In this document: piece by piece, positions 1 to 64,000 of the stretch | Position numbering within the stretch: the first letter of the stretch is position 1 | Layout of the letters: each line of letters begins with the position of its first letter | From: a virus | Length of the DNA: 64,000 nucleotides | Direction: 5' to 3' (one strand) | Virus record (IMG/VR): IMGVR_UViG_3300030451_004287 | Coordinates: 95,660-159,659 of that record | The notes under the pieces: model-generated | Told to the model about the DNA's origin: nothing | Databases searched by the model: none | Seen by the model: the letters and a program-made list of their open reading frames with translations, nothing else | Position numbers and translations under genes: made by a program

Positions 1-1
1 T

Positions 2-316
2 ATTGGTGATCATGATTACTTAGATGATGATAGTAATCCAAAACTTAATGATCCAGATGATACGAAACTTATGGCAGAAAAAATTATTTACAGTGATGGT
101 AGAGAAGCTTTTTATGTTAAGGTCGGAACATACGGTAAATTGTTTAATCCTATAGGTATGTTTTCAGAAGGTCGTATTAAAAAGTACATGGCTAAGTTTG
201 GTAAAAAAGAATGGACACTTAAAAAAGTAAACCCAAAAGTATTCTCGTATTATGTATCATTTTTAAGAACAAAAAATTTAGCGTGGTTTAATAACGCAGA
301 AAGGGAAATGGAATGA
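2..316 (+). CDS. Hypothetical protein, 5'-truncated by window edge
   Basis: The reading frame is open from base 2 to the stop at 314-316. The first ATG (71) gives 81 residues, but the open frame upstream encodes an acidic stretch rich in D and N (for example DYLDDDSN), so the gene most likely begins outside the window. The visible part is basic and aromatic, with no motif I recognise. Its stop overlaps the start of the next gene by 4 bases, so it belongs to the same operon as the replication genes that follow. Function unknown. Confidence 0.75.
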   Translation: MGDHDYLDDDSNPKLNDPDDTKLMAEKIIYSDGREAFYVKVGTYGKLFNPIGMFSEGRIKKYMAKFGKKEWTLKKVNPKVFSYYVSFLRTKNLAWFNNAEREME

Positions 317-639
317 AAAAGCTATCTCGTGTCAAAGAATATGCAGCTAGATATTTATTTAGTGAAGTAAAGATGGATTGTAAAGCTATAGCTAAAGAGC
401 TGGGTGTAACCGAAGAAACCATAAGAAATACTTTAGAATTACCTAAAGAAGAGTCTCCATTAAAAACAGTGACATCTAAGACCTCAGATTTTATTAACGA
501 AACGTCTATGAAGGGTACTCAAAATGTTATGATTATGACAGAAGGAGCATCTCAAAGATTAGACGGTATTGCAGAACAACAACGATCACAAGGGCCAAAC
601 CCTAAATATACCAATGTCATCAGAAAAGCCCGCGAATAA
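313..639 (+). CDS. Small helix-turn-helix-like protein
   Basis: This 108-residue protein has an N-terminal segment (about residues 5-42) that reads as a helix-turn-helix: two short helices, then KAIAKELGVTEETIRNTL, typical of small phage DNA-binding proteins. The remainder is polar and probably disordered. It starts inside the stop of the upstream gene (ATGA overlap). DNA binding is inferred from the HTH pattern only. A regulator or a nucleic-acid-binding accessory protein is possible. Specific function unknown. Confidence 0.6.
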   Translation: MKKLSRVKEYAARYLFSEVKMDCKAIAKELGVTEETIRNTLELPKEESPLKTVTSKTSDFINETSMKGTQNVMIMTEGASQRLDGIAEQQRSQGPNPKYTNVIRKARE

Positions 640-1048
640 ATATCTCTCTAAATACTCGAACGGCAAAGAGGTGTCTGCTGCTCAATATATTACAGAGATA
701 ATATGTGAAAATAAAGCTCGTATTGAAAAAAAAGATTTACACTATAGGTTTTGGCAAAGTAAAGAATGGGCACAGTTTTATAGAAATCAAATATCATCTT
801 CACATAAATTACTAAAGAAGCATAGTGATAAGGCTATTATAGCAGCATTAAAAGATAATAAAGCTAGGCGAATATTTTCGTTAAGAGCGCCTTCATTAGT
901 AGCCTTAATTAAAAAACATGAAGCTATTATAGAATCGCAAAACACAGAATTAAAAATAAAAATAGACAGAAAGCAAGATTCAACTTATCAGAAGAATAAC
1001 AAGAAAGGTATACTCTCTAAATTAGAGGAATTAGATAATGAGCATTAA
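614..1048 (+). CDS. Hypothetical basic protein
   Basis: About 144 residues, basic, predicted mostly helical, with no domain I can name. The frame is open upstream to a TTG at 569, but I chose ATG 614, which lies just before the tract ANKYLSKYSNGK that looks like the true folded N terminus and shortens the overlap with the upstream gene. The end overlaps the recombinase gene by 11 bases. The position directly before a RecA-like gene suggests a replication or recombination accessory role, but nothing in the sequence proves it. Confidence 0.6.
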   Translation: MSSEKPANKYLSKYSNGKEVSAAQYITEIICENKARIEKKDLHYRFWQSKEWAQFYRNQISSSHKLLKKHSDKAIIAALKDNKARRIFSLRAPSLVALIKKHEAIIESQNTELKIKIDRKQDSTYQKNNKKGILSKLEELDNEH

Positions 1049-2051
1049 GGAAGAAGTTAATAAAAGTTTTGGTGATGATATTGTATTGTCAGCAAATTCG
1101 GTTCTAGATACAAAAGTAATAAACATTCCTATTAGTCCTTCTTTGGATATTATCTTAAACGGCGGAGTACCAGAAGGTAGTTTTGTTATCTTCACTGGAC
1201 AACCTAAGTGTGGTAAGACAACAACATCATTATATCTTGCTGGTAATGCTCAACAACCAGAGTATGGATACGGATCGTTTAAAGATGGTAGAGAGGTTTA
1301 CTATTTAAACATTGAAGGACGCTTAAAGAAAAGAGATTTAGAAGGTATCCCCCACATTAATAAAGATAAGTTTCACATCATTGGTTCTCAACAGGGTAAA
1401 ATTTTACATGCTGAAGAGTACTTACAAATTGCTGAAAAAATTATTAATCAAGTTCCCGGATCTGTTGTTATTATTGATTCGTATTCAGCACTTTGCACAG
1501 AAGCAGAAATTACATCAGATATGGGTAAAATGCAAAGAGCAGACGGTGCAAAACTACTAGCTAAATTTTGCAGAAAAGTTGCTAATGTTATTCCTGTTAA
1601 TAAGAATATAGTGATTGGTATTACTCATCTTATGGGTAATCCTACAGGGTACGGTGCTGAATTTAAAGAAAAGTCTGGACAGGCGGTAGCTTATCAAACA
1701 GATATTAAATTACGAGCAAAAAGATTTAGTCCTTGGAAGGTAGGTAAGGAAGATACTCAAATAGGACAAGAAGTAGAATGGCAAGTAGTAACATCGGCAC
1801 TTGGTTCTCCCGGTGGAAACATTGTTAGCCATCTAAGATATGGCGAAGGTATTGACAAGCATATGGAGTTATTTAGTCTTGCTGTAGATATTGGTTTAAT
1901 TAATAAAGGTGGAGCATGGTATACCTTTTCTTCTTTGCCAGATAGTCCAAAATTTCAAGGAGCAGAAAAAGCTAGAGACTTTTTAGTATCTAAGCCTGAA
2001 GTATATAAAGATTTATGGCATCAAATTAAAGATACAATGGGTCTTAAATGA
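1038..2051 (+). CDS. RecA/UvsX-like strand-exchange recombinase
   Basis: A 337-residue RecA-fold ATPase. Walker A is GQPKCGKT (residues 54-61), following the usual lead-in GGVPEGSFVIFTG; Walker B is VVIIDS (about 143-148). A later ITHLMGNP-type segment (about residues 197-205) matches the region before the DNA-binding loop L2 of phage recombinases. The length is close to that of RecA, shorter than T4 UvsX. It should form filaments on single-stranded DNA and drive recombination-dependent replication or repair. It overlaps the next gene (VSR-like nuclease) by 4 bases, which pairs strand exchange with a possible resolving or nicking enzyme. RecA versus UvsX/Sak4 assignment cannot be settled by eye. 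Confidence 0.85.
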   Translation: MSIKEEVNKSFGDDIVLSANSVLDTKVINIPISPSLDIILNGGVPEGSFVIFTGQPKCGKTTTSLYLAGNAQQPEYGYGSFKDGREVYYLNIEGRLKKRDLEGIPHINKDKFHIIGSQQGKILHAEEYLQIAEKIINQVPGSVVIIDSYSALCTEAEITSDMGKMQRADGAKLLAKFCRKVANVIPVNKNIVIGITHLMGNPTGYGAEFKEKSGQAVAYQTDIKLRAKRFSPWKVGKEDTQIGQEVEWQVVTSALGSPGGNIVSHLRYGEGIDKHMELFSLAVDIGLINKGGAWYTFSSLPDSPKFQGAEKARDFLVSKPEVYKDLWHQIKDTMGLK

Positions 2052-2455
2052 ATGTTAAGGACTTAGATGGAAACATTAGTAAGTGGCATTTAACAGGCTA
2101 TATAGCTAAAGGTGCTGTAACAAAAAAATCTAGCTTGCATCTTAAGGCTAGACAGCTTATTAAAGAATGTAATCCAACATTACAGATTTTAGAAGAAGTT
2201 CCAATTAATCCTAGAAGATCCGAAACATTATATTTAGACTTTTATTTACCTCTTACTAAAACTTGTATAGAAGTACACGGTGAACAACACTATAAATTTG
2301 TTCCTTTTTATCATACAACAAAATTAGGATTTTTTAAACATAAAAAAAGAGATCAGGATAAAAAAGATTGGTGTGAAACAAACGGAATAAAGATTGTAGA
2401 ATTGTCATATGCTGAATCACAAGAAGAATGGTTAAAGAAAATTAAAGATGAATAA
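2048..2455 (+). CDS. VSR/DUF559-like PD-(D/E)XK endonuclease
   Basis: A 135-residue protein whose second half has the pattern of VSR/DUF559-type nucleases: LDFYLP (about residues 59-64), then IEVHGEQHY (about 72-80), then a basic helix with RDQDKKDWCETNGIKIVEL. In that family the Asp of the DFYLP strand and the Glu/His that follow form the metal site. The position directly after the RecA-like gene makes a junction-resolving or repair nicking role reasonable, but that is inference. A second protein of the same fold is encoded at 16829-17629. Confidence 0.65.
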   Translation: MNVKDLDGNISKWHLTGYIAKGAVTKKSSLHLKARQLIKECNPTLQILEEVPINPRRSETLYLDFYLPLTKTCIEVHGEQHYKFVPFYHTTKLGFFKHKKRDQDKKDWCETNGIKIVELSYAESQEEWLKKIKDE

Positions 2456-2942
2456 TCAAACTGCTAAAGAAGAACTTGCACATTGGGATAAATTATTAGA
2501 CGAATATGAGTCTAGTATTGGCCTGCCTGTATATCAAGCAGATGGTTTACAAGAATCACAATTACAAAGCTATTTGCAAATGAGCAGAGATAAGCTAGAA
2601 AAGCTTGGACCTCAAGAGTGTGCTGAAGTAGCATACATTCTTGGTCAATTTTCATTTCACACACAAAGAACAGCTAACAGAGAAACAGCTAGACTTAATT
2701 GGGCAGATGAAACTATTAAGGAAGTTATTGCTGATGAAATCAATAATTATAAAGGATATGGATATATAGAAAAATCTATGCAGGCAATCAAGCATAATGA
2801 AAAAGCTAGTAAACTTAATAGAATTAAAAGATACGCTAAACAAAGAGTAGATAGACTTTGCTATCTGTCTAACAGTATCAAAAATTTATCAGATATTTTA
2901 CTTTCAATTCAAAGGGCGAAAATGGTGAAGCAAAATGGATGA
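2448..2942 (+). CDS. Hypothetical helical protein
   Basis: 164 residues, predicted almost wholly alpha-helical, charged, with no cysteine motif or P-loop. It overlaps both neighbours by 8 bases and lies between the nuclease and a zinc-ribbon protein in the replication operon. The composition resembles small phage replication or recombination mediator proteins, but I cannot place it in a family. Confidence 0.7.
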   Translation: MNNQTAKEELAHWDKLLDEYESSIGLPVYQADGLQESQLQSYLQMSRDKLEKLGPQECAEVAYILGQFSFHTQRTANRETARLNWADETIKEVIADEINNYKGYGYIEKSMQAIKHNEKASKLNRIKRYAKQRVDRLCYLSNSIKNLSDILLSIQRAKMVKQNG

Positions 2943-3264
2943 TCTAAATAATCTGTCTAATGAGCAGTTGAGTTTAATGATTCAAATGCTGCAAAAAACT
3001 TTAGAAGATAGACAACCTAAAGAAACAGACAAAGACACTCGACCAAACAAATTTTTAGATATGCCAGAGTTTTCTATGCACAAGCAAGACTCTATTATAG
3101 ATAAACAACTTAATGTAAGACCACCAACACCTAGAACGAGACAGTTTAAACCTATAGCCGTTCAGTGTAGAGTCTGTGGCAAAAAAGAAACAATAAATCC
3201 AGCACTACTTTCGACAGAACCTAATAGATATAAGTGTAATTCGTGTTCATCAATTCCGGGATAA
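2935..3264 (+). CDS. Small zinc-ribbon protein
   Basis: 109 residues. The N terminus is a short acidic helix (NLSNEQLSLMIQMLQKTLED), the middle is proline-rich and probably disordered, and the C terminus holds a zinc ribbon: CRVC about 17 residues before CNSC. Such proteins often bind nucleic acid or act as adaptors. It is one base from the helicase start, so it is co-translated with replication genes. Function unknown beyond probable zinc binding. Confidence 0.65.
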   Translation: MDDLNNLSNEQLSLMIQMLQKTLEDRQPKETDKDTRPNKFLDMPEFSMHKQDSIIDKQLNVRPPTPRTRQFKPIAVQCRVCGKKETINPALLSTEPNRYKCNSCSSIPG

Positions 3265-3265
3265 T

Positions 3266-4726
3266 ATGAAACTTTCAGACAGTGCTGCCGAACGAGCAAT
3301 CTTGTCAGGTATCTTTAATTATGGTGAAGATGCGTACTTTGACATTTGTGATCTCATACAAGAACAATCTTTTACTATAGATAGTAATATCTATATTTAC
3401 AAATGTTTTAAGCACATTTTTACCAATCATCAAAATCCTAAAATAGATTTAGCCTTAATATTTTCAGCGGCAGAAGAACTTTCTCTTTCTAAAATACTAA
3501 CTAAGAAAGATGAAGTACAACACATTAATGCGATAATTAACTTTCCTGTAGATAAAGATAATCTACGAAAGTTTGCTGCAAAGATAAAGAAATTAGAAAT
3601 AGCTAGACTGTTGCAACAGCAGTTGGAAGAAGCTAAAAACAAAGTTGTTAAAATTAGTGGTAATGAATCTGTTGGTAATATTGTAGGTATTGCTGAAGAT
3701 ATTATATTTAATTTTACATCAATGTTGAATGATGGTGAGGATGCGCCTGCTACGCTAGGTTCAGAAATTGATTCTTATCTAGAAGATATTATTAATAATC
3801 CTATAGATCAAATTGGAATACCAACAGGGTTTCCAGTGTATGATAAAGCTATCGGTGGAGGATTAAGAAAGAATACCGTAAACGTAATTGCCGCTAGACC
3901 TAAAACTGGAAAAACTCTTTTATCTGATAACATGAGTTTTAATATTGCTAACAACTGTGAAGTTCCTGTATTAAATATGGATACAGAAATGACAAGAGAA
4001 GACCATATACACAGAACCTTGGCTATGATGACAGATGTAGAGATCAATGAAATCGAAACTGGTCAATTCGCTAAGTCTCCATCTAAAAAAGAAAAGGTTA
4101 CAAAAGCAGCTAATAAACTAAAAAGCCTTAAAATTTTCCATAAATCTATAGCGGGTAAACCATTTGAAGATCAATTATCATTAATTCGTAGATGGTTAAT
4201 AAAAGATGTTGGATTAAATGAAGACGGAACAGCTAAAGATTGCGTGATATTTTATGACTACCTAAAACTTATGGATAGTCAAGGTGTAAGTCAAGACATG
4301 AAAGAATATCAAGTTCTTGGTTTTATGATGACCCAATTACACAACTTTGCTACAAAATATAAAGTACCAATCGTAGCTTTTGTTCAGTTGAACAGAGATG
4401 GTATTACTAAAGAAAGCACAGATACCGCTAGTGGTTCTGATAGAATTATTTGGTTATGTAGTAATTTTACTATATTTAAAAGAAAGTCTGATGAAGAAAT
4501 TGCTGAAGACGGACCAAATGCTGGTAACAGAAAACTCTTACCTGTAATTAGTAGACATGGTGGAGGTTTAGATGATAATGATTACATTAACTGTCACATG
4601 GAAGGACAGTTTGCAAAAATTAAAGAAGGTAAAACTAGATTAGAACTAATGAATAATATTAACTCAGACTCTGACATACAGGAGTATATTGGTGAAAACG
4701 ATGACCAAGAAATCCCATTCAACTGA
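3266..4726 (+). CDS. dnaB: DnaB-type replicative DNA helicase
   Basis: 486 residues in the DnaB layout: an N-terminal helical domain (about 1-150, opening with SDSAAERAILSGIF), a linker, and a RecA-like motor domain. Walker A is ARPKTGKT (about 210-217) and the Walker B-like strand is VIFYDYLKLM (about 328-337). A glutamine/arginine-rich segment with FVQLNRDG follows, as in DnaB motif 4. It should form the hexamer that unwinds the fork. The next gene is the primase, overlapping by 26 bases, so helicase and primase are co-expressed. Confidence 0.9.
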   Translation: MKLSDSAAERAILSGIFNYGEDAYFDICDLIQEQSFTIDSNIYIYKCFKHIFTNHQNPKIDLALIFSAAEELSLSKILTKKDEVQHINAIINFPVDKDNLRKFAAKIKKLEIARLLQQQLEEAKNKVVKISGNESVGNIVGIAEDIIFNFTSMLNDGEDAPATLGSEIDSYLEDIINNPIDQIGIPTGFPVYDKAIGGGLRKNTVNVIAARPKTGKTLLSDNMSFNIANNCEVPVLNMDTEMTREDHIHRTLAMMTDVEINEIETGQFAKSPSKKEKVTKAANKLKSLKIFHKSIAGKPFEDQLSLIRRWLIKDVGLNEDGTAKDCVIFYDYLKLMDSQGVSQDMKEYQVLGFMMTQLHNFATKYKVPIVAFVQLNRDGITKESTDTASGSDRIIWLCSNFTIFKRKSDEEIAEDGPNAGNRKLLPVISRHGGGLDDNDYINCHMEGQFAKIKEGKTRLELMNNINSDSDIQEYIGENDDQEIPFN

Positions 4727-5849
4727 TCAAAACAAACTTAAAGTTTTGTGTGATCTAATGTGTGATAATATTTTTGACTTATTAGATTACTTTGATATTG
4801 ACTATAAAGAAAATGGCAAGATGATTAGCATGCCATGTCCTATTCATGATGGAGATAATAAATCTGCACTTAATATATATCATGAGGGTGACAGCTATAG
4901 AGGTAATTGGAAATGTAGAACTCATGGTTGCGAAGAATGTTTTAAAGGATCTATCATAGGTTTTGTTAGAGGTGTTTTATCTAACAGAAAAAAGAACTGG
5001 ATAAAAAATGGAGATGATGTTGTATCATTTAAAGAAGCTTTAGATTTTTGCACCAAGTTTGTAAATAAAGATCTTGGTGATATCAAAATTTGTGAAGACA
5101 CTAAAAATAAAAAGAATTTTACTAATGTTATTAATAATATATCATCAGATAAACAAAACAATGTACCCACAATTAGTAGAAATAGTATTAGGTCATTACT
5201 AGAAATACCATCACAGTATTATATTAATAGGGGATATTCGACAGATATTTTAAATAAATACGATGTAGGTCTATGTAGTAGACCAAATAAAGAAATGTCG
5301 GGCAGGGTGGTAGTACCTATATACGATGCTAATTATAAAAGTATGATTGGATGTTCAGGTAGAAGTATTTATGATAAATGTAATAAATGCGGAGGGTTTC
5401 ACAATCCAGCAGATGCTTGTCCATCTTCTGAAAATTTGTGGAAATATTCTAAATGGAAACATAATTCTGGATTTAAAGCACAGGATCACCTGTATAACTT
5501 TTGGTTTGCTAAAGAGCATATGGCAAAATCGTCTTTTGCTATAATCTTAGAGAGTCCGGGTAATGTATGGAAGTTAGAAGAAAACGGTATACATAATAGT
5601 GTTGCTATTTTTGGAACAAATTTAAGCGCAAAACAAAAATTGTTATTAGATAGTTCTGGAGCTATGAGTCTTATTGTTATGATGGATAATGATGAAGCTG
5701 GTCATAAAGCAGCACAGGCTATTATAGAAAAATGTAATAGAACATATAATACATATTCTTTAACAGTTGAAAAAAATGATATTGGTGAAATGTCAAAAGA
5801 TGAAATACAAAATCAAATTGTTAATAAAATTAAGGAATTACCATTATGA
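4701..5849 (+). CDS. dnaG: DnaG-type DNA primase
   Basis: About 382 residues. A CHC2-type zinc finger lies near the N terminus (CPIH at about 46-49, CRTH at about 72-75, two more cysteines at 77 and 80). A TOPRIM fold follows in the C-terminal third: ILESPG and the acidic MMDNDEAG motif. There is an extra cysteine cluster (CNKCGGFH then C) in the middle, not part of the CHC2 finger. It lacks the long DnaB-binding C-terminal domain of cellular DnaG. Start: the frame is open to TTG 4689 and GTG 4692, but ATG 4701 is the first normal start. Confidence 0.88.
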   Translation: MTKKSHSTDQNKLKVLCDLMCDNIFDLLDYFDIDYKENGKMISMPCPIHDGDNKSALNIYHEGDSYRGNWKCRTHGCEECFKGSIIGFVRGVLSNRKKNWIKNGDDVVSFKEALDFCTKFVNKDLGDIKICEDTKNKKNFTNVINNISSDKQNNVPTISRNSIRSLLEIPSQYYINRGYSTDILNKYDVGLCSRPNKEMSGRVVVPIYDANYKSMIGCSGRSIYDKCNKCGGFHNPADACPSSENLWKYSKWKHNSGFKAQDHLYNFWFAKEHMAKSSFAIILESPGNVWKLEENGIHNSVAIFGTNLSAKQKLLLDSSGAMSLIVMMDNDEAGHKAAQAIIEKCNRTYNTYSLTVEKNDIGEMSKDEIQNQIVNKIKELPL

Positions 5850-6436
5850 TAATAGCATTTGCAGGAAGAAAGCAGTCTGGTAAAGATACATCAGCAGAGT
5901 TTGTGTGCAAATTGTTTGAAACTAGCTTACAAGGCTCGTGTCGTATTTATCACTTTGCTGATCCTCTCAAAAAAAATATATGCATGGATGTTTTAGGTTT
6001 AACATATCATCAATGTTATGGATCTGACGAATCTAAAAATGAATTAGTAGATTGTTGCTGGCCAGATACAAATGAAAAAATGACAGCAAGAGAAGTTATG
6101 CAATATGTTGGGACTGATATTTTCAGAAAAATGCAACACAATGTATGGGCTAGTGCTACTATTAATAAAATTAAGAACGATAATTTTGATCTATCACTAA
6201 TAGCAGATTGTCGTTTTCCAAACGAAGTTGAGGCTGTCAAACAAGCTGGAGGCTTAGTAATTAAATTAAATAGAAATAACTATCACTCTACACATTCTAG
6301 TGAGACAGCATTGGATTCCGCCAACTACGATCAGTCGTGTTTTGATTTGGTTGTTGATAATATAGATTTAACATTAACACAAAAAAATCAAGTCATTTAC
6401 GATTTTTTACAGAATAAGGGAATATTACCATCATAA
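5846..6436 (+). CDS. P-loop deoxynucleoside monophosphate kinase-like protein
   Basis: 196 residues with an N-terminal P-loop, GRKQSGKDT (about 7-15), directly after strand MIIAFA. The FADPLK segment and the later LIADCRFPNEVEAV are characteristic of phage dNMP kinases such as T4 gp1. The expected reaction is phosphorylation of deoxynucleoside monophosphates to diphosphates for phage DNA synthesis. It overlaps the primase stop by 4 bases. In T4 the enzyme also handles the modified base hm-dCMP; whether this one accepts a modified nucleotide cannot be seen. Confidence 0.75.
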   Translation: MIIAFAGRKQSGKDTSAEFVCKLFETSLQGSCRIYHFADPLKKNICMDVLGLTYHQCYGSDESKNELVDCCWPDTNEKMTAREVMQYVGTDIFRKMQHNVWASATINKIKNDNFDLSLIADCRFPNEVEAVKQAGGLVIKLNRNNYHSTHSSETALDSANYDQSCFDLVVDNIDLTLTQKNQVIYDFLQNKGILPS

Positions 6437-7461
6437 TTACATACTTTCGTAGCTCATCATATAATACGCATAATATGTGTGAGCAACAATACTTTTTTGA
6501 TTATGTCTTAGGCTATAAACAGCCATCAAACAAAAAAGCAGATAAAGGAACGATTGTTCACAAAGCTTTAGAAATTTTAGCTTTTATTAAGTATACTGAA
6601 CAACAAGATAAAAAAACGTTTATAGATGATATTATTGGTGAAGTTAATATCAATAATTATAATTTAGATAATATTATTAAACAGGTTTATGACTTTTATT
6701 CAAGTAATTTTACACATCATGAATGGAAACCAATAGATTTTAAAGATTGTTATAAATGGACATACAAAGCTATTAATTATGCTAATGGTATGTTTGATCC
6801 GAGAAATAGAAACATACTATATCCTGAACAAAGATTTGATATAACTATAGATAAACCTTGGGCAAAATATGATTATGGAGATTTAAAAGGTGAACTTGCT
6901 ATTAAAGGCACTATAGATTTAATCACTAGACCTAGCGAAGACACATTAGAAATTATTGATTGGAAAACTGGTCGTAGATTAGATTGGGCCACAGGACAAG
7001 AGAAAACACAGGAGAAATTAGAAAAAGATCCACAGCTTATGATCTATTTCTACGCAGCTAAAAAACTATATCCAGAAATTAAAAATTGTATAGTTACAAT
7101 ATTCTTTATTAATGATGGTGGTCCTTTTAGCGTAAGTTTTCATAATAATGATTTATTAGCCACAGAAGATTTATTAAGAGAAAAATTTAATAGAATAAAA
7201 CAATGTAAGTTACCTAGACTAAGCAAAAGTTGGAAATGCACTAAATTGTGTATGTACGGTAAAAAAACTTTTGAAGATACACATATACCAGTAATTACGG
7301 AATATAGAGATAATCAAATCTGTAATGTTGGAGAGTCAATGACTATGTGCGAACAAGTTAAACACGATATCCAACTAAAAGGCATGAAGGAAGTGGTTGA
7401 CGAATACACAGTTCCCGGTTATAATGTAGGACATTACAAAGCACCCGGAAGTACGGAATGA
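6430..7461 (+). CDS. Cas4/AddB-like PD-(D/E)XK nuclease, probable Fe-S protein, non-ATG start
   Basis: About 343 residues. The RecB-family nuclease core is clear: GTIVHKALE helix, GTIDLI strand, then LEIIDWKTGR carrying the D...DxK residues, and a following Q-type helix (DPQLMIYFYAAK). One cysteine sits in the N-terminal helix (MCEQQYFF) and three near the C terminus (KCTKLC, then MC), the spacing used by Cas4/AddB/Dna2 nucleases to hold a 4Fe-4S cluster. The first ATG is 6475, but the conserved N-terminal element TYFRSSSYNT is encoded upstream of it, where no ATG, GTG or TTG exists back to the stop at 6415-6417. A rare start (ATC 6430, ATA 6433 or ATT 6436) after the AAGGGA at 6416-6421 is likely; 6430 is my best guess. 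A role in processing DNA ends in replication or recombination is expected. Confidence 0.85.
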   Translation: MIITYFRSSSYNTHNMCEQQYFFDYVLGYKQPSNKKADKGTIVHKALEILAFIKYTEQQDKKTFIDDIIGEVNINNYNLDNIIKQVYDFYSSNFTHHEWKPIDFKDCYKWTYKAINYANGMFDPRNRNILYPEQRFDITIDKPWAKYDYGDLKGELAIKGTIDLITRPSEDTLEIIDWKTGRRLDWATGQEKTQEKLEKDPQLMIYFYAAKKLYPEIKNCIVTIFFINDGGPFSVSFHNNDLLATEDLLREKFNRIKQCKLPRLSKSWKCTKLCMYGKKTFEDTHIPVITEYRDNQICNVGESMTMCEQVKHDIQLKGMKEVVDEYTVPGYNVGHYKAPGSTE

Positions 7462-9314
7462 AGAAATATATACCTTTGCATGTGCATACGCACTACTCTT
7501 TGTTAGATGGTCTCAGTAAACCTATAGATATTGCTAATAGATGTGAAAAAATAGGCGTTCCTAGTTGCGCTATCACAGATCATGGCAATATATCTGGATG
7601 TATTCAGTTCTATTCGACAATGAAAAGTCGTGGAATCAAACCGATACTAGGTACAGAATTATATCTATGCGACCAATCACCAGAGGTCAAAGATAATTCT
7701 AATAAAAAACTTTCTCATATAGTTCTGCTTGCTAAAAATTTGCAAGGATGGAAAGATCTAATCAATATAGTCTCTGCTTCAAATAAACCAGAACACTATT
7801 ATTACAAACCTAGACTTGATCTTAATAGTTTATATGAATTAGTAAATGGAAATATTATATGTTTGTGTGGACATCCCGGATCTTACTTAGCTAATCAAAT
7901 TTATTCAGAGGGTAAGTTCGTAGACGATAAAACTATTGAGTCTAAAATAAAAGAATTACAAGATGTGTTTGGACAAGATAATACTTTTGTAGAAATACAA
8001 ACAATGGATCAAACAAATGAGTATCAACAAAACATAGGATTGAAATTAAGAGACTTTTGTAAATCTAGACACATTAAAACCGTAGCTAGTTTAGACGCTC
8101 ATTACTGCGAATCTGAGGATAGTGCTGATCAAAGAATTTTATTATGTAGTAATCTTAAACTAACACTACCCCAAGTAGCATCAAAAATAACTAATGACGA
8201 AGAGTTTGGATTAAGTAGTTTTTTTAAGTCTGATCAATATCATATTCTATCTCATGAAGAAATCAACGCTGTAAATACAGAGGAAGAAATAGAAAACACT
8301 AACGTTATAAACGAAATGTGTGAAGAATATGAAATACTTAACAAACCTATTTTACCTAACTTTAATTGTCCAGAAGGATTTGCACCAGATGAATATTTAA
8401 GACAATTATGTAGAGATGGCTGGAAAGATAAAATACAAGATAGTATACCAAAAGAAAATCATGGCGAATATGTAGATAGAGTAAAGTATGAACTAGATGT
8501 TTTACAGTCGGCTAACCTATCTAGTTATTTTTTAATTGTTCAAGATATTGTGAACTATCTTCATAAGAAAGATTGGTTACCGGGTCCGGGTAGAGGTAGT
8601 GCTGCTGGTTGTTTAGTATCATACTTAATCGGCATAACTTCAATCGACCCTATTAAATACAATCTAATTTTTGAAAGATTCTATAATGCAGGGCGAAATA
8701 CTAAGGATAGAATTTCTATGCCTGATATTGATGTAGACGTACCAATCAATCATAGAGAAGAAATTATTAATTATATTAAAGATACTTACGGATCTAACAA
8801 AGTATCTCAAATGATTACATATAATACACTAAAAGGTAGAGGCGCACTGAAAGAAGTATTGAGAGTATATGGTAATATATCTTTTGAAGAAATGAATCAG
8901 ATTACTAAATGCTTACCTGATGAAGCTAAGATCGCTGATGAACTTCAAGAAATGAAAGATGAAAATGGAGAAGCGTCAATTATCCAATGGGCATTGGAAA
9001 ATAATTCTAAAAAGTTAAAAGATTGGTGTTATCTTAAAGATGATAAATTAGAAGGGCCTCTTGCCAAACGTTTTGAACAAGCTATTAGATTAGAAGGAAC
9101 TAAATACAATCAATCTAAACATGCTGCTGGAATTGCTATATCTAGACATGATCTGTCAACAGTATGTCCTATGATTTATGATACTAAAACAAAACAAAAT
9201 ATTGCTGGATTAGAAATGAATGATTTGGAATCATTAGGCATTGTAAAATTTGATATTCTTGGTATTGCTTTACTAGATAAAATGATGCAAATTAAACAAT
9301 ATCTGAAAGGTTAA
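7458..9314 (+). CDS. dnaE: DNA polymerase III alpha subunit, N-terminal half (PHP + palm)
   Basis: 618 residues covering the first half of a family C polymerase. The PHP domain has HVHTHYSLLDG (residues 8-18), ITDHGN (39-44) and SLDAHYC (211-217). The palm has GPGRGSAAG (376-384), MPDIDVDVP (421-429) and GIVKFDILG (594-602), which supply all three catalytic aspartates of the DnaE active site. The protein then ends, 16 residues after that last motif, where an ordinary DnaE continues into the fingers. The other half is at 10203-11795. The start overlaps the nuclease stop (ATGA). No intein-like sequence is present at the end. The two halves presumably associate to form one enzyme. Confidence 0.93.
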   Translation: MKKYIPLHVHTHYSLLDGLSKPIDIANRCEKIGVPSCAITDHGNISGCIQFYSTMKSRGIKPILGTELYLCDQSPEVKDNSNKKLSHIVLLAKNLQGWKDLINIVSASNKPEHYYYKPRLDLNSLYELVNGNIICLCGHPGSYLANQIYSEGKFVDDKTIESKIKELQDVFGQDNTFVEIQTMDQTNEYQQNIGLKLRDFCKSRHIKTVASLDAHYCESEDSADQRILLCSNLKLTLPQVASKITNDEEFGLSSFFKSDQYHILSHEEINAVNTEEEIENTNVINEMCEEYEILNKPILPNFNCPEGFAPDEYLRQLCRDGWKDKIQDSIPKENHGEYVDRVKYELDVLQSANLSSYFLIVQDIVNYLHKKDWLPGPGRGSAAGCLVSYLIGITSIDPIKYNLIFERFYNAGRNTKDRISMPDIDVDVPINHREEIINYIKDTYGSNKVSQMITYNTLKGRGALKEVLRVYGNISFEEMNQITKCLPDEAKIADELQEMKDENGEASIIQWALENNSKKLKDWCYLKDDKLEGPLAKRFEQAIRLEGTKYNQSKHAAGIAISRHDLSTVCPMIYDTKTKQNIAGLEMNDLESLGIVKFDILGIALLDKMMQIKQYLKG

Positions 9315-9317
9315 ATT

Positions 9318-9506
9318 ATGGTACAGTTTTATGTTATGCCTGAAGGCGATCCGTTTACCTTTAATGGTAAAAGATACAAGAAGATAAAAGAGGAAAGAGT
9401 TAGTTGTTGTAAAATTAAACATAATGCTTTAGACATTGATACTAATGAAAAGATAGCTATACAGCCTAAACAAGAAGTTACACCGGTGAGAAGTCATGAC
9501 GAATAA
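9318..9506 (+). CDS. Small conserved-looking phage protein
   Basis: 62 residues, predicted mostly beta: FTFNGKRYKKIKEERVSCCKI then a DTNEKIAI strand. It has the look of the small SH3-like or beta-barrel proteins common in phage replication operons. It lies between the polymerase half and the exonuclease, 3 bases after one and overlapping the other by 11. That placement makes it a candidate accessory factor of the polymerase, but the function is unknown. Confidence 0.65.
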   Translation: MVQFYVMPEGDPFTFNGKRYKKIKEERVSCCKIKHNALDIDTNEKIAIQPKQEVTPVRSHDE

Positions 9507-10206
9507 TAAAATTTGTGTTTTTGATTTTGAGACTGACGGTTCTGATCCAACAGAATGCAGTCCTGTTCAATTATCTTCAGTTATAGTAGATCCTATTAAG
9601 TTAGAAATAGTAAAAGATTCAGAATTTAATATTTACTTAAAGCCAGAAAAGCTATGCAAGGCTAAGGCTGTATCTATAAATAATCACCCGTATATGGATT
9701 CTGATATATTAGAATGGCACGGTAAGGTAAAAGGTGTAGATAAAGCCGAAATATTGGAGAGTTGGCTAACCTACCCGGATGCAAAACATTCTTGGAAACA
9801 ATTTATGGAGTATCTAGAGTCTTACCATCTGTTTAGAAGCGGCGGTAAAAAGACAAAGTTTTCTGCGCCTATAGCTTCAGGTTATAATATAATTAGTTTT
9901 GATATGAAGATTGTAGATCGCTTTGCCAAAAAATACGGAGGGTACGATAAAAAAGAAAAAGGTAATTCTATATTTCATCCTAGAGACAAAATTGATATCA
10001 TGAGTCTTGTATATATTTGGTTTAGATATATACCAGAAATTAAATCAATATCATTGGATAATATTAGAAACTATTTAGGTATTGACGCAACTAATGCTCA
10101 CGATGCCGTTAAAGATGTAACTGACTGTGCAGAAATACTTATCAGATTTTTGAAACTTCATAAAAATTTTGTTAGTAAGATAAAGTTTAAAGACTCATTT
10201 AAATGA
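9496..10206 (+). CDS. DnaQ-like 3'-5' exonuclease (DEDDh)
   Basis: 236 residues with the DEDD exonuclease motifs in order: ExoI VFDFETDG (D10, E12), ExoII in SGYNIISFDMKIVDRF (Asp), and ExoIII AHDAVKDVTD with the His and Asp of the DEDDh type. The fold is that of the epsilon proofreading subunit. It lies between the two halves of the polymerase gene and overlaps the second half by 4 bases, which strongly suggests it proofreads for this polymerase. In PolC the exonuclease is built into the chain; here it is a separate gene in the gap. Confidence 0.88.
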   Translation: MTNNKICVFDFETDGSDPTECSPVQLSSVIVDPIKLEIVKDSEFNIYLKPEKLCKAKAVSINNHPYMDSDILEWHGKVKGVDKAEILESWLTYPDAKHSWKQFMEYLESYHLFRSGGKKTKFSAPIASGYNIISFDMKIVDRFAKKYGGYDKKEKGNSIFHPRDKIDIMSLVYIWFRYIPEIKSISLDNIRNYLGIDATNAHDAVKDVTDCAEILIRFLKLHKNFVSKIKFKDSFK

Positions 10207-11795
10207 AAAAAATAAAATTTAAATCTTGTGGTTGTGTTTTCCCATCTCACAACAATCATATAGAATATAACATTGACATATCAAATCTAGATTTAGAATG
10301 TAAATCTACATGGGATATCATAGGTAGTGGTAATACTAAAGGATGTTTCCAGCTAGAGTCTAGATTAGGGCAAATGATGTCCAAAAAACTCAAGCCAGAA
10401 AACATAGAACAGTTAGCAGCTTTAATTAGTATTATGCGTCCCGGCTGTTTGGAGGCGTACAGAGATGGTAAAAGCGTTAGTGATCACTACATAGACAAAA
10501 AAAATGGTATTGAATCTATAGATTATTTTCACCCATCTCTAGAACCTGTATTAAAAACAACCTATGGAGAAATGATTTATCAAGAACAGGCGATGGAAAT
10601 AGCAAAAGTTATTGCTGGTTTTGGATTAGAAGAAGCGGATGTTCTTAGAAAAGCTATTGGTAAGAAAAAAGTAGATCTTATGAATAGCGTTAAAAAATCT
10701 TTTATACTAGGAGCACAAAAAACTAATGTAGTTTCTAAAGAAATCGCTGAAGAAATATTTGGATGGATCGAAAAAAGTCAAAGATATAGTTTTAATAAAT
10801 CTCATGCTATTAGTTATGCCTTGAATGCATACTTATCAGCATACTCTAAAGCACATTTTCCTGCTCATTTTTTTGCGTCTTATTTAAAGTTTGCGCAAGA
10901 CAAGATTGATCCAATGAAAGAGATTTATGAACTTATAAATAATTGCAGAGAAATGGATATTGATGTATACAAACCAGATTTTAGAAAGCTCTCAAGATCT
11001 TTTACTATAGATGATGATAAGAATATATATTTCGGTTTAACAAATATTAAAGGTGTTGGAGAATCAGTATGTAACAAAATAGAAATTTTAGTGAAAGATA
11101 TGGACTTGGAAAATATGTCATATCTAGAAACACTATTTAAAATTTTAGATAAAATCAATCAAACCGCTAGTAAAGCTATGATTAGTGTGGGTTGTTTTGA
11201 TTATTTAAATGTTGGTAGAAGAGAGATGTTATTTCATTTTAGTCTTATAAATGATCTGACAAAAAAAGAAAAAGATACTATATCAGCAAATCTTGAGTCA
11301 TTAGCTTCTTTAGAAGATTGTTTACATTTCCTTGACGATAAAGTAAACATAAGAAGAAAACAAAAAGTATTAGCTGTATTACATACTCTTAAAAATCCTC
11401 CATATAAACTTGAAGACAGTTGTCTGTGGATAGCAGATCAAGAAAATCAACTACTGGGCATAAGTATTACATGCTCAAAAATAGATGAATACAGTTTAGA
11501 AAATGTTAACTCAACATGTAGAGATTTAAATAATGATAAATGTATTTATAAGAATATTATTCTAGGAATAGAAATTAAAGAAGTTAATGTAATTAAAACA
11601 AAACGCGGAGCAAATCCGGGTCAAGAAATGTGTTTTGCTAAAGTGTCAGATAATACTGGAGGCGTAGATATTGTTGTATTTCCAGAACAATACGCTAAAT
11701 ATAAAGACGTACTACAAACTGACACAACAGCTATCCTAAGCCTAGAAAAATCTAAAAATGACAGTCTTATAGTTAAAAAAATTTGGCAGTTATAA
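10203..11795 (+). CDS. dnaE: DNA polymerase III alpha subunit, C-terminal half (fingers + HhH + OB)
   Basis: 530 residues that continue DnaE exactly where the first half stops. After a short lead (residues 1-22, with SCGC) it enters the fingers: GCFQLESRLG (47-56), ALISIMRPG (73-81), YQEQAM (126-131), then FNKSHAISYALNAYLSAYSK (197-216). A helix-hairpin-helix follows (GLTNIKGVGESV, about 278-289). An OB-fold-like segment is near the C terminus (FAKVSDNTGGVDIVVFPEQ). It has no catalytic aspartate of its own, so it needs the product of 7458-9314. The start overlaps the exonuclease stop (ATGA). Confidence 0.92.
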   Translation: MKKIKFKSCGCVFPSHNNHIEYNIDISNLDLECKSTWDIIGSGNTKGCFQLESRLGQMMSKKLKPENIEQLAALISIMRPGCLEAYRDGKSVSDHYIDKKNGIESIDYFHPSLEPVLKTTYGEMIYQEQAMEIAKVIAGFGLEEADVLRKAIGKKKVDLMNSVKKSFILGAQKTNVVSKEIAEEIFGWIEKSQRYSFNKSHAISYALNAYLSAYSKAHFPAHFFASYLKFAQDKIDPMKEIYELINNCREMDIDVYKPDFRKLSRSFTIDDDKNIYFGLTNIKGVGESVCNKIEILVKDMDLENMSYLETLFKILDKINQTASKAMISVGCFDYLNVGRREMLFHFSLINDLTKKEKDTISANLESLASLEDCLHFLDDKVNIRRKQKVLAVLHTLKNPPYKLEDSCLWIADQENQLLGISITCSKIDEYSLENVNSTCRDLNNDKCIYKNIILGIEIKEVNVIKTKRGANPGQEMCFAKVSDNTGGVDIVVFPEQYAKYKDVLQTDTTAILSLEKSKNDSLIVKKIWQL

Positions 11796-11796
11796 C

Positions 11797-11824
11797 TTGA
11801 CATATTGATAGCTAATTGTACTAT
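11797..11824 (+). promoter_or_regulatory. Sigma70-like promoter of the ssb operon
   Basis: TTGACA at 11797-11802, a 16-base spacer and TACTAT at 11819-11824, directly after the polymerase stop and 47 bases before ssb. The -35 is a perfect match and the -10 matches four of six positions, with TG directly before it. A strong AAAGGAG ribosome site (11859-11865) follows 5 bases before the ssb ATG. This is the only clear internal promoter in the plus-strand replication block. Confidence 0.65.
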
Positions 11825-11870
11825 AGAAGGTATTGAAAACTATTCGTTTTGAACTTTAAAAGGAGATGAT

Positions 11871-12245
11871 ATGAATCTTATTGTATTAAAGGGTAATCTT
11901 GCTCGTGATCCAGACCTGCGATCAATCACCACAGGTAACAGGGATACTTCTGTTGTAAATTTTACGGTAGCTGTTTCTAGGGAATATAGGAAATCAGACG
12001 GTACTACTGATAAGAATACAACATTTGTAAATTGCGAAGCATGGGACAGTGGAGCAGAGGCTATTGCATCTACTTTTAAAAAGGGCGATCTAGTTATGCT
12101 AGAAGGTTCTTTGCGTAATGATAACTGGGAAAAAGATGGTGTTAAGCATTCATCTATGAAAGTTCGTGTCAGCAATTTTGGTAAAATTCAAAAAACTAAA
12201 AAGTCTTCCGCAAAGACAGAAGATGAAGCTGTAACAGCATTCTAG
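11871..12245 (+). CDS. ssb: Single-stranded DNA-binding protein
   Basis: 124 residues with the SSB OB-fold pattern: MNLIVLKGNLARDPDLR at the N terminus, VVNFTVAVSREYR, a DKNTTFVNCEAW strand and GDLVMLEGSLRND. The C terminus is short (DEAVTAF) with an acidic stretch and a final Phe, reminiscent of but shorter than the cellular partner-binding tip. It coats single-stranded DNA at the fork. It has its own promoter and the strongest ribosome site of the plus-strand block, consistent with high expression. Confidence 0.93.
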   Translation: MNLIVLKGNLARDPDLRSITTGNRDTSVVNFTVAVSREYRKSDGTTDKNTTFVNCEAWDSGAEAIASTFKKGDLVMLEGSLRNDNWEKDGVKHSSMKVRVSNFGKIQKTKKSSAKTEDEAVTAF

Positions 12246-12253
12246 GATTTTAT

Positions 12254-13879
12254 ATGAAAAAAAGAATTATGATGCTAACCGAATCTGGGCATATTATGTC
12301 TGGATTCGGTAATTATACTAGAAATGTTCTTTCTAGATTACACAATACAGGGAAGTATGAAATAGCAGAACTGTCTTGTTATAGAGATAAAAACGTCCCT
12401 AAAACAGAGGCATGGAAGGTATACCCTAATGTTCCAACAGGTGAAGAATCTGAAAAAAAATATAGAGGTATTACATCATCAGTTTTTGGTGCTTGGGGTT
12501 TTGAAACCGCCTGTTTAGATTTTAAACCAGATATTGTATTTGATATTAGAGATTACTGGATGCTAAACTTTCCAGAGTATTCTCCGTTTAGGCCATTTTT
12601 CCATTGGGTATTAGCACCAACCATCGACTCTGCACCACAAAGAAAAGAATGGTTACAAACATATTCTAACGCTGATTTAGTTTCTGGTCATACTCAATGG
12701 GGTATTGATTACCTAAAACAATTTTCAAATATAAATACAACATTTCCAGTTAATGATTCTGTAGATGTAAATAATTTTAAGCCTGTGTCTATAGATAAAA
12801 AAGCTCACAAAGCTAATCATTTTTTAGATCCTAATGATTTTATTGTTGGTAGTGTTATGCGTAATCAAAAACGCAAATTAATTCCTAATCTTATTAAAGT
12901 TATTAAACAACTCAATAAGAAATATCCAAGAATTAAATTACATTTACACACTAGTTATCCAGACAACGCTGGATGGCCAATACCTGAACTAATGTTAGAG
13001 CATGATGCTGCCGATATAGTTTACTTTACTTACAAGTGTGCTCACTGTGGAAAATATTCTGTAATGAGTTTCAAGGAAGGACTTGCTATATGTCCACATT
13101 GTAAAAATCAATCAGCTAATATATGTAATGTATCTCAAGGTTTAAATGATAGTGAATTATGTTCAGTATATAATTTATTTGATACATATGTTCAGTATGC
13201 TATATGTGAAGGTTTTGGTATACCTCCTGTAGAAGCAGCAGCGTGTGGCTTGTCTTTGATTACTGTAGATCATGGTGCTATGCGAGAAATTGGAGATAAT
13301 CTTAACGGAAGAATTGTTAAGTTAGCATCAACATTTAGAGAATTAGAAACTAACGCTGAAAGAGTCAGTCCAGACGATGAAGATTTATATAATCAAATAG
13401 AACAGGAATATTTAAAACAAGAACAACAAAGTTGGCTACAGTCTTTAAAGTCTATAGAAGAAAACAGAAACACTCTGTTAGAAAACTACAGCTGGGATAA
13501 AACCGCTAAAGATTATGAAAAAATGTTTGATAACATTGAATTAACTGGATTGCAAGGCAAATGGGATTCTCCACCTCAACCAATTAGTGAGGATACCAAC
13601 GTAGACACACAAAATGTTCGAAGTAATAGGGAACTAATTGATAAAGTAGTTTGCGAAATTATTAAATCTCCATATTTATTACGAACTGCTATGGTACAAA
13701 CGGCAATTAGAAATTTAGATGCAGGATTTGTAAACGATGGCGGAACCATTAAACCTTATACCATGAAAGAAGCTAGTGGGTTTTTGGATCAATTATATAA
13801 CTCTAAAAAAACATGGGATGCTATTCGTACAGGCTCTATGGAATTACCTGATCAGTTTAAAGAAATTATAGAATACTAA
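12254..13879 (+). CDS. GT4-family glycosyltransferase with inserted zinc ribbon
   Basis: 541 residues in the GT-B fold. The N terminus (MMLTESGHIMSGFGNYTR) is the acceptor-side Rossmann start. The C-terminal domain has the EX7E donor-sugar motif, EGFGIPPVEAA (about 318-328), and DHGAMREIG. A four-cysteine zinc ribbon (CAHC and CPHC about 20 residues apart, near residues 261-290) is inserted between the two domains, which is unusual. About 100 further residues follow the catalytic core. It should transfer a sugar from a nucleotide donor; the acceptor (DNA, virion protein or host glycan) is not shown. It is first in a glycan-type cluster 12254-16478. Confidence 0.8.
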   Translation: MKKRIMMLTESGHIMSGFGNYTRNVLSRLHNTGKYEIAELSCYRDKNVPKTEAWKVYPNVPTGEESEKKYRGITSSVFGAWGFETACLDFKPDIVFDIRDYWMLNFPEYSPFRPFFHWVLAPTIDSAPQRKEWLQTYSNADLVSGHTQWGIDYLKQFSNINTTFPVNDSVDVNNFKPVSIDKKAHKANHFLDPNDFIVGSVMRNQKRKLIPNLIKVIKQLNKKYPRIKLHLHTSYPDNAGWPIPELMLEHDAADIVYFTYKCAHCGKYSVMSFKEGLAICPHCKNQSANICNVSQGLNDSELCSVYNLFDTYVQYAICEGFGIPPVEAAACGLSLITVDHGAMREIGDNLNGRIVKLASTFRELETNAERVSPDDEDLYNQIEQEYLKQEQQSWLQSLKSIEENRNTLLENYSWDKTAKDYEKMFDNIELTGLQGKWDSPPQPISEDTNVDTQNVRSNRELIDKVVCEIIKSPYLLRTAMVQTAIRNLDAGFVNDGGTIKPYTMKEASGFLDQLYNSKKTWDAIRTGSMELPDQFKEIIEY

Positions 13880-13884
13880 ACTAA

Positions 13885-14943
13885 ATGAATGCTCTTTATT
13901 TGGGTCATTATAGGGAAGACACGGATGCAGGTAGTTCTTCTCGTAGATTTATACATGGTTTACTAAAAAAGGGCATCAATGTTGCTGTAAGACCATTGTA
14001 TCATTTTCGCAACAAAACGTTTAGACTAACAGATCAAGAAATTCTTAAAGTAGAAAATGCTGAATATAGCAATTATGATTGTGTGTTTCAGCACACGGTT
14101 CCTATAAACTTCTGTTATAATAAAAATTTGGGACAAAATATAGGAGTATTAGATCTACAAACTTTTAATACTCAATATGGATCTACGATAGATCACATAA
14201 GCTTAATGGATAAGATTTACATTAGATCTTCTTATGGTATTAAAGATTTAAAAAAACATATAAAAAATACATCTATAGATATAGTACCAGAGCCTTTTGA
14301 TAAAATAGATAATACTTATGTTAAAAATGATGATGAGTATAGATTTTACGCTAGAGGTAGCACAGATAATCGCTATAACTTATTTAAGATTGTAGTAGCG
14401 TTTTTGTCTGAGTTTGCTAACGAAAATATACCTCAATTAATTTTATACATGAATGAGGACGAATCTAAAATAACTAGCATGTTAAATAAAGCATATAAAA
14501 AATTAAATGTAAAAGCTAACACTTCTGAAAAAATTGTTGTTGTAAATAACAAATATAATGAAGAAGAAGAAAACAACATTATTAAAAATATACATTGCGC
14601 AATTAATATAGATAAAGCAGATAGTTCAGCTGTGTTTACTATTAGAAATTTACTTTATAAAAATATTGTTATTACACAAAAAAACTCTGCCTCTTGTTAC
14701 TATGTCAATGATAATAATGGTATACTTGCAGAAAGTTATCCAACTAATATAGATGATATGGAAAATTGTTATGATAATAGTATACAGTCTATATATGAAA
14801 AATGGTACGACACAGATATCAATTCTCTAAAAGCATGTATGAGAAACGCTTATTGTTTATCTGAAAATGAAACACAAAGTAAAAAAATTAATATTGATAC
14901 AAGTCTATTTTCCTATAACAAATTTTGTGAAACTATATTATGA
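13885..14943 (+). CDS. Glycosyltransferase-like protein (GT-B type)
   Basis: 352 residues. The start MNALYLGHYREDTDAGSSSRR is a GT-B Rossmann strand followed by a glycine/serine-rich acceptor loop. The C-terminal half has the character of the nucleotide-sugar domain (IKNIHCAINIDKADSSAVFTIRNLL) but the EX7E motif is not clear, so the enzyme may be divergent or inactive. It follows the first glycosyltransferase by 5 bases and overlaps the next gene by 4. The sequence is very AT-rich, with many N and K codons. Confidence 0.55.
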   Translation: MNALYLGHYREDTDAGSSSRRFIHGLLKKGINVAVRPLYHFRNKTFRLTDQEILKVENAEYSNYDCVFQHTVPINFCYNKNLGQNIGVLDLQTFNTQYGSTIDHISLMDKIYIRSSYGIKDLKKHIKNTSIDIVPEPFDKIDNTYVKNDDEYRFYARGSTDNRYNLFKIVVAFLSEFANENIPQLILYMNEDESKITSMLNKAYKKLNVKANTSEKIVVVNNKYNEEEENNIIKNIHCAINIDKADSSAVFTIRNLLYKNIVITQKNSASCYYVNDNNGILAESYPTNIDDMENCYDNSIQSIYEKWYDTDINSLKACMRNAYCLSENETQSKKINIDTSLFSYNKFCETIL

Positions 14944-15386
14944 TTGATAGCCTAATAAAAAAAGAACTAAATGAAATTAATATTGTATGGATACCATCAA
15001 ACAATAAAAATTTTGAAAATCTGTTTGATAGTTTAGGTTTTAATTATTTCCATTTGACAGATTTCTTTTTAGGTCTATGCTCTCCAAATTTAGTTATCAC
15101 TAATAATAGATTTAGTAAATTTGATACAGCTATTAATTTATGCTTAACTCATCATTGTAATTTAATTATAATTGACCACGACGAAAAACCAGATATAATA
15201 TCTACTGACAAAATCATATCCAAAATGAAGTTAGTTCCTAACGTACTTCAAATAGCTGCGACTCCAAATGTATATCACTCTTGGGGTAACATACACGATA
15301 TTGTGCTAGATACAGGTATTATACAAGAAGATTTTAGTAAAATATTAACATCGTTTTATAAGAAAATATTTAAAGTACATGAATAA
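14940..15386 (+). CDS. Hypothetical protein in glycan cluster
   Basis: 148 residues, alternating strands and helices with two hydrophobic strands (NLVITNN, NLIIIDHDE) that look Rossmann-like. It could be half of a GT-B domain or an accessory protein to the neighbouring glycosyltransferases. No catalytic motif is identifiable. It overlaps genes on both sides (4 and 8 bases). Confidence 0.6.
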   Translation: MIDSLIKKELNEINIVWIPSNNKNFENLFDSLGFNYFHLTDFFLGLCSPNLVITNNRFSKFDTAINLCLTHHCNLIIIDHDEKPDIISTDKIISKMKLVPNVLQIAATPNVYHSWGNIHDIVLDTGIIQEDFSKILTSFYKKIFKVHE

Positions 15387-15795
15387 AATACATTTACATA
15401 ATACAGAAAATCCTATTGATATACCTAAATATCACTCTTTGAACTTTGATCAAATGATTAAATTAGAAGATAATTCTGTTGAGTCTGTGTTTATGTTAGA
15501 TATTCTAGATTATCATAATAAAACGCAAGCGTCTACAATACTAGAAACTATACACAATAAATTAATTAAAGATGGGGAACTGATCGTTCAATCGCCTGAT
15601 TTAAAACAATTAATTATTTGTATGAATTTTAATAAAATTGATTTTAATCAAGGTAAAGCTGTACTATATGATCAACGGGTTACTATGCACCAAATGGAAG
15701 ACTTAATAAATAAAGTATGTGAACATAATTTTAAATGTAAAGTAAAAAAATATATTAACACATTTGAGTGTTTTTTAGAATTTAATAAAATATGA
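15379..15795 (+). CDS. Methyltransferase-like fragment lacking the SAM-binding motif
   Basis: 138 residues matching only the second part of a class I (type 11) methyltransferase: IKLEDNSVESVFMLDILDY is the usual DNSFDxV strand, and LIKDGELIVQSPD is the usual LKPGGxLxIxxPN strand. The preceding glycine-rich motif I that binds SAM is absent, and no upstream frame supplies it. It is either a degenerate remnant or a non-catalytic partner. It sits within the glycan cluster, overlapping the next gene by 4 bases. Confidence 0.5.
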   Translation: MNKIHLHNTENPIDIPKYHSLNFDQMIKLEDNSVESVFMLDILDYHNKTQASTILETIHNKLIKDGELIVQSPDLKQLIICMNFNKIDFNQGKAVLYDQRVTMHQMEDLINKVCEHNFKCKVKKYINTFECFLEFNKI

Positions 15796-16478
15796 AAAAC
15801 TTATCAGTACTTATACTATGCACTAATACAGCTAAAGGAACTAAATCCTTGGGTAGTATAGGCTTGTTAAAACTAAACAATAAAAAGAATATAATAGATT
15901 ATCACATTAATAACATTAAACTTTGCTGGCCTGACTGTAATATTTCTATTATTGCTAGACATGATGACATTAAATTAAACAAATATATTACCAACGAAAA
16001 ACCAGATATTAATTATATCGATTATGAATTAGATAAAATGTCAAACGAGTGCGAGAGTTTACTAAGAGGAATTAACTCCGATAATGTTAATGATAATTTT
16101 TTAATCATTGATATTAATTGTCTTTTAGATAAAAACATATTTAAAAAGTTTTCAACATATGACATGTCTAAATCATTTATTATTCACAATAGGGATATTT
16201 CGTATGAGTCAAAATTAGGATGTATCCATGATTACAAATCTGATAAGATACAGAATATCTTTTTCGATTTACCTGTAAAAATTTTAAAATACTATTATAT
16301 ATGTAATGATCAATTACTAGAAATTTTAAAATCTAAGCCTACTAGATCTAAATTTTTGTTCGAAATTTTGAATCACACAAATAATGATATAAATATGTAT
16401 AATATAAAAACAAAAAAATGTATTAATATAAATTCTATTAAAGATTATAAAATAGCTAAGGAGACTAATTTTGTATAA
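15792..16478 (+). CDS. Sugar nucleotidyltransferase-like protein
   Basis: 228 residues. The N terminus VLILCTNTAKGTKSLGSIGLL followed by IIDYHINNIK resembles the NTP-transferase (GT-A) start of glucose-1-phosphate thymidylyltransferase-type enzymes, where a Gly-rich loop is followed by KxLxxxxGK and a dimer helix. DNFLIIDINCLLD corresponds to the metal-binding D-x-D strand. It could make the activated sugar for the glycosyltransferases upstream. The consensus is loose, so activity is uncertain. Confidence 0.5.
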   Translation: MKNLSVLILCTNTAKGTKSLGSIGLLKLNNKKNIIDYHINNIKLCWPDCNISIIARHDDIKLNKYITNEKPDINYIDYELDKMSNECESLLRGINSDNVNDNFLIIDINCLLDKNIFKKFSTYDMSKSFIIHNRDISYESKLGCIHDYKSDKIQNIFFDLPVKILKYYYICNDQLLEILKSKPTRSKFLFEILNHTNNDINMYNIKTKKCININSIKDYKIAKETNFV

Positions 16479-16848
16479 TATAAGTGTATTTTTACAAAGA
16501 ATAGCTGCAGAAAGCCATGTATTAAAAATAATGTCATTAACTAATCCTAAAAAGATCTACATAAAAGAGATGTTTTGTGATACAAACCAGATGGCTAATT
16601 ATCATAATCCATTTTTCCATTCTTGGATGTTGATGGCAGAAAATAAATTGTTACTATCTGATGCAAGTTGCTACAATATAGCAGCAATTTTTGATACTAA
16701 TAAATTTATTGCTATAGATGATCCTAAATTTAAACAAGATATGGATAATGTAGAGTTTGTAGATATCAATATATTTAATCAAGGTAACACCGAAGAAAAA
16801 CTGTTAGAAATCTTAGGACAAGATAAATATGCAAAATATAAAGTATGA
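16471..16848 (+). CDS. Hypothetical protein with TTG start
   Basis: 125 residues. The start is TTG 16471, preceded by AAGGAG at 16458-16463 with a 7-base spacer, and it overlaps the stop of the upstream gene by 8 bases. There is no ATG until about residue 21. No motif is recognised; several aromatic and His residues cluster in NYHNPFFHSWMLM. It is the last gene of the glycan-type cluster. Function unknown. Confidence 0.55.
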   Translation: MYNISVFLQRIAAESHVLKIMSLTNPKKIYIKEMFCDTNQMANYHNPFFHSWMLMAENKLLLSDASCYNIAAIFDTNKFIAIDDPKFKQDMDNVEFVDINIFNQGNTEEKLLEILGQDKYAKYKV

Positions 16849-17629
16849 TCAACTTTCTGATACTGAAAAATGTAATATTATTAAAAAACTTTATACAAAA
16901 GAAAAACTAAGCTTTGCTGGTATAGCAAAACAGCTTGGTACATATTCTAATAAAGTTAGAAGAGATGCTAATAAGTTTAATATTAAAATTAGAGATAGAA
17001 GCCAAGCGCAAAAAAATGCTTTACAAACGGGAGCAGTTAAACATCCAACACAAGGTAAAAATAGAAGCGAAGAAGAAAAACAAAAAATCAGCATGTCTCA
17101 ACATGAAAGCTGGAAAAATCAAGACGAGAATACTAAAAAACAAAGATCAAAAAAAGCAAAGTTAAGATGGCAGTCTATGTCAGAATCACAAAAAGAAAAT
17201 TTAAGAGTTGCTGCTCATCAAGCTATTAGAGAAACTAGCAAAACAGGGTCTAAGCTAGAAAAATTTTTACTAACTAAACTCATAGAAAAAGGCTACAAAC
17301 CTGAGTTTCACAAAGAACAAATTTTATCGAATACAAAATTACATATTGACCTCTTTATTGCAAAACTTAATACAGCTATAGAGATCGACGGTCCATCTCA
17401 TTACATTTCTGTTTGGGGAGAAGAGTCTTTAGCCAGAAACCAAAAATATGACCAAAAAAAGAATGGTTTAATTATTGGCAAAGGAATGAGACTAATTAGA
17501 ATCAAACAGTTAAATGACTATTCAAAAGCTAGGGCAGAAATAGTATTTTCTAAACTAGATAATTTATTACAACAAATTAAAACAAATTCGTTAGATTCAT
17601 CTCAAAAAATTTTATATATAGAGGATTAA
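16829..17629 (+). CDS. Homing-endonuclease-like protein (NUMOD-type motif + VSR-like nuclease)
   Basis: 266 residues with three parts. The first is an N-terminal helix-turn-helix (about 20-55, LSFAGIAKQLGTYSNKVRRD). The second is a basic middle with a NUMOD3-like tract (QGKNRSEEEKQKISMSQ, about 75-91). The third is a C-terminal VSR/DUF559 nuclease (about 148-235) with SKLEKFLLTKLIEKGY, HIDLFI, IEIDGPSHY and a final MRLIRIKQ strand. This arrangement is that of phage EDxHD-type homing endonucleases such as I-Bth0305I. No intron is visible nearby, so it appears free-standing. The gene lies between the glycan cluster and the annealing-type gene, a typical insertion point. Confidence 0.65.
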   Translation: MQNIKYDQLSDTEKCNIIKKLYTKEKLSFAGIAKQLGTYSNKVRRDANKFNIKIRDRSQAQKNALQTGAVKHPTQGKNRSEEEKQKISMSQHESWKNQDENTKKQRSKKAKLRWQSMSESQKENLRVAAHQAIRETSKTGSKLEKFLLTKLIEKGYKPEFHKEQILSNTKLHIDLFIAKLNTAIEIDGPSHYISVWGEESLARNQKYDQKKNGLIIGKGMRLIRIKQLNDYSKARAEIVFSKLDNLLQQIKTNSLDSSQKILYIED

Positions 17630-17632
17630 ATA

Positions 17633-18325
17633 ATGGCTAAGGCAAAAACTAAGACAGAAGAAAAAATCAACCCAAATGATATTAATTGGACAGATAATGT
17701 ATTGAAACTGTTGTCTGATGACGAAAAGATCAAAGGTAATCCAACTACAGATGGGTTAAGAAGGATTTTTGAAATTGCTTTAGACTGTGTTGTTATTGAC
17801 TCGTCCTCTTCTGTATTACAAAGTCCTAGCCCAGAAAATGAAAAGAGGGCTACTGTGGTCCATTCTCTGACGTATGTTTTAAATAATCCTGATCTAGCAC
17901 CAGAATTTAAAACCAGAACTGTAAATGGAGCAGCGGATGTATATTGGGGTAATTGTGATAAGATTTTTAGAAATCATCCAGTAGCAGTTGCAGAAACAAG
18001 AGCAGAAGGAAGGGCTTTACGAAGAGGATTAAAATTACGCAAAGTTGTAGCAGCAGAAGAAATTGCTGATACTATTGAAGATAATCCTGATATGGACTCT
18101 GTAACCAAGATTACAAATAATCAAATTGGTTTTATGGATGTATTGTGTAAACGTCTAAATGTTAATCCTATTAGTTTGATGGAATATTTAAAGTTTGAAG
18201 TTAATGATTTTAGAAACTTGACACATAATGATGCTGTGTCTATTATAAGACAACTATCTGGATATCAACAAAATGTAGATAGTATTCCACAAGACGTTAT
18301 GGGTTACACAGAGGAGTGGCGATGA
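17633..18325 (+). CDS. Candidate single-strand annealing protein
   Basis: 230 residues. The central AVAETRAEGRALRRGLKLR resembles the ATAETRAxGRALR element of Rad52/ERF/Sak-type annealing proteins, preceded by DVYWGNCDKIFRNHP. After a charged linker a small C-terminal helical domain (about 165-215, ITNNQIGFMDVLCKRLNV) is like the C-terminal module of such proteins. The family would pair complementary single strands during recombination. It sits next to a zinc-ribbon protein and in the same operon as ssb. The family match is by short motifs only. Confidence 0.5.
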   Translation: MAKAKTKTEEKINPNDINWTDNVLKLLSDDEKIKGNPTTDGLRRIFEIALDCVVIDSSSSVLQSPSPENEKRATVVHSLTYVLNNPDLAPEFKTRTVNGAADVYWGNCDKIFRNHPVAVAETRAEGRALRRGLKLRKVVAAEEIADTIEDNPDMDSVTKITNNQIGFMDVLCKRLNVNPISLMEYLKFEVNDFRNLTHNDAVSIIRQLSGYQQNVDSIPQDVMGYTEEWR

Positions 18326-18645
18326 TTGAAGGCGAAATTAAAGTTAATGATAAATTAACTCTTAAAATTAGTGCAGAAGGACAGAAAGAATTATTTAAAG
18401 ATCTGTCTACTGTACAAGAAATTTTTGGAGAAAACAGCTGTGGTATGTGTGGTAGCACTGATATTAAATATGTTGTTCGCACTGTTGACGGTAATGATTA
18501 TTTTGAGTTAAGATGCAATAAATGTGGGGCTATACTTTCTTTTGGTCAACATAAAAAAGGTGGAACAATCTTTCCTAAACGAAAAGACTCTAATGGTAAA
18601 TGGTTAGAGAATCGTGGTTGGCACAAGTATGTTCCTAAAAAATAA
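18322..18645 (+). CDS. Zinc-ribbon protein
   Basis: 107 residues from ATG 18322, which overlaps the preceding stop (ATGA) and has GAGGAG at 18311-18316, 5 bases upstream; an in-frame GTG at 18316 lies inside that ribosome site and is rejected. A zinc ribbon spans about residues 39-70 (CGMC then CNKCG), with aromatic and basic residues following. It probably binds nucleic acid together with the annealing-type protein. It is the last gene of the plus-strand block and ends base-to-base against the minus-strand block. Confidence 0.65.
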   Translation: MIEGEIKVNDKLTLKISAEGQKELFKDLSTVQEIFGENSCGMCGSTDIKYVVRTVDGNDYFELRCNKCGAILSFGQHKKGGTIFPKRKDSNGKWLENRGWHKYVPKK

Positions 18646-19170
18646 TTAACTTTTTTCTTCTAATTGTTTTTTCCATGCTGCTGTTTGTTTAGCTGATATT
18701 TCTCTTTCTCTTTCAGCTTCTTCTTTTTGTGCCTTACGAGAATTAGCAACAGCTTTCTTAATAAGAATACGACCTGCTGTTTTTAAAAACGGCAAACCTC
18801 TTTTATTTGCTTCTTCTTGTAACCAACCTACAACAGTTTCTACATTATTTTCTACCCAATCATTACCATTATGATCCATAGCGTGTGCTCTTTTATTACA
18901 GCTACAGTTTGCTTTAGAGTGTATACCAAACTTTGCTAGTAGTTTTTTTAATTGAGTGCCGGGGCCAGAACTCATAGAATCTGGTCTAAATTGATCAGGG
19001 TCATCTTTTAAAAGTTTTACTATATCATCTTTTACACTCCATATTTCATTAATTTCAGGCTCAGTTAATCCTCCAGTATTAAAACTTATTGTATTTGTTT
19101 GTTCATGATACATTACCTGTATATTTTTAGATTGTAATATTTTTAATATTTTATAAGCCTTAGTTTGCAT
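18646..19170 (-). CDS. Hypothetical protein with conserved GPGTxL/CxC domain
   Basis: 174 residues. The core (about 68-150) opens with GPGTQLKKLLAKFGI, continues to NCSCNKRAHAMD, then WVENNVETVVGWLQEEA and a basic RGLPFLKTAGRILIKK helix. I recognise the style of this domain from phage and bacterial genomes, where it has no assigned function. The C terminus is a charged helix. As the last gene of the late block, just after the tail-tip giants, it may be a virion or host-interaction protein. Confidence 0.65.
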   Translation of the reverse strand: MQTKAYKILKILQSKNIQVMYHEQTNTISFNTGGLTEPEINEIWSVKDDIVKLLKDDPDQFRPDSMSSGPGTQLKKLLAKFGIHSKANCSCNKRAHAMDHNGNDWVENNVETVVGWLQEEANKRGLPFLKTAGRILIKKAVANSRKAQKEEAEREREISAKQTAAWKKQLEEKS

Positions 19171-19185
19171 TATAGTTTTTCTCCT

Positions 19186-22100
19186 TTAAAATCCACCATC
19201 TTTAGTATATGGATCACCATCTGGTCCGTATACACTTGGTCCAGTATCTTCCTCACATTCGCCACTATCAACATTTTTTAAACAACTTTGCTCAATTCCA
19301 TCTTTCGCAAGAGGAATCGTTACATTTTTATAATTTCTTCTACCATGAGGGTCAAGGAAATCCGCTGTAGTATGAACATAACAATCTCCTTTACAACTTG
19401 GTTTAACTTTATATATAAAACCTACATTACTAGCTCCACCTCTTGGTTGAGCAGGCCAAGTACCATCATACTCTTCTGGAGTATTAGGCCATCTGCCATT
19501 CCAACAAATTCGTCTATCAGGAAATTTTGTTCCAAATGTACCTTCTTGCCATTTGTAACCAGCATTGTTACCTCCCAGATAGCCGGGCAAATTGGTATTG
19601 GTTCCGGGGAAATTTGGTAGTTTACCTTGAAGCCAAGGGAAGTTTTCTATAGCTTCGCCGCCACCAAATTGACCTTCAAGCATAGCCTGTACTACCGCTT
19701 GAACCTCTTCAGCCGTAATAGTTTCTCCCTCATTTTGTGCAATTATAAGTATTTGTTGAGTATATAATTGTTGATACAGATAATGATGTATATATTCCTG
19801 TTTGGGTTCAAAAAATAATTCTTCTGCATCCCAATTAACAGTAATTGAACCACCATTAGCTCCCTCTGCGGTAAAACCCCAGCTACCGGGATCTGCACAC
19901 TCAACAAAACCTGTGCCATAATAACTATTTTCACAACCTTTACAACTCGCTAAGTAATCATCTCTAACCTGCCACCACCACTGTTCACAATACGGAGCAT
20001 AGTTTCTTGGAAAGGTTATGCCTTGATCTGCAAGAGCTGCTGCTTTTTGTTTTTGAAATTCGTCAAGTGCTGAACCTACATACCACTGTTCTGATTTTAG
20101 CACTGTTCCATCGTCCTGAAAACCAAAAGTCCCAGTCATATACGACTCATCAGGAACACTAGTTACTCCAGTTAGTGTCCATTTCCATCGACCTCCACCT
20201 CCTGTAGCTTGCATACATTCTAATGTTAATGTAGCTGACGTACCACCATCAATGTCGTTATCATTCCAAGTGCTTTGATCTGTTGGGTCTCCATCACCCC
20301 AAGGATTTGTCGAACCTAGCAGACAATGAGATCCTCCAAAATTTATTGTTACTACAGGACATCCTGAAGATTTAGGTCTGTCACAACAATTCATAACAAC
20401 TGCGCCAGTATCAGGATCAGTATATCTCCCTCCAAAATCTATACTCGTAGTATTCACAGAAAATCTATAATCACCGTGAATCATATTAGAATGAACATAT
20501 TCTGCTGCAGGACCGGGTTGAACTTCACAATCATCATTAATCCCAACAATCATACCAAAGTCTGATTGTGGTCCAGCAGTGTCAAACTGAGCTTCTGCAG
20601 TATCTGGATCCCACATGCTTGGAAGACAACCTCCACCACCTGTTGTTCCTCCGGGACTAATTGACATATATATAGCTGTGCGTCTACTCCATACTTGTTG
20701 ACCAAAATCTTGATGGTCAAATATGCCTACTTTTTTAAGTATATCACGGTCACCTGCCTGAACAACTTGACCAAAAGAACTAGCTACACCAACTGGTACT
20801 CCACCGCCCATATTAGCCAATCTACTCGCAGAAAATGGACTACAAGCACAATTACTACAACAATAGTAAGGATCGTTATCACCACAAACATCGGCTGTGC
20901 TTTGTCTAGCATAATTTAAAGGCATATTTTCATAAGGCTTACCACCGCCCTCATTTGTACAATAAGGTCCCGGACCACCCTTGCTTCCTCTAATATCTAT
21001 AAACTCACCTTCATCATTAAATACCGGATACCTAATTAAAAAACCGGTAGAGCTGTCATAGTAAGGCTCTTTCCAATCTACATTAAAATCTTCTTGTCTT
21101 TTAAAATTAAAATCACCAGCTAATACTGCTCCATAACAAGGGTTATATCCACCAAAATGATCAAAATCTGGTCTTATTTCTTTCATTTGACTAGTAATAA
21201 GCAATCCACTACAACCATATTTTAGAGGTAAATCTAAATCATAATACTTATTTCTATCTAAATTATGAACATGAAGACTATCATCGTCACCAGTTTTTTC
21301 TTCTCCATCAATAGTTAGCCCTGCTCTCGACCCAATAATATTAGCATGTTGATAACAAGTACTAGAAGCACCATTATCTATCATAATAGTACCAGTGCCT
21401 AAAGGTTTTATTTTATTAATGTGTCTATTATCCAAGAAAAGACTAACTTCAGGAGTAAGTGTTAATGCTCCTTCACCTATCAACTTATCTCCATCAGGGT
21501 CTATAATACCTGTTATAACTCCTTCACATGTAACTAATAACTGCGCGTATCCTCCTTTACCATAGTAATAACCTTGACAAGCATCATCGAATGGGAAATT
21601 ATAAGGATAAAAATTAGTTGTATTTGCGTCACCAACAGGATTAAATTTTAATGATTGAGGACTATATGGTAACTCTCCACCAGCTCCATCGTCTTTATTT
21701 GTTCTTACAAATTGAAAATATCTAGGATCATAAGGATAATCTTTTAACATTGCAGAATATGGAGTAATAGGCAAATGATCTCTTGACTCTTCTTCACGCA
21801 TTTGCTTATTACTAACTCCTAAATAAGCTCCGTATAATCTACTATATGTATTATCATGACCATGCCTAGTAATATAGTCTGGTCTATGAGTAGGTACTAT
21901 AGTATGACACTCTCCAAAAACAGCACTTTCACCTCTAAATCCTTGAACATAAGCATGATAATCATGAGTGCATTGAGTGAAAGGAAATGGCACCAAAGAA
22001 GCATTAGGACCTTCTGCTATAGCTTTAGCTTGATCTGCAAGATCATTAGTAAACTTTTTATAAAAAGGCAAAGTTTCTGCATGTACAGACGCTGGGACTA

Positions 22101-24612
22101 TATTGTATACTGAACCGTAATTCGGAATATAATACATTTGCATGTACCCTTGACAACCACCGGGTACTGGTAGAAATAAAGGTAGATCAAGCGGCCCAAC
22201 AGCAGTTTTAGTACTATCTGTTACGTTAGCAGAAAGAGGTAGTCTTTGCATAGTATTAATATAAAAAGAATTTGTCCAAAGAGGTCTGTTAGATCTTAAA
22301 GCACAACTCATATAAACTTCGTTATCAGATACTTTGGTAACTCCATCTCCTCCTCGTATATTCTGCATATCACCAAAAAATACCATTTCATAAAAAGGCA
22401 TATCATTACCCGGCAAACCTCGTGGACTTGGAGGAGCCTGATCACCATTAAAATGAGTTGTTAAAGGATTACCATCTCTGTCTTTAACTTGACACACTAC
22501 AGAACCGGGAACTTTCGTACCGGCATCTCTTTGCGCTTGATAATCTCCATTAGCAGGTAAATAATAACCGTCAGTCTCACTAAAAGGCACAACATGTAGT
22601 ACCTTACTACCTTCTGGAACAAAAGGACCAAATACAGGCATACCAGCATATAAATTTGATACATCATCAATACTACTTAATTCAAATAAACCATTAGCTC
22701 TAGCATTAGCTGGACTTCCCATAAACTGCCCACCAGCAAATATAAACTGAGTTAAATAATTAGGATGAACGCACCATTTAGCAAAATCTGTTCTTCCTTT
22801 AATAAAGCCAGTAGTCATTTTGGTTTCATCAGCAATTTTTGAATTAGAACCTGCACTACTATCAATGCCATGAAAAGCTAAATCTGTTAAATTTGTTACA
22901 TCTATAATTTTATCAGGACCATTTGTTTTAATTCTTAAATTAAATGTAGCATGACCGGCATTTTCAAGATCACCCAAATTCATAACTTCAACAATATATT
23001 GCCTAACATGCATACTATCGTTATGGTTAAATCTCCAATTATTAAAATTATTTACATCTTCTAATTTATAACAGTGTGGGTGTTGACGGTCTCCTCTAGC
23101 TTCTAAATTGTGTGAAAAATAATTTGGACCACCTGTACTTATATATGGTTTAGCTGTTCCATCTACACTTGCTCTAAATCGTCCGGGAGGGGTATCTACT
23201 TGTGCCTCTGGTTCTTGGTAAGCAGCAGGCCAGTTCCTTCTGTGAACATAATAAAGATTTAAATGAATATCTGTATTACTAACATTTTGCCATTCTACTT
23301 CTTCACTTGAAGTTAACTGTATACGATTAGTTACATCATTAAGTGCTTTTTCTTCATCACTTGCATCTTCTGGAAAATCTCTTACTTGTCCGAATTGGTC
23401 CACTCGTGGCTTGCTGTATAAATAATGAATACCTCTTTCTGATGGTACAAAAAATGGCGTATTGTCAAAATAGTTTAACATTCTAAACTTATATTTACCG
23501 GGCCATTTAGTGCTTTTTAGAAAAGGGTTTGCGTCAGCTATACCACTTATAATTATTGACTTTTGTTCATCATCTGTAAATTGTAATGTAGGAACACCAA
23601 TTTCCATTCTTAAGTCTTGCAGAAATGGTATAAGATTTGCTGCATCTTCAAGACCCCCATCAATATCACCTTGGCGACGTCTAAGGTAACTATTAAATAA
23701 ATGAAATTGATCACTATTAAAATCAGTAGCATCTCCCATTTCACCTAATACAATTTTATCGTAACCAACATCTCCAGCAAGAGCTATATATGGATTATCA
23801 ATAATATTTCCATTACCCATATCCCATGTTGTGTTCCAAGGATTAACTCTAGGATCTCTCATAGCATTCCAAAGATTTCTACCAAATACTTCTTTGCCTA
23901 ATAATTGAGCATGATCTAAACCTATGTTTTCGACACCGTTAAACTTAAAACTTCTATCGTAATCAATTCCTTCATCAGTTTCTGCTGGTACAATAATCTC
24001 ATCGCCATCAAAAGTTACACTAATAGAATCAATAGGCTTTCTGATAAATTTTTCACCCAAAATAGGATGATCATATTTTGCATGATTTCCTTGAACGTCT
24101 TCTATATCAGCAGTAAATAAAGTAGGAACATTAAATAAAGTTGTAGAAACATTTACATCATTTGGGTTATCTTTATCTTCGGAAAAAACTGGTGTAGAAG
24201 TCACAGTACTAATACAAGTACCACGATCTTGGGTGGGTTTTTCAAATTTTTTATAAAAACCTGATTCTGCATGTTTAGCTAAAGCTAATGGCCCAAATGT
24301 AGCATCATCCTTTAATATTGATTTATCTTCGTCAACAAGACCTAAAGTTTTTAATAAATGTCCACAATATTTATTAATAATATTAAAAGTTTCTAATTTA
24401 TCTTGTTGATTTAATTCTTTTAAAGACCCATTAATTTCGTGAGTATCTAAATTTATAAAAGTTACTTCAAATTGTGGGTCGTAATTTTTTAATATTATAC
24501 TAGATAATGTCCTAGCACTATCTGAAACTAGTAAATCCTTATCATCTCGAATCCTTAAAAGAGTTAATAATAACTTCTCATCTGAAATTTCATCATATTT
24601 TATATTATACAT
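19186..24612 (-). CDS. Giant cysteine-rich tail-tip protein (1808 aa)
   Basis: 1808 residues with no family I can name. The first 100 residues are helical and lysine-rich. The rest is beta-rich with many Gly, Pro, Asn and aromatic residues, as in receptor-binding and tail-tip proteins. Cysteines are frequent in the second half, in clusters such as YYCCSNCACS (about residues 1245-1256) and NCCDRPKSSGC (about 1410), suggesting disulphides or metal sites. It sits at the end of the tail module, 8 bases after the other giant. Adsorption or tail-tip structure is the likely role, by position and composition. Confidence 0.75.
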   Translation of the reverse strand: MYNIKYDEISDEKLLLTLLRIRDDKDLLVSDSARTLSSIILKNYDPQFEVTFINLDTHEINGSLKELNQQDKLETFNIINKYCGHLLKTLGLVDEDKSILKDDATFGPLALAKHAESGFYKKFEKPTQDRGTCISTVTSTPVFSEDKDNPNDVNVSTTLFNVPTLFTADIEDVQGNHAKYDHPILGEKFIRKPIDSISVTFDGDEIIVPAETDEGIDYDRSFKFNGVENIGLDHAQLLGKEVFGRNLWNAMRDPRVNPWNTTWDMGNGNIIDNPYIALAGDVGYDKIVLGEMGDATDFNSDQFHLFNSYLRRRQGDIDGGLEDAANLIPFLQDLRMEIGVPTLQFTDDEQKSIIISGIADANPFLKSTKWPGKYKFRMLNYFDNTPFFVPSERGIHYLYSKPRVDQFGQVRDFPEDASDEEKALNDVTNRIQLTSSEEVEWQNVSNTDIHLNLYYVHRRNWPAAYQEPEAQVDTPPGRFRASVDGTAKPYISTGGPNYFSHNLEARGDRQHPHCYKLEDVNNFNNWRFNHNDSMHVRQYIVEVMNLGDLENAGHATFNLRIKTNGPDKIIDVTNLTDLAFHGIDSSAGSNSKIADETKMTTGFIKGRTDFAKWCVHPNYLTQFIFAGGQFMGSPANARANGLFELSSIDDVSNLYAGMPVFGPFVPEGSKVLHVVPFSETDGYYLPANGDYQAQRDAGTKVPGSVVCQVKDRDGNPLTTHFNGDQAPPSPRGLPGNDMPFYEMVFFGDMQNIRGGDGVTKVSDNEVYMSCALRSNRPLWTNSFYINTMQRLPLSANVTDSTKTAVGPLDLPLFLPVPGGCQGYMQMYYIPNYGSVYNIVPASVHAETLPFYKKFTNDLADQAKAIAEGPNASLVPFPFTQCTHDYHAYVQGFRGESAVFGECHTIVPTHRPDYITRHGHDNTYSRLYGAYLGVSNKQMREEESRDHLPITPYSAMLKDYPYDPRYFQFVRTNKDDGAGGELPYSPQSLKFNPVGDANTTNFYPYNFPFDDACQGYYYGKGGYAQLLVTCEGVITGIIDPDGDKLIGEGALTLTPEVSLFLDNRHINKIKPLGTGTIMIDNGASSTCYQHANIIGSRAGLTIDGEEKTGDDDSLHVHNLDRNKYYDLDLPLKYGCSGLLITSQMKEIRPDFDHFGGYNPCYGAVLAGDFNFKRQEDFNVDWKEPYYDSSTGFLIRYPVFNDEGEFIDIRGSKGGPGPYCTNEGGGKPYENMPLNYARQSTADVCGDNDPYYCCSNCACSPFSASRLANMGGGVPVGVASSFGQVVQAGDRDILKKVGIFDHQDFGQQVWSRRTAIYMSISPGGTTGGGGCLPSMWDPDTAEAQFDTAGPQSDFGMIVGINDDCEVQPGPAAEYVHSNMIHGDYRFSVNTTSIDFGGRYTDPDTGAVVMNCCDRPKSSGCPVVTINFGGSHCLLGSTNPWGDGDPTDQSTWNDNDIDGGTSATLTLECMQATGGGGRWKWTLTGVTSVPDESYMTGTFGFQDDGTVLKSEQWYVGSALDEFQKQKAAALADQGITFPRNYAPYCEQWWWQVRDDYLASCKGCENSYYGTGFVECADPGSWGFTAEGANGGSITVNWDAEELFFEPKQEYIHHYLYQQLYTQQILIIAQNEGETITAEEVQAVVQAMLEGQFGGGEAIENFPWLQGKLPNFPGTNTNLPGYLGGNNAGYKWQEGTFGTKFPDRRICWNGRWPNTPEEYDGTWPAQPRGGASNVGFIYKVKPSCKGDCYVHTTADFLDPHGRRNYKNVTIPLAKDGIEQSCLKNVDSGECEEDTGPSVYGPDGDPYTKDGGF

Positions 24613-24619
24613 ATATTTA

Positions 24620-27600
24620 TTATATTATTTGAGAGCATGTTCCTACGCCTCTATATCTCACTAAATTAGTTCCTTGTATTCCAAGAAAGAATGTTGGAAC
24701 CTCACCAACTTCTGGAACATAGTTTGAATTAAAATCAAATCCAGCTACACTACTAGCATGTCCTACAGCAGATGAATGTTTTCCTATACTAACTAAACAA
24801 GGGTTAGCTTCATTAATACCTGCTATAATAATAGGAGTATCATCAGGAATAGTTACAGGAATAATATTCATATAGTCTGTTACTGTAATCTGATTAGCAG
24901 TATCATTAGTTTGTTCAAACTGATTAGCACCATCACAAATTTGAGCTACAAAAGTACCGCCTGTACTAACAGAACCACAAGTTCTAGCAGGAGTTAATGT
25001 TGCGCTACCACCACCAGCAGACTTTTGATTCATAACAATATATTTTCCATCATCATAATACACATATAATAAATCATCTACAGCTCCTGTCATACCAAGA
25101 TAATCATATACGTCTATTTCAGCATTTCTTACATCAGCAGAAAGATCTTCACCTTCTGGACCCCACATAGAAATTCCATCATAATACGCTTTTTTACCGG
25201 GACTTTTAAATGTTATAGTTGTATTAGCAGCTAGTTCACCTGACGTAATACAAGGTGAAATTTCGATAGTATTACTACCAACTGATACAATAGTGGCATC
25301 GGAGGGAATGTTTGAACCTTCCACAGTCATGCCCGGAGATAAATCACTTACATCTTCAAATTCAATAGTTGTTGAAGAACAATCTTCAAACCCAAATACT
25401 CTTGTAACTACAGTTTTAGTAATTTCAATCTCACCTGTTCCACCAGCCGCCATATTTACTAGTTCAGCTTTAGCTTGTCCAAAAGCATTTAATGTTTCTT
25501 TAAGTCTTACTAGTAAAACTTTATTTTGAGTAGGAGCTACCCAAACACCTCTATGTCTATCAAATCTTAAATCTATTGGTCCTACGGGCCAAGTCTTTGG
25601 ATTGCTCATCCAATTTTTCATAAATTTATCTGTTAAGCCAGTATCTCTAAACCTACCTATAACAGTATCTTCAGCACAATCATTTGAGTTAGGTATAGGC
25701 TTGCCATTTGTGTCATATCCCCAACCTTGTAAAACTAAAGGTCCTCTAAAAGCATTAAATCTCTGGTCTGTAAAAGTTTGTCTATCTTGAAGAGTAACTT
25801 CTCTTTCAGTACTACCTTGCATATCAAGAACTTTAATATAGTCGCCTTTAGTAAAGTTTCTAACACTTTGACCAACGGTATTATACTCAACAACGTAACC
25901 TGATATTGAACCATTATATCTATTATTATCTACATTATTTATTCCAGTTCCTTTCCACATTAAAGGGAAATTGCCAGTTGATGTCCAAGGATGTAAAAAT
26001 GTTCTGTTTATTCTTAAATCAAATATAAGTTCAGGTCTAATTGATGGAACTTGTAAAGGAGGAATACTAGAATATGATCTAGAAAGCATACCCTGTCTAG
26101 GATCAGCGGTAAAAACATTAGAAGATCCTGTAAAAGTCAAAGCTAAGTCTACTGCTAGTGTTGTATCTTCTGTGATAGCAGGTGTAAAAGTTACGCTATT
26201 CTCACCAACTGAAGAAATAACAGCGCCTTGAGGAATACCCTCACCACTAATTACCATTCCGGGTTCAAGATTATCTACACTACCTATTTCAACAGTAGTA
26301 GATGTAGCTTCTGCGGTTCCAACTACCTCAGTAGTTACAGTTGTTGCAAAAGTTACTGCAGCATTAGTGTTTATAACATATCTTGGCAACATTCTAGTAC
26401 CATCAGCAGATAATCCATTAGCATCTAGAGGAACTCCTCCACTTAATGATACAGGAAGAAAGAAAGAATCTAAACTGTTTATTGCGATTCTGCTATAATA
26501 CGGTGTTTGATAATGATCAAGTGATGCTGATTTTATTTCAGCTCTAGGTCTTTTCTTATTAGTGTTACCTAGTGTATTAGGTTCAGGCTTAAGACTTGCT
26601 ATCGGAGTAACACTATCGCTAGAACTACTATTGCTGTCATGAACTAAATTTTTACGAACTATATTTTCACCACCACAAGCATTAGCTTTTCCATCATTTA
26701 AAGTGTAAGCACTATATATTAATTTACCGCTAGTTGCATCAACACTTCTGCTAGACCTTTCATTAGGATTCTTAGAGTGTCCTTCGCCTGCACTGTTTTT
26801 CTTTCCTCCTTTACCTTTACCTCTATAATGATCTCTGTTTTCAGCGACAGAAATTCTTTCGTCTTCTAAAGCTACTTTATTTCTAAAAGCAATTTCTTTT
26901 CTTCTTTTCTTTTCATCTCTAACTTTAAGATTCATATCTCTTTTTACAGCAACTAAATCCTTAATAGCATCTCGTACATATTTATCTACTTTTCCAAATT
27001 CTTTAGAGTATGTTTGAAAACTTAGCGATGTAGTTGCTCCATTAGATCCATAGTTTAAATTCATGTTACTAAGCAACGGACCTAAATTAGTTTGACCTAA
27101 TTGTAAATCTCTACCAAAATCAATATGTGTAATCATAGGTACAGTTAAGCTAGCTTTTTCTTCAAACAATCTAGTTTTTAATCCATCTAGCGCTATTTTT
27201 TGACCGTTATTAACCATATCGCTCCAAGTTTTTGGCACAATATTAGCAGCTTTTAAATTGTTAACAAATTGCCAAGGAGCTAAATCGGTATCTACAATTT
27301 CTGTTCCACCACTAACATTACCGATTACTGAAAAAGGACCATATATTTGTGTTTGACTTTCAAAAGGTATATGAACATCACGAGGTATAAGACACATTGG
27401 ATTCATGTCCATAAACTCTTTAGCACTAATATTTACAATAGCACCATCTTTTTTATTTGGGTCAGGAGGATCGTCAGGTACTTCATTGTTTCCTCTAAAA
27501 GTCGCATTTGCTTCTTGTGCTTCTGTTTTAGTTAAATTAGTGTCTTCTCCATTGAGCCTAGCTATCTGTACATCAAGTGCATCACCTGTAATTTCTTCAT

Positions 27601-30502
27601 CTACCGCATCAATAAATAAAAATTCATTTCTAATATCTATTTTAGGAACACTAAATCTAACAAAAATAGCATCTCCACCGTCAGGCCAAAGTTTAGGATC
27701 AGTAACAGCGCCACCATCGAATTTACTATAAAATAAATTATTATCAAATGTTACTTTACCATAAACACCATTAACTCTTTGACCGGGAATATGTTTACCG
27801 GCTAAATTTTCTTTAATAATAATACTATTAAAATCTATACTAGCTAAATTAGGCAAAAGACGAAAGTAAGAAGTACCAACTCTTCTACACTGAGTATCCA
27901 TATCTCCTAAATAACAAAAACCAGCAATAGTACCATCACCATTTTGAAAATGCTCCAAATCATCCATACCTAAATCTCCAATTTTTACATCATCAGGTCC
28001 AGAAAACCATGCTCCTTCACTAATTTTGTCGCTTAATTCAAGATTAGGTTCATCACCATTAACTTTGTATCCGTATATATAGCCTAGATCTAATCTAGAT
28101 TCAGGAGTAGTTGGAGGAGGAAGTCTATAATCTGAGCCAATAGTATTAAATTTATAACTATTAGAAACACAAATATCATGAGTAGCTAAACGAATATTAG
28201 TTTCAGCACCTGCAACTTCATTAGCAACACCAGCAGGAACATCCCAATCCGGTTCTGTGTTCAATATCGGGTCTAAAGCTCCGATCTCTCTACGATCTAA
28301 TAATACAGCATACTCTTTACCATAATAATCATCATACATTTTCTTAAAAAATTGTTGAACAAATTCAAATTGTTTCTTTTGTATTTCTGACATTTTATAA
28401 AGTCGAATTGGTTCTGCGTCTTTATCTCCATCTCTTTCTTTTTGTATTTGATATTCTATGTCTAAAGAATCTATAGCCATGTCTCTAAATGCTTCAATTC
28501 CACAAATAATTTCTCCCATTAAATAACCAACACTTCGTTCTAGTCTTTCAGTAATAGGAACATCGTTTCCATCAATATCTTTTTTAGTTTCACCAACTCT
28601 TTCATTTGTAGCTCTTAAAGCAAATACTTTGTATAAATCATAATTGGCGCTCATTAATAACTCTTCTTGAGTTATTGTAAATTCATAATCATTAGCAACT
28701 AAATCTAAATATGCAAGATTGGCTCCAAACCCGGGATTTGTTTCTTCATCTAATTCTAATGAATCTAGTAAATTTTTAACATTAAATTTAACTTGAAATT
28801 TACCACCACCTCCTTCACCGCCGGGATTATCGAACCCAGTAAAATTAGTTAAATATAATTTATGAATAACAGGTTGTTCTTGAGTAGTACCGGGCACAGT
28901 TTTTGTGTAAAGTTCTTCACCTAAAACTTGAAAAATTCTATGAGCAACCATAGGCTCACAGTTTCCTCTGTTGCTATTTACTCCCTTTTGAGGGTTTTTA
29001 ACAATTCTATTAACCCCATCAGGTTCACCATTTGGTGCAGGTGGAAAAGTTTTTGATACAGTATTGATAAATGCAGGTAATAAATCTGTTGCACTAGTTT
29101 GTAGATTGCTATTATATCCTTGTGAGCTAAGAATACCAGACGTTCTTAAATAGTCAGTGAAATCTATAGCAGGATCGACAGGAAATCCTATACTTGGTCC
29201 TCCTCTAGTTATAGGAACGTCAGATCCCGGAGCAGTAGTAGGTTCCTGTCCAAGAACACCGGTAATAGGAGAAGGATCATCTGGTATAGTTTGAATTCTA
29301 TCACTACTAACAGTTTGATAACCAAATCCATTATTCCAGTTTGTTATAAACGGTGCTCTTTGAAAGTGTTCGTATAGTGCATGATTATCTTCCACCGCAT
29401 TCGGATCTATTATATTTGACTTTTCTGCCATGATACTTAAAAAATACCTATAATGATCACCAAAAACAACTCTTTTAGTATCATTATTTGTGGCTTCTTG
29501 CCCATAACTAAAATTAGTAGTAAGTTCAGTATTTACAAAAGTATCTCTTATAAAATCTCGTAACGCAAAATCTGCTGGCGGATTACGTTGATCTATCATA
29601 TCAATAGAAATTTCATAATTTCCATTACCAGTATAATCATTCATTCTAACGCTAAAATCTGCACCTAAATCTTCAGCAACCCTTTCAATAAATCCTAGTA
29701 TACTTATTGAATCTTCATTAATTACAGAGTATTGAGCTCTAGCTTGAGTCGATGTAACTACACCACCCTCAGTTAATTCTTCTTGTGTTAACATATATGT
29801 TGCTAAATCAGTAAAATTAACTCTAATAGTTTGGCTGTTAAGAGGTGTGTAAACTTTAGATCCTGTTATTCCTAATGTTCTTAGTATACTAATACTAGGC
29901 ATGCCATCTTTATCTCTACCAGATGCCATGTGTCCTTGAGTTTCATCACATTTTTTAACATTATAATTTCCGCATGTAATCCCGCCTTGATCTACAAGAG
30001 CGCCATTATGAGTTGAGTTAGCAAATTGGCTAGAAGATCCGGGCTCTAATTCTCTAAAAACACTTATAGCATTAAAATTATTATTACAATCAAGATAAAC
30101 ACCATCTGTACCATAATATTTACCTATAACAATTACAGCATTCTCTAAAAGTTCTCGACCATCTGTTAAAGTAACACTAACTCTTCGTCCATCAGAACCT
30201 ATTTTTATTTCGTGATTAGTAAGAAGTCCGTGAAAAGTTACACCTCCAGAACCCAATGATGTTGTATTATTATCAGTGCTAGGGAAATTAATAGTATAAA
30301 CTCTTCCTAATTGCCCATTATATCCATTAAATGTTGCAAAAGTTTGATCATCTGCATTAGTCGTAAAACTAGCATCTTCTACTAAATCTAAACTTAAAGT
30401 AGTTGGTGCTGAATTAAGACCTACAGTTAGATTAGCTCCTACTATTGCACAATTAAATGCTGAAGCTTGTCCTAATGTTTGTGGATTTGGTAGTTGAGCC
30501 AT
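24620..30502 (-). CDS. Giant tail-hub/tip protein (1960 aa)
   Basis: 1960 residues. The N-terminal 350 residues (short beta repeats, GRRVSVTLTDGRELLENAV, then ISILGFIERVAEDLGADF) resemble a tail hub or central-fibre base. A lysine/arginine/glycine-rich linker is at about residues 1165-1245. Two copies of a beta module follow, DNLEPGMVISGEGIPQGA (about 1405-1425) and DLSPGMTVEGSNIPSDA (about 1720-1740). It lies between a 299-residue tail protein and the 1808-residue giant in the order expected for the tail tip. The function is inferred from position. Confidence 0.7.
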   Translation of the reverse strand: MAQLPNPQTLGQASAFNCAIVGANLTVGLNSAPTTLSLDLVEDASFTTNADDQTFATFNGYNGQLGRVYTINFPSTDNNTTSLGSGGVTFHGLLTNHEIKIGSDGRRVSVTLTDGRELLENAVIVIGKYYGTDGVYLDCNNNFNAISVFRELEPGSSSQFANSTHNGALVDQGGITCGNYNVKKCDETQGHMASGRDKDGMPSISILRTLGITGSKVYTPLNSQTIRVNFTDLATYMLTQEELTEGGVVTSTQARAQYSVINEDSISILGFIERVAEDLGADFSVRMNDYTGNGNYEISIDMIDQRNPPADFALRDFIRDTFVNTELTTNFSYGQEATNNDTKRVVFGDHYRYFLSIMAEKSNIIDPNAVEDNHALYEHFQRAPFITNWNNGFGYQTVSSDRIQTIPDDPSPITGVLGQEPTTAPGSDVPITRGGPSIGFPVDPAIDFTDYLRTSGILSSQGYNSNLQTSATDLLPAFINTVSKTFPPAPNGEPDGVNRIVKNPQKGVNSNRGNCEPMVAHRIFQVLGEELYTKTVPGTTQEQPVIHKLYLTNFTGFDNPGGEGGGGKFQVKFNVKNLLDSLELDEETNPGFGANLAYLDLVANDYEFTITQEELLMSANYDLYKVFALRATNERVGETKKDIDGNDVPITERLERSVGYLMGEIICGIEAFRDMAIDSLDIEYQIQKERDGDKDAEPIRLYKMSEIQKKQFEFVQQFFKKMYDDYYGKEYAVLLDRREIGALDPILNTEPDWDVPAGVANEVAGAETNIRLATHDICVSNSYKFNTIGSDYRLPPPTTPESRLDLGYIYGYKVNGDEPNLELSDKISEGAWFSGPDDVKIGDLGMDDLEHFQNGDGTIAGFCYLGDMDTQCRRVGTSYFRLLPNLASIDFNSIIIKENLAGKHIPGQRVNGVYGKVTFDNNLFYSKFDGGAVTDPKLWPDGGDAIFVRFSVPKIDIRNEFLFIDAVDEEITGDALDVQIARLNGEDTNLTKTEAQEANATFRGNNEVPDDPPDPNKKDGAIVNISAKEFMDMNPMCLIPRDVHIPFESQTQIYGPFSVIGNVSGGTEIVDTDLAPWQFVNNLKAANIVPKTWSDMVNNGQKIALDGLKTRLFEEKASLTVPMITHIDFGRDLQLGQTNLGPLLSNMNLNYGSNGATTSLSFQTYSKEFGKVDKYVRDAIKDLVAVKRDMNLKVRDEKKRRKEIAFRNKVALEDERISVAENRDHYRGKGKGGKKNSAGEGHSKNPNERSSRSVDATSGKLIYSAYTLNDGKANACGGENIVRKNLVHDSNSSSSDSVTPIASLKPEPNTLGNTNKKRPRAEIKSASLDHYQTPYYSRIAINSLDSFFLPVSLSGGVPLDANGLSADGTRMLPRYVINTNAAVTFATTVTTEVVGTAEATSTTVEIGSVDNLEPGMVISGEGIPQGAVISSVGENSVTFTPAITEDTTLAVDLALTFTGSSNVFTADPRQGMLSRSYSSIPPLQVPSIRPELIFDLRINRTFLHPWTSTGNFPLMWKGTGINNVDNNRYNGSISGYVVEYNTVGQSVRNFTKGDYIKVLDMQGSTEREVTLQDRQTFTDQRFNAFRGPLVLQGWGYDTNGKPIPNSNDCAEDTVIGRFRDTGLTDKFMKNWMSNPKTWPVGPIDLRFDRHRGVWVAPTQNKVLLVRLKETLNAFGQAKAELVNMAAGGTGEIEITKTVVTRVFGFEDCSSTTIEFEDVSDLSPGMTVEGSNIPSDATIVSVGSNTIEISPCITSGELAANTTITFKSPGKKAYYDGISMWGPEGEDLSADVRNAEIDVYDYLGMTGAVDDLLYVYYDDGKYIVMNQKSAGGGSATLTPARTCGSVSTGGTFVAQICDGANQFEQTNDTANQITVTDYMNIIPVTIPDDTPIIIAGINEANPCLVSIGKHSSAVGHASSVAGFDFNSNYVPEVGEVPTFFLGIQGTNLVRYRGVGTCSQII

Positions 30503-30514
30503 TAGTATTTCCTA

Positions 30515-31414
30515 CTACATATTTTTTAAAGCTTGTGACAAAACAGGTATTTTTGGTTCTATAGTTTTAGGATCTTCAAAATCTTCAATGTGTTGAGGTT
30601 TTGTTAAGTCTAAAATTAAATCCTCCTCCAAAAACTCTAAACCATTAACAGTTTTAATGGCAGTATTATCCTGATCAATAATTTTAAGCGAATACTTTCT
30701 TTTTTGTAAACCAGATTCTAAATGTGATTTTAGAATATTCTTTTCCTTTACAATATTATACACTAAATCTGTAAGTATCATTTTATATTGTTTAACACCA
30801 TCAATAACAAAAGGATTACCACTATCAATATTTATCCATAATTTTAAATTTAATGGGTGCTTTAGTTTAGAAACAGGCTGAATTAAAATATTATCATTAG
30901 CATTTATAAAATTTTGAACCTCGTCATTATCACCATAGCCTATTTCGATAGTAGGATTTGGAAAAGTATATTGTTTGTTTGTGCTAACAAATGTAGATTC
31001 AAAATTAAGAATATTACTAATATTACTATCATCACTAATTAATCTAAATAAGTTTTGTTCATAAAACATCATCATTGAACCAACACTAGGAATTATAATA
31101 GACCCTACTGTAATTTGATTATCAACATCTGAAAGATCATACGTTGTATTATCAATTTCTACAACGTAACTATGTATATCAGATATATCGTCTACAGAAG
31201 GACCGAAAAATATTTTTCCATCATCTACTCTACTAATAGTTTTATCATAGACTAATGAACTATCAGTCTTATGTTTTAGTTTAAATAACTGTTCAATTTC
31301 AACTTCAGGATTAAAATCTTTTAATATTAAACAATTATATGATTTTTTACATTGTATCGGATCGTAAAAGACATTTCTTCTACAACTATCTGCTATATCA
31401 TAATGAATATTCAT
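30515..31414 (-). CDS. Tail-tip-associated protein
   Basis: 299 residues, beta-rich, AT-rich codon use. It contains CRRNVFYDPIQCKKSYNC near the N terminus (three cysteines) and ends in an acidic, proline-rich tail (EDFEDPKTIEPKIP). No domain is recognised. It lies between the 574-residue tail protein and the giant hub protein with gaps of 2 and 12 bases, so it is probably a tail-tip component. Confidence 0.65.
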   Translation of the reverse strand: MNIHYDIADSCRRNVFYDPIQCKKSYNCLILKDFNPEVEIEQLFKLKHKTDSSLVYDKTISRVDDGKIFFGPSVDDISDIHSYVVEIDNTTYDLSDVDNQITVGSIIIPSVGSMMMFYEQNLFRLISDDSNISNILNFESTFVSTNKQYTFPNPTIEIGYGDNDEVQNFINANDNILIQPVSKLKHPLNLKLWINIDSGNPFVIDGVKQYKMILTDLVYNIVKEKNILKSHLESGLQKRKYSLKIIDQDNTAIKTVNGLEFLEEDLILDLTKPQHIEDFEDPKTIEPKIPVLSQALKNM

Positions 31415-31416
31415 AA

Positions 31417-33141
31417 TTAAAGAGAGTCCGTGTTATCCACTGCGAGAGGGAAAGGTCTTGTGTACTTTTTAGTTCTCCTATAACTTCCATTATTTCCAAG
31501 TGTCTCACTATCTGTAACAACTACCCAAGTCTGACAACCTAGATTAGTAGCTGTTGCATCCATCAAATCTTTAACATTAGCCTGATTTTCTAAACTGTGA
31601 GGATTTGCTCTAGGTTCAAATTGTGCAGTAATTGTTATATTATAACTTTCCATATTTTTACATCTTACATTCTGTATAATAGGATATCCTCTACCCGGGG
31701 CAACATGTTCTACTAATTTATTAGCAGGTCTTTCATGATCAATATTAACATCTGCCCAGTAAGCATTTGCAAGTTTAAATCTATTATTAGCATATTTTAT
31801 ATTAAAATCAATAGAATGATCATTATAATTTCTTGATAAAGTTTTACTAACTAATCTGTATTTATTTAATACCTGATCTAAACTATTAGCGTTGTGATTA
31901 CCATCAGCATCTGCTTGTGAATGATTTAATTGTGGTACATTATTAAAATCAAGTTCTCCAACACCTAAAAGACTATTCATAAAATCTTTATTTTTTACTT
32001 TATTAATAAGTGTTGCAGAAAATCGATTTTGAGTATTGAACATATTGTTTAAGGCATTTTCCGCATTTTGCATAGCTTGATCTTGAAAATCATTAAAACT
32101 ATTTAAAATACCGTTATCTTGACCTGTAGTAACACTTACAAAATCATCATCAGGAAATCCTTTAATACTACCTTGAACAGTAAATGAGTTGTCTGCTGAT
32201 TCTATATTAGTGTCATGATTAATATCATAAGTTACTAAAGCATTACTAGCTAGGTTGCTATTAGCAAAGAAAACAATTTCTCCATCTATTCCAGCAGTAT
32301 TATTTAATTCATCAAAACTGTAATTTAATTGTCTAAGTTTACCGTTGCTTGCATCAAAAGTAGCAGGTAGATTTATGCTTGTGTTCTGATCATTTAAAAG
32401 ACTACTAAAACCATCATGAGCATAAGCGTTTAATCTTTTTGTTAATACTTTATTTAATCCTGCTAATCCATATGTGCTATGAAATGATGTCATAGAACTA
32501 GTTCCAGTAACACGCAAACTAAAACCAACAACAACATGTTTATTACTAAAACCAGCGACCTCTTCTATGTAATACATAGTATCATCAAGATTAATATCAA
32601 AATTTTCAGATAAACTTCTTATACCAGAAGATTTGTCAGTTGAAACCTGTCCAGTTCTTAAACCATATTTTGTTGCTAATGTTGTGTGAGCAGGAACGAC
32701 GGGAACTGAAAGTGTACCATCTTTTTTATGTTCATGTATTTCTAATTGTATATTGTAAGGAATTACATTCATCCAATTTCTTTGAGGACCTTCATCAAAG
32801 TTTGCAGAAATAAGTGTGCCTATACCGTCTTTAATAATAAATGTATTTCCACATTTTATATTAATATTCTGAAAAAATCCACTAGTAGAATGAGTATCTA
32901 ATAGATTTGTAAGATTATTTAATGCTGTTACTGTTGCGTCAAAGCTGTCTCCATATATCATTCCTTGTAATGTAACAACAAATACGCCACCTATAGAAAA
33001 CGAACCTGATTTATATTCTTCTCGTCTTATACTCACAAAAGGTATAGGGCTTAAAGATGTACCATTAATACTAACCTCAGAAGCTTCTGGAATAGCTTGA
33101 GTTGTAAAAACTGGTTCGGTTTGTTGTGCTTGTATATACAT
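31417..33141 (-). CDS. Distal-tail/tail-tip protein
   Basis: 574 residues. It follows the tape measure by 6 bases, the place of the distal-tail protein in siphoviruses. The N-terminal part (about 35-160) has long beta strands, SFSIGGVFVVTLQGMIYG and a DEGPQRNWMNVIPYNIQLE element, resembling proteins that describe tail-tube-like barrels at the tip. The remainder is beta-rich with no recognised catalytic motif. I call it a tail-tip protein on position and character. Confidence 0.65.
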   Translation of the reverse strand: MYIQAQQTEPVFTTQAIPEASEVSINGTSLSPIPFVSIRREEYKSGSFSIGGVFVVTLQGMIYGDSFDATVTALNNLTNLLDTHSTSGFFQNINIKCGNTFIIKDGIGTLISANFDEGPQRNWMNVIPYNIQLEIHEHKKDGTLSVPVVPAHTTLATKYGLRTGQVSTDKSSGIRSLSENFDINLDDTMYYIEEVAGFSNKHVVVGFSLRVTGTSSMTSFHSTYGLAGLNKVLTKRLNAYAHDGFSSLLNDQNTSINLPATFDASNGKLRQLNYSFDELNNTAGIDGEIVFFANSNLASNALVTYDINHDTNIESADNSFTVQGSIKGFPDDDFVSVTTGQDNGILNSFNDFQDQAMQNAENALNNMFNTQNRFSATLINKVKNKDFMNSLLGVGELDFNNVPQLNHSQADADGNHNANSLDQVLNKYRLVSKTLSRNYNDHSIDFNIKYANNRFKLANAYWADVNIDHERPANKLVEHVAPGRGYPIIQNVRCKNMESYNITITAQFEPRANPHSLENQANVKDLMDATATNLGCQTWVVVTDSETLGNNGSYRRTKKYTRPFPLAVDNTDSL

Positions 33142-33147
33142 AGTTAT

Positions 33148-36100
33148 TTATGCTCGTACTATTTTAATGTTTCCGTTAGTAGCTTCATCGATTGAAAATG
33201 CAACAGCATCAAACGTATTGTTTTGAATAACTGTAGCTAACTCATCAATTTGACCAACAAATTGTGTACCATCAACAACTACTCGATTAGTTAGATCGCC
33301 CTCTAATTTAACAGTTTGACCTGCGGTTCCTCCACCTCTTTGTTGACCGCCTCCTTCTCCACCACCGCCTTTATTTCCTCCTCTACGACCGCCTTGATTT
33401 GCTCCGCTAGTAGGTGGAGATGAACCAGCAGGAGGAGCTTTAGTTTGGTCTGATCCAGCACCTCCGTTACCATTACCGTTACCATTATTACCAGCTTCTC
33501 TTTCATCAACAAATGTTTTCATTTTTTCATTGAATTTATCAAACAACTCAGCTGACTCAGTCATAGCTGCATGTAATTTACTTCTAGTAAGATCTAAAAT
33601 TTCTTGAGCAGCTTTTCTTCTTAGCTCTAATTCTTTCTCTTGAACTGCTTTAAGTTCATCAAACATCGCAAGTCTTTTTTCTTTTTCTGCCTTAGCTTCT
33701 TCTTCAAGCTCTTTTGCTCTTGCATCTTTTTCTACATCTCTTTCTCTAACCGCACGCGCAAGCTTAGCACCTCTTCCTCCTGCTCGTTCATTAGCAGTAA
33801 GAGCTCGTTCTCGTTCTTCATCATATGTTTTTTGGCTAATCAAACCAGCCTCAAGTTGAGCATCAAGATCTCGTAAGAAGTGGGCTAAAGGTTCTGCTCC
33901 TCCACGACCTGCTAGAGCTTCTTGACGATTAAATGCTCTTTCTTTAGTTCCTTCAGGATCTAAAACAGCATCAATTAAAGACTCCTGTTGAGCTTTTAGC
34001 ATTTTTGTTCGTTCTGCAAGAGCTTCAACAGCAGCATCAAATTTAGCCGTTGAGTTTACCATACCTTCTAGTGCTGCTTTTGCTTCGGCTGATTGATTAC
34101 CTAGTTCACCAATCCTTTCATTAGTTTTGATGATCTCGTTATCTATTGCTTTAGTATCTGCTCCCATTGGCATCGCATCACGCTGCCTCATTAAACTGTC
34201 TCGTTTTGCGGTTGCAGCGTCTATTTCGTTGGGTAAGTCTTCAGTTAATCTGTTTCTAAGAGCTCTAGCCATTTGTGCGTCATCCATCCTAGATACTGAG
34301 TCTCTGCGTTCCTTGAGAGTTTCACCCTCACCAAGACCAGCTTGGAGAGCTCGCATTTCTGCATCAGACCTCGCCTGTCTAGCTCTGTCAGCAGCAGTTA
34401 CTCTTTCACCTCTAGCTTCTTGTATAGCAAAATCAGATTCAAATCTGGCTTCATTTTGACGCCTAGTAATATCATTTAGTTTTCCTAAAGCTTGAGCAGT
34501 TTGATTAGCAATAGTACTTAACTGTTTTAATGATTCAAATTTAATTTGTGCAATACCTTGTAATATTTTATCTGCTTCTGCTGCTGTTTTGTTAAATTCT
34601 TCAAGAGCTTCATCATCACCAGTAGCTATAGCAGTAGCAGCAGATTGTGCTAAGTTATCTTTAATTTTATCAAAATCTTCACCTAAGCCTGTACCTATAT
34701 TTTCAAAACGTTTTTCAAGTTCTTGTGCGAGAAATTCTGGATCAGCGTCTGGACCAGCAACACGATCAATATCATCTATAGCCTTTTTAAGTTGTACCAT
34801 AGCTGCTGCTTGTTGTAACTGAAGAGTGTTACCACCAGCTTGAGCAAGACCTCCAGTAACTGAAGCAAATCTGTCAGCACTAAATGCAGCAGGATTGTTT
34901 AAAACTTCTGAGTTTGTATCTCTAAGACTTTTTGTTGCGTCAAATTGTCCATTTAATACATCTACATAACTTTGATTTACAGCTACAATTTCTTTTAAAT
35001 CATTATTTAATATTTTAAAAACTTGTGTCATGCGAGCGGCCGTGGCTGTCATGCTAGCCATTTCTTGATTTAATGTTTTTATAGTCTGTGCAGTAAGTAA
35101 ATTTTGTCTAGCTTCTCGTTCTCTATTAGCGACAAAAGATTTAAACTGCTTTTCCAAATCCGCATCAAAACCGTCATCAATTTGAGCTTGAGCCTCTGTT
35201 CCTGTAATTCCTCGTTGACTTAAAAATTCTGTTCTTAAACTATCTTCTAATTCTTCTGTGCTCATGCCAAGATTTTGTGCAGCTGTAGCTAAAAGACTGG
35301 TACTACTGCTTAAGTCTGAAAGTAATGCTTTTTGCTCCTCTCCTCTTTGCATATTTAATTCTTCAATAGCTTTGTTAAATACATCTGGGTCATCAAATGC
35401 TCCAACAGTTAATCCTTCTTCTTCTGCTAATGTTACGTTCGATAACATGCCGGGAAGCTCTTGACTAAAAGTTTTAGTATAGTTCAAAAGCTCTTTAGCG
35501 TTTTGAGCACGAGCCCTAGATTCAGCAGCTATAGCTTCTTCACTTTTAAAGAATAAATTTGAGACAGTCTGAAAACCACCATACAAAAGAGTTCCAGCAT
35601 ATATCAGATTGTTAAACATACCCGCGGTTTGCTGCACAGGACCTGTCGAACTCTGACCCGGTATGCTTCCCGGACTACCCATAGGAGTATTTCTTCTAGG
35701 ACCCCGGTGTCCTTGAGTTGATCCGCTAGTTGTAGGACGAGAACTCGCGGTAGGAGCTTGGGTTCTGTTATGAGTCATAGGTCTACTAACAGGAGGTCTA
35801 ACAGCAGTTGCTGTATTTATTGGAGCATTTTTAAGCTGACCTGTTGCTCTTAAACCTAAACGCTGTGCTTGAATTAGCGCAGCTTTACCAAAAGTTCTAA
35901 TTGAAGTTAAAGCTGTAGCTACTACACCACTAAGACTAGTAAAAGCTGTAGTAAGAGTAGGAATAATAGCTACTAATCCTGCTCCTATAGCACCAGCAGT
36001 AGCACCAGCAGCAACAGCCAAGGAAGCTTGACCTCCAACTCTAAGTCCTTTAGCTATACCATCACCCTTTTCTGTTAACTCCTTATATTCTTCGCTACCA

Positions 36101-39100
36101 CTAACATAAAAAGCTGACAACATATCCATAAATGTTCTATGCTCACTAAACAATTCATTGAAAAAACTAGTACTTTCAACATCTCCTTTATATTGAGAAT
36201 TTGTTGGTCTTGTAGTGCTACGACCACCACTCCGACCGCCCTGCCTAAGATATTGAGGAATCATTCCTCCTTGTTGACGATTAATAGCTTCTAAAATACC
36301 TCTATGTTTTTTAGTTGATCTTGCATTTACAACAAACTCACCCGGAGTTAACATAGCAGGAACAGTATCAGTTCCTCTAGGTTGAAAATTAATTAACTTG
36401 CCACCGCTAGCATAAACTGTACCACCAGTAGACATTCTTCTTGGGCCCATCCCTCTCGCAAAAGCCAATGTACCCAAAAGACTAAAAAGAATACTTAATC
36501 CACTAGCTAATGAGTCAAACAATCTACCCGTTCTAGCTGTCAAAGTATCTGCTTCTGCCGCTGCATCTTTATTAGCCTGTATTGTAGCTTTAACTGTTTG
36601 AGTATATTCTGCAAAAGCTTGGATACTTTCTCTTGTATTACGAGCAGCTTCTAAATCTTCTAAAGCTTCTTTCTGATCTTGTTGTGCAGCTAACAACATC
36701 TTTTCTGACGCTGCTTTAGCGGCATCAGCAAATCCTTTAAACACTCCTGCAAGACCTTGAACCGCACCACCAGCAGCTCCAGCAATCATAGCTCCTCTTC
36801 TACCACCAATTTGAGCTCCAGCAAACGCTCCACTTTGAATACCGCTACCAAGACCTTGTAATCCTTGTACCGCCCCTTGAAATGCAGCTGAAGTTTCAGA
36901 TGCTTCACCTGTTAAATCTTGAAATACACCTCCTAATTTTTCTGCTTGTGATCCTACAATCGTTGCGCCAACACCTAATGCTTGAGTAAAACCACCTACT
37001 GGAGCTAAGGCGTCATCAACTTTACCAACAAATCTACCTACAGTTGATGTACCTGTTTTAACATCTTTGTTAAATATTCTAAACGAACTTGTTACCTGAC
37101 CGACTTCTCTTTTTAAACCAGCAAAACTAAAACCACCAAATAAACTACCCTGACTTGGTTGCACAGTGTCACCATTAGCAAAACGTTGTACAGTACCGCC
37201 TTTAGCATATTTATTAATTTTTCTAAGATTACCATACCCAAATGCTTGTGCTGATCTTTTATTAATTACAAACTCACCGGGAGTAAGAAGTGACGGAACA
37301 GTGTCTGTGCCAACAGCAGAACCTCCTGTAGCCATTCTAGTGATCATTGGAATTTGTTCACTAGTTTTTCCTGAAGCTGCTAAAGCTTTTCTGTAACTGC
37401 TCCGATTACCTGACGTATCAGCATACTTTAACTCTAAAGCTTCTGCCTTACTGTTTCGACCCATAACTCTTTTAGCTACAGTTTTAGACATTATATCAGG
37501 AAAGTCCGATGGGTTTAACCCTGTCTGATACGCTCTAGCGAAATCATTTTCAAACATATATCCTTTGACTGCACCTATAGCCGTAGGAGCCAATTCAGAC
37601 TTATCTAAATCTGCATCAGTTAAAATACCTCTTGCTACGGTTACAGGTTTTTGAACAATCTGCCCTGCTCCTACATTTCCAACTGTTTTGGTAGCTCCTG
37701 TTTTTTGTCTTTTTGTTTTACCTGCATTATTATATTTATTAATTTTAGAAAGATTACCAACACCAAAAGCTTCAACTGCACTTTTCCTAATAACAAATTC
37801 ACCCGGAGTAAGCATTGCTGGAACAGTGTCTCTATTTCCACTGCCGGGAACAAAACCACCACTAGCAAAAGCTCTACGTCCTCCACCACCTCCACCAGCT
37901 CTTATTGTTGCATTAAGATTATTAACACTAGTTGTTAAGACTTTTAATGCTGCTGTGTTAGCATCTAAAGATGCTGTTTGTTGAGCGCCACCAGTACCAG
38001 TTAAAGCTCCTCCTATACCTGACCCAACTCCGCCAGCACCTCCTCCTTCTCTTAAAGCACCCATAAACCCGCCACCAAATTCTCTGATAGCGCCAATACC
38101 TTTTATAGCTGTCATAGCTGCTAATAAAGGTAATATAGGTTTAAAAGCTCCAGCAATACTTATTAAAGCACTAGCAAAGGTTAAAGCTCCTTTGGCTAAA
38201 GCTTGGAAAGTTCCGCTTTGACCAATATCTCTAATAAATGAAAGAAATTCTTCTCGAACTTTTGCGATTTGAATTGCAAGAGCAAGTTGACCTTTTGCTG
38301 CGTCTGCTGCTAAAGAACCTGAACCAGCTTGAGCAACAGCAAGAGCGTCCTGTGCTGTGGCAAATTCTTGAAGTAAAGGAATAACTTTACCAACTTGACG
38401 GAAACCACCTAACTCTTCAATAATTTTATTAAACTGTCCAGACCTTGGATCTATATTAGCAAGACCTTCACTTAATCTTCTAACAGCTTCAAAAGGACCT
38501 ACAAAGTTACCTTCTAAATCTTGTAATTCAACATTAAACTGTCTTAAGAAATTAATAGTGCTACCACGCTGAATACGGGTAAAAATAGTTCTTAAACCAG
38601 TAGCAATAGTTTCCGAACTTTCACGAGTCGTAGCACGAACACTAGTAAACAACGCAATAAATTCATTAAGAGCATCTTGACCTTCACTAATACCTCTACT
38701 AGAAGCGGCAAACACACCACCAACACGCTGTACAGCAGTAATAATATCTTGAGATCCAACAGCAAATTTAGCCGCAACAGCATTGATACTACCCAAAGCT
38801 CCTTCTAAATCATTTACTGAAAGATTAAATTGCCTCATTGCAGCAATAGCTCCTTCAGTTGTATTTTTCATATTATCAAAAGTTGGAGCAAGATCGGCTT
38901 TTGCTAAGGCTTGAAGTGCTAATCTAGTTTCTGTAGCTGATAAACCAGCTTGAGATAATGTTACACTAACCTCAGCTAGTTCGTTAGAACTAACACCAAA
39001 GCTACGAGAAACCTTACTAATTTCATTAGACAAGCTACCTATTTCTGATGCTGCTGCACCTGTAACCTGAGCAACCCTAACCATTTCTCTATCAAATTTA

Positions 39101-39573
39101 ATAAACTCAGAAGTAGCATTACTAATTGCTGTAGTAAATTGATTAACAATACTAGTAACAATAGTAAATGCAGCAAATCTTTTAACAGCTAATGCTGATT
39201 GTTTGCCAAAATCTTCCATTGCGGTAGCAGCTTGTTTGACCTGTTTTTGGGTATTTTGAAAACCTTTACCGCTACTAGCTATTTGTTTATTAAGTTTAGA
39301 TGTACTAGCAGCAAGTTTGCTATTACTAGCACTAACCTTTTGTGCTGCAGCGCCTAACTGTTGTAAATTAGTTTTAGCTCGCTGTGCTGCGGTATTAAGA
39401 TTACCTAAATTTTTGGTAAGATTCTTAATGTCTTTAGAAGCGTTTTTGTCAACCTTAAGCTGTACATCAACAGATATCCCTTTTAGTTGTTTCTTAATAT
39501 TAGAAACAACAGACTTAACATTTTTAGGGCCTTGCAGGTTAATCTGTGCGGTAAGATTAAAAGAATTAGCCAT
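33148..39573 (-). CDS. Tail tape measure protein (2141 aa)
   Basis: 2141 residues. The N-terminal 110 residues are coiled-coil-like. A TP901-type tape-measure core follows (about 125-470), with FDREMVRVAQVTGAAASEI and LSQAGLSATETRLALQAL. Three copies of a DTVPAMLTPGEFVI-type module lie at about residues 577, 755 and 1070 (two followed by FGxGNLxKINKY). Hydrophobic segments include one near 1180-1200. Long charged helices make up the C-terminal half, and a Gly/Asn-rich stretch precedes the end. It sets tail length and probably enters the cell envelope at DNA ejection. At about 0.15 nm per residue the tail would be near 320 nm. Confidence 0.93.
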   Translation of the reverse strand: MANSFNLTAQINLQGPKNVKSVVSNIKKQLKGISVDVQLKVDKNASKDIKNLTKNLGNLNTAAQRAKTNLQQLGAAAQKVSASNSKLAASTSKLNKQIASSGKGFQNTQKQVKQAATAMEDFGKQSALAVKRFAAFTIVTSIVNQFTTAISNATSEFIKFDREMVRVAQVTGAAASEIGSLSNEISKVSRSFGVSSNELAEVSVTLSQAGLSATETRLALQALAKADLAPTFDNMKNTTEGAIAAMRQFNLSVNDLEGALGSINAVAAKFAVGSQDIITAVQRVGGVFAASSRGISEGQDALNEFIALFTSVRATTRESSETIATGLRTIFTRIQRGSTINFLRQFNVELQDLEGNFVGPFEAVRRLSEGLANIDPRSGQFNKIIEELGGFRQVGKVIPLLQEFATAQDALAVAQAGSGSLAADAAKGQLALAIQIAKVREEFLSFIRDIGQSGTFQALAKGALTFASALISIAGAFKPILPLLAAMTAIKGIGAIREFGGGFMGALREGGGAGGVGSGIGGALTGTGGAQQTASLDANTAALKVLTTSVNNLNATIRAGGGGGGRRAFASGGFVPGSGNRDTVPAMLTPGEFVIRKSAVEAFGVGNLSKINKYNNAGKTKRQKTGATKTVGNVGAGQIVQKPVTVARGILTDADLDKSELAPTAIGAVKGYMFENDFARAYQTGLNPSDFPDIMSKTVAKRVMGRNSKAEALELKYADTSGNRSSYRKALAASGKTSEQIPMITRMATGGSAVGTDTVPSLLTPGEFVINKRSAQAFGYGNLRKINKYAKGGTVQRFANGDTVQPSQGSLFGGFSFAGLKREVGQVTSSFRIFNKDVKTGTSTVGRFVGKVDDALAPVGGFTQALGVGATIVGSQAEKLGGVFQDLTGEASETSAAFQGAVQGLQGLGSGIQSGAFAGAQIGGRRGAMIAGAAGGAVQGLAGVFKGFADAAKAASEKMLLAAQQDQKEALEDLEAARNTRESIQAFAEYTQTVKATIQANKDAAAEADTLTARTGRLFDSLASGLSILFSLLGTLAFARGMGPRRMSTGGTVYASGGKLINFQPRGTDTVPAMLTPGEFVVNARSTKKHRGILEAINRQQGGMIPQYLRQGGRSGGRSTTRPTNSQYKGDVESTSFFNELFSEHRTFMDMLSAFYVSGSEEYKELTEKGDGIAKGLRVGGQASLAVAAGATAGAIGAGLVAIIPTLTTAFTSLSGVVATALTSIRTFGKAALIQAQRLGLRATGQLKNAPINTATAVRPPVSRPMTHNRTQAPTASSRPTTSGSTQGHRGPRRNTPMGSPGSIPGQSSTGPVQQTAGMFNNLIYAGTLLYGGFQTVSNLFFKSEEAIAAESRARAQNAKELLNYTKTFSQELPGMLSNVTLAEEEGLTVGAFDDPDVFNKAIEELNMQRGEEQKALLSDLSSSTSLLATAAQNLGMSTEELEDSLRTEFLSQRGITGTEAQAQIDDGFDADLEKQFKSFVANREREARQNLLTAQTIKTLNQEMASMTATAARMTQVFKILNNDLKEIVAVNQSYVDVLNGQFDATKSLRDTNSEVLNNPAAFSADRFASVTGGLAQAGGNTLQLQQAAAMVQLKKAIDDIDRVAGPDADPEFLAQELEKRFENIGTGLGEDFDKIKDNLAQSAATAIATGDDEALEEFNKTAAEADKILQGIAQIKFESLKQLSTIANQTAQALGKLNDITRRQNEARFESDFAIQEARGERVTAADRARQARSDAEMRALQAGLGEGETLKERRDSVSRMDDAQMARALRNRLTEDLPNEIDAATAKRDSLMRQRDAMPMGADTKAIDNEIIKTNERIGELGNQSAEAKAALEGMVNSTAKFDAAVEALAERTKMLKAQQESLIDAVLDPEGTKERAFNRQEALAGRGGAEPLAHFLRDLDAQLEAGLISQKTYDEERERALTANERAGGRGAKLARAVRERDVEKDARAKELEEEAKAEKEKRLAMFDELKAVQEKELELRRKAAQEILDLTRSKLHAAMTESAELFDKFNEKMKTFVDEREAGNNGNGNGNGGAGSDQTKAPPAGSSPPTSGANQGGRRGGNKGGGGEGGGQQRGGGTAGQTVKLEGDLTNRVVVDGTQFVGQIDELATVIQNNTFDAVAFSIDEATNGNIKIVRA

Positions 39574-39600
39574 TATTTTTCAACAATCAAGTAAGTGGTA

Positions 39601-40482
39601 TTAGTTTGTTTCTTGTTTTTTTCTTCTACGTCTAGGCTTTGGTTTTTCTGGTTCTTCTGGTTGTTCTTCTGTACTTTTTTCTTTATCTTTTAAAACTACA
39701 GGCTTACCTTTATCATCTAAAAATGGAGTAAATTCTGCAACATATTGTCCAGAAAAGTTTACTTTATTACCTTCTATATCAACAAAGTTACCTTCTTCAT
39801 CAATAAATCTACCATCTTTATCGATCAATCGGCCTTTAGAGTCAACTAATCGACCTTTCTTATCTATAAAATTTAAATCTTCATCAACAAAATCGTAATC
39901 TAGTAAAAACTTATTTTCTGGTAATTTAGTCTCAAAATTCTCTTCTAAACCATATATAGCATTTGCCAACTTAAATGAACCTTCAATACCAACCCTATCG
40001 GTAGACCTATTTAAATAGTCCTCATATCCACTAAAATAAGGCTTACCACTCTCTTTATACACCACACAAACAGATACTAGATAATTAAACTTAGCATTAT
40101 CAGCTTGACCTTCTGCAGTATTATTGTCTAAATTATTTTTAGTAGAAATAAGATCTTTCAAATCTGCACGAGCTTGCCTCATTTTAACCGCTATATCTTT
40201 AGCTTCTTGTAGTCCAATACCACCAGCAGCAAGAGCTTTTTCTCCATCATTTATTGTTGTTTGTAATTCTTTAAACTGCTTATCTTTTTCTTCGTCCCAC
40301 AAGCCTTGACGAGTCATAATTTCATCTAAACGAGCTCTAATAATACATCCGCTAGAAATAGCATCGCTAAAAGCTCTATTATAAACTTTTTGTGCTTCTC
40401 TTTGATCTTTAAAAGACGGGTTTTTAACTTTAAAAACTACATCCTCACCATCAATTTTAGCTGTAAATTCATTATTTTCCAT
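39601..40482 (-). CDS. Tail assembly chaperone-like protein with heptapeptide repeats
   Basis: 293 residues. The first 180 are helical and start MENNEFTAKIDGEDVVFKV with KNPSFKDQREAQKVYNRAF, a pattern I associate with phage proteins encoded just upstream of the tape measure, where tail assembly chaperones are found. Residues 204-245 form six seven-residue repeats of the type FIDKKGR, LVDSKGR, LIDKDGR. The C terminus is acidic then strongly basic (RRRRKK). The chaperone role is by position; the repeat is directly visible. Confidence 0.6.
   Translation of the reverse strand: MENNEFTAKIDGEDVVFKVKNPSFKDQREAQKVYNRAFSDAISSGCIIRARLDEIMTRQGLWDEEKDKQFKELQTTINDGEKALAAGGIGLQEAKDIAVKMRQARADLKDLISTKNNLDNNTAEGQADNAKFNYLVSVCVVYKESGKPYFSGYEDYLNRSTDRVGIEGSFKLANAIYGLEENFETKLPENKFLLDYDFVDEDLNFIDKKGRLVDSKGRLIDKDGRFIDEEGNFVDIEGNKVNFSGQYVAEFTPFLDDKGKPVVLKDKEKSTEEQPEEPEKPKPRRRRKKQETN
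39748..39873 (-). repeat. Six tandem 21-bp coding repeats (heptapeptide xIDxxGR)
   Basis: Within the chaperone-like gene, residues 204-245 read as NFIDKKG, RLVDSKG, RLIDKDG, RFIDEEG, NFVDIEG, NKVNFSG. The DNA copies have diverged in third positions, so the repeat is kept at protein level. It resembles short beta-strand/turn repeats. Confidence 0.7.
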
Positions 40483-40486
40483 TTAA

Positions 40487-40810
40487 TTATCTCCTATAGT
40501 CTTGTTTATCATTAAAAATAAATTTGTAAGAATACCTTTCTTCCCTATCAAAATAATCTTCTATATCATCTAAACCTTCTCTTAAATGATAATTTCCATG
40601 ATTCAATATTTCATTTCTTAAATTTTCCCAAATATCAAGGTATTTTTGTTGCTCATTTGTCAATCTATCATCTGTATCATACGCCCACAAAAATCCTAAA
40701 TTATCTTCTATTTTAGCTAAACTTCCTATCATAATAGTTTTAAATCTTGTTTCTACTTTATTTAGTAAATGTCTTTTATTTTGATGAAATCTATTATTTC
40801 GTTTACTCAT
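40487..40810 (-). CDS. Small helical protein upstream of tape measure block
   Basis: 107 residues, basic N terminus (KRNNRFHQNKRHLLNK) then acidic helices and several aromatics at the C terminus. No motif recognised. It sits between two proteins of the tail-assembly region with gaps of 2 and 4 bases. A part of the chaperone system is possible; no frameshift signal linking it to the next gene was found. Confidence 0.6.
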   Translation of the reverse strand: MSKRNNRFHQNKRHLLNKVETRFKTIMIGSLAKIEDNLGFLWAYDTDDRLTNEQQKYLDIWENLRNEILNHGNYHLREGLDDIEDYFDREERYSYKFIFNDKQDYRR

Positions 40811-40812
40811 TA

Positions 40813-41847
40813 CTATTTTAATCCTTGTTCTTTAATTTTTTGTTGTTGTACTGCAGGAATATCTACCCAATCAATTTTTCCGTCTGGGTTATTTTTTAAT
40901 TTTTCATTCACATAATTTTCTGTTTGTTTTATAAATCTACGATTAGCAGGATCGTTTAAGTCATATATTTCCTGTTGTTCGGCTTTTGTACCTGCCATCA
41001 TATAAACTTCACCAGCATTTTTTCCCTTGCCTTCTAGACTGTCTTCTACTTGTTTAAGTTTCTTTTCTTTTTCAGCTTTCTTATTTTGATAAATTATCCA
41101 TCCTTCTGTAGCCATAGGATCTAATAAAATTTCAGAATCAGGAGCTTCCGGATGTTTATATATATTGAACAATCCTCTGCTACTATTAATAGCCATTAAT
41201 TGCTCATCATTCCAATCCTTAATAGGTGTCCGAATAATCCTACCATTACTAGCTGACCAATGATTGGACCAAATATCAGAACGAATCAGTTTGGGTATTT
41301 CATTATATATACGCTCTGAAATGTATTGATTTAAGTAATGCTCTACAATAAAATTATTTAATTTATATTTTTTAAAATATAACTTATTACCTATATACAC
41401 CGTATTTCTAAGAAGAAATATGTTTTTCATCTTATTTATAAAGTAGTCTTTGGTATATTCTTTATAAGTATCTCTTTTTCCCAATAATTCATAAATCTGT
41501 TTATTATTATCAGATATTTTTTTTTCAAACATTTTTCTATTACCAGAATGTTTATATCCTAAATATAGAGCAACTTTTAATTGTTCTTGATCTTTATCTA
41601 ATTTTTTTAATTTTTCTTCATCTTCTGGTAACCATATTTTATAAAAATTTAATATTTGAAATCTTTTTTGTTCAGAAAGAAAATCTTTAGGGTCATGAAA
41701 CTTTAGTTTATCTTTTACATACATCTCATATCTTTGTGCTCTATATTTAATAGATGCATTAGGACTTATTACTTTTAATTTTTTTTTGTTAAAATAAGAA
41801 TAATAATATCCATTTAAAATTCTATGAAATAAAAATTCGTTAGTCAT
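40813..41847 (-). CDS. Hypothetical tail-region protein
   Basis: 344 residues, very rich in Lys, Tyr and Asn, predicted helical, including a charged coiled-coil-like region (LPEDEEKLKKLDKDQEQLK). No recognised domain. The start overlaps the tail-tube-like stop by 1 base. The location between tail tubes and tape measure suits an assembly factor, but this is inference. Confidence 0.6.
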   Translation of the reverse strand: MTNEFLFHRILNGYYYSYFNKKKLKVISPNASIKYRAQRYEMYVKDKLKFHDPKDFLSEQKRFQILNFYKIWLPEDEEKLKKLDKDQEQLKVALYLGYKHSGNRKMFEKKISDNNKQIYELLGKRDTYKEYTKDYFINKMKNIFLLRNTVYIGNKLYFKKYKLNNFIVEHYLNQYISERIYNEIPKLIRSDIWSNHWSASNGRIIRTPIKDWNDEQLMAINSSRGLFNIYKHPEAPDSEILLDPMATEGWIIYQNKKAEKEKKLKQVEDSLEGKGKNAGEVYMMAGTKAEQQEIYDLNDPANRRFIKQTENYVNEKLKNNPDGKIDWVDIPAVQQQKIKEQGLK

Positions 41848-42782
41848 TATATGTCTTGAGTAAAACTTAGAGCGTTTTGTGATTTAAAATTAAGAGTTGT
41901 CGTGGCATTATCTCCGTCTACACTTCCACCACCATAATCAGTACTCATCAATATTCCTGTTCCACAATCCAAAGTATATCCTCCACATAGTTTAAAGCTA
42001 AGAGGTATTCCAGTAGTATAATTAAGAATAGTATTACCACACATATGAGTAGCACTATCATTAGGATCAATATTAAATAAATCAAACTCGCCACTACTAA
42101 GTATTTCTACTGAAATATTAGTATCTACAGGAAAAACTGCATATCTAAAAGCTCCTGTAGGATTAGACAGGTTAGAGCCAAATTCGTTTATGTTTTGTAT
42201 ATTAAAATTAGCTTGGCAACTAACTGATTGTATACGACTTCCACTCGGAATTAAACCGCTACCAATATTAGAACTTTCTACAAGTAAATGCTGTCTTTGC
42301 ATTGTTCCTGTACCACTAGCGTGCATATCTTGAAATATAGATTTATTAACTGGGCAATTATTTAATTCTTTATAGTAAGCTAAAAATCCCAGTTCCTCTG
42401 TAAAAAAGCCATCTGTACCAAAATTATAATTAACACTGTTTATACTAACACCAGTAATATAAACATTTTCAGTAGCTGTTGATTCATGTATAAAATTTTT
42501 AGTATCCTCACCTACAAATAAACAAATATAATTATTATGTTTATTAATATTTTCTAGTAAAGTACCACTATATAATGGCCCACTACCACTAGTTAAAACA
42601 CGAGTCATTGTAATATTAACAACAGGATAGTTTGGTACATTTTTATGTATCGTAAGACTACCAAATTGAGGTATGTCTACTACCTGCTGAGAGGTGTTCA
42701 AAGTTATACTCTGAACACCTTCAACTGGTTTGCCATTATAGCATACTCCTTGACAGGCATAAAATACCCGTTGATTTCCCAT
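41847..42782 (-). CDS. Tail-tube-like protein, copy 2
   Basis: 311 residues, paralogous to the next gene upstream (42808-43827). Both open with NxRVFYA, then an SxTxNT strand, a QFGSLTIHK or QLGQLELYD strand, and later a YNxxTDGxFTEE segment with an LxFxxxFxxxD ending. This copy has several extra cysteines. Tail tube proteins assemble as stacked hexameric rings. Two related copies side by side suggest a mixed tube, a modified end, or one decorated variant. Start ATG 42782 follows a weak AGGA site. Confidence 0.7.
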   Translation of the reverse strand: MGNQRVFYACQGVCYNGKPVEGVQSITLNTSQQVVDIPQFGSLTIHKNVPNYPVVNITMTRVLTSGSGPLYSGTLLENINKHNNYICLFVGEDTKNFIHESTATENVYITGVSINSVNYNFGTDGFFTEELGFLAYYKELNNCPVNKSIFQDMHASGTGTMQRQHLLVESSNIGSGLIPSGSRIQSVSCQANFNIQNINEFGSNLSNPTGAFRYAVFPVDTNISVEILSSGEFDLFNIDPNDSATHMCGNTILNYTTGIPLSFKLCGGYTLDCGTGILMSTDYGGGSVDGDNATTTLNFKSQNALSFTQDI

Positions 42783-42807
42783 AATAGTCCTTTAATTATA
42801 TAATGAT

Positions 42808-43827
42808 CTAAGGTAGTAAAGCTCTCTCGGGATGCTCACCACTAGACCTAATATCTAAATCATTAAAAGTAACATAGCTAAACGTTAAGTTAGAATTTCC
42901 TCCACCAGTATCACCTCCTCCAAAGGCAACGCTTGTTAGCTTAAGTTTAGTTCCAAGGTCAATAGTGTAACCACTGTTACCACCACTTGGATCACAAAGT
43001 TTAAATATACCAGTACTTTCATTCAAAGTTAGCCCACTACAAGCGCCATCTGGAACATCAACAGCAAGAGTATCAAGACCTGTTGCAATAACTTCAATAT
43101 CACAACTAACTTCAAGAGGGAAGTTAACATAACGATGGAAAGTAGAAAGCCTACCAAGCTTAAACATTTCTTCACGACCAAAGTCAGCACTAATACTGAT
43201 ACTTTGAATATTTTCGCCATCTACTTCTGTTGGCAGTGTTGAATTAGTAGTATCAAGATTCTGTCGCCTAAACACTTTGTTGCCAATACCCGAAGCAGCT
43301 GGACTAAACTGACTTGTAGCAGCTGTACTAAGTGCTTTATCATTACCAACAAAACTACATTCTTCAGTAAAATTACCATCCGTGCTAAGATTATAGCTTA
43401 CAGAACTTAAGTAAATAGGATCACAAACAATCGCATTAGTGACACTAAGAGTGTTATTTGTATCAGCACCAACACCCATAACTAGTTTTGTTCTTTTGTT
43501 AGCATTGGACACAATACCACCAGAACCTACTGCTAATTCATAAATAGTAGGATGAGCGTCTAGTGTTTTACTAATTGTAACCTCAACACTAGGATCTGTT
43601 ACAACATTATCATAAAGCTCTAATTGACCAAGCTGGAAAACTTGTTCAAGATTAAAATTAGTGTTCATTGTAACGCTGTTTGCACCAGCAACAGCAATTA
43701 AACCAGTTATAGCACTATCTGCGGTGTCTGTTTGTTTATTGTATACTGGGGTAGCTAGCGATGTGTCGCCTGTTTCAAGTGCTAAAGCTACACCATGCGA
43801 AGCGTAAAATACTCTGTTATTGGCCAT
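42808..43827 (-). CDS. Tail-tube-like protein, copy 1
   Basis: 339 residues, paralogous to 41847-42782. Beta-rich, with the same opening and the same FTEECSF element. The gene has a 58-base leader containing a GTGTAA-type element (43868-43876) and a CCGGAGA ribosome site, and its G+C is higher than that of most of the window, as is usual for an abundant virion protein, so it is probably the main tube protein. The tube assignment comes from position before the chaperone/tape-measure genes and from the beta-rich fold. Confidence 0.7.
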   Translation of the reverse strand: MANNRVFYASHGVALALETGDTSLATPVYNKQTDTADSAITGLIAVAGANSVTMNTNFNLEQVFQLGQLELYDNVVTDPSVEVTISKTLDAHPTIYELAVGSGGIVSNANKRTKLVMGVGADTNNTLSVTNAIVCDPIYLSSVSYNLSTDGNFTEECSFVGNDKALSTAATSQFSPAASGIGNKVFRRQNLDTTNSTLPTEVDGENIQSISISADFGREEMFKLGRLSTFHRYVNFPLEVSCDIEVIATGLDTLAVDVPDGACSGLTLNESTGIFKLCDPSGGNSGYTIDLGTKLKLTSVAFGGGDTGGGNSNLTFSYVTFNDLDIRSSGEHPERALLP

Positions 43828-43867
43828 TTGAAGTCTCCGGTAATGTTGTGAAGATGGTATTTAATAT

Positions 43868-43876
43868 AGATTACAC
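43868..43876 (-). promoter_or_regulatory. GTGTA late element upstream of tail tube gene
   Basis: The minus strand reads TTTGGTGTAATCTATATT, ending 40 bases before the tail tube start. It shares GGTGTA with five other late leaders, though the following TATA differs here (TAATCT then TATATT). No good -35 box is seen. Confidence 0.3.
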
Positions 43877-43885
43877 CAAAAACGG

Positions 43886-44884
43886 TTATACAATAATAAT
43901 TTCAGCTGTAAGACGAATCGTAGATTCATATAAGTCAGGATTTACGCTTTCTACCTCTGAAACCACCATATTTTTAAGTCTACATGTATTATGCAAATAA
44001 GCATTGTTTTGAACTAAGGCTGAGTAGTCTAGCCTAGAATTGTTTAAAGTTCCATCAAAATTATATGTATATACACCACTTTTAGCTACAGTATTAATAT
44101 CATACATATTTAAAACTCTATCTTGTTGCAGTCTAATTATATCTGTGATATTGTTTCTATCGTAGTGATTTTGTGCAACAACATGTATTAAAACGTCTTG
44201 ATCTAGAACCATAGAAAGATCTCCTAGTCTATAAGGAGATGAAAAACTTCTAGGAACAGTCTCTATAACTACTGCTGGTAATTGAACTCTATGCTTAGGG
44301 TCTACAAAAAAATCGCCTTTATCTTTTCTGTTCAAGTGATCTGTATTACTATCTGTATTATATTGTATTTCTTTCCACCACTCAGCTTCAGAGTAATCAT
44401 ATACCTGAACCCATTTATAACTATAATTTAAATCTATTTTAGTGTTTGTGGGTATGCCTGTATTGAAAATAACTCTACCATTTTTATAATCAAGTTTATG
44501 AGCATAAGTTCCAGCTACTGCATCTGAATAAGTTACACTGTCAATTCTAATACCAGTAATACCTATAGGGCGACTACTTGAATGAGTTCCAGTATTATAA
44601 GGAGCGCCATATGTTGAAGGTCCACCGATATTTGACTCATGAACCCAGTTTTTCCTAGCAGTTTGCCATACTTGTCCTTGTTTGTAATTTGCGTCATTTA
44701 CAGGATATAATCTGTATTGTGACATTCCATGTACATTATTACCAGAAGCTTGTACATTTATAAAACCTCCAGCAGCAAGAAAACCATAATCTAAGAAAGA
44801 TTTTAGATTGTATTCTAGCTGATTACTAATAAAATTAATACTTGCTCTATCACCAACATGATGAAATTTTGCATTGTATGCCAT
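43886..44884 (-). CDS. Neck/connector structural protein
   Basis: 332 residues, beta-rich with an N-terminal helical stretch (FISNQLEYNLKSFLDYGF). It contains FNTGIPTNTKIDLNYSYKWVQVYDYSE. It lies between a gp10-like connector and the tail tubes, where a tail terminator or connector is expected. The length and aromatic-rich middle resemble neck proteins of long-tailed phages, but I cannot assign a family. Confidence 0.6.
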   Translation of the reverse strand: MAYNAKFHHVGDRASINFISNQLEYNLKSFLDYGFLAAGGFINVQASGNNVHGMSQYRLYPVNDANYKQGQVWQTARKNWVHESNIGGPSTYGAPYNTGTHSSSRPIGITGIRIDSVTYSDAVAGTYAHKLDYKNGRVIFNTGIPTNTKIDLNYSYKWVQVYDYSEAEWWKEIQYNTDSNTDHLNRKDKGDFFVDPKHRVQLPAVVIETVPRSFSSPYRLGDLSMVLDQDVLIHVVAQNHYDRNNITDIIRLQQDRVLNMYDINTVAKSGVYTYNFDGTLNNSRLDYSALVQNNAYLHNTCRLKNMVVSEVESVNPDLYESTIRLTAEIIIV

Positions 44885-44896
44885 AAGTCAATACCT

Positions 44897-45526
44897 TTAT
44901 TTTAATGATTCTTCAACAGTTCTTTCAATAATTGAAGATACACTATCTATAGATCTAGTTATCCAATTATTATTTGGATTACCAGCAAATGATGATGGAA
45001 CACTCCACTTACCTTTAACATTTTTTTTCATAACCTTATTACCTGCTCTACCATTTCTTTTCCCATCAACAATTTCATACTGTTTAATAATTACTTTATC
45101 TCCTTGATTTAGTAACCAATCTAACCAAGCTAAATCTTGACCTTTTTTTGTTTTTTGGAAAGCTGCTGGCAACCTCATAACATCAGAATAATCTGATCTA
45201 ATTGCATAAATAGTTATTTTACTAAAAATTTGACCGCCTTTTATAGTTGGCTTAGTATAATTTACCTCTACATTTTTCCAAACTTGTAATAATTTTTCTA
45301 CTTTAGAAGCTGCATCTGGTATACCAAACTCTTCTCTTAATCTACCACTAACTAAAGACGTATACTCTGGTTGAGAAATTATTGCGCTTTCTATAATCGG
45401 TGGTAGTTTACTTTCTAAAATTTTAGCAGATTTAGCCATAGTCTTACCAACATCACTCAATAAAGCTTTTAATATTGATTGTTCAATTTGCGCGTTTGTT
45501 TCTATAATGTCTATTGATGCTTTCAT
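44897..45526 (-). CDS. Head-tail connector-like protein (gp10-like)
   Basis: 209 residues from ATG 45526. The start overlaps the upstream stop (ATGA) and has GAGGGGAG just ahead; the open frame continues to a TTG at 45541 without a ribosome site, so I reject that. The N-terminal helical half (SILKALLSDVGKTMAKSAKI) followed by beta strands is the general form of HK97 gp10-type connector/tail-completion proteins. It belongs to the neck operon 43886-46550. Confidence 0.55.
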   Translation of the reverse strand: MKASIDIIETNAQIEQSILKALLSDVGKTMAKSAKILESKLPPIIESAIISQPEYTSLVSGRLREEFGIPDAASKVEKLLQVWKNVEVNYTKPTIKGGQIFSKITIYAIRSDYSDVMRLPAAFQKTKKGQDLAWLDWLLNQGDKVIIKQYEIVDGKRNGRAGNKVMKKNVKGKWSVPSSFAGNPNNNWITRSIDSVSSIIERTVEESLK

Positions 45527-46032
45527 GCTCCCCTCTGCCAATTCGTAAAGATATAACGGTTATCACCCAAGCTAACAAACTGTGGTTCACTTACTCTTGT
45601 AAATTCATTTTGAGCATATTGTGTAACATTTCCACCTGATGGTACAATATAGTCTGCGGTTTTAATTTGTTGATAAGTATCCAACTTTGATATAGTTTGC
45701 ATATCTCCTTGAGGAACGCCAACATCTCCAAAATATAAAAAGTTTTTCTGACCAAAAACCATAGCTAAAGTAACAGTTTCTGTTTTTTGTGAATTGACAG
45801 TGCCTACACCATTACATATAGGACAAATCATACCATAACCAAAAGGATAACCACCAGTACCGTTGTATTCACCATTTGATCTACGAGCTATTGGATCCCA
45901 TTCACAATTATAACACTGCGTTCCTCTTTCTTCGTATACAAAAACACACGAGCTACCTAGACCATTAGTGCTAATTAAATTATCCATAGCACTATTGTAT
46001 ATATCTCTAACAGAATTTAAATTAATATCCAT
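45523..46032 (-). CDS. Neck protein with CxxC zinc-knuckle pairs
   Basis: 169 residues. Two cysteine pairs, CYNC (about 40-43) and CPIC (about 70-73), with a glycine-rich loop between and GVGTV after, give a DnaJ-like zinc knuckle inside a virion assembly gene. It lies between a gp6-like and a gp10-like connector gene, so it is likely a head-completion or head-tail adaptor protein. It overlaps its neighbours by 4 bases and 1 base. Confidence 0.6.
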   Translation of the reverse strand: MDINLNSVRDIYNSAMDNLISTNGLGSSCVFVYEERGTQCYNCEWDPIARRSNGEYNGTGGYPFGYGMICPICNGVGTVNSQKTETVTLAMVFGQKNFLYFGDVGVPQGDMQTISKLDTYQQIKTADYIVPSGGNVTQYAQNEFTRVSEPQFVSLGDNRYIFTNWQRGA

Positions 46033-46550
46033 TATGACATGAACTTTCGTAATCTAGAATAATGATCTGTTAAGTATCTAGGATCAAAATTATTACCTAC
46101 AAACGGACCAAGAATAGCTTCAATACCATTAGCATTACTAATTTCATATTGCATTCTTAACTTATCATACATATAGCAAGGACCTACATCTAAAATCTCT
46201 TTATAGCCCCTTAAATTACCTCTTACATCTACTTGAGCTGCTCCTAAACCTGCTCTAATTCCTTCATTAGCTGCTTTAGTTCTAAACGTACTTTGATCTA
46301 AAAAACAAGCTGCTTTTAATGTTACAAAACCGATAAAGTCTTCATCTCTAACAGCACCACAAGGATCAGGTGAAATTGTTAAATTTGTTAAGTTTACTTC
46401 ATAACTCTTAGTAAAATTAATTTCTCTATTAACATATTGTGCAGACACGACGAGAACTTGTTGCAATCTGTCATCTTCATATGTGGGTGTGTCGGACAGA
46501 TCATTAATCCAAGTCCGTACGATAATTGGTAACTCTAATTGCCATGACAT
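46032..46550 (-). CDS. Head-tail connector-like protein (gp6-like)
   Basis: 172 residues, mainly helical. TYEDDRLQQVLVVSAQYVNREI is like the first helices of gp6-type connector adaptors, and the C terminus is basic (DHYSRLRKFM). It heads the neck operon and has its own leader with a GTGTATAAT element (46584-46592) and AGGAG ribosome site. The assignment rests on position and helix pattern. Confidence 0.55.
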   Translation of the reverse strand: MSWQLELPIIVRTWINDLSDTPTYEDDRLQQVLVVSAQYVNREINFTKSYEVNLTNLTISPDPCGAVRDEDFIGFVTLKAACFLDQSTFRTKAANEGIRAGLGAAQVDVRGNLRGYKEILDVGPCYMYDKLRMQYEISNANGIEAILGPFVGNNFDPRYLTDHYSRLRKFMS

Positions 46551-46583
46551 GCTATTTTTCTCCTAAAATGCGGTAATAATACT

Positions 46584-46592
46584 ATTATACAC
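46584..46592 (-). promoter_or_regulatory. GTGTATAAT late promoter-like element (neck operon)
   Basis: The minus strand reads GGGTGTATAATAG in the 43-base gap upstream of 46550. TATAAT is a perfect -10 with TG directly before it. No good -35 is found at the usual distance. It ends 33 bases before the start codon. Confidence 0.45.
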
Positions 46593-46593
46593 C

Positions 46594-47370
46594 CTATCCC
46601 GAAGTATGTGTTAATATTACAATTCCGCTGTTTGTGATTGTAGAATTAGCACCAGACGATGCAATACTCACGTTTACATGTAGAGTTTCAGTTTGTCCAC
46701 CCAAACCTGTATTGTTAGTTGTTTCTAACCTATACTTTGAATCGTAAGCAACACCACTGGCATTACCAGTAGAACCAGAAAGTGACCAAGTATATTCTAA
46801 ATCAGTGACATTGGTTACAGGTATTGCATTATAAAATAAATCATTACCAGCAGATAAATTACTAGAACTTGGAATAAGACGAGTGCTTGTTAAATTCATA
46901 TTTCCACTATTACTAGCAGACACAATAATATTACCAAAAAAGTTACTATCACTTTCACACAAATAATGAAAAGTTCCTGTGTTTCCAATACCCGGATACC
47001 ATTTTAATGTACCACTTGCTATATCATTATTAAGTAATGTGTGATTTTTTGGAGGTATACCTGTAGTTGAAGATGTAGAAATAAATAATTTTTTTACAGG
47101 TGAGTTGGCTACAATATTTAAAACTAAAATATCACTATCATTAATATTTATAGTCGGATCTGATTCTGAAGCCTTACTACCATTTCTATCAGAACCAGTA
47201 AACACATAAGAAAACGCAGACTGAGTAACAGAAAAAGTATAAATGTTATCTATTATTGGTTTTTGAATATTAAGAATATTAGTCTTATTATTATTTCTAC
47301 TTATCCTACCTGTTGGTACAACATCCGTACCATACAAAGCTGGGTCTGTATAGACTTTTATGCTTGTCAT
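46594..47370 (-). CDS. Virion protein with cupredoxin-like domain lacking copper ligands
   Basis: 258 residues. Residues about 45-155 follow the order of the cupredoxin-like domain found in many marine phage structural proteins: AFSYVFTGSDRNG, DPTININDSDILVLNI, KLFISTSSTTG, then GTLKWYPGIGNTGTFHYLC and FFGNIIV. In the family the last part normally reads YYYQCxxHxxMxGxI. Here the Cys remains but the His and Met ligands are replaced. The C-terminal part is beta-rich and Ser/Asn-rich. A virion surface or fibre-associated role is likely. Confidence 0.55.
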   Translation of the reverse strand: MTSIKVYTDPALYGTDVVPTGRISRNNNKTNILNIQKPIIDNIYTFSVTQSAFSYVFTGSDRNGSKASESDPTININDSDILVLNIVANSPVKKLFISTSSTTGIPPKNHTLLNNDIASGTLKWYPGIGNTGTFHYLCESDSNFFGNIIVSASNSGNMNLTSTRLIPSSSNLSAGNDLFYNAIPVTNVTDLEYTWSLSGSTGNASGVAYDSKYRLETTNNTGLGGQTETLHVNVSIASSGANSTITNSGIVILTHTSG

Positions 47371-47384
47371 AATTCATAATTATC

Positions 47385-48074
47385 CTAAAACGTTGAAATA
47401 GCAACACGTTTCCAAGTGTTGTTTCCAATAGCTATATATAAATGAGTTTGATCAAATCTAATATCACCAACAGAACCAGCAGCACTTGCATTAGCTGGAG
47501 CTCCAGACATATTAGCTAAGATTTGCCCAGACGTAGCTATTTCTAATGAAACTTGTGATGCGTTGTATGTTAGATTAATACCACTAGCTGATTGTAATTT
47601 AGTATTAAGATTACCAGTGGTTAACACAGTACCATCTATATCAACAGTAGTAGCAGCGCCCGGCCTAACACCTAATCCTGTACCAGCAACAAATGTCGCT
47701 GTAGTAAATACAGAGTCATCTACATCAACAGTAGTAGCAGCACCCGGTCTAATGCCTAATCCTGTACCAGCAGTAAATGTACCAGTAGTAAATACAGAGT
47801 CATCTACGTTTACAGTAACAGCTCCTGTAGCTCCCCCACCATTTAAACCAGTGCCAGCAGTAACAGCCGTTATATCACCACCACCACCACCGCCACCTCC
47901 AGCACCAATAGAACTTAAAGAGTTCCAAGCTGTAGAACCATCACCTATTTTTAAAACACCAGAATCCCCAGCAAAAGCAGGTTCTCCACTAGCAAGTACT
48001 GGGTTAACGCTGAAGAAATTACGTCCTAAATCTCTTCTTAATTGAATTTGCATTTCACCATAAGTGTACGACAT
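47385..48074 (-). CDS. Short tail-fibre-like protein
   Basis: 229 residues. The N-terminal MQIQLRRDLGRNFFSVNPVLASGEPAF and GDGSTAWNSL are the attachment-type domain seen in phage fibres. An eight-glycine run follows, then repeats of the type VDDSVFTTGTFTAGTGLGI. The end (DIRFDQTHLYIAIGNNTWKRV) is the usual fibre tip signature. A stretch with GTVLTTGNLNTKLQ is closely related to a segment of the large fibre at 48639-52256, so the two share modules. Confidence 0.75.
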   Translation of the reverse strand: MSYTYGEMQIQLRRDLGRNFFSVNPVLASGEPAFAGDSGVLKIGDGSTAWNSLSSIGAGGGGGGGGDITAVTAGTGLNGGGATGAVTVNVDDSVFTTGTFTAGTGLGIRPGAATTVDVDDSVFTTATFVAGTGLGVRPGAATTVDIDGTVLTTGNLNTKLQSASGINLTYNASQVSLEIATSGQILANMSGAPANASAAGSVGDIRFDQTHLYIAIGNNTWKRVAISTF

Positions 48075-48111
48075 TTTTAACCTCTATTTGTTTTGGGGGT
48101 AATATTACATT

Positions 48112-48120
48112 AATATACAC
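48112..48120 (-). promoter_or_regulatory. GTGTATATT late promoter-like element (short fibre)
   Basis: The minus strand reads TATGTGTATATTAATG in the 64-base gap between the fibre chaperone and the short fibre gene. It ends 37 bases before the start at 48074. No -35 box at the usual spacing. Confidence 0.4.
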
Positions 48121-48138
48121 ATATTAGACTGTTTTATA

Positions 48139-48645
48139 TTAAATCTCTGCTAAGTCTTCTATTGTAGTAGCGTTTTTTATTGCTGTTCTTTTTGTTGCAT
48201 CTTGTGAACTCAATAAAGCCCTAGCCTGACCATATTGCAACATCAAACTCGTTAGATCTGCTAGATTAAAAGCATGGGATTGTCCCGTTGTGTCTACTAC
48301 AAATACAGGGTCTGTAATTCCTAAACTTGCAGCTTCTTTAGCAAGAACGAAATTCCCATTAAGCAAGGCAACATCAGAAATATCTATTCCTAAACTCCAA
48401 CCGTAGGAGGTTTCCCAGCCAGCTTCTAATATTGTCTTCCACTCTTCATCTACTTCTTCTAGTTTTTCTAGCTTTGCTTTTTCTAGAGGCCAAGATCCTA
48501 TAATAGAATTAACTTGATCTAGTTGCTCTTGAGTTGGATCATCTATATAGTCTATCCTGTAAGTACCATCACCGTTACCAGCAACGCCATGAATAGGTAC
48601 TATGTTAGCTATTGATTTGTGTAAAATTGATAAAGTTTCTAACAT
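48139..48645 (-). CDS. Tail fibre assembly protein, DUF4376-like
   Basis: 168 residues. The C-terminal part (about 70-168) has the DUF4376-type pattern: WETSYGWSLGIDISDVALL, FVVDTTGQSHAF, LTSLMLQYGQARALL, and the closing basic helix ATKRTAIKNATTIEDLAEI. This domain is found in fibre chaperones/tips. It is encoded directly downstream of, and overlaps by 7 bases, the large fibre gene. It probably helps fold the fibre or remains bound to it. Confidence 0.7.
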   Translation of the reverse strand: MLETLSILHKSIANIVPIHGVAGNGDGTYRIDYIDDPTQEQLDQVNSIIGSWPLEKAKLEKLEEVDEEWKTILEAGWETSYGWSLGIDISDVALLNGNFVLAKEAASLGITDPVFVVDTTGQSHAFNLADLTSLMLQYGQARALLSSQDATKRTAIKNATTIEDLAEI

Positions 48646-51600
48646 AGTATATGTGTCTCCATTATCATGTAATGAAAAAGACTGGTTGATCCAGCACCGT
48701 ACTGTAGAGCTTGAACATAATGGTATCCATCTGCCAAGATTTTTGCAGAAAAATACGCATGGGAATTCAAATCAGATTGGTTGCCATCTGTGGCAGCAGC
48801 ATCTCCCTCAATCGGTACTGTGGCAGAGTCGTAGGCGAAAGCGACATAGCCATATCTGAAAGATGCCATTATATCGCTCCTTGTCAGCTGATCAAGACCT
48901 ATAACAAATTCGTTTCTTGATGTACCAACGGTGGTTGAGTTATAATAAGCCCTCCAAGCTTGTGTAGTATATGAGTGGGTAGAAGTTGCAGATCCTAGTT
49001 TTGATGCCATTCTTCTGCGTGTTTGATTATAGTAATTCCAAACAAGACGTCTGTCTTCACTATCCTCGCACTGTCCTGTACTAGATGTTGTTCTTATAGT
49101 TCCAAGATATCTGCGTGTAGCAGCACCACTCTTAACATATACATTATCTTGAGTAGTAAGAGCTGTTGCTCTAGTAGTATCATTTGTCCAGACAACAGAT
49201 TCAAGAGTTAATGTACCGCTATTGTCATAAACAAAAATATCAAAGTTTTTACCAGCAGTATACCCACTAAGAGATAATTCTAATTGATTAAATGTATGTC
49301 CCTTCCAATTACTTCCATCATATAATGCTATACGATTACCTTTGTGTGGAGTAAAGTATAATTTGGTTTTTGCTGTTTGATCAGTTGTGCTAACGGTAAC
49401 TCCACTTTCTAAAGTAAGCCTACCTTCAACAGTACTTAAACTTGTATTTTGTATTTCTAAACTAGTATCAGTACTAGAATAATTTAAAGTAATTCCAGCA
49501 CCAGCCTGTAACTTTGTATTTAATGTTCCTGTTGTTAATACTGTGCCATCTATATCTATATCAACAGAACCACCTAAACTAACTGCACCTCCATTAGTTA
49601 AGCCAGTGCCAGCATTGATTGTGACAGCACTGTTTGATAGTTTAGCATTCGCAATAGATCCTGCTAACTGAGCATTAGTAATTGTGCCAACAAGACTTGA
49701 AGTAGGATATCCTGTAGCATCAACTAAGTTAAATGCAGGAGTAAGATCGCTACCACCTAATGATAAACTTATACCTCCGTAATTAACCGAACTATTTGAT
49801 AGTTTAGCGTTTGCAATAGATCCTGCCAACTGAGCGTTTGTAATTGTACCAACTAATAAAGATGTTTGAATTCCACTAACATTAAATTGTGTACCGTCTA
49901 ATGCTAATCCTGTACCAGCAGTATAGGTAGTGCCACCACTAGTTCCTGTTGCATGAATAGTTAGAGTCTTATCACCTGTGCTGTATACTAAACTAATACC
50001 ACTACCACCTTGTAGTTTAGTATTGAGTGTTCCTGTTGTTAATACTTCACCACCACTAGCAGTAATAGTACCATCAACATCTAATTTTGTTGCTGGTGCA
50101 CTTGTACCAATGCCAATTCTGTCTGTACTAGCATCAAGCCTAAAGAGATTAACATCACTAGCACCTTCCATTCTAATATCTCTATCAGAACCAGCTTCAT
50201 TAAATACAATTCCAACGCCTCCAGCTCCTACATCATGAATACGAATTTCTGCTTCAGCAGCATTTCCACCACCCCTTATAAAAACGCTCTCTCCATCTTT
50301 AGCACTAATGTAGGTATCAGAACCATCACTAACCATCATATAATCATTACTACCTGACATGTCAGTATGTTTTATACCAGCATAACCAGCATTACCACTT
50401 AAAGCACAATCCCCAAGCATAAGACCACTACCAGACGGATCAGCCAATCTGATACATTGACCATCAGGATAGGTAACATCTAATTTATGTGTAGGAGAGC
50501 TATTACCAATCCCAACACTATCTTCACTGGCATCAACAAAAAACACATAATCATTAGAATCTCCATCAATTCTAAAATCTATATTATTATTATATACATT
50601 AAACCAATTACTGGTATATCCAAAAAGAGTACGATTTTGTCCATTTGTATTAATATCAACTTGTTGTTGAAGATGGGTTGTATCAAGCCCACCGGGAGAG
50701 GTCATTGACAAAACCTGTGTTCCGTCAATATTGAATTGAATTCTATCAGCAGCAGCAACACCGCTTGCATTATCAACACTAATATGTAAATCGCTGTTAC
50801 TCAAAGCAATTCTTGCATAATCTGTATTTCCTGAGACAAAAACCAATTGTCCATCAAGATCAATATCGCCAGTCAAATGTATATTGCCTTGACCAAATAT
50901 ATTTTTATTATTTAAATCTAAATGACCGCCAAGTTGAGGACTGGTATCTTCTAAAACACTACCTATACCACTACCTCCACCTGCACCAGTAGCCACAGCA
51001 ACAGCAACACCGGTAACATGTCCATTACTATCCAAGAATAAATCTTGTATAAAAATATTACCAGAATTATCAATACTCGAAGCCGCACTGATATTTGGAT
51101 GTGCTGTAAGATATCCTGTGTCATTATTTAGAAAACTAATATTATCTCCGCTATGAATAATCCCATTTAAAACTCCTGTTACGCTACCACTATTCCTTGA
51201 TAGAACCAAAGAATGAGTTCCAGAATTATATGTAATTCCTGTAACAAAAGTATTCAGTCCTGTCTCAGTATAACCTGTTATATATCCAACATTATTATTA
51301 AGGACACTAATATTATCTCCGGTTTGTACCACACTGCTGTCTATATTAAATTGTGTACCTACTAAAACCAATCCTGTCCCATCAGTATATTCTGTGTTTG
51401 TATCTACTCCAGTTTCTGTAGCTGTAGTTACTCCTGTAATATGACCAAATTCATCTACTCTAATATCCTGAACATAAGTACGACCGCTACTATCGACACC
51501 TGTAGCGTTACTAATAGCTATATGAGAGCCACTGATGGCGTATGGGACGTTGTTATTTAAAAGACTAATATTGTTTCCACTTACTAAATAACCAGCGTCA

Positions 51601-52256
51601 TTTGTTAAAACACTAACATTATCCCCACTATGTATAACATTAGACAAAACCCCTGTTACAGTTCCAGAATGAGTAGACAATACTAGATTATGATTAGTAG
51701 AATTATAACTAACCCCTGTGACAAAAGCATCTGTAGATGAAGAGGCAACTCCTGAGACAAATTCTAATGCAGAGCCTCCTGAATTAACAGCAACAAATTT
51801 GGAGCCCTGACCGCTAAAACTAGATGGAGTATCAGTCAGATTTAAGAAAGTAGAAGAACCACCGCCAATTCCAGTACCAGTAGCATAGGCAGCAGCTAGA
51901 CCAGTTACATGTCCATATTGGTCTAATAAAACATCTTGAATAAATAAACTACCCGCATTGTTTACGGAAGATGCTGCAGAGATAGTTGGATGACTTACTA
52001 CAAAATCTGAACTTACAGTCAAATTAATCTCGTTTGCTTTTTCTATAGTTAAAGAAGAAGCATCTGCGTCACTATCTACTGATGTAGTGATTTCTATTAT
52101 ATTTTTATTGGCTTCTGCTGTTCCGTCCGTACCTTGTTGTATTTCTAAAAAAAACTTATCTTGAGATGAAGTTGCATTAAAACTGTCTGCTGTGCTGGTG
52201 TTTACATCAAGTATATACTTTTCGGAATCTGAAACCTCTACTGTGAATGTTGCCAT
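48639..52256 (-). CDS. Large tail fibre protein (1205 aa)
   Basis: 1205 residues of fibre repeats. The first half has three units of the type IxDxxGHVTG (for example FIQDVLLDQYGHVTG and YVQDIRVDEFGHITG). The middle has two GIGxxxPxxKLDV elements, as in many phage fibres. Two copies of the module TNAQLAGSIANAKLSNS follow, then a globular C-terminal domain with RRYLGTIRTTSSTGQ and a His/Tyr-rich tip (SHAYFSAKILADGYHYVQAL). It is likely the receptor-binding fibre. The DUF4376-like chaperone is encoded just downstream. Confidence 0.85.
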   Translation of the reverse strand: MATFTVEVSDSEKYILDVNTSTADSFNATSSQDKFFLEIQQGTDGTAEANKNIIEITTSVDSDADASSLTIEKANEINLTVSSDFVVSHPTISAASSVNNAGSLFIQDVLLDQYGHVTGLAAAYATGTGIGGGSSTFLNLTDTPSSFSGQGSKFVAVNSGGSALEFVSGVASSSTDAFVTGVSYNSTNHNLVLSTHSGTVTGVLSNVIHSGDNVSVLTNDAGYLVSGNNISLLNNNVPYAISGSHIAISNATGVDSSGRTYVQDIRVDEFGHITGVTTATETGVDTNTEYTDGTGLVLVGTQFNIDSSVVQTGDNISVLNNNVGYITGYTETGLNTFVTGITYNSGTHSLVLSRNSGSVTGVLNGIIHSGDNISFLNNDTGYLTAHPNISAASSIDNSGNIFIQDLFLDSNGHVTGVAVAVATGAGGGSGIGSVLEDTSPQLGGHLDLNNKNIFGQGNIHLTGDIDLDGQLVFVSGNTDYARIALSNSDLHISVDNASGVAAADRIQFNIDGTQVLSMTSPGGLDTTHLQQQVDINTNGQNRTLFGYTSNWFNVYNNNIDFRIDGDSNDYVFFVDASEDSVGIGNSSPTHKLDVTYPDGQCIRLADPSGSGLMLGDCALSGNAGYAGIKHTDMSGSNDYMMVSDGSDTYISAKDGESVFIRGGGNAAEAEIRIHDVGAGGVGIVFNEAGSDRDIRMEGASDVNLFRLDASTDRIGIGTSAPATKLDVDGTITASGGEVLTTGTLNTKLQGGSGISLVYSTGDKTLTIHATGTSGGTTYTAGTGLALDGTQFNVSGIQTSLLVGTITNAQLAGSIANAKLSNSSVNYGGISLSLGGSDLTPAFNLVDATGYPTSSLVGTITNAQLAGSIANAKLSNSAVTINAGTGLTNGGAVSLGGSVDIDIDGTVLTTGTLNTKLQAGAGITLNYSSTDTSLEIQNTSLSTVEGRLTLESGVTVSTTDQTAKTKLYFTPHKGNRIALYDGSNWKGHTFNQLELSLSGYTAGKNFDIFVYDNSGTLTLESVVWTNDTTRATALTTQDNVYVKSGAATRRYLGTIRTTSSTGQCEDSEDRRLVWNYYNQTRRRMASKLGSATSTHSYTTQAWRAYYNSTTVGTSRNEFVIGLDQLTRSDIMASFRYGYVAFAYDSATVPIEGDAAATDGNQSDLNSHAYFSAKILADGYHYVQALQYGAGSTSLFHYMIMETHILC

Positions 52257-52263
52257 ATTATAA

Positions 52264-52665
52264 TCAACATGATAAAAGTGTGCTCGATTTACTATTTCTC
52301 TTTAAAAGGGTAACAGTCCCATATAAAATCCTTATAACATATTTACCACCACCAGTGTAATGATCAACATTAGACTCAAGCTCAAAATCATATTTAGCAT
52401 TATTAAAGTCATAAGCATTTGTTACAGAAGCTGGTAGTTCAAACTTTACTGTTCCAGAAGCATCATTAACAACGGTTACTTTATACAGAGATGCATCTGA
52501 ATTTGTAGAACTAAAAGTTTGGGTAGTATTAGTGTTTGTTTTCCAAATTATTCTAGCGCACCAATTTCTAATATCCACAGGATTATTATTGGCATCTTTA
52601 TAAACAACTGTCATCCTAAAAGAAGAACCTTGTTCTATATTAAAATCATATAAGCTGGCTGCCAT
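52264..52665 (-). CDS. Baseplate/fibre-attachment-like small protein
   Basis: 133 residues from ATG 52665, which has AGGAG 7 bases upstream; the open frame extends to an ATG at 52689 but that codon has no ribosome site. The opening YDFNIEQGSSFRMTVVYKDA is the common pattern of small beta-rich phage proteins with an Ig-like fold (DFTIxxGxTFxLxLxWxD). It is placed between the capsid terminator and the large fibre, so it is probably a fibre-base or baseplate-like part. Confidence 0.65.
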   Translation of the reverse strand: MAASLYDFNIEQGSSFRMTVVYKDANNNPVDIRNWCARIIWKTNTNTTQTFSSTNSDASLYKVTVVNDASGTVKFELPASVTNAYDFNNAKYDFELESNVDHYTGGGKYVIRILYGTVTLLKRNSKSSTLLSC

Positions 52666-52700
52666 ATTTAATCTCCTAAGTAAAGCCATTAAGCTACTAA

Positions 52701-52709
52701 TATATACAC
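52701..52709 (-). promoter_or_regulatory. GTGTATATA late promoter-like element after the capsid terminator
   Basis: The minus strand reads ATTGTGTATATATTAG immediately downstream of the capsid terminator and 35 bases before the start at 52665. A terminator followed at once by this element fits re-initiation for the fibre genes. No -35 box is seen because the hairpin lies there. Confidence 0.4.
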
Positions 52710-52717
52710 AATATCAT

Positions 52718-52748
52718 AAAAAAAGGGCTAGCAAACGCCAGCCCTTTT
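52718..52748 (-). terminator. Rho-independent terminator behind the major capsid gene
   Basis: On the minus strand an eight-pair stem GGGCTGGC / GCTAGCCC (one G-U pair) with a four-base loop is followed by seven T, and preceded by AAAA. It begins 26 bases after the capsid stop at 52774. On the plus strand the stem has an A-C mismatch, so it points to minus-strand use. It would end the high-level capsid transcript. Confidence 0.85.
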
Positions 52749-52773
52749 CTACTAGACAGTAGTTGTCAGACAA

Positions 52774-53787
52774 TTAAAGAGAACCGAGCAATACTCTGCG
52801 GTTGTCGAGCACAGCAAAACCCTGTTCTGCCCAACCGTAGAAACCAGCTCTTTTCTGTCTGTGAAGTGAATCGTCTTCAAAGATCTGAACTTCTTGACGA
52901 ATTGGCATCACAAAAGAGTCTCTCTTACGCAAATCAAGACCCACAACAATCTCAGTGTTATGGCCTGCTGGCTGTGTACCAGAGAGTGAGCTAGTGTAGA
53001 AAGTCTGGTATTCCTGACCTTCGCCTAGTTCGTCGATATCGTGAAGGTTGATACCGAACACTCTGTTAACACTACCATCAGCAGCGGTATAGATCTCACG
53101 ACGAGTAACCTCATCGACTTGATCAACGCCCCAGTTACGAATGTCTTCCATAGCTTCTGGAGAAACATAAAGGTCTGTTAGGGCACCTCTGTTATTTGAG
53201 GTTGAGTTACCACCACCGTTACGACGCATAACAGTTTTCATCAAGCTTACCAAACGCTTGCTGAACTGACCATTAGCAGCATCATCATCAAAGACAACGA
53301 TGTTACGGTCTACACCAGCTGCTAAAATGGTGTGCCAGCCATCGTCATTCATCTTCTTCGTGAACTGAGATTCGAGAACCTCCATTGCACGACCTACAAC
53401 GTCCCAGCGAGCATCTCTGGCATACTTCAGAAGATAGTCGATGCTAGCACCAATGTCATAGGTTGGAACCATGACATAGTCGCCTTCGACATGACGTTCT
53501 GGAATATATCCATGATTAGGGATCGTGTAAGCAACAAAGTCAGACTCTGTGCCAGGTGCTAGAAAATCCAATGGAAATTCTGGTACAGCACTATCGGCTA
53601 ATCTAACTGGTTCGAAAATACCATCTAAGATATCCCCACTAAGGACACCCTGTCGTAATGGTAACTCTAAGGCTTTAGCGAACTGAGAGCTAGCCTCTAA
53701 TGACTGAGTCTTTTCTGCGGAACCAGAGCGCATCAAAAGATCAGTTAATTCTTGACTAGGCTCAAATTTTTCTGATTTTACTGACAT
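52774..53787 (-). CDS. Major capsid protein
   Basis: 337 residues. It lies after protease/scaffold and decoration genes and before a strong terminator, the expected place. The sequence has the HK97-type composition: an N-terminal helical arm, a middle LESQFTKKMNDDGWHTILAAG helix, and a P-domain-like end (MPIRQEVQIFEDDSLHRQKRAGFYGWAEQGFAVLDNRRVL) in which the WAEQGFAV segment is common in capsid proteins. Codon use and G+C are clearly higher than in the surrounding AT-rich genes, as expected for the most expressed gene. GGGAG lies before the ATG. Confidence 0.85.
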   Translation of the reverse strand: MSVKSEKFEPSQELTDLLMRSGSAEKTQSLEASSQFAKALELPLRQGVLSGDILDGIFEPVRLADSAVPEFPLDFLAPGTESDFVAYTIPNHGYIPERHVEGDYVMVPTYDIGASIDYLLKYARDARWDVVGRAMEVLESQFTKKMNDDGWHTILAAGVDRNIVVFDDDAANGQFSKRLVSLMKTVMRRNGGGNSTSNNRGALTDLYVSPEAMEDIRNWGVDQVDEVTRREIYTAADGSVNRVFGINLHDIDELGEGQEYQTFYTSSLSGTQPAGHNTEIVVGLDLRKRDSFVMPIRQEVQIFEDDSLHRQKRAGFYGWAEQGFAVLDNRRVLLGSL

Positions 53788-53804
53788 TTTTATTCTCCCA
53801 TTAA

Positions 53805-54260
53805 TTAAATGTTGACTGAAACTTTAGCGTAACCATCGGAATCTTTTGCACTCAGGAACTGCCCAACTGCTAATGCACCACTCAACTGAGTAGCACTAAT
53901 ATTACCACCACTATGCAAGTAAGCTGTTTGACCAGCTGCTGGCGTACCATTTAGGTTGTTAGTAACAACCTGGCCTTTTCGAAGGACTGCAACTTTGCCA
54001 CCCTTCTGGATTTCGTCTTTGTGAAAGTTGATGTGCTGTCTTGTAAGATCAAGATCAACAACATCATTCAATAAGACACCGACTGGATAAGCACCACTAG
54101 GGTTACTTGTATATGCTACAACAGCATTAGCGTCGTCCATTGCAGCGCCAACACCAGTGGATGCAGTCGAAACTGATACCACACCGCCTCTTGTTGCAGT
54201 CGTACTCATGAAAAAAGAGACGTCACTTAATAATTCGATACGATCAGGTTTTAGAGCCAT
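53805..54260 (-). CDS. Capsid decoration/stabilising protein
   Basis: 151 residues, beta-rich: GGVVSVSTASTG, YPVGVLLNDVVDLDL, GGKVAVLRKGQVVTN, and a QTAYLHSGG end with AVGQFLSAKDSDGYAKV. This is the general pattern of small phage capsid decoration or head-stabilising proteins, and it lies directly before the capsid gene with the same higher-G+C codon use. The match is by pattern, not a named family. Confidence 0.65.
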   Translation of the reverse strand: MALKPDRIELLSDVSFFMSTTATRGGVVSVSTASTGVGAAMDDANAVVAYTSNPSGAYPVGVLLNDVVDLDLTRQHINFHKDEIQKGGKVAVLRKGQVVTNNLNGTPAAGQTAYLHSGGNISATQLSGALAVGQFLSAKDSDGYAKVSVNI

Positions 54261-54262
54261 TT

Positions 54263-55879
54263 TTATTCTCCCTTATTTAGTTTTTTACCGAGTCTAGAGT
54301 AAACAAATTCAATTAAAGCTGCACTAGTTGTATTCATTTCTGAATCATCTTCACCGCCAACAGTAAGATCTAGAGCTTCAGTCTCTTCAACCTCTTCTAA
54401 AATCTCTTCTGCTGTATCAAAATCTTCAGCTTTGCTTTCTTCTTCTTTCTTCTTCTTTTCTAAAGCTTCCTTCAATGCTGGTGGCATCTTACCTGCCTCA
54501 GCTTCTTTTTCCTTATCTTCATCATGCTTCTTAGCTTTTTCTTTGTCCTCATCATGCATTTTTGCCATCTTCTTCTTGTAAACAGCAACAACAGCATCAA
54601 AGGCGTCATCGTCAAGAGCATCATAAGCTGCTAAGGATTCTTCAATTTCGCTATCTTCAAAACCACACTCTGCTAAAGAAGCCATTCTCTTCTTCATCTG
54701 TTGGTCTTTCATGAGAGCTGCATATTTCTTAGTCATGTCTGCTAAGGATTCCTTATCTTTCTTCATTTCGTTCTTAAGCTTCATCATTTCAGCTTCAGCT
54801 TCATCAAGCTTCTTCTTCAGTTCAGCTTTAACTTCGTCTTCTTTATGCATTTTTGCCTCGGATTCTTGTTGACTTTCAACTTCCTCCTGTGAGGCTTCAA
54901 CTTGCTCTGTTTCTGTTACTTCAACTGCTTCTTCTGTAGCATTTTCAGTTGCAACAGCCTCTACAGCAGTTTCAGCTTCAGTTTCAGTTTCAGAAGCAAC
55001 TACTAATTCTTCTTTTGTTTCGGTTTCTAACTCTTCTTTGCTCATTATACAAGCCTCCACAGTATTATGGGTTTCTACGTATTCTAGTGATACACCTTTA
55101 TTTTCTAAATCTTCATTTTTTAAATCTTCTTTTTTTAAGTCATCAAATTTTTCTATCTTATCTTTTAAAATAACACTATTAACATTGGCAGGCTTATCAA
55201 CATAACCCTTACCACTAAAAGTGATATTTCTTAATACTCTACCAATTTTATAATCATCCTTCTCCCCAGTACCACCATATGCCCTTAAATATTTAGTTAA
55301 ATATGCGCTAGCATTATCTCTAGGTACTACTTTATAAGATCCATCAACCTTATTAATCAGGCCGTAATCAAAATTATTAAAATAACATTCCATGCTGACA
55401 TATTTGGTACCATCCTCAATAGAAGCTATTAGATCCCTAGTTCTTTCTTTTAGTTCTGGATCTGTATAAGCCTTATAGATTACAGCACCTGTTAAAATAT
55501 GAAAATTTTCAGGAAGATTATCTACAGGAGTTTCTTTGTCTATTAACATACCCTCATTTGTAATAGGGTAGTTAGAAATAATATGTCCTACAATAGTATG
55601 TTCATCATGATTAAGATTTGTAGGTTTATGTTCGGGTGTTTCTTTAGCTTTCCAGATTTCATCAGGCTGGAAAATATCGTCATTTTTATTCCAGTTAGAA
55701 GTAACCAAAATAGATTGCACGTAATACATATCAGCATCCTGCACAGAAGCAAGTGCCTTCATTTGCGTAGAAACAGATTCTACATGTAATGGTTCAACAG
55801 CAGAAGCAAAAGACACACTTTTGTCATTAGCAACTGCCATTCCAATACCGTCATCATATTCTTGTTGAAATACTCTCAT
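54263..55879 (-). CDS. Prohead protease fused to scaffold
   Basis: 538 residues. Residues 1-240 carry a herpesvirus/caudovirus-type prohead protease: NHDEHTIVGHI (His 91 or 94) and KYVSMECYF (Ser 162). From about 290 to 500 the protein becomes highly acidic and then a long Lys/Glu coiled coil (KKKLDEAEAEMMKLKNEMKK), as in scaffolding proteins. So one chain holds both functions, and self-cleavage would release scaffold fragments during head maturation. It is directly upstream of the decoration and capsid genes, 15 bases after the portal gene. Confidence 0.8.
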   Translation of the reverse strand: MRVFQQEYDDGIGMAVANDKSVSFASAVEPLHVESVSTQMKALASVQDADMYYVQSILVTSNWNKNDDIFQPDEIWKAKETPEHKPTNLNHDEHTIVGHIISNYPITNEGMLIDKETPVDNLPENFHILTGAVIYKAYTDPELKERTRDLIASIEDGTKYVSMECYFNNFDYGLINKVDGSYKVVPRDNASAYLTKYLRAYGGTGEKDDYKIGRVLRNITFSGKGYVDKPANVNSVILKDKIEKFDDLKKEDLKNEDLENKGVSLEYVETHNTVEACIMSKEELETETKEELVVASETETEAETAVEAVATENATEEAVEVTETEQVEASQEEVESQQESEAKMHKEDEVKAELKKKLDEAEAEMMKLKNEMKKDKESLADMTKKYAALMKDQQMKKRMASLAECGFEDSEIEESLAAYDALDDDAFDAVVAVYKKKMAKMHDEDKEKAKKHDEDKEKEAEAGKMPPALKEALEKKKKEEESKAEDFDTAEEILEEVEETEALDLTVGGEDDSEMNTTSAALIEFVYSRLGKKLNKGE

Positions 55880-55894
55880 TTTTTACCTCCAGAA

Positions 55895-58021
55895 TCAACC
55901 ATACACCATAGAATAAAAATAAGATTTTAATTGCTTATGGTCATCTGTAGTTAAGTCTTTATTTACAGTAGATTTTACTTGTTTGATGAAATTACCATAT
56001 TGTGATACAGCATTAGATTTCTGAGAAACTGCAATCTTGTTCTTGACTAGTTCTTCAGTTAAAATTTCAGAAGGACTAATAGAAAACAATACCGAAGTTT
56101 TAACTTTATCTGTTTCGTTATATTCTGCTTGAGATAAACTCCTCATATTCTTTTTATTAAAATATTCTAAAAATACAGGATTTACTATATCAGCAATCTT
56201 TTCCTGTAGCCCCAAGCTATGCATCATTAGGGAAGCACCAGTTTGAGGGGCAAATTCTTTTTCTTTTCTTTTTTCAGAATCTTTAGAATTACGAGGTCTG
56301 CCTTCTCCGGGAGCTCCTTTATCTTTAGTTTTAGGAGCAAACTTGTTTTTTAGCTCTAATAATGTTTCTTCTGTATCTAGCTTATCATTTAGAGGAAGAC
56401 CTACTTGATTAGGAGTAGCGATACCTAACTGTAAAGCGACTCTCTTCAAATTGTCATTAGTTGATGTATATGGACCAAGCTTGTCAGTCATTCTGCTTGA
56501 ACTTCTTGCCTTGTCTTCTCGATTAATTCTAACGTTTTCTAGATCAGGATCAGCACCAAATCTCTTCTGTACAAACTCATTGGATATAATATTTCTATCA
56601 GCTAATTGTATGATAAGAGCTTTTTCTGCTTCCTCATTACTCAAGTCCATTCTATCAAATTCTATTTTTGCAGAGTATCTGAAACCCATGGCTTTTTGTA
56701 TCATGTCTAGCTCTGCCTGCCAAAATTTTTGCAATACATCTCTGCCATACTGTAGTCTCTGAGTAAGAGTTTTCAAGCTAATAAAATTGTTCGTAGTTCC
56801 TGCTGCTCCGTAAGTTCCGGTAAGCGTAGGAGGAATTCCCAAACCTGCATAAACATTGTTAAGATGTGGTGTATACTTAGCTTCACCTAAGAATTGATGA
56901 ACATTTGTATTAGATTCTAGAAGCTCTATATCTGGACCCCATACAACATCCATCGTGCCTCCACCAACGTTATTTTGTAAAATAGATGCTAATTTAGAAG
57001 CAGCAGCTTTCGTAGGAGCAATCTTGTGATCTAAATTTCCTAATTTGAAGATTCTAATATTGGATATAGCCCCATCTAAAGCCGCCATGTCTGCAAGTTT
57101 AAGTTTTTCCAAAACGGTAATATCGTCCATAATTGAATAAATCATTGGATAAGCCCAAGTCTGCCAATCATCTTTTTTGTAATGATTAACAATAATTTTA
57201 TTTGGGTCAAGGTAATAAGGCTTACGAGTCTTGGCTGCTTCAATAACTTCTGGTGGCAGTTTTGCTACCATAAATTTTTCAGCATCATTCTTGGGAGAAT
57301 TAATAATCTTTCTAAGGTGTGCTGGCAACTTCAACCCATAAGCCTTTTTACCACCCACAAAAGAAGCTAACGGCCCTGCTGCAATTTCAATGTAGACAGG
57401 GTCGATAAACGTGTATTTCCAAGGGATTTCTTTTTTGCCCAATGCTAAAGTCTCATTCCTAACATCCGTATCTGAAAAATCTGCTGCGTTGGCTTTATAC
57501 ATGTTTTGGATAGACTTATTAGAAAGTTTGGCTGTTTGTCTGCTTACGACAATATTGCCAGAACGATATAGATTATTTAAAAATCTTTCGCTTCTATCCT
57601 TTCCATTTGCTTTTTTAAACCAATTTCTATAAAATCTTTCTATTCTTTTATTTGGATGAGAGACCGTAATACCTTGACTAGCAAAGTCTCCCATAAGATC
57701 GATTACATTTTTAACTAAACCTACTCTTTGATATATGTCATCTGCTCTACGGAGTATTGCTTTGATTTCCTCTGGAACAGATTCTTGAGGTCTAAAATAA
57801 TCATAGTCAGATCTAGATAATCCAGGCTTACCAGAAATATTAGGCAACACATTGGAAAAATCTGTCCTATTTGTCATCCTTCCAGCGCCTGCTTTGGCGT
57901 GTTGAATACCAGTATATTCCTCTAAAGAACCAGCAGCAGCATCTAAAGCTTCTTTCTTGCTCTCTTCACTGTCTCCCCAGAAACAGAAAGCTTCGTCAGG
58001 TTTGTTTGTTTTGTCTTTCAT
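55895..58021 (-). CDS. Portal protein
   Basis: 708 residues in the right place between terminase and protease. It has the portal features: a middle wing/stem segment (RSERFLNNLYRSGNIVVSR, FIDPVYIEI), then GLGIPPTLTG with a following NFISLKTLTQRLQYGRDVL helix, which is typical of the portal crown/stem. The C-terminal 100 residues are charged and variable. It should form the dodecameric ring at one head vertex. Confidence 0.88.
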   Translation of the reverse strand: MKDKTNKPDEAFCFWGDSEESKKEALDAAAGSLEEYTGIQHAKAGAGRMTNRTDFSNVLPNISGKPGLSRSDYDYFRPQESVPEEIKAILRRADDIYQRVGLVKNVIDLMGDFASQGITVSHPNKRIERFYRNWFKKANGKDRSERFLNNLYRSGNIVVSRQTAKLSNKSIQNMYKANAADFSDTDVRNETLALGKKEIPWKYTFIDPVYIEIAAGPLASFVGGKKAYGLKLPAHLRKIINSPKNDAEKFMVAKLPPEVIEAAKTRKPYYLDPNKIIVNHYKKDDWQTWAYPMIYSIMDDITVLEKLKLADMAALDGAISNIRIFKLGNLDHKIAPTKAAASKLASILQNNVGGGTMDVVWGPDIELLESNTNVHQFLGEAKYTPHLNNVYAGLGIPPTLTGTYGAAGTTNNFISLKTLTQRLQYGRDVLQKFWQAELDMIQKAMGFRYSAKIEFDRMDLSNEEAEKALIIQLADRNIISNEFVQKRFGADPDLENVRINREDKARSSSRMTDKLGPYTSTNDNLKRVALQLGIATPNQVGLPLNDKLDTEETLLELKNKFAPKTKDKGAPGEGRPRNSKDSEKRKEKEFAPQTGASLMMHSLGLQEKIADIVNPVFLEYFNKKNMRSLSQAEYNETDKVKTSVLFSISPSEILTEELVKNKIAVSQKSNAVSQYGNFIKQVKSTVNKDLTTDDHKQLKSYFYSMVYG

Positions 58022-58062
58022 ATGTTTTTTTCTAATAGAATTGCAATAGTATTGTTATATTT

Positions 58063-58071
58063 TAGATACAC
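58063..58071 (-). promoter_or_regulatory. GTGTATCTA late promoter-like element (portal)
   Basis: The minus strand reads AAGGTGTATCTAAAATATAAC between terminase and portal, ending 41 bases before the portal start. It is the most diverged of the TATA-type copies. The leader also holds ACAATACTATT, which recurs in the leader at 62350-62400. Confidence 0.35.
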
Positions 58072-58072
58072 C

Positions 58073-60106
58073 TTATTTATTGATTCCCCGATAAATATCA
58101 TCATTTGCACTGTTGGTAAACCATTCTGGACCTTCGTACATTTCATCATTATTAGGTTTTACAATGTCTCTAGTTGATCCACCTATTACATTATACTTAA
58201 TATCTTCTAGCTGTAAATCTAGTTTTCTAGCTATCATATTAGATATTAATAATGAACTATACCTATCTTTTCTTAACTTGCCCTTCTTACCATGAGCACC
58301 TTTAGTATCAGGAGTATCCCATTTATCTCTAGCATAAGCTCCTGTGCTAGTCTGACTCATGACTATAGTAGTCAACTCATTTTTTAGTTCTTCAATCTCT
58401 ACAATGCATTCACTTAAACTGTCATATAAAGGATTCAGATCTGCTTCCAGAATATTTTTACCCTCATTTTCTAAAGCAAGGCCTATGCTGAGAGAATCGA
58501 ATCTAGGAAAAATTAACTTCTTATCTTCTAAATCCTTTCTTAAACCATGATTAGCCTGAGAAACCCAATCTGCCTTTGCAAATTGTACTAGCTCTAAAAT
58601 ATGTAAGCCTACTTGATTATCTGTTGGTTTGCTTTTATCATAATCAATAATTGGCCATATCAACTCTTCTCCGTCTTGCAAGTTTTTTGGATCATGTAAT
58701 GCTTCCTCAATAGCTACCCCTCCTCCTTGAGCATCCACACCAATAATTTTGACATTATAACTTTTCATTAAGTTTCTAATTTTTCTTGCACAGAAACTAT
58801 AGAAATCATGATCGTCTACTAATCCTGTTTTTTGTCTGTCTCTAAAATTACCTCTATTCGTTGTCCAACAATATACTAGTCTACGATGGTCTTTATTAAG
58901 CTCTATCACGGTAATACTAAAATTATCTTTTTCACTAGCCGGATCGACCCCAATAATGTATTCCTTATTAGGATCTCCCTTAATGCTAGGGTCAAAAGAT
59001 ATGACTCCGTCTATTCCTTGAATTGGTTTTTTATCTGAACAAGTACAAGATTCAATTAGACTTCTTTTAAAGAAACCCTCGCTGTCACTTGTGAAACATG
59101 CTGCGTACTCCATTTGATAGATACCGCTGTGTATAGTAGCTTTAGCTCGGGCTACTTGTTTATCGTCCATGAATCCTTTGGGTATAAGTTCATAAGGAAT
59201 TCTGATAACACTGTAATCTCTCCAATTGAAATTTTCTGGAACTGGTCCACCAAATATATCTTCTAGAATTTGTGGATCTCCCTCACTCTCAACTATTTTT
59301 TTATACCTACGCCAATACTGTGCAAAATGTTTAAAACTATAATCAGCAGTTCCACTAATAATAGCCTGATTACTTTTCTTCACCATCAACTCATCCATTT
59401 CAGGAGTCCAAATACCAGCTTCCTTCATAGCTTTCTTCTTAGCTTCTGCTTTAACGTTTTGAATAGGACTAGCACTAACAGCAGCAAAACCAGAAACAAC
59501 AGTCTCGTAGATATCTGGACTAATAGACGCAAATTCGTCAGCTATAATAATATGAGCACGTAGACCTCTAATCTTATCTCCTGTTCCTAATGGAATAGCG
59601 ACCGCCCAGCTTTCTCCCAATCTCATAGTACAACGATCTACATCTCGTCTTGGCCCATCACTAGCAGCCCCAAAAATACTTCTTAGGATATCACTATTAC
59701 GCCACAAATTTTCCATATACTCAAATATAATTTTACTCTGCCTAAATGCACTACCCACAATAACAATCTTGCTACCAGGAACAAACATACATTTTAACAT
59801 AGCATACATAGCCAGTATAAAAGATTTACCAAAACCACGACTAGCTATAAACATAGGAAATGGTCTCTGCCAAAATTCTTGTAAGATAGCAATCTGTATA
59901 GGATGTAGTTCTATTCCAAATAGTGACCTAACAGTAAATCCAAAATATTTAGGATCTGTCATAATTTTTAATAAGTGAGCGTCAGGATGTTCAATATCAT
60001 ATTTACTTCGACCGATCATACAATTATGGTCGATAGATATATTGCTAGTATCTCCTAGACCTAGCCACGCTTCTTCAAATTTTTTAGGTTCTATTGTGTT
60101 TTTCAT
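58073..60106 (-). CDS. terL: Terminase large subunit
   Basis: 677 residues. Walker A is ASRGFGKS (88-95), Walker B is IIIADE (186-191) with the catalytic Glu, and the motif-III-like GTADYSFKH follows (252-260). The RNase H-like nuclease domain has GVDPASEKD (first Asp 388), IGVDAQGGG (Asp 458) and a late Asp near 600-614. The enzyme packages DNA into the head and cuts the concatemer. It overlaps the ERCC4 nuclease gene by 23 bases and is followed by the portal gene. Confidence 0.95.
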   Translation of the reverse strand: MKNTIEPKKFEEAWLGLGDTSNISIDHNCMIGRSKYDIEHPDAHLLKIMTDPKYFGFTVRSLFGIELHPIQIAILQEFWQRPFPMFIASRGFGKSFILAMYAMLKCMFVPGSKIVIVGSAFRQSKIIFEYMENLWRNSDILRSIFGAASDGPRRDVDRCTMRLGESWAVAIPLGTGDKIRGLRAHIIIADEFASISPDIYETVVSGFAAVSASPIQNVKAEAKKKAMKEAGIWTPEMDELMVKKSNQAIISGTADYSFKHFAQYWRRYKKIVESEGDPQILEDIFGGPVPENFNWRDYSVIRIPYELIPKGFMDDKQVARAKATIHSGIYQMEYAACFTSDSEGFFKRSLIESCTCSDKKPIQGIDGVISFDPSIKGDPNKEYIIGVDPASEKDNFSITVIELNKDHRRLVYCWTTNRGNFRDRQKTGLVDDHDFYSFCARKIRNLMKSYNVKIIGVDAQGGGVAIEEALHDPKNLQDGEELIWPIIDYDKSKPTDNQVGLHILELVQFAKADWVSQANHGLRKDLEDKKLIFPRFDSLSIGLALENEGKNILEADLNPLYDSLSECIVEIEELKNELTTIVMSQTSTGAYARDKWDTPDTKGAHGKKGKLRKDRYSSLLISNMIARKLDLQLEDIKYNVIGGSTRDIVKPNNDEMYEGPEWFTNSANDDIYRGINK

Positions 60107-60551
60107 TTACTCGCTTCATGATACTAATGGCAATAGCTTGTGCATTTTCTCTATTACCACAAAAATGTGTGTGTATACCATATATTGTGTTTATTTCGGT
60201 TATATATTTTAGCAGGAATAAGGGAGATATACGAAGGTTTTTCCATAAACGTTGAGGGATTCCACTATTATGTGGGAAGTTTAATATATCATGTAGATCA
60301 AATTCAAATAGTATATGGGGATGGGGAAATCCTGCCATACGATCTAAGACGTCTTTAAACCTCTTTTCGGTAATATTATTACTAACTTCATTTACGCTAC
60401 TTTTTCGTTCTATACATACCAAGTGTTCTAGTCCTTCTATACTATAATCTCCAGTATCTAATTTAGCTTTAGTTATATTAAAACTATCATTAAAGTCCCA
60501 AGGTTTTTGTTCCCTGGTATCTACTACTATATTGAAATATTTATTTTTCAT
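60084..60551 (-). CDS. ERCC4-type nuclease
   Basis: 155 residues with the ERCC4/XPF nuclease motifs in order: VDTREQKPW (about 10-18), TGDYSIEG (about 33-40), CIERKSS (about 46-52), and a following helix RFKDVLDRM. The GDY...ERK residues form the metal site. It is encoded directly upstream of terminase, overlapping it, and could help resolve branched DNA before packaging or protect against the host. Length matches phage members of the family. Confidence 0.85.
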   Translation of the reverse strand: MKNKYFNIVVDTREQKPWDFNDSFNITKAKLDTGDYSIEGLEHLVCIERKSSVNEVSNNITEKRFKDVLDRMAGFPHPHILFEFDLHDILNFPHNSGIPQRLWKNLRISPLFLLKYITEINTIYGIHTHFCGNRENAQAIAISIMKRVNEKHNRT

Positions 60552-60810
60552 TGTTCTTGCTGGCTACTATCTTAAAAAATAAGGGAGCATAGCCATCTTC
60601 ATTTCCGTGGATAAATTTATGGTGTCTACTGCAGAGGGTGATTCCATTATTAATATTAAATCTTAACGTAGGATAATCACTCCATCTTTTTATATGGTGT
60701 GCGTTTAATCGTCTTCTTATATTACATTTGGGCCATTGACAACAATATTTGTCTCTCTTATATACTTCGTTCCTCCATTTTTTATAATTCTCATCAACTG
60801 GTCGATTCAT
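60541..60810 (-). CDS. HNH endonuclease
   Basis: 89 residues with a complete HNH fold: CCQWPKC, LNAHHIKRWSDYPTLRFNINNG (the HH and the N), and LCSRHHKFIHG, so the catalytic His, the Asn and the metal-binding His are present. Small HNH proteins next to terminase are known to assist packaging cleavage in many phages. It lies between the candidate small terminase and the ERCC4 nuclease, overlapping each. Confidence 0.88.
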   Translation of the reverse strand: MNRPVDENYKKWRNEVYKRDKYCCQWPKCNIRRRLNAHHIKRWSDYPTLRFNINNGITLCSRHHKFIHGNEDGYAPLFFKIVASKNNEK

Positions 60811-61615
60811 CTTGTTCTACGCTTTCAGGAGTAAGGAAAGGACTGTCTGCTGTTTTATCTTGGTATACATGAATAGTCTCTAATTCTTTTAAATGTTTAT
60901 TTACACTCATACTCATGATTTCCATTTGTCTTCCTTCGCTCTCCCTAATCTTCTCATCTTCTAGCATCCGTAGTAATCCTGTCCAGCTACTCTTGCCATC
61001 TTCGATTCTTTTGATTCTCTGTTCTCTAGTGGCTTTAAGGTCTTTACTTATTTTTTGTTGTTCAGCCAATAGTTTAGTATATTCATTTGTATAGCTGGTT
61101 ATGCTATTACGGGCAAATGATAGTTGGGTTTCTAAATTAGTAAGATAAGCATTATCACGGCTTTCTTCAGGTTTTAAATATTCATCGTCTACCATTTTTT
61201 GAATACGTTCGGTATCTGTAATATGTCTCTTACGTTCTTTCATACTACGATTAATAAGAATGTCGATGGTGATAAATTGTTTGATTTGTAATTCTTCAGC
61301 AGGAAGTACGTCTTCTCTAAATTGTTTTATAAGACCTACCCATGTATTTTCAAAATATTCTAACTCTCCACTGTCCTTATCGAATTGACGTTCTATTTCG
61401 CTCCAGAAAGTTTTTTTATGTAATTTATGTTTGAGATAGTCGGTATCATCATCAGGATCATCAGGGACCATTAAATGATTATCATTAATATATCGTTTTA
61501 CGGGAGCAGGGTTACGATTTAAAAATTCTGCTATCTCTTCTATGGTACTAGTATTAAAATTGTCTTTGATATACTGTTGTTCTTCCAGACTAAGCTGGCC
61601 TCTTTTTCTACTCAT
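60794..61615 (-). CDS. Candidate terminase small subunit
   Basis: 273 residues. The N-terminal region (about 8-48) is a helix-turn-helix, LSLEEQQYIKDNFNTSTIEEIAEFL then an RYINDNHL recognition-type helix. The middle and C terminus are long charged helices (about 160-230) suited to oligomerisation. Position upstream of HNH, ERCC4 and TerL matches a small terminase. A general DNA-binding structural protein is the alternative. Confidence 0.5.
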   Translation of the reverse strand: MSRKRGQLSLEEQQYIKDNFNTSTIEEIAEFLNRNPAPVKRYINDNHLMVPDDPDDDTDYLKHKLHKKTFWSEIERQFDKDSGELEYFENTWVGLIKQFREDVLPAEELQIKQFITIDILINRSMKERKRHITDTERIQKMVDDEYLKPEESRDNAYLTNLETQLSFARNSITSYTNEYTKLLAEQQKISKDLKATREQRIKRIEDGKSSWTGLLRMLEDEKIRESEGRQMEIMSMSVNKHLKELETIHVYQDKTADSPFLTPESVEQDESTS

Positions 61616-62204
61616 GATTTAAAATCTCTTGTATGTTTTGCAGAAGAAGATTGCTATATTTTTTCGGGATTTTTTGTCCATATAAAAACATAAGATAATA
61701 TTTACGTAAGGATACTTTAATCTTGGGGTCTATTTGTTTGATGATTTCTTTATTAGATATACCTTCTAGGAGATCTTTTTGTTTGCTCTGTATGGATTCT
61801 GCTTTTTCAGTGTGGGATATTTGCATCAAATTTTTCTTATTGTTATTTTTAATGTACCAACTATTATAAAGAGTGCAATTTACTTTGCAACTATATAATA
61901 AACACTGGCTGCGACTCTGGGTATAATCTTTGTCATAGTGTTCGCAAGTGTTACAAGGTTTATCTGGCCTTTGGTATTTGTCTCTTTTAAAATTAAAAAG
62001 ACGATTACGAATGTGGGTCCATAAGAAATTCTCTAGTGGTTTGCTGGGGTCATAGTTTTCTAATCCTTGCAAGGCAAAAATGTATGCCTGTTGTTTCATG
62101 TCCTCTATGTCGTGGTATCCGAATCTGAATTTATGTAAAAGCTTATAGCAGATCTTGTCTATTGTCTCAAGAAAGTGTTTCTCTGTCACTTTGTTGAGGA
62201 TCAT
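61608..62204 (-). CDS. Phage sigma factor-like protein
   Basis: 198 residues from ATG 62204, chosen because AAGGA lies 4 bases ahead; the frame also allows ATG 62234. Residues about 15-70 read as sigma70 region 2: DIEDMKQQAYIFALQGLENY, then FLWTHIRNRLFNFKRDKYQ. A four-cysteine cluster follows (CNTCEHY with a later C and CKVNC), and then a helix-rich C-terminal part that could be region 4. It is the second gene of the late block, so it may direct host RNA polymerase to late promoters, as ECF-like phage sigma factors do. Region 4 is not convincing by eye. Confidence 0.6.
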   Translation of the reverse strand: MILNKVTEKHFLETIDKICYKLLHKFRFGYHDIEDMKQQAYIFALQGLENYDPSKPLENFLWTHIRNRLFNFKRDKYQRPDKPCNTCEHYDKDYTQSRSQCLLYSCKVNCTLYNSWYIKNNNKKNLMQISHTEKAESIQSKQKDLLEGISNKEIIKQIDPKIKVSLRKYYLMFLYGQKIPKKYSNLLLQNIQEILNHE

Positions 62205-62349
62205 CTTTTCCTTGGTTTTCTGTTTCTGTTTCATTTAATAATAGCTCCGCGATGCTCATGCCATCTGGCAGAGACAACTCTTCCTGTGTTGGTTGATTCT
62301 CTGGGTTTCCTGTCACAGACAGGGACGAAGATGCAAAAATATGTTTCAT
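62167..62349 (-). CDS. Small acidic protein at head of late block
   Basis: 60 residues, Ser/Glu/Asn-rich, no motif. It overlaps the sigma-like gene by 38 bases if the latter starts at 62204. It begins about 35 bases after the predicted start point of the promoter at 62391-62418, but has no clear ribosome site. It may be a real leader gene that is translationally coupled, or just open frame. Confidence 0.35.
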   Translation of the reverse strand: MKHIFASSSLSVTGNPENQPTQEELSLPDGMSIAELLLNETETENQGKDDPQQSDRETLS

Positions 62350-62390
62350 GGCTATAAAGTACCTAATAGTATTGTAATGGTATTATTTCT

Positions 62391-62418
62391 ATAATAGAAA
62401 CTATACACCAATAGTCAA
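62391..62418 (-). promoter_or_regulatory. Sigma70-like promoter of the late block, containing a GTGTATA element
   Basis: On the minus strand, TTGACT (62413-62418), a 16-base spacer and TATTAT (62391-62396). The spacer itself includes GGTGTATAGT (62400-62408), the element repeated in the other late leaders. This would give host polymerase access to the late block; the second element could serve the phage sigma-like protein. Confidence 0.5.
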
Positions 62419-62505
62419 GGAAGAATCATAATGTTAATCCTTATAGTTTAGGTATTACATATTGATTTTATGGTGGCAATTTTGTCTATACCCCCCGCGA
62501 CGGTT

Positions 62506-62556
62506 ACCCCCTACGCCGTGGGGGTCTGTCAAAACAGAAAAACCCCCCTATGGGGT
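62506..62556. other. GC-rich hairpin cluster
   Basis: Three inverted repeats in a row: ACCCCC (62506-62511) with GGGGGT (62520-62525); CTGT CAAA ACAG (62526-62537); ACCCC (62542-62546) with GGGGT (62552-62556). Read on the minus strand the last hairpin is followed by five T, like an intrinsic terminator for any transcript entering from the right. The surrounding sequence is AT-rich, so the cluster stands out. Confidence 0.5.
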
Positions 62557-62595
62557 GGTGGTAGTATGTACAGCGTATCTGGTAAAATTTTATGA

Positions 62596-62607
62596 TCGTT
62601 TGGCATG
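62596..62607 (+). repeat. 12-bp element TCGTTTGGCATG, copy 1
   Basis: Followed four bases later by TATATT, as in copy 2. Start-to-start distance to copy 2 is 43 bases. The spacing does not fit sigma54 or a normal sigma70 promoter. Confidence 0.6.
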
Positions 62608-62638
62608 GTATTATATTGCAGAAAAATAAATTTTGTTC

Positions 62639-62650
62639 TCGTTTGGCATG
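62639..62650 (+). repeat. 12-bp element TCGTTTGGCATG, copy 2
   Basis: Identical to copy 1 over 12 bases and followed by AAACTATATT. The pair lies just upstream of the promoter at 62682-62709, so it could be a regulator-binding or promoter site. Confidence 0.6.
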
Positions 62651-62681
62651 AAACTATATTTGGATTTTCTCAAGATTTCTC

Positions 62682-62709
62682 TTGCAATCGACGATAATGT
62701 ATGTATAAT
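62682..62709 (+). promoter_or_regulatory. Sigma70-like early promoter
   Basis: TTGCAA (62682-62687), 16-base spacer, TATAAT (62704-62709), a perfect -10. It shares CTTGCAAT then CGATAAT with the promoter-like site at 62943. Predicted start near 62716, giving a leader of about 36 bases to ATG 62752. Confidence 0.6.
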
Positions 62710-62751
62710 CGGGATATGGAAAACAAGATTACTAAAAAAAAGGAAACTAAA

Positions 62752-62934
62752 ATGCAAAATAATAATTTTGAAATTTGCTACACTTCAGATTGCTGCGGTG
62801 CTTATGTTCACTCCGATGCTGAAATTTGCCCTACCTGTTTAGAGCATTGTGAAGTGATTGAGGATTGCACGGTTTATGATGATTCGGAAGCAGTAGCTTT
62901 TCAGTCACAACTAGATTTTTATGGGGCGGGCTAA
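62752..62934 (+). CDS. Small cysteine-rich (zinc-binding) protein
   Basis: 60 residues from ATG 62752, which has AAGGA 7 bases upstream; the frame is open to ATG 62716 and 62701, but the latter lies inside the -10 box. The cysteines (CYTSDCCG, then CPTC and two more) suggest a small zinc ribbon, with an acidic remainder. Such proteins are typical early phage gene products. Function unknown. Confidence 0.6.
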   Translation: MQNNNFEICYTSDCCGAYVHSDAEICPTCLEHCEVIEDCTVYDDSEAVAFQSQLDFYGAG

Positions 62935-62942
62935 ACTCCCGC

Positions 62943-62971
62943 TTGCAATTTGTCGATAATTATTTTAGACT
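62943..62971 (+). promoter_or_regulatory. Promoter-like site repeating the CTTGCAAT/CGATAAT pair
   Basis: TTGCAA (62943-62948), 17-base spacer, TAGACT (62966-62971). The sequence CTTGCAATTTGTCGATAAT matches the first promoter over both halves with one extra base between. It lies in the 68-base gap before the gene at 63003. Confidence 0.4.
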
Positions 62972-63002
62972 CTAATAATCACACCAACACAGGAACCCTA
63001 AA

Positions 63003-63545
63003 ATGTTTTCAACTCTCGACCTTCAGATCGCAAAAAACAAGTTAGCACAGTCCCGCAACGGTTGCCGATACAGTCTACAAAATAACGAACTGAGCTACGA
63101 ACTGTATACCATGTCGTCACATGATCAGGGTGTCGCATGTGAATTGATGGTAATTGACCACATGAAAAAATTCGGTGTCGATGTCGAGCATACTGGCGGC
63201 CATACAAGTCACGACATATCGCTGTACGTTGGCGGATGCCACAAAAAAGCCGAAGTCAAATCAGCAGTATTCGGAATAACAAACAATCAATTTTATTTTC
63301 GCGGCATCAAAAAAGATCGTTTCGACATTCTGTTTCTATGCTTCATTCATCCAGAGCGTGGCGTTATAGTCAAAACAGTTTCACACCGCGACATTATGGA
63401 GGCTTGCAAGAACAAAAAATACAAGATCGATAAGACTGGACGTGAACACGGTTATGATATATACTTCAATGAGTCAATGACACGCAAGGACATGCTAACA
63501 GTAGAATGGAATCCAGAACAAACAAGAATGGAGGTGACAGTATGA
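63003..63545 (+). CDS. PD-(D/E)XK nuclease-like protein
   Basis: 180 residues. The middle (about 40-120) has the restriction-endonuclease-like order: QGVACELMVIDHMKKFG helix with Glu, a strand with SHDISL (Asp), then KKAEVKSA (ExK), and FDILFLCFIHP. Many phage and bacterial proteins with this core are nucleases or nuclease-derived host-takeover factors. It has an AGGA site and a repeated promoter-like site upstream. G+C is visibly higher than in the replication block. Substrate unknown. Confidence 0.6.
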   Translation: MFSTLDLQIAKNKLAQSRNGCRYSLQNNELSYELYTMSSHDQGVACELMVIDHMKKFGVDVEHTGGHTSHDISLYVGGCHKKAEVKSAVFGITNNQFYFRGIKKDRFDILFLCFIHPERGVIVKTVSHRDIMEACKNKKYKIDKTGREHGYDIYFNESMTRKDMLTVEWNPEQTRMEVTV

Positions 63546-63712
63546 GTCACAATAATTGTGTTATGCCAGAAGTCAGAAAAAATGTTTGGGTAGTCTATGA
63601 CCTGGACGGTCGCAAGATAGGAGAAGTGGCGGCCATGTCAGAATCAGAGGCGAGAATAAAGGTTAGTCAACACGTTATGATACCGTTCAAACTTTCACAT
63701 ATTGAGGAGTAG
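63542..63712 (+). CDS. Small hypothetical protein
   Basis: 56 residues from ATG 63542, which overlaps the upstream stop (ATGA) and has GGAGGTGA just before it. The frame is also open back to 63506 but that is inside the upstream gene without a ribosome site. It contains VWVVYDLDGRKIGEVAAMSE, a beta hairpin then helix (SEARIKVSQHV), a common small phage fold. Function unknown. Confidence 0.65.
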   Translation: MSHNNCVMPEVRKNVWVVYDLDGRKIGEVAAMSESEARIKVSQHVMIPFKLSHIEE

Positions 63713-63716
63713 TAAA

Positions 63717-64000
63717 TTGAAAACTTGCAAAGTAAATCCACTGAAACTAAATGAGACACGATTCCTAGCAGACGTTCACAATAAGGAGGGACGATATGTT
63801 AAACGCTACTTTTTTAGCAACGGACTTGGCGCTAGTGTCGTCTGTCATGATGGTAGCTATGGTGGTCATTCAGGCTTTTTTGAGTTGGCGGTTATGAAGT
63901 ATAAGCTCGGGACAGACCCGGAACTAACAAGCAAGATTATTTACGACACACAAATAAATAAAGATCTTGGCTGCGTAGATGTTCTTGCATGGCTTGACTT
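63717..64000 (+). CDS. Hypothetical protein, 3'-truncated by window edge, TTG start
   Basis: The frame is open from TTG 63717 to the end of the window, at least 94 residues. GAGGAG (63705-63710) lies 6 bases upstream, supporting TTG as the start; there is no earlier in-frame ATG. The sequence begins KTCKVNPLKLNE and later has FFELAVMKYKLG and GCVDVLAWLD. No family recognised. It continues the rightward operon. Confidence 0.65.
   Translation, partial: MKTCKVNPLKLNETRFLADVHNKEGRYVKRYFFSNGLGASVVCHDGSYGGHSGFFELAVMKYKLGTDPELTSKIIYDTQINKDLGCVDVLAWLD

What the first reader, a model, noticed from the sequence alone, without database searches (positions are those of the whole stretch)
7458..11795. 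DNA polymerase III alpha subunit split into two genes with a proofreading exonuclease gene in the gap
Seen: 7458-9314 ends 16 residues after GIVKFDILG, having supplied the PHP domain and all three palm aspartates. 10203-11795 begins just before GCFQLESR and carries fingers, HhH and OB segments. Together they cover a DnaE without visible loss, the break falling in the loop between palm and fingers. Between them lie a 62-residue gene and a DEDDh exonuclease. Neither end looks like an intein half (no Cys-start splicing block, no terminal HN or AN). Inference: a two-chain family C polymerase, possibly with the exonuclease and small protein as subunits, gene order resembling a PolC chain taken apart.
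Basis: partly seen in the sequence, partly recalled or inferred. Interest (0 to 1): 0.85.

Follow-up and report, generated by a model that had tools for sequence, protein, structure and literature searches.

The report
Phage replicative DNA polymerase in pieces
A large group of uncultured aquatic phages makes its DNA-copying enzyme, a relative of the bacterial replicase DnaE, as two separate proteins instead of one, with a predicted proofreading nuclease gene always between the two halves and in some relatives a further cut into three; this gives biologists a natural two- or three-chain version of a replicase that is otherwise almost always a single chain.

Summary
Window 7458-9314 (PHP + palm, all three catalytic aspartates) and 10203-11795 (fingers, HhH, OB) together cover E. 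coli DnaE residues ~5-579 and ~582-1056. It is not a sequencing error, intein or intron: about 160 loci fetched from IMG/VR and MAGs show the same cut, with no uncut member. In 107 distinct complete pairs the palm and finger catalytic residues checked are invariant. The split sequences form one clade (43 representatives, SH-aLRT 100) on a long stem. A DEDDh exonuclease gene lies in the gap in every contig with all parts readable, usually overlapping or abutting the C-half gene (94 of 106 distinct junctions). The 62-aa gene is absent from the deepest-branching subgroup found, so it is not an obligatory subunit. PolA and PolB were not found in ten contigs of 150 kb or more. Some relatives are cut again inside the N half, by a split intein with an endonuclease gene or by a LAGLIDADG gene without intein (three chains). 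'PolC taken apart' is not supported. Precedents for polymerases in pieces exist (T4-like gp43A/B; a minimal split Pol III in jumbo phages; isolate phiT1, apparently convergent), so this is a new variant of a known kind. Assembly and activity are inferred.

The parts
7458..9314 (+). N-terminal half of DnaE: PHP domain with its metal-ligand set kept, and the palm with D423, D425 and D599 (E. coli D401, D403, D555)
9318..9506 (+). small protein S (62 aa), predicted small beta barrel weakly resembling EF-P/eIF5A; about half of its relatives match PHROG 2183; absent in the deepest-branching subgroup found
9496..10206 (+). DEDDh (RNase_T/DnaQ-like) exonuclease X; best PHROG match 192, 'DNA polymerase exonuclease subunit'; overlaps S by 11 nt and C by 4 nt
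10203..11795 (+). C-terminal half of DnaE: fingers, HhH and OB; ends soon after the position aligned to E. coli residue 1056, with no tau-binding C-terminal domain
10203..10268 (+). N-terminal extension of the C half (about 22 aa, MKKIKFKSCGCVFPSHNNHIEY), predicted beta hairpin with the conserved CxC pair (C9, C11); a third conserved Cys (C33) follows; absent from single-chain DnaE
3266..5849 (+). upstream neighbours: DnaB-like helicase (3266-4726) and Toprim primase (4689-5849)
6475..7461 (+). PD-(D/E)XK exonuclease, overlapping the N-half start by 4 nt
11871..12245 (+). single-strand DNA binding protein (PHROG 44)

Best explanation
The virus replicates its genome with a DnaE-type family C polymerase made as two polypeptides. 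The N chain (PHP + palm, metal-binding aspartates) and the C chain (fingers, HhH, OB) are translated from one operon and associate non-covalently across the palm-fingers interface to form the active site. The cut lies in the surface loop between the helix after the third aspartate and the finger domain; an added Cys-rich hairpin at the start of the C chain probably caps or docks that site. The DEDDh exonuclease, made just before the C chain by coupled translation, is most likely the proofreading subunit. Shown: the split, its conservation, monophyly, intact active-site residues, gene order and close spacing, purifying selection. Inferred: assembly, activity, role of the exonuclease and of the hairpin. 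Most likely origin: one old break in the ancestor of this phage clade, perhaps by a homing endonuclease, since the same gene has been cut twice more in sub-lineages with endonuclease genes in the gaps.
For: Same break, order N-(S)-X-C and no single-chain form in all loci with the parts readable. 155 complete sets, 107 distinct: E. coli positions D401, D403, D555, R362, S364, K553, Q687, E688, R709, K714, H760 conserved 107/107; PHP ligands kept in most. Split rows one side of a branch, SH-aLRT 100, stem 1.61. pN/pS for window vs L002: N 0.13, X 0.13, C 0.20, S 0.40. X/C overlap or gap of 10 nt or less in 94 of 106 distinct junctions. No PolA, PolB in the own contig or nine others of 150 kb or more. 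No Rfam intron in six loci. C-half model folds as DnaE. Isolate phiT1 encodes a DnaE cut in the same loop, on another branch. Precedent for activity: split gp43A/gp43B of Aeromonas phage 25 co-purify and polymerise (PMC2988022).
Against: No expression, binding or activity data exist; no complex could be modelled here. Assignment of X as proofreading subunit rests on neighbourhood and motifs. In some contigs X and C are separated by other genes (L072, L169, L183), so tight coupling is not strictly needed. The contigs are metagenomic and mostly incomplete, so another polymerase could lie outside them.
Confidence: 0.87

Rival explanations
1. The halves are joined by splicing (split intein or intron containing S and X), so the working enzyme is a normal single-chain DnaE.
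For: In a sub-lineage (L010, L041, L043) a different site of the same gene does carry a split intein with an endonuclease gene between the parts.
Against: At the main break there is no Hint domain, no intein-sized tail, no Cys-start or HN-end; Rfam finds no intron in six loci; S, X and the start of C are overlapping protein genes under selection; gaps in relatives hold apparently unrelated genes, e.g. a uracil-DNA-glycosylase-like ORF.
Confidence: 0.04
2. The second half, or both, are repurposed or decaying and the phage relies on the host polymerase.
For: PHP and finger modules could have other uses; a few contigs look damaged (L081 lacks the palm aspartate motif; L061 has an interrupted exonuclease).
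Against: Catalytic residues checked in both halves are invariant in 107 distinct sets, selection is purifying, and the genes sit in a helicase-primase-polymerase-SSB operon.
Confidence: 0.05
3. The exonuclease is not a subunit; it is a neighbour caught in the gap, like the genes found there in some relatives.
For: The gap tolerates several apparently unrelated genes, judged by eye from sequence; S is present in one part of the clade and absent in another.
Against: X is the one gene found in the gap throughout, and is adjacent to C in 94 of 106 distinct junctions.
Confidence: 0.25
4. The two genes are a PolC chain taken apart.
For: Polymerase and exonuclease are encoded together.
Against: Sequence and fold place it with DnaE; PolC's exonuclease sits inside PHP (PMC3919608).
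Confidence: 0.01

Closest known systems
Bacterial DnaE (Pol III alpha) and single-chain DnaE of phages
   Same: PHP, palm, fingers, HhH, OB in the same order; catalytic residues kept
   Different: two chains; break at E. coli ~579/582; Cys hairpin at the start of the C chain; no tau-binding C-terminal domain
Rossellomorea phage phiT1 DnaE (gp20 + gp18, PV767480)
   Same: same loop cut, small ORF between, two CDS annotated as alpha subunit
   Different: different branch of the tree with single-chain neighbours, so apparently an independent break; no exonuclease in the gap
Minimal split Pol III alpha of group 2.2 jumbo phages (PMC7824862)
   Same: family C core encoded as two proteins
   Different: that one lacks PHP and other domains, its genes lie far apart, and it accompanies a family B polymerase; ours is full-domain, one operon, and no PolA/PolB was found. 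Atu_ph07 gives only a weak palm match and no finger-domain match
Genes-in-pieces of T4-like phages (gp43A/gp43B, nrdA of Aeh1; PMC2988022)
   Same: replication enzyme made as two chains, endonuclease insertion linked to the break
   Different: family B polymerase or RNR; no endonuclease in the main gap here
Split-intein DnaE of cyanobacteria and 'fractured genes' with split inteins (Dassa et al. 2009, from memory; paper not held)
   Same: broken dnaE; the second break in L010/L041/L043 looks like that arrangement
   Different: the main break has no intein and no ligation signal

Membership tests
DnaE-type family C polymerase | PHP, palm with three aspartates, fingers, HhH, OB | tested here: met
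   over two chains; the OB match is below Pfam's cut-off but sequence and fold searches align that part
DnaE-type family C polymerase | single polypeptide | tested here: not met
DnaE1 (E. coli type) | C-terminal tau-binding domain | tested here: not met
   C half ends soon after the position aligned to E. coli 1056
PolC | exonuclease inserted in the PHP domain | tested here: not met
   PHP uninterrupted; exonuclease is a separate gene after the palm
Split-intein DnaE | N-intein and C-intein flanking the break | tested here: not met
   no Hint/intein domain, N half ends 16 aa after the DILG motif; met only at a different break in L010/L041
Genes-in-pieces by homing endonuclease | endonuclease gene in the gap | tested here: not met
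   main gap holds S and X only; met for the second break in L016/L033 (LAGLIDADG)
Genes-in-pieces by homing endonuclease | separate chains assemble into an active enzyme | not testable with these tools
   needs protein work
Minimal split Pol III of jumbo phages | PHP lacking, distant genes, family B polymerase present | tested here: not met
   PHP present, genes adjacent, no PF00136 in ten contigs of 150 kb or more
DnaQ/epsilon-like proofreading exonuclease | DEDDh motifs | tested here: met
   FDFETD, NI..FD and AHDA..D conserved
DnaQ/epsilon-like proofreading exonuclease | binds the polymerase | not testable with these tools
   only gene spacing is seen

The most novel reading that the evidence does not exclude
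A phage clade uses a full-size C-family replicase as an obligate two-chain, and in sub-lineages three-chain, enzyme with a dedicated exonuclease encoded inside the break, held together by a lineage-specific Cys-rich hairpin; this would be a stable evolved subunit architecture that has persisted since the clade's ancestor and shows where a DnaE can be divided.
Probability: 0.6. Interest if true: 0.75.

Novelty: new variant of a known kind. Interest (0 to 1): 0.64.

Why it matters
C-family replicases are the polymerases that copy bacterial chromosomes and are otherwise known almost entirely as single chains. A conserved two-chain form, with an apparently independent cut in the same loop in a cultured phage and a third cut next to the catalytic aspartates, marks natural division points, makes assembly of the active site testable part by part, and offers a natural split replicase to study. 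It also documents repeated endonuclease-linked fragmentation of one replication gene.

Tried and rejected
Sequencing error: rejected, 107 distinct complete sets. Intein at the main break: rejected. Intron: no Rfam hit in six loci, gap fully coding. PolC origin: rejected by sequence, fold and domain order. The 62-aa protein as obligatory subunit: rejected, absent in the deepest-branching subgroup found; a relative of it had no match in INPHARED. Sister single-chain polymerase close to the clade: none found with the deeper alignment scan, which returned only the best 80 of 492. Bacillus phage Jayan as another split: cut just before the catalytic DIDTD motif and nearly identical to intact PS1, probably an intron; not counted. 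L081/L186 (lost palm motif) left out as damaged. A host search by DUF1559 in nine relatives was uninformative because the control also failed. Dassa et al. 2009 could not be read.

Full report
Observation. Pfam finds PHP and the DnaE palm domain in the first, the finger domain and HhH (and a sub-threshold OB match) in the last, and an RNase_T exonuclease in the third. The N half aligns to E. coli DnaE 5-562, with its end at about 579, and the C half to 582-1056. The cut lies after the helix that follows the third catalytic aspartate and before the finger domain. Foldseek of the AlphaFold model of the C half retrieves DnaE structures (M. tuberculosis, Taq, E. coli) far above PolC.

Conservation. 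Two scans of IMG/VR with the separate halves and a third with a profile of C halves gave about 160 distinct loci. All loci with the parts readable show the order N-(S)-X-C; the deeper scan gave 46 NSXC, 26 NXC and 4 with N further cut. No single-chain member appeared; the only single-chain ORF in the first set was Pseudomonas phage Y1, fetched as an outside reference. Three contigs binned into MAGs (Chitinophagia, Alphaproteobacteria, Flavobacteriales) show the same arrangement; such bins may hold stray phage contigs, so they do not settle the host.

Function of the parts. In 107 distinct complete N+C sets the catalytic aspartates and the palm and finger residues listed under the best explanation are invariant. 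The PHP metal ligands are kept in most sets, whereas E. coli DnaE has lost several (R10, F44, R135, R203), so the PHP domain may itself bind metal. For window against L002, pN/pS is 0.13 (N), 0.13 (X), 0.20 (C) and 0.40 (S); S in a more distant pair (L005/L008) gives 0.86, so selection on S is less sure. X keeps the DEDDh motifs, and X and C overlap or lie within 10 nt in 94 of 106 distinct junctions, a layout that suggests coupled translation.

Tree. On 1047 columns, 43 split representatives (dereplicated at 85% identity of C) form one side of a branch with SH-aLRT 100 and a stem of 1.61 changes per column. This is a quick search without bootstrap, and several outside rows are long branches. 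Isolate phiT1, cut in the same loop with a 49-aa ORF between its halves, lies on another branch near a single-chain Moorella phage, so its break looks independent; that placement is itself on a long branch.

Further cuts. In L010, L041 and L043 the N half is divided at GPGRG/SAAG by a split intein (Cys start, HN end, +1 Ser) with a putative PD-(D/E)XK endonuclease ORF between (the intein and nuclease matches are below Pfam's cut-offs, the splice-site residues are read from the sequence). In L016, the L033 group and L109 the N half is divided before MPDIDVD with a LAGLIDADG ORF between and no intein; the N2 piece has a ~90-aa extension that aligns without gaps between L016 and L033 (pN/pS 0.62), and Rfam found no intron. 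I read these as three-chain polymerases, with less certainty than the main break.

Extension of C. The C half begins with about 22 residues not present in single-chain DnaE. In the 12-member alignment the two Cys of CxC and a later Cys are invariant; in the 51-member alignment C33 is invariant and C9 and C11 are at 90% or more. The model shows strands at 2-5 and 12-16. A zinc or docking role is inference.

Small protein S. Predicted as a compact beta fold (pLDDT 91); best PDB matches are EF-P/eIF5A but with no E-value under 0.001. Half of its relatives (17 of 34) match PHROG 2183, unknown function. The deepest-branching subgroup found (L097, L088 and kin) lacks it.

Gap contents in relatives. 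Some contigs have extra genes between N, X and C. Naming of these ORFs (UDG-like, QueF-like, ThyX-like, nucleotidyltransferase-like) is by eye from sequence, without a family search. They show that the halves stay functional genes when up to 3.9 kb apart.

Context. The operon reads DnaB-like helicase, Toprim primase, dNMP kinase, PD-(D/E)XK exonuclease, N, S, X, C, SSB. Pfam models for PolA, PolB and the beta clamp found nothing in the own 159.7-kb contig, nor PolA/PolB in nine relatives of 150 kb or more. The contig carries PSCyt1/PSCyt2/PSD1 and DUF1501 genes and, by sequence, a DUF1559-like gene; these are typical of Planctomycetota (from general knowledge), which hints at the host of this phage.

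Literature. The held library gives PMC7824862 (split minimal Pol III in jumbo phages, distant genes, beside PolB), PMC2988022 (split T4-like polymerase active in vitro) and PMC3919608 (survey of bacterial Pol III alpha, where the regular split form noted is the intein-split cyanobacterial DnaE). No held paper describing this arrangement was found in eight searches; most subscription papers and Dassa et al. 2009 are not held, so priority cannot be claimed firmly.

Noticed in passing
L010:2044-5120; L041:2053-5113: split intein with a free-standing putative PD-(D/E)XK endonuclease ORF inside the polymerase N half
   Followed up: partly
L016:2116-5109; L033:2102-5095; L109:1942-4932: N half cut again before MPDIDVD with a LAGLIDADG ORF in the gap and no intein: polymerase apparently in three chains
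   Followed up: partly
L133:3986-7268 (Rossellomorea phage phiT1): cultured phage with DnaE cut in the same loop, apparently independently; could serve as a laboratory model
   Followed up: yes
contig G000:C1:1-18000 against window 47000-64000: left end of the contig repeats the right end at about 69% nucleotide identity: a chimeric assembly or a duplicated structural module
   Followed up: partly
L105:9378-13029; G000:C1:39446-40429: PSCyt1/2-PSD1, DUF1501 and DUF1559-like genes typical of Planctomycetota in a phage contig; hints at the host
   Followed up: partly
L081:3205-4933: N half lacks about 35 residues with the palm aspartate motif: deletion or assembly fault
   Followed up: no
L061:5308-5977: exonuclease X interrupted, only its ends readable
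   Followed up: no
window 19186-24612, 24620-30502, 33148-39573: three very long minus-strand ORFs (1808, 1960, 2141 aa), probably structural or tail proteins; not examined
   Followed up: no
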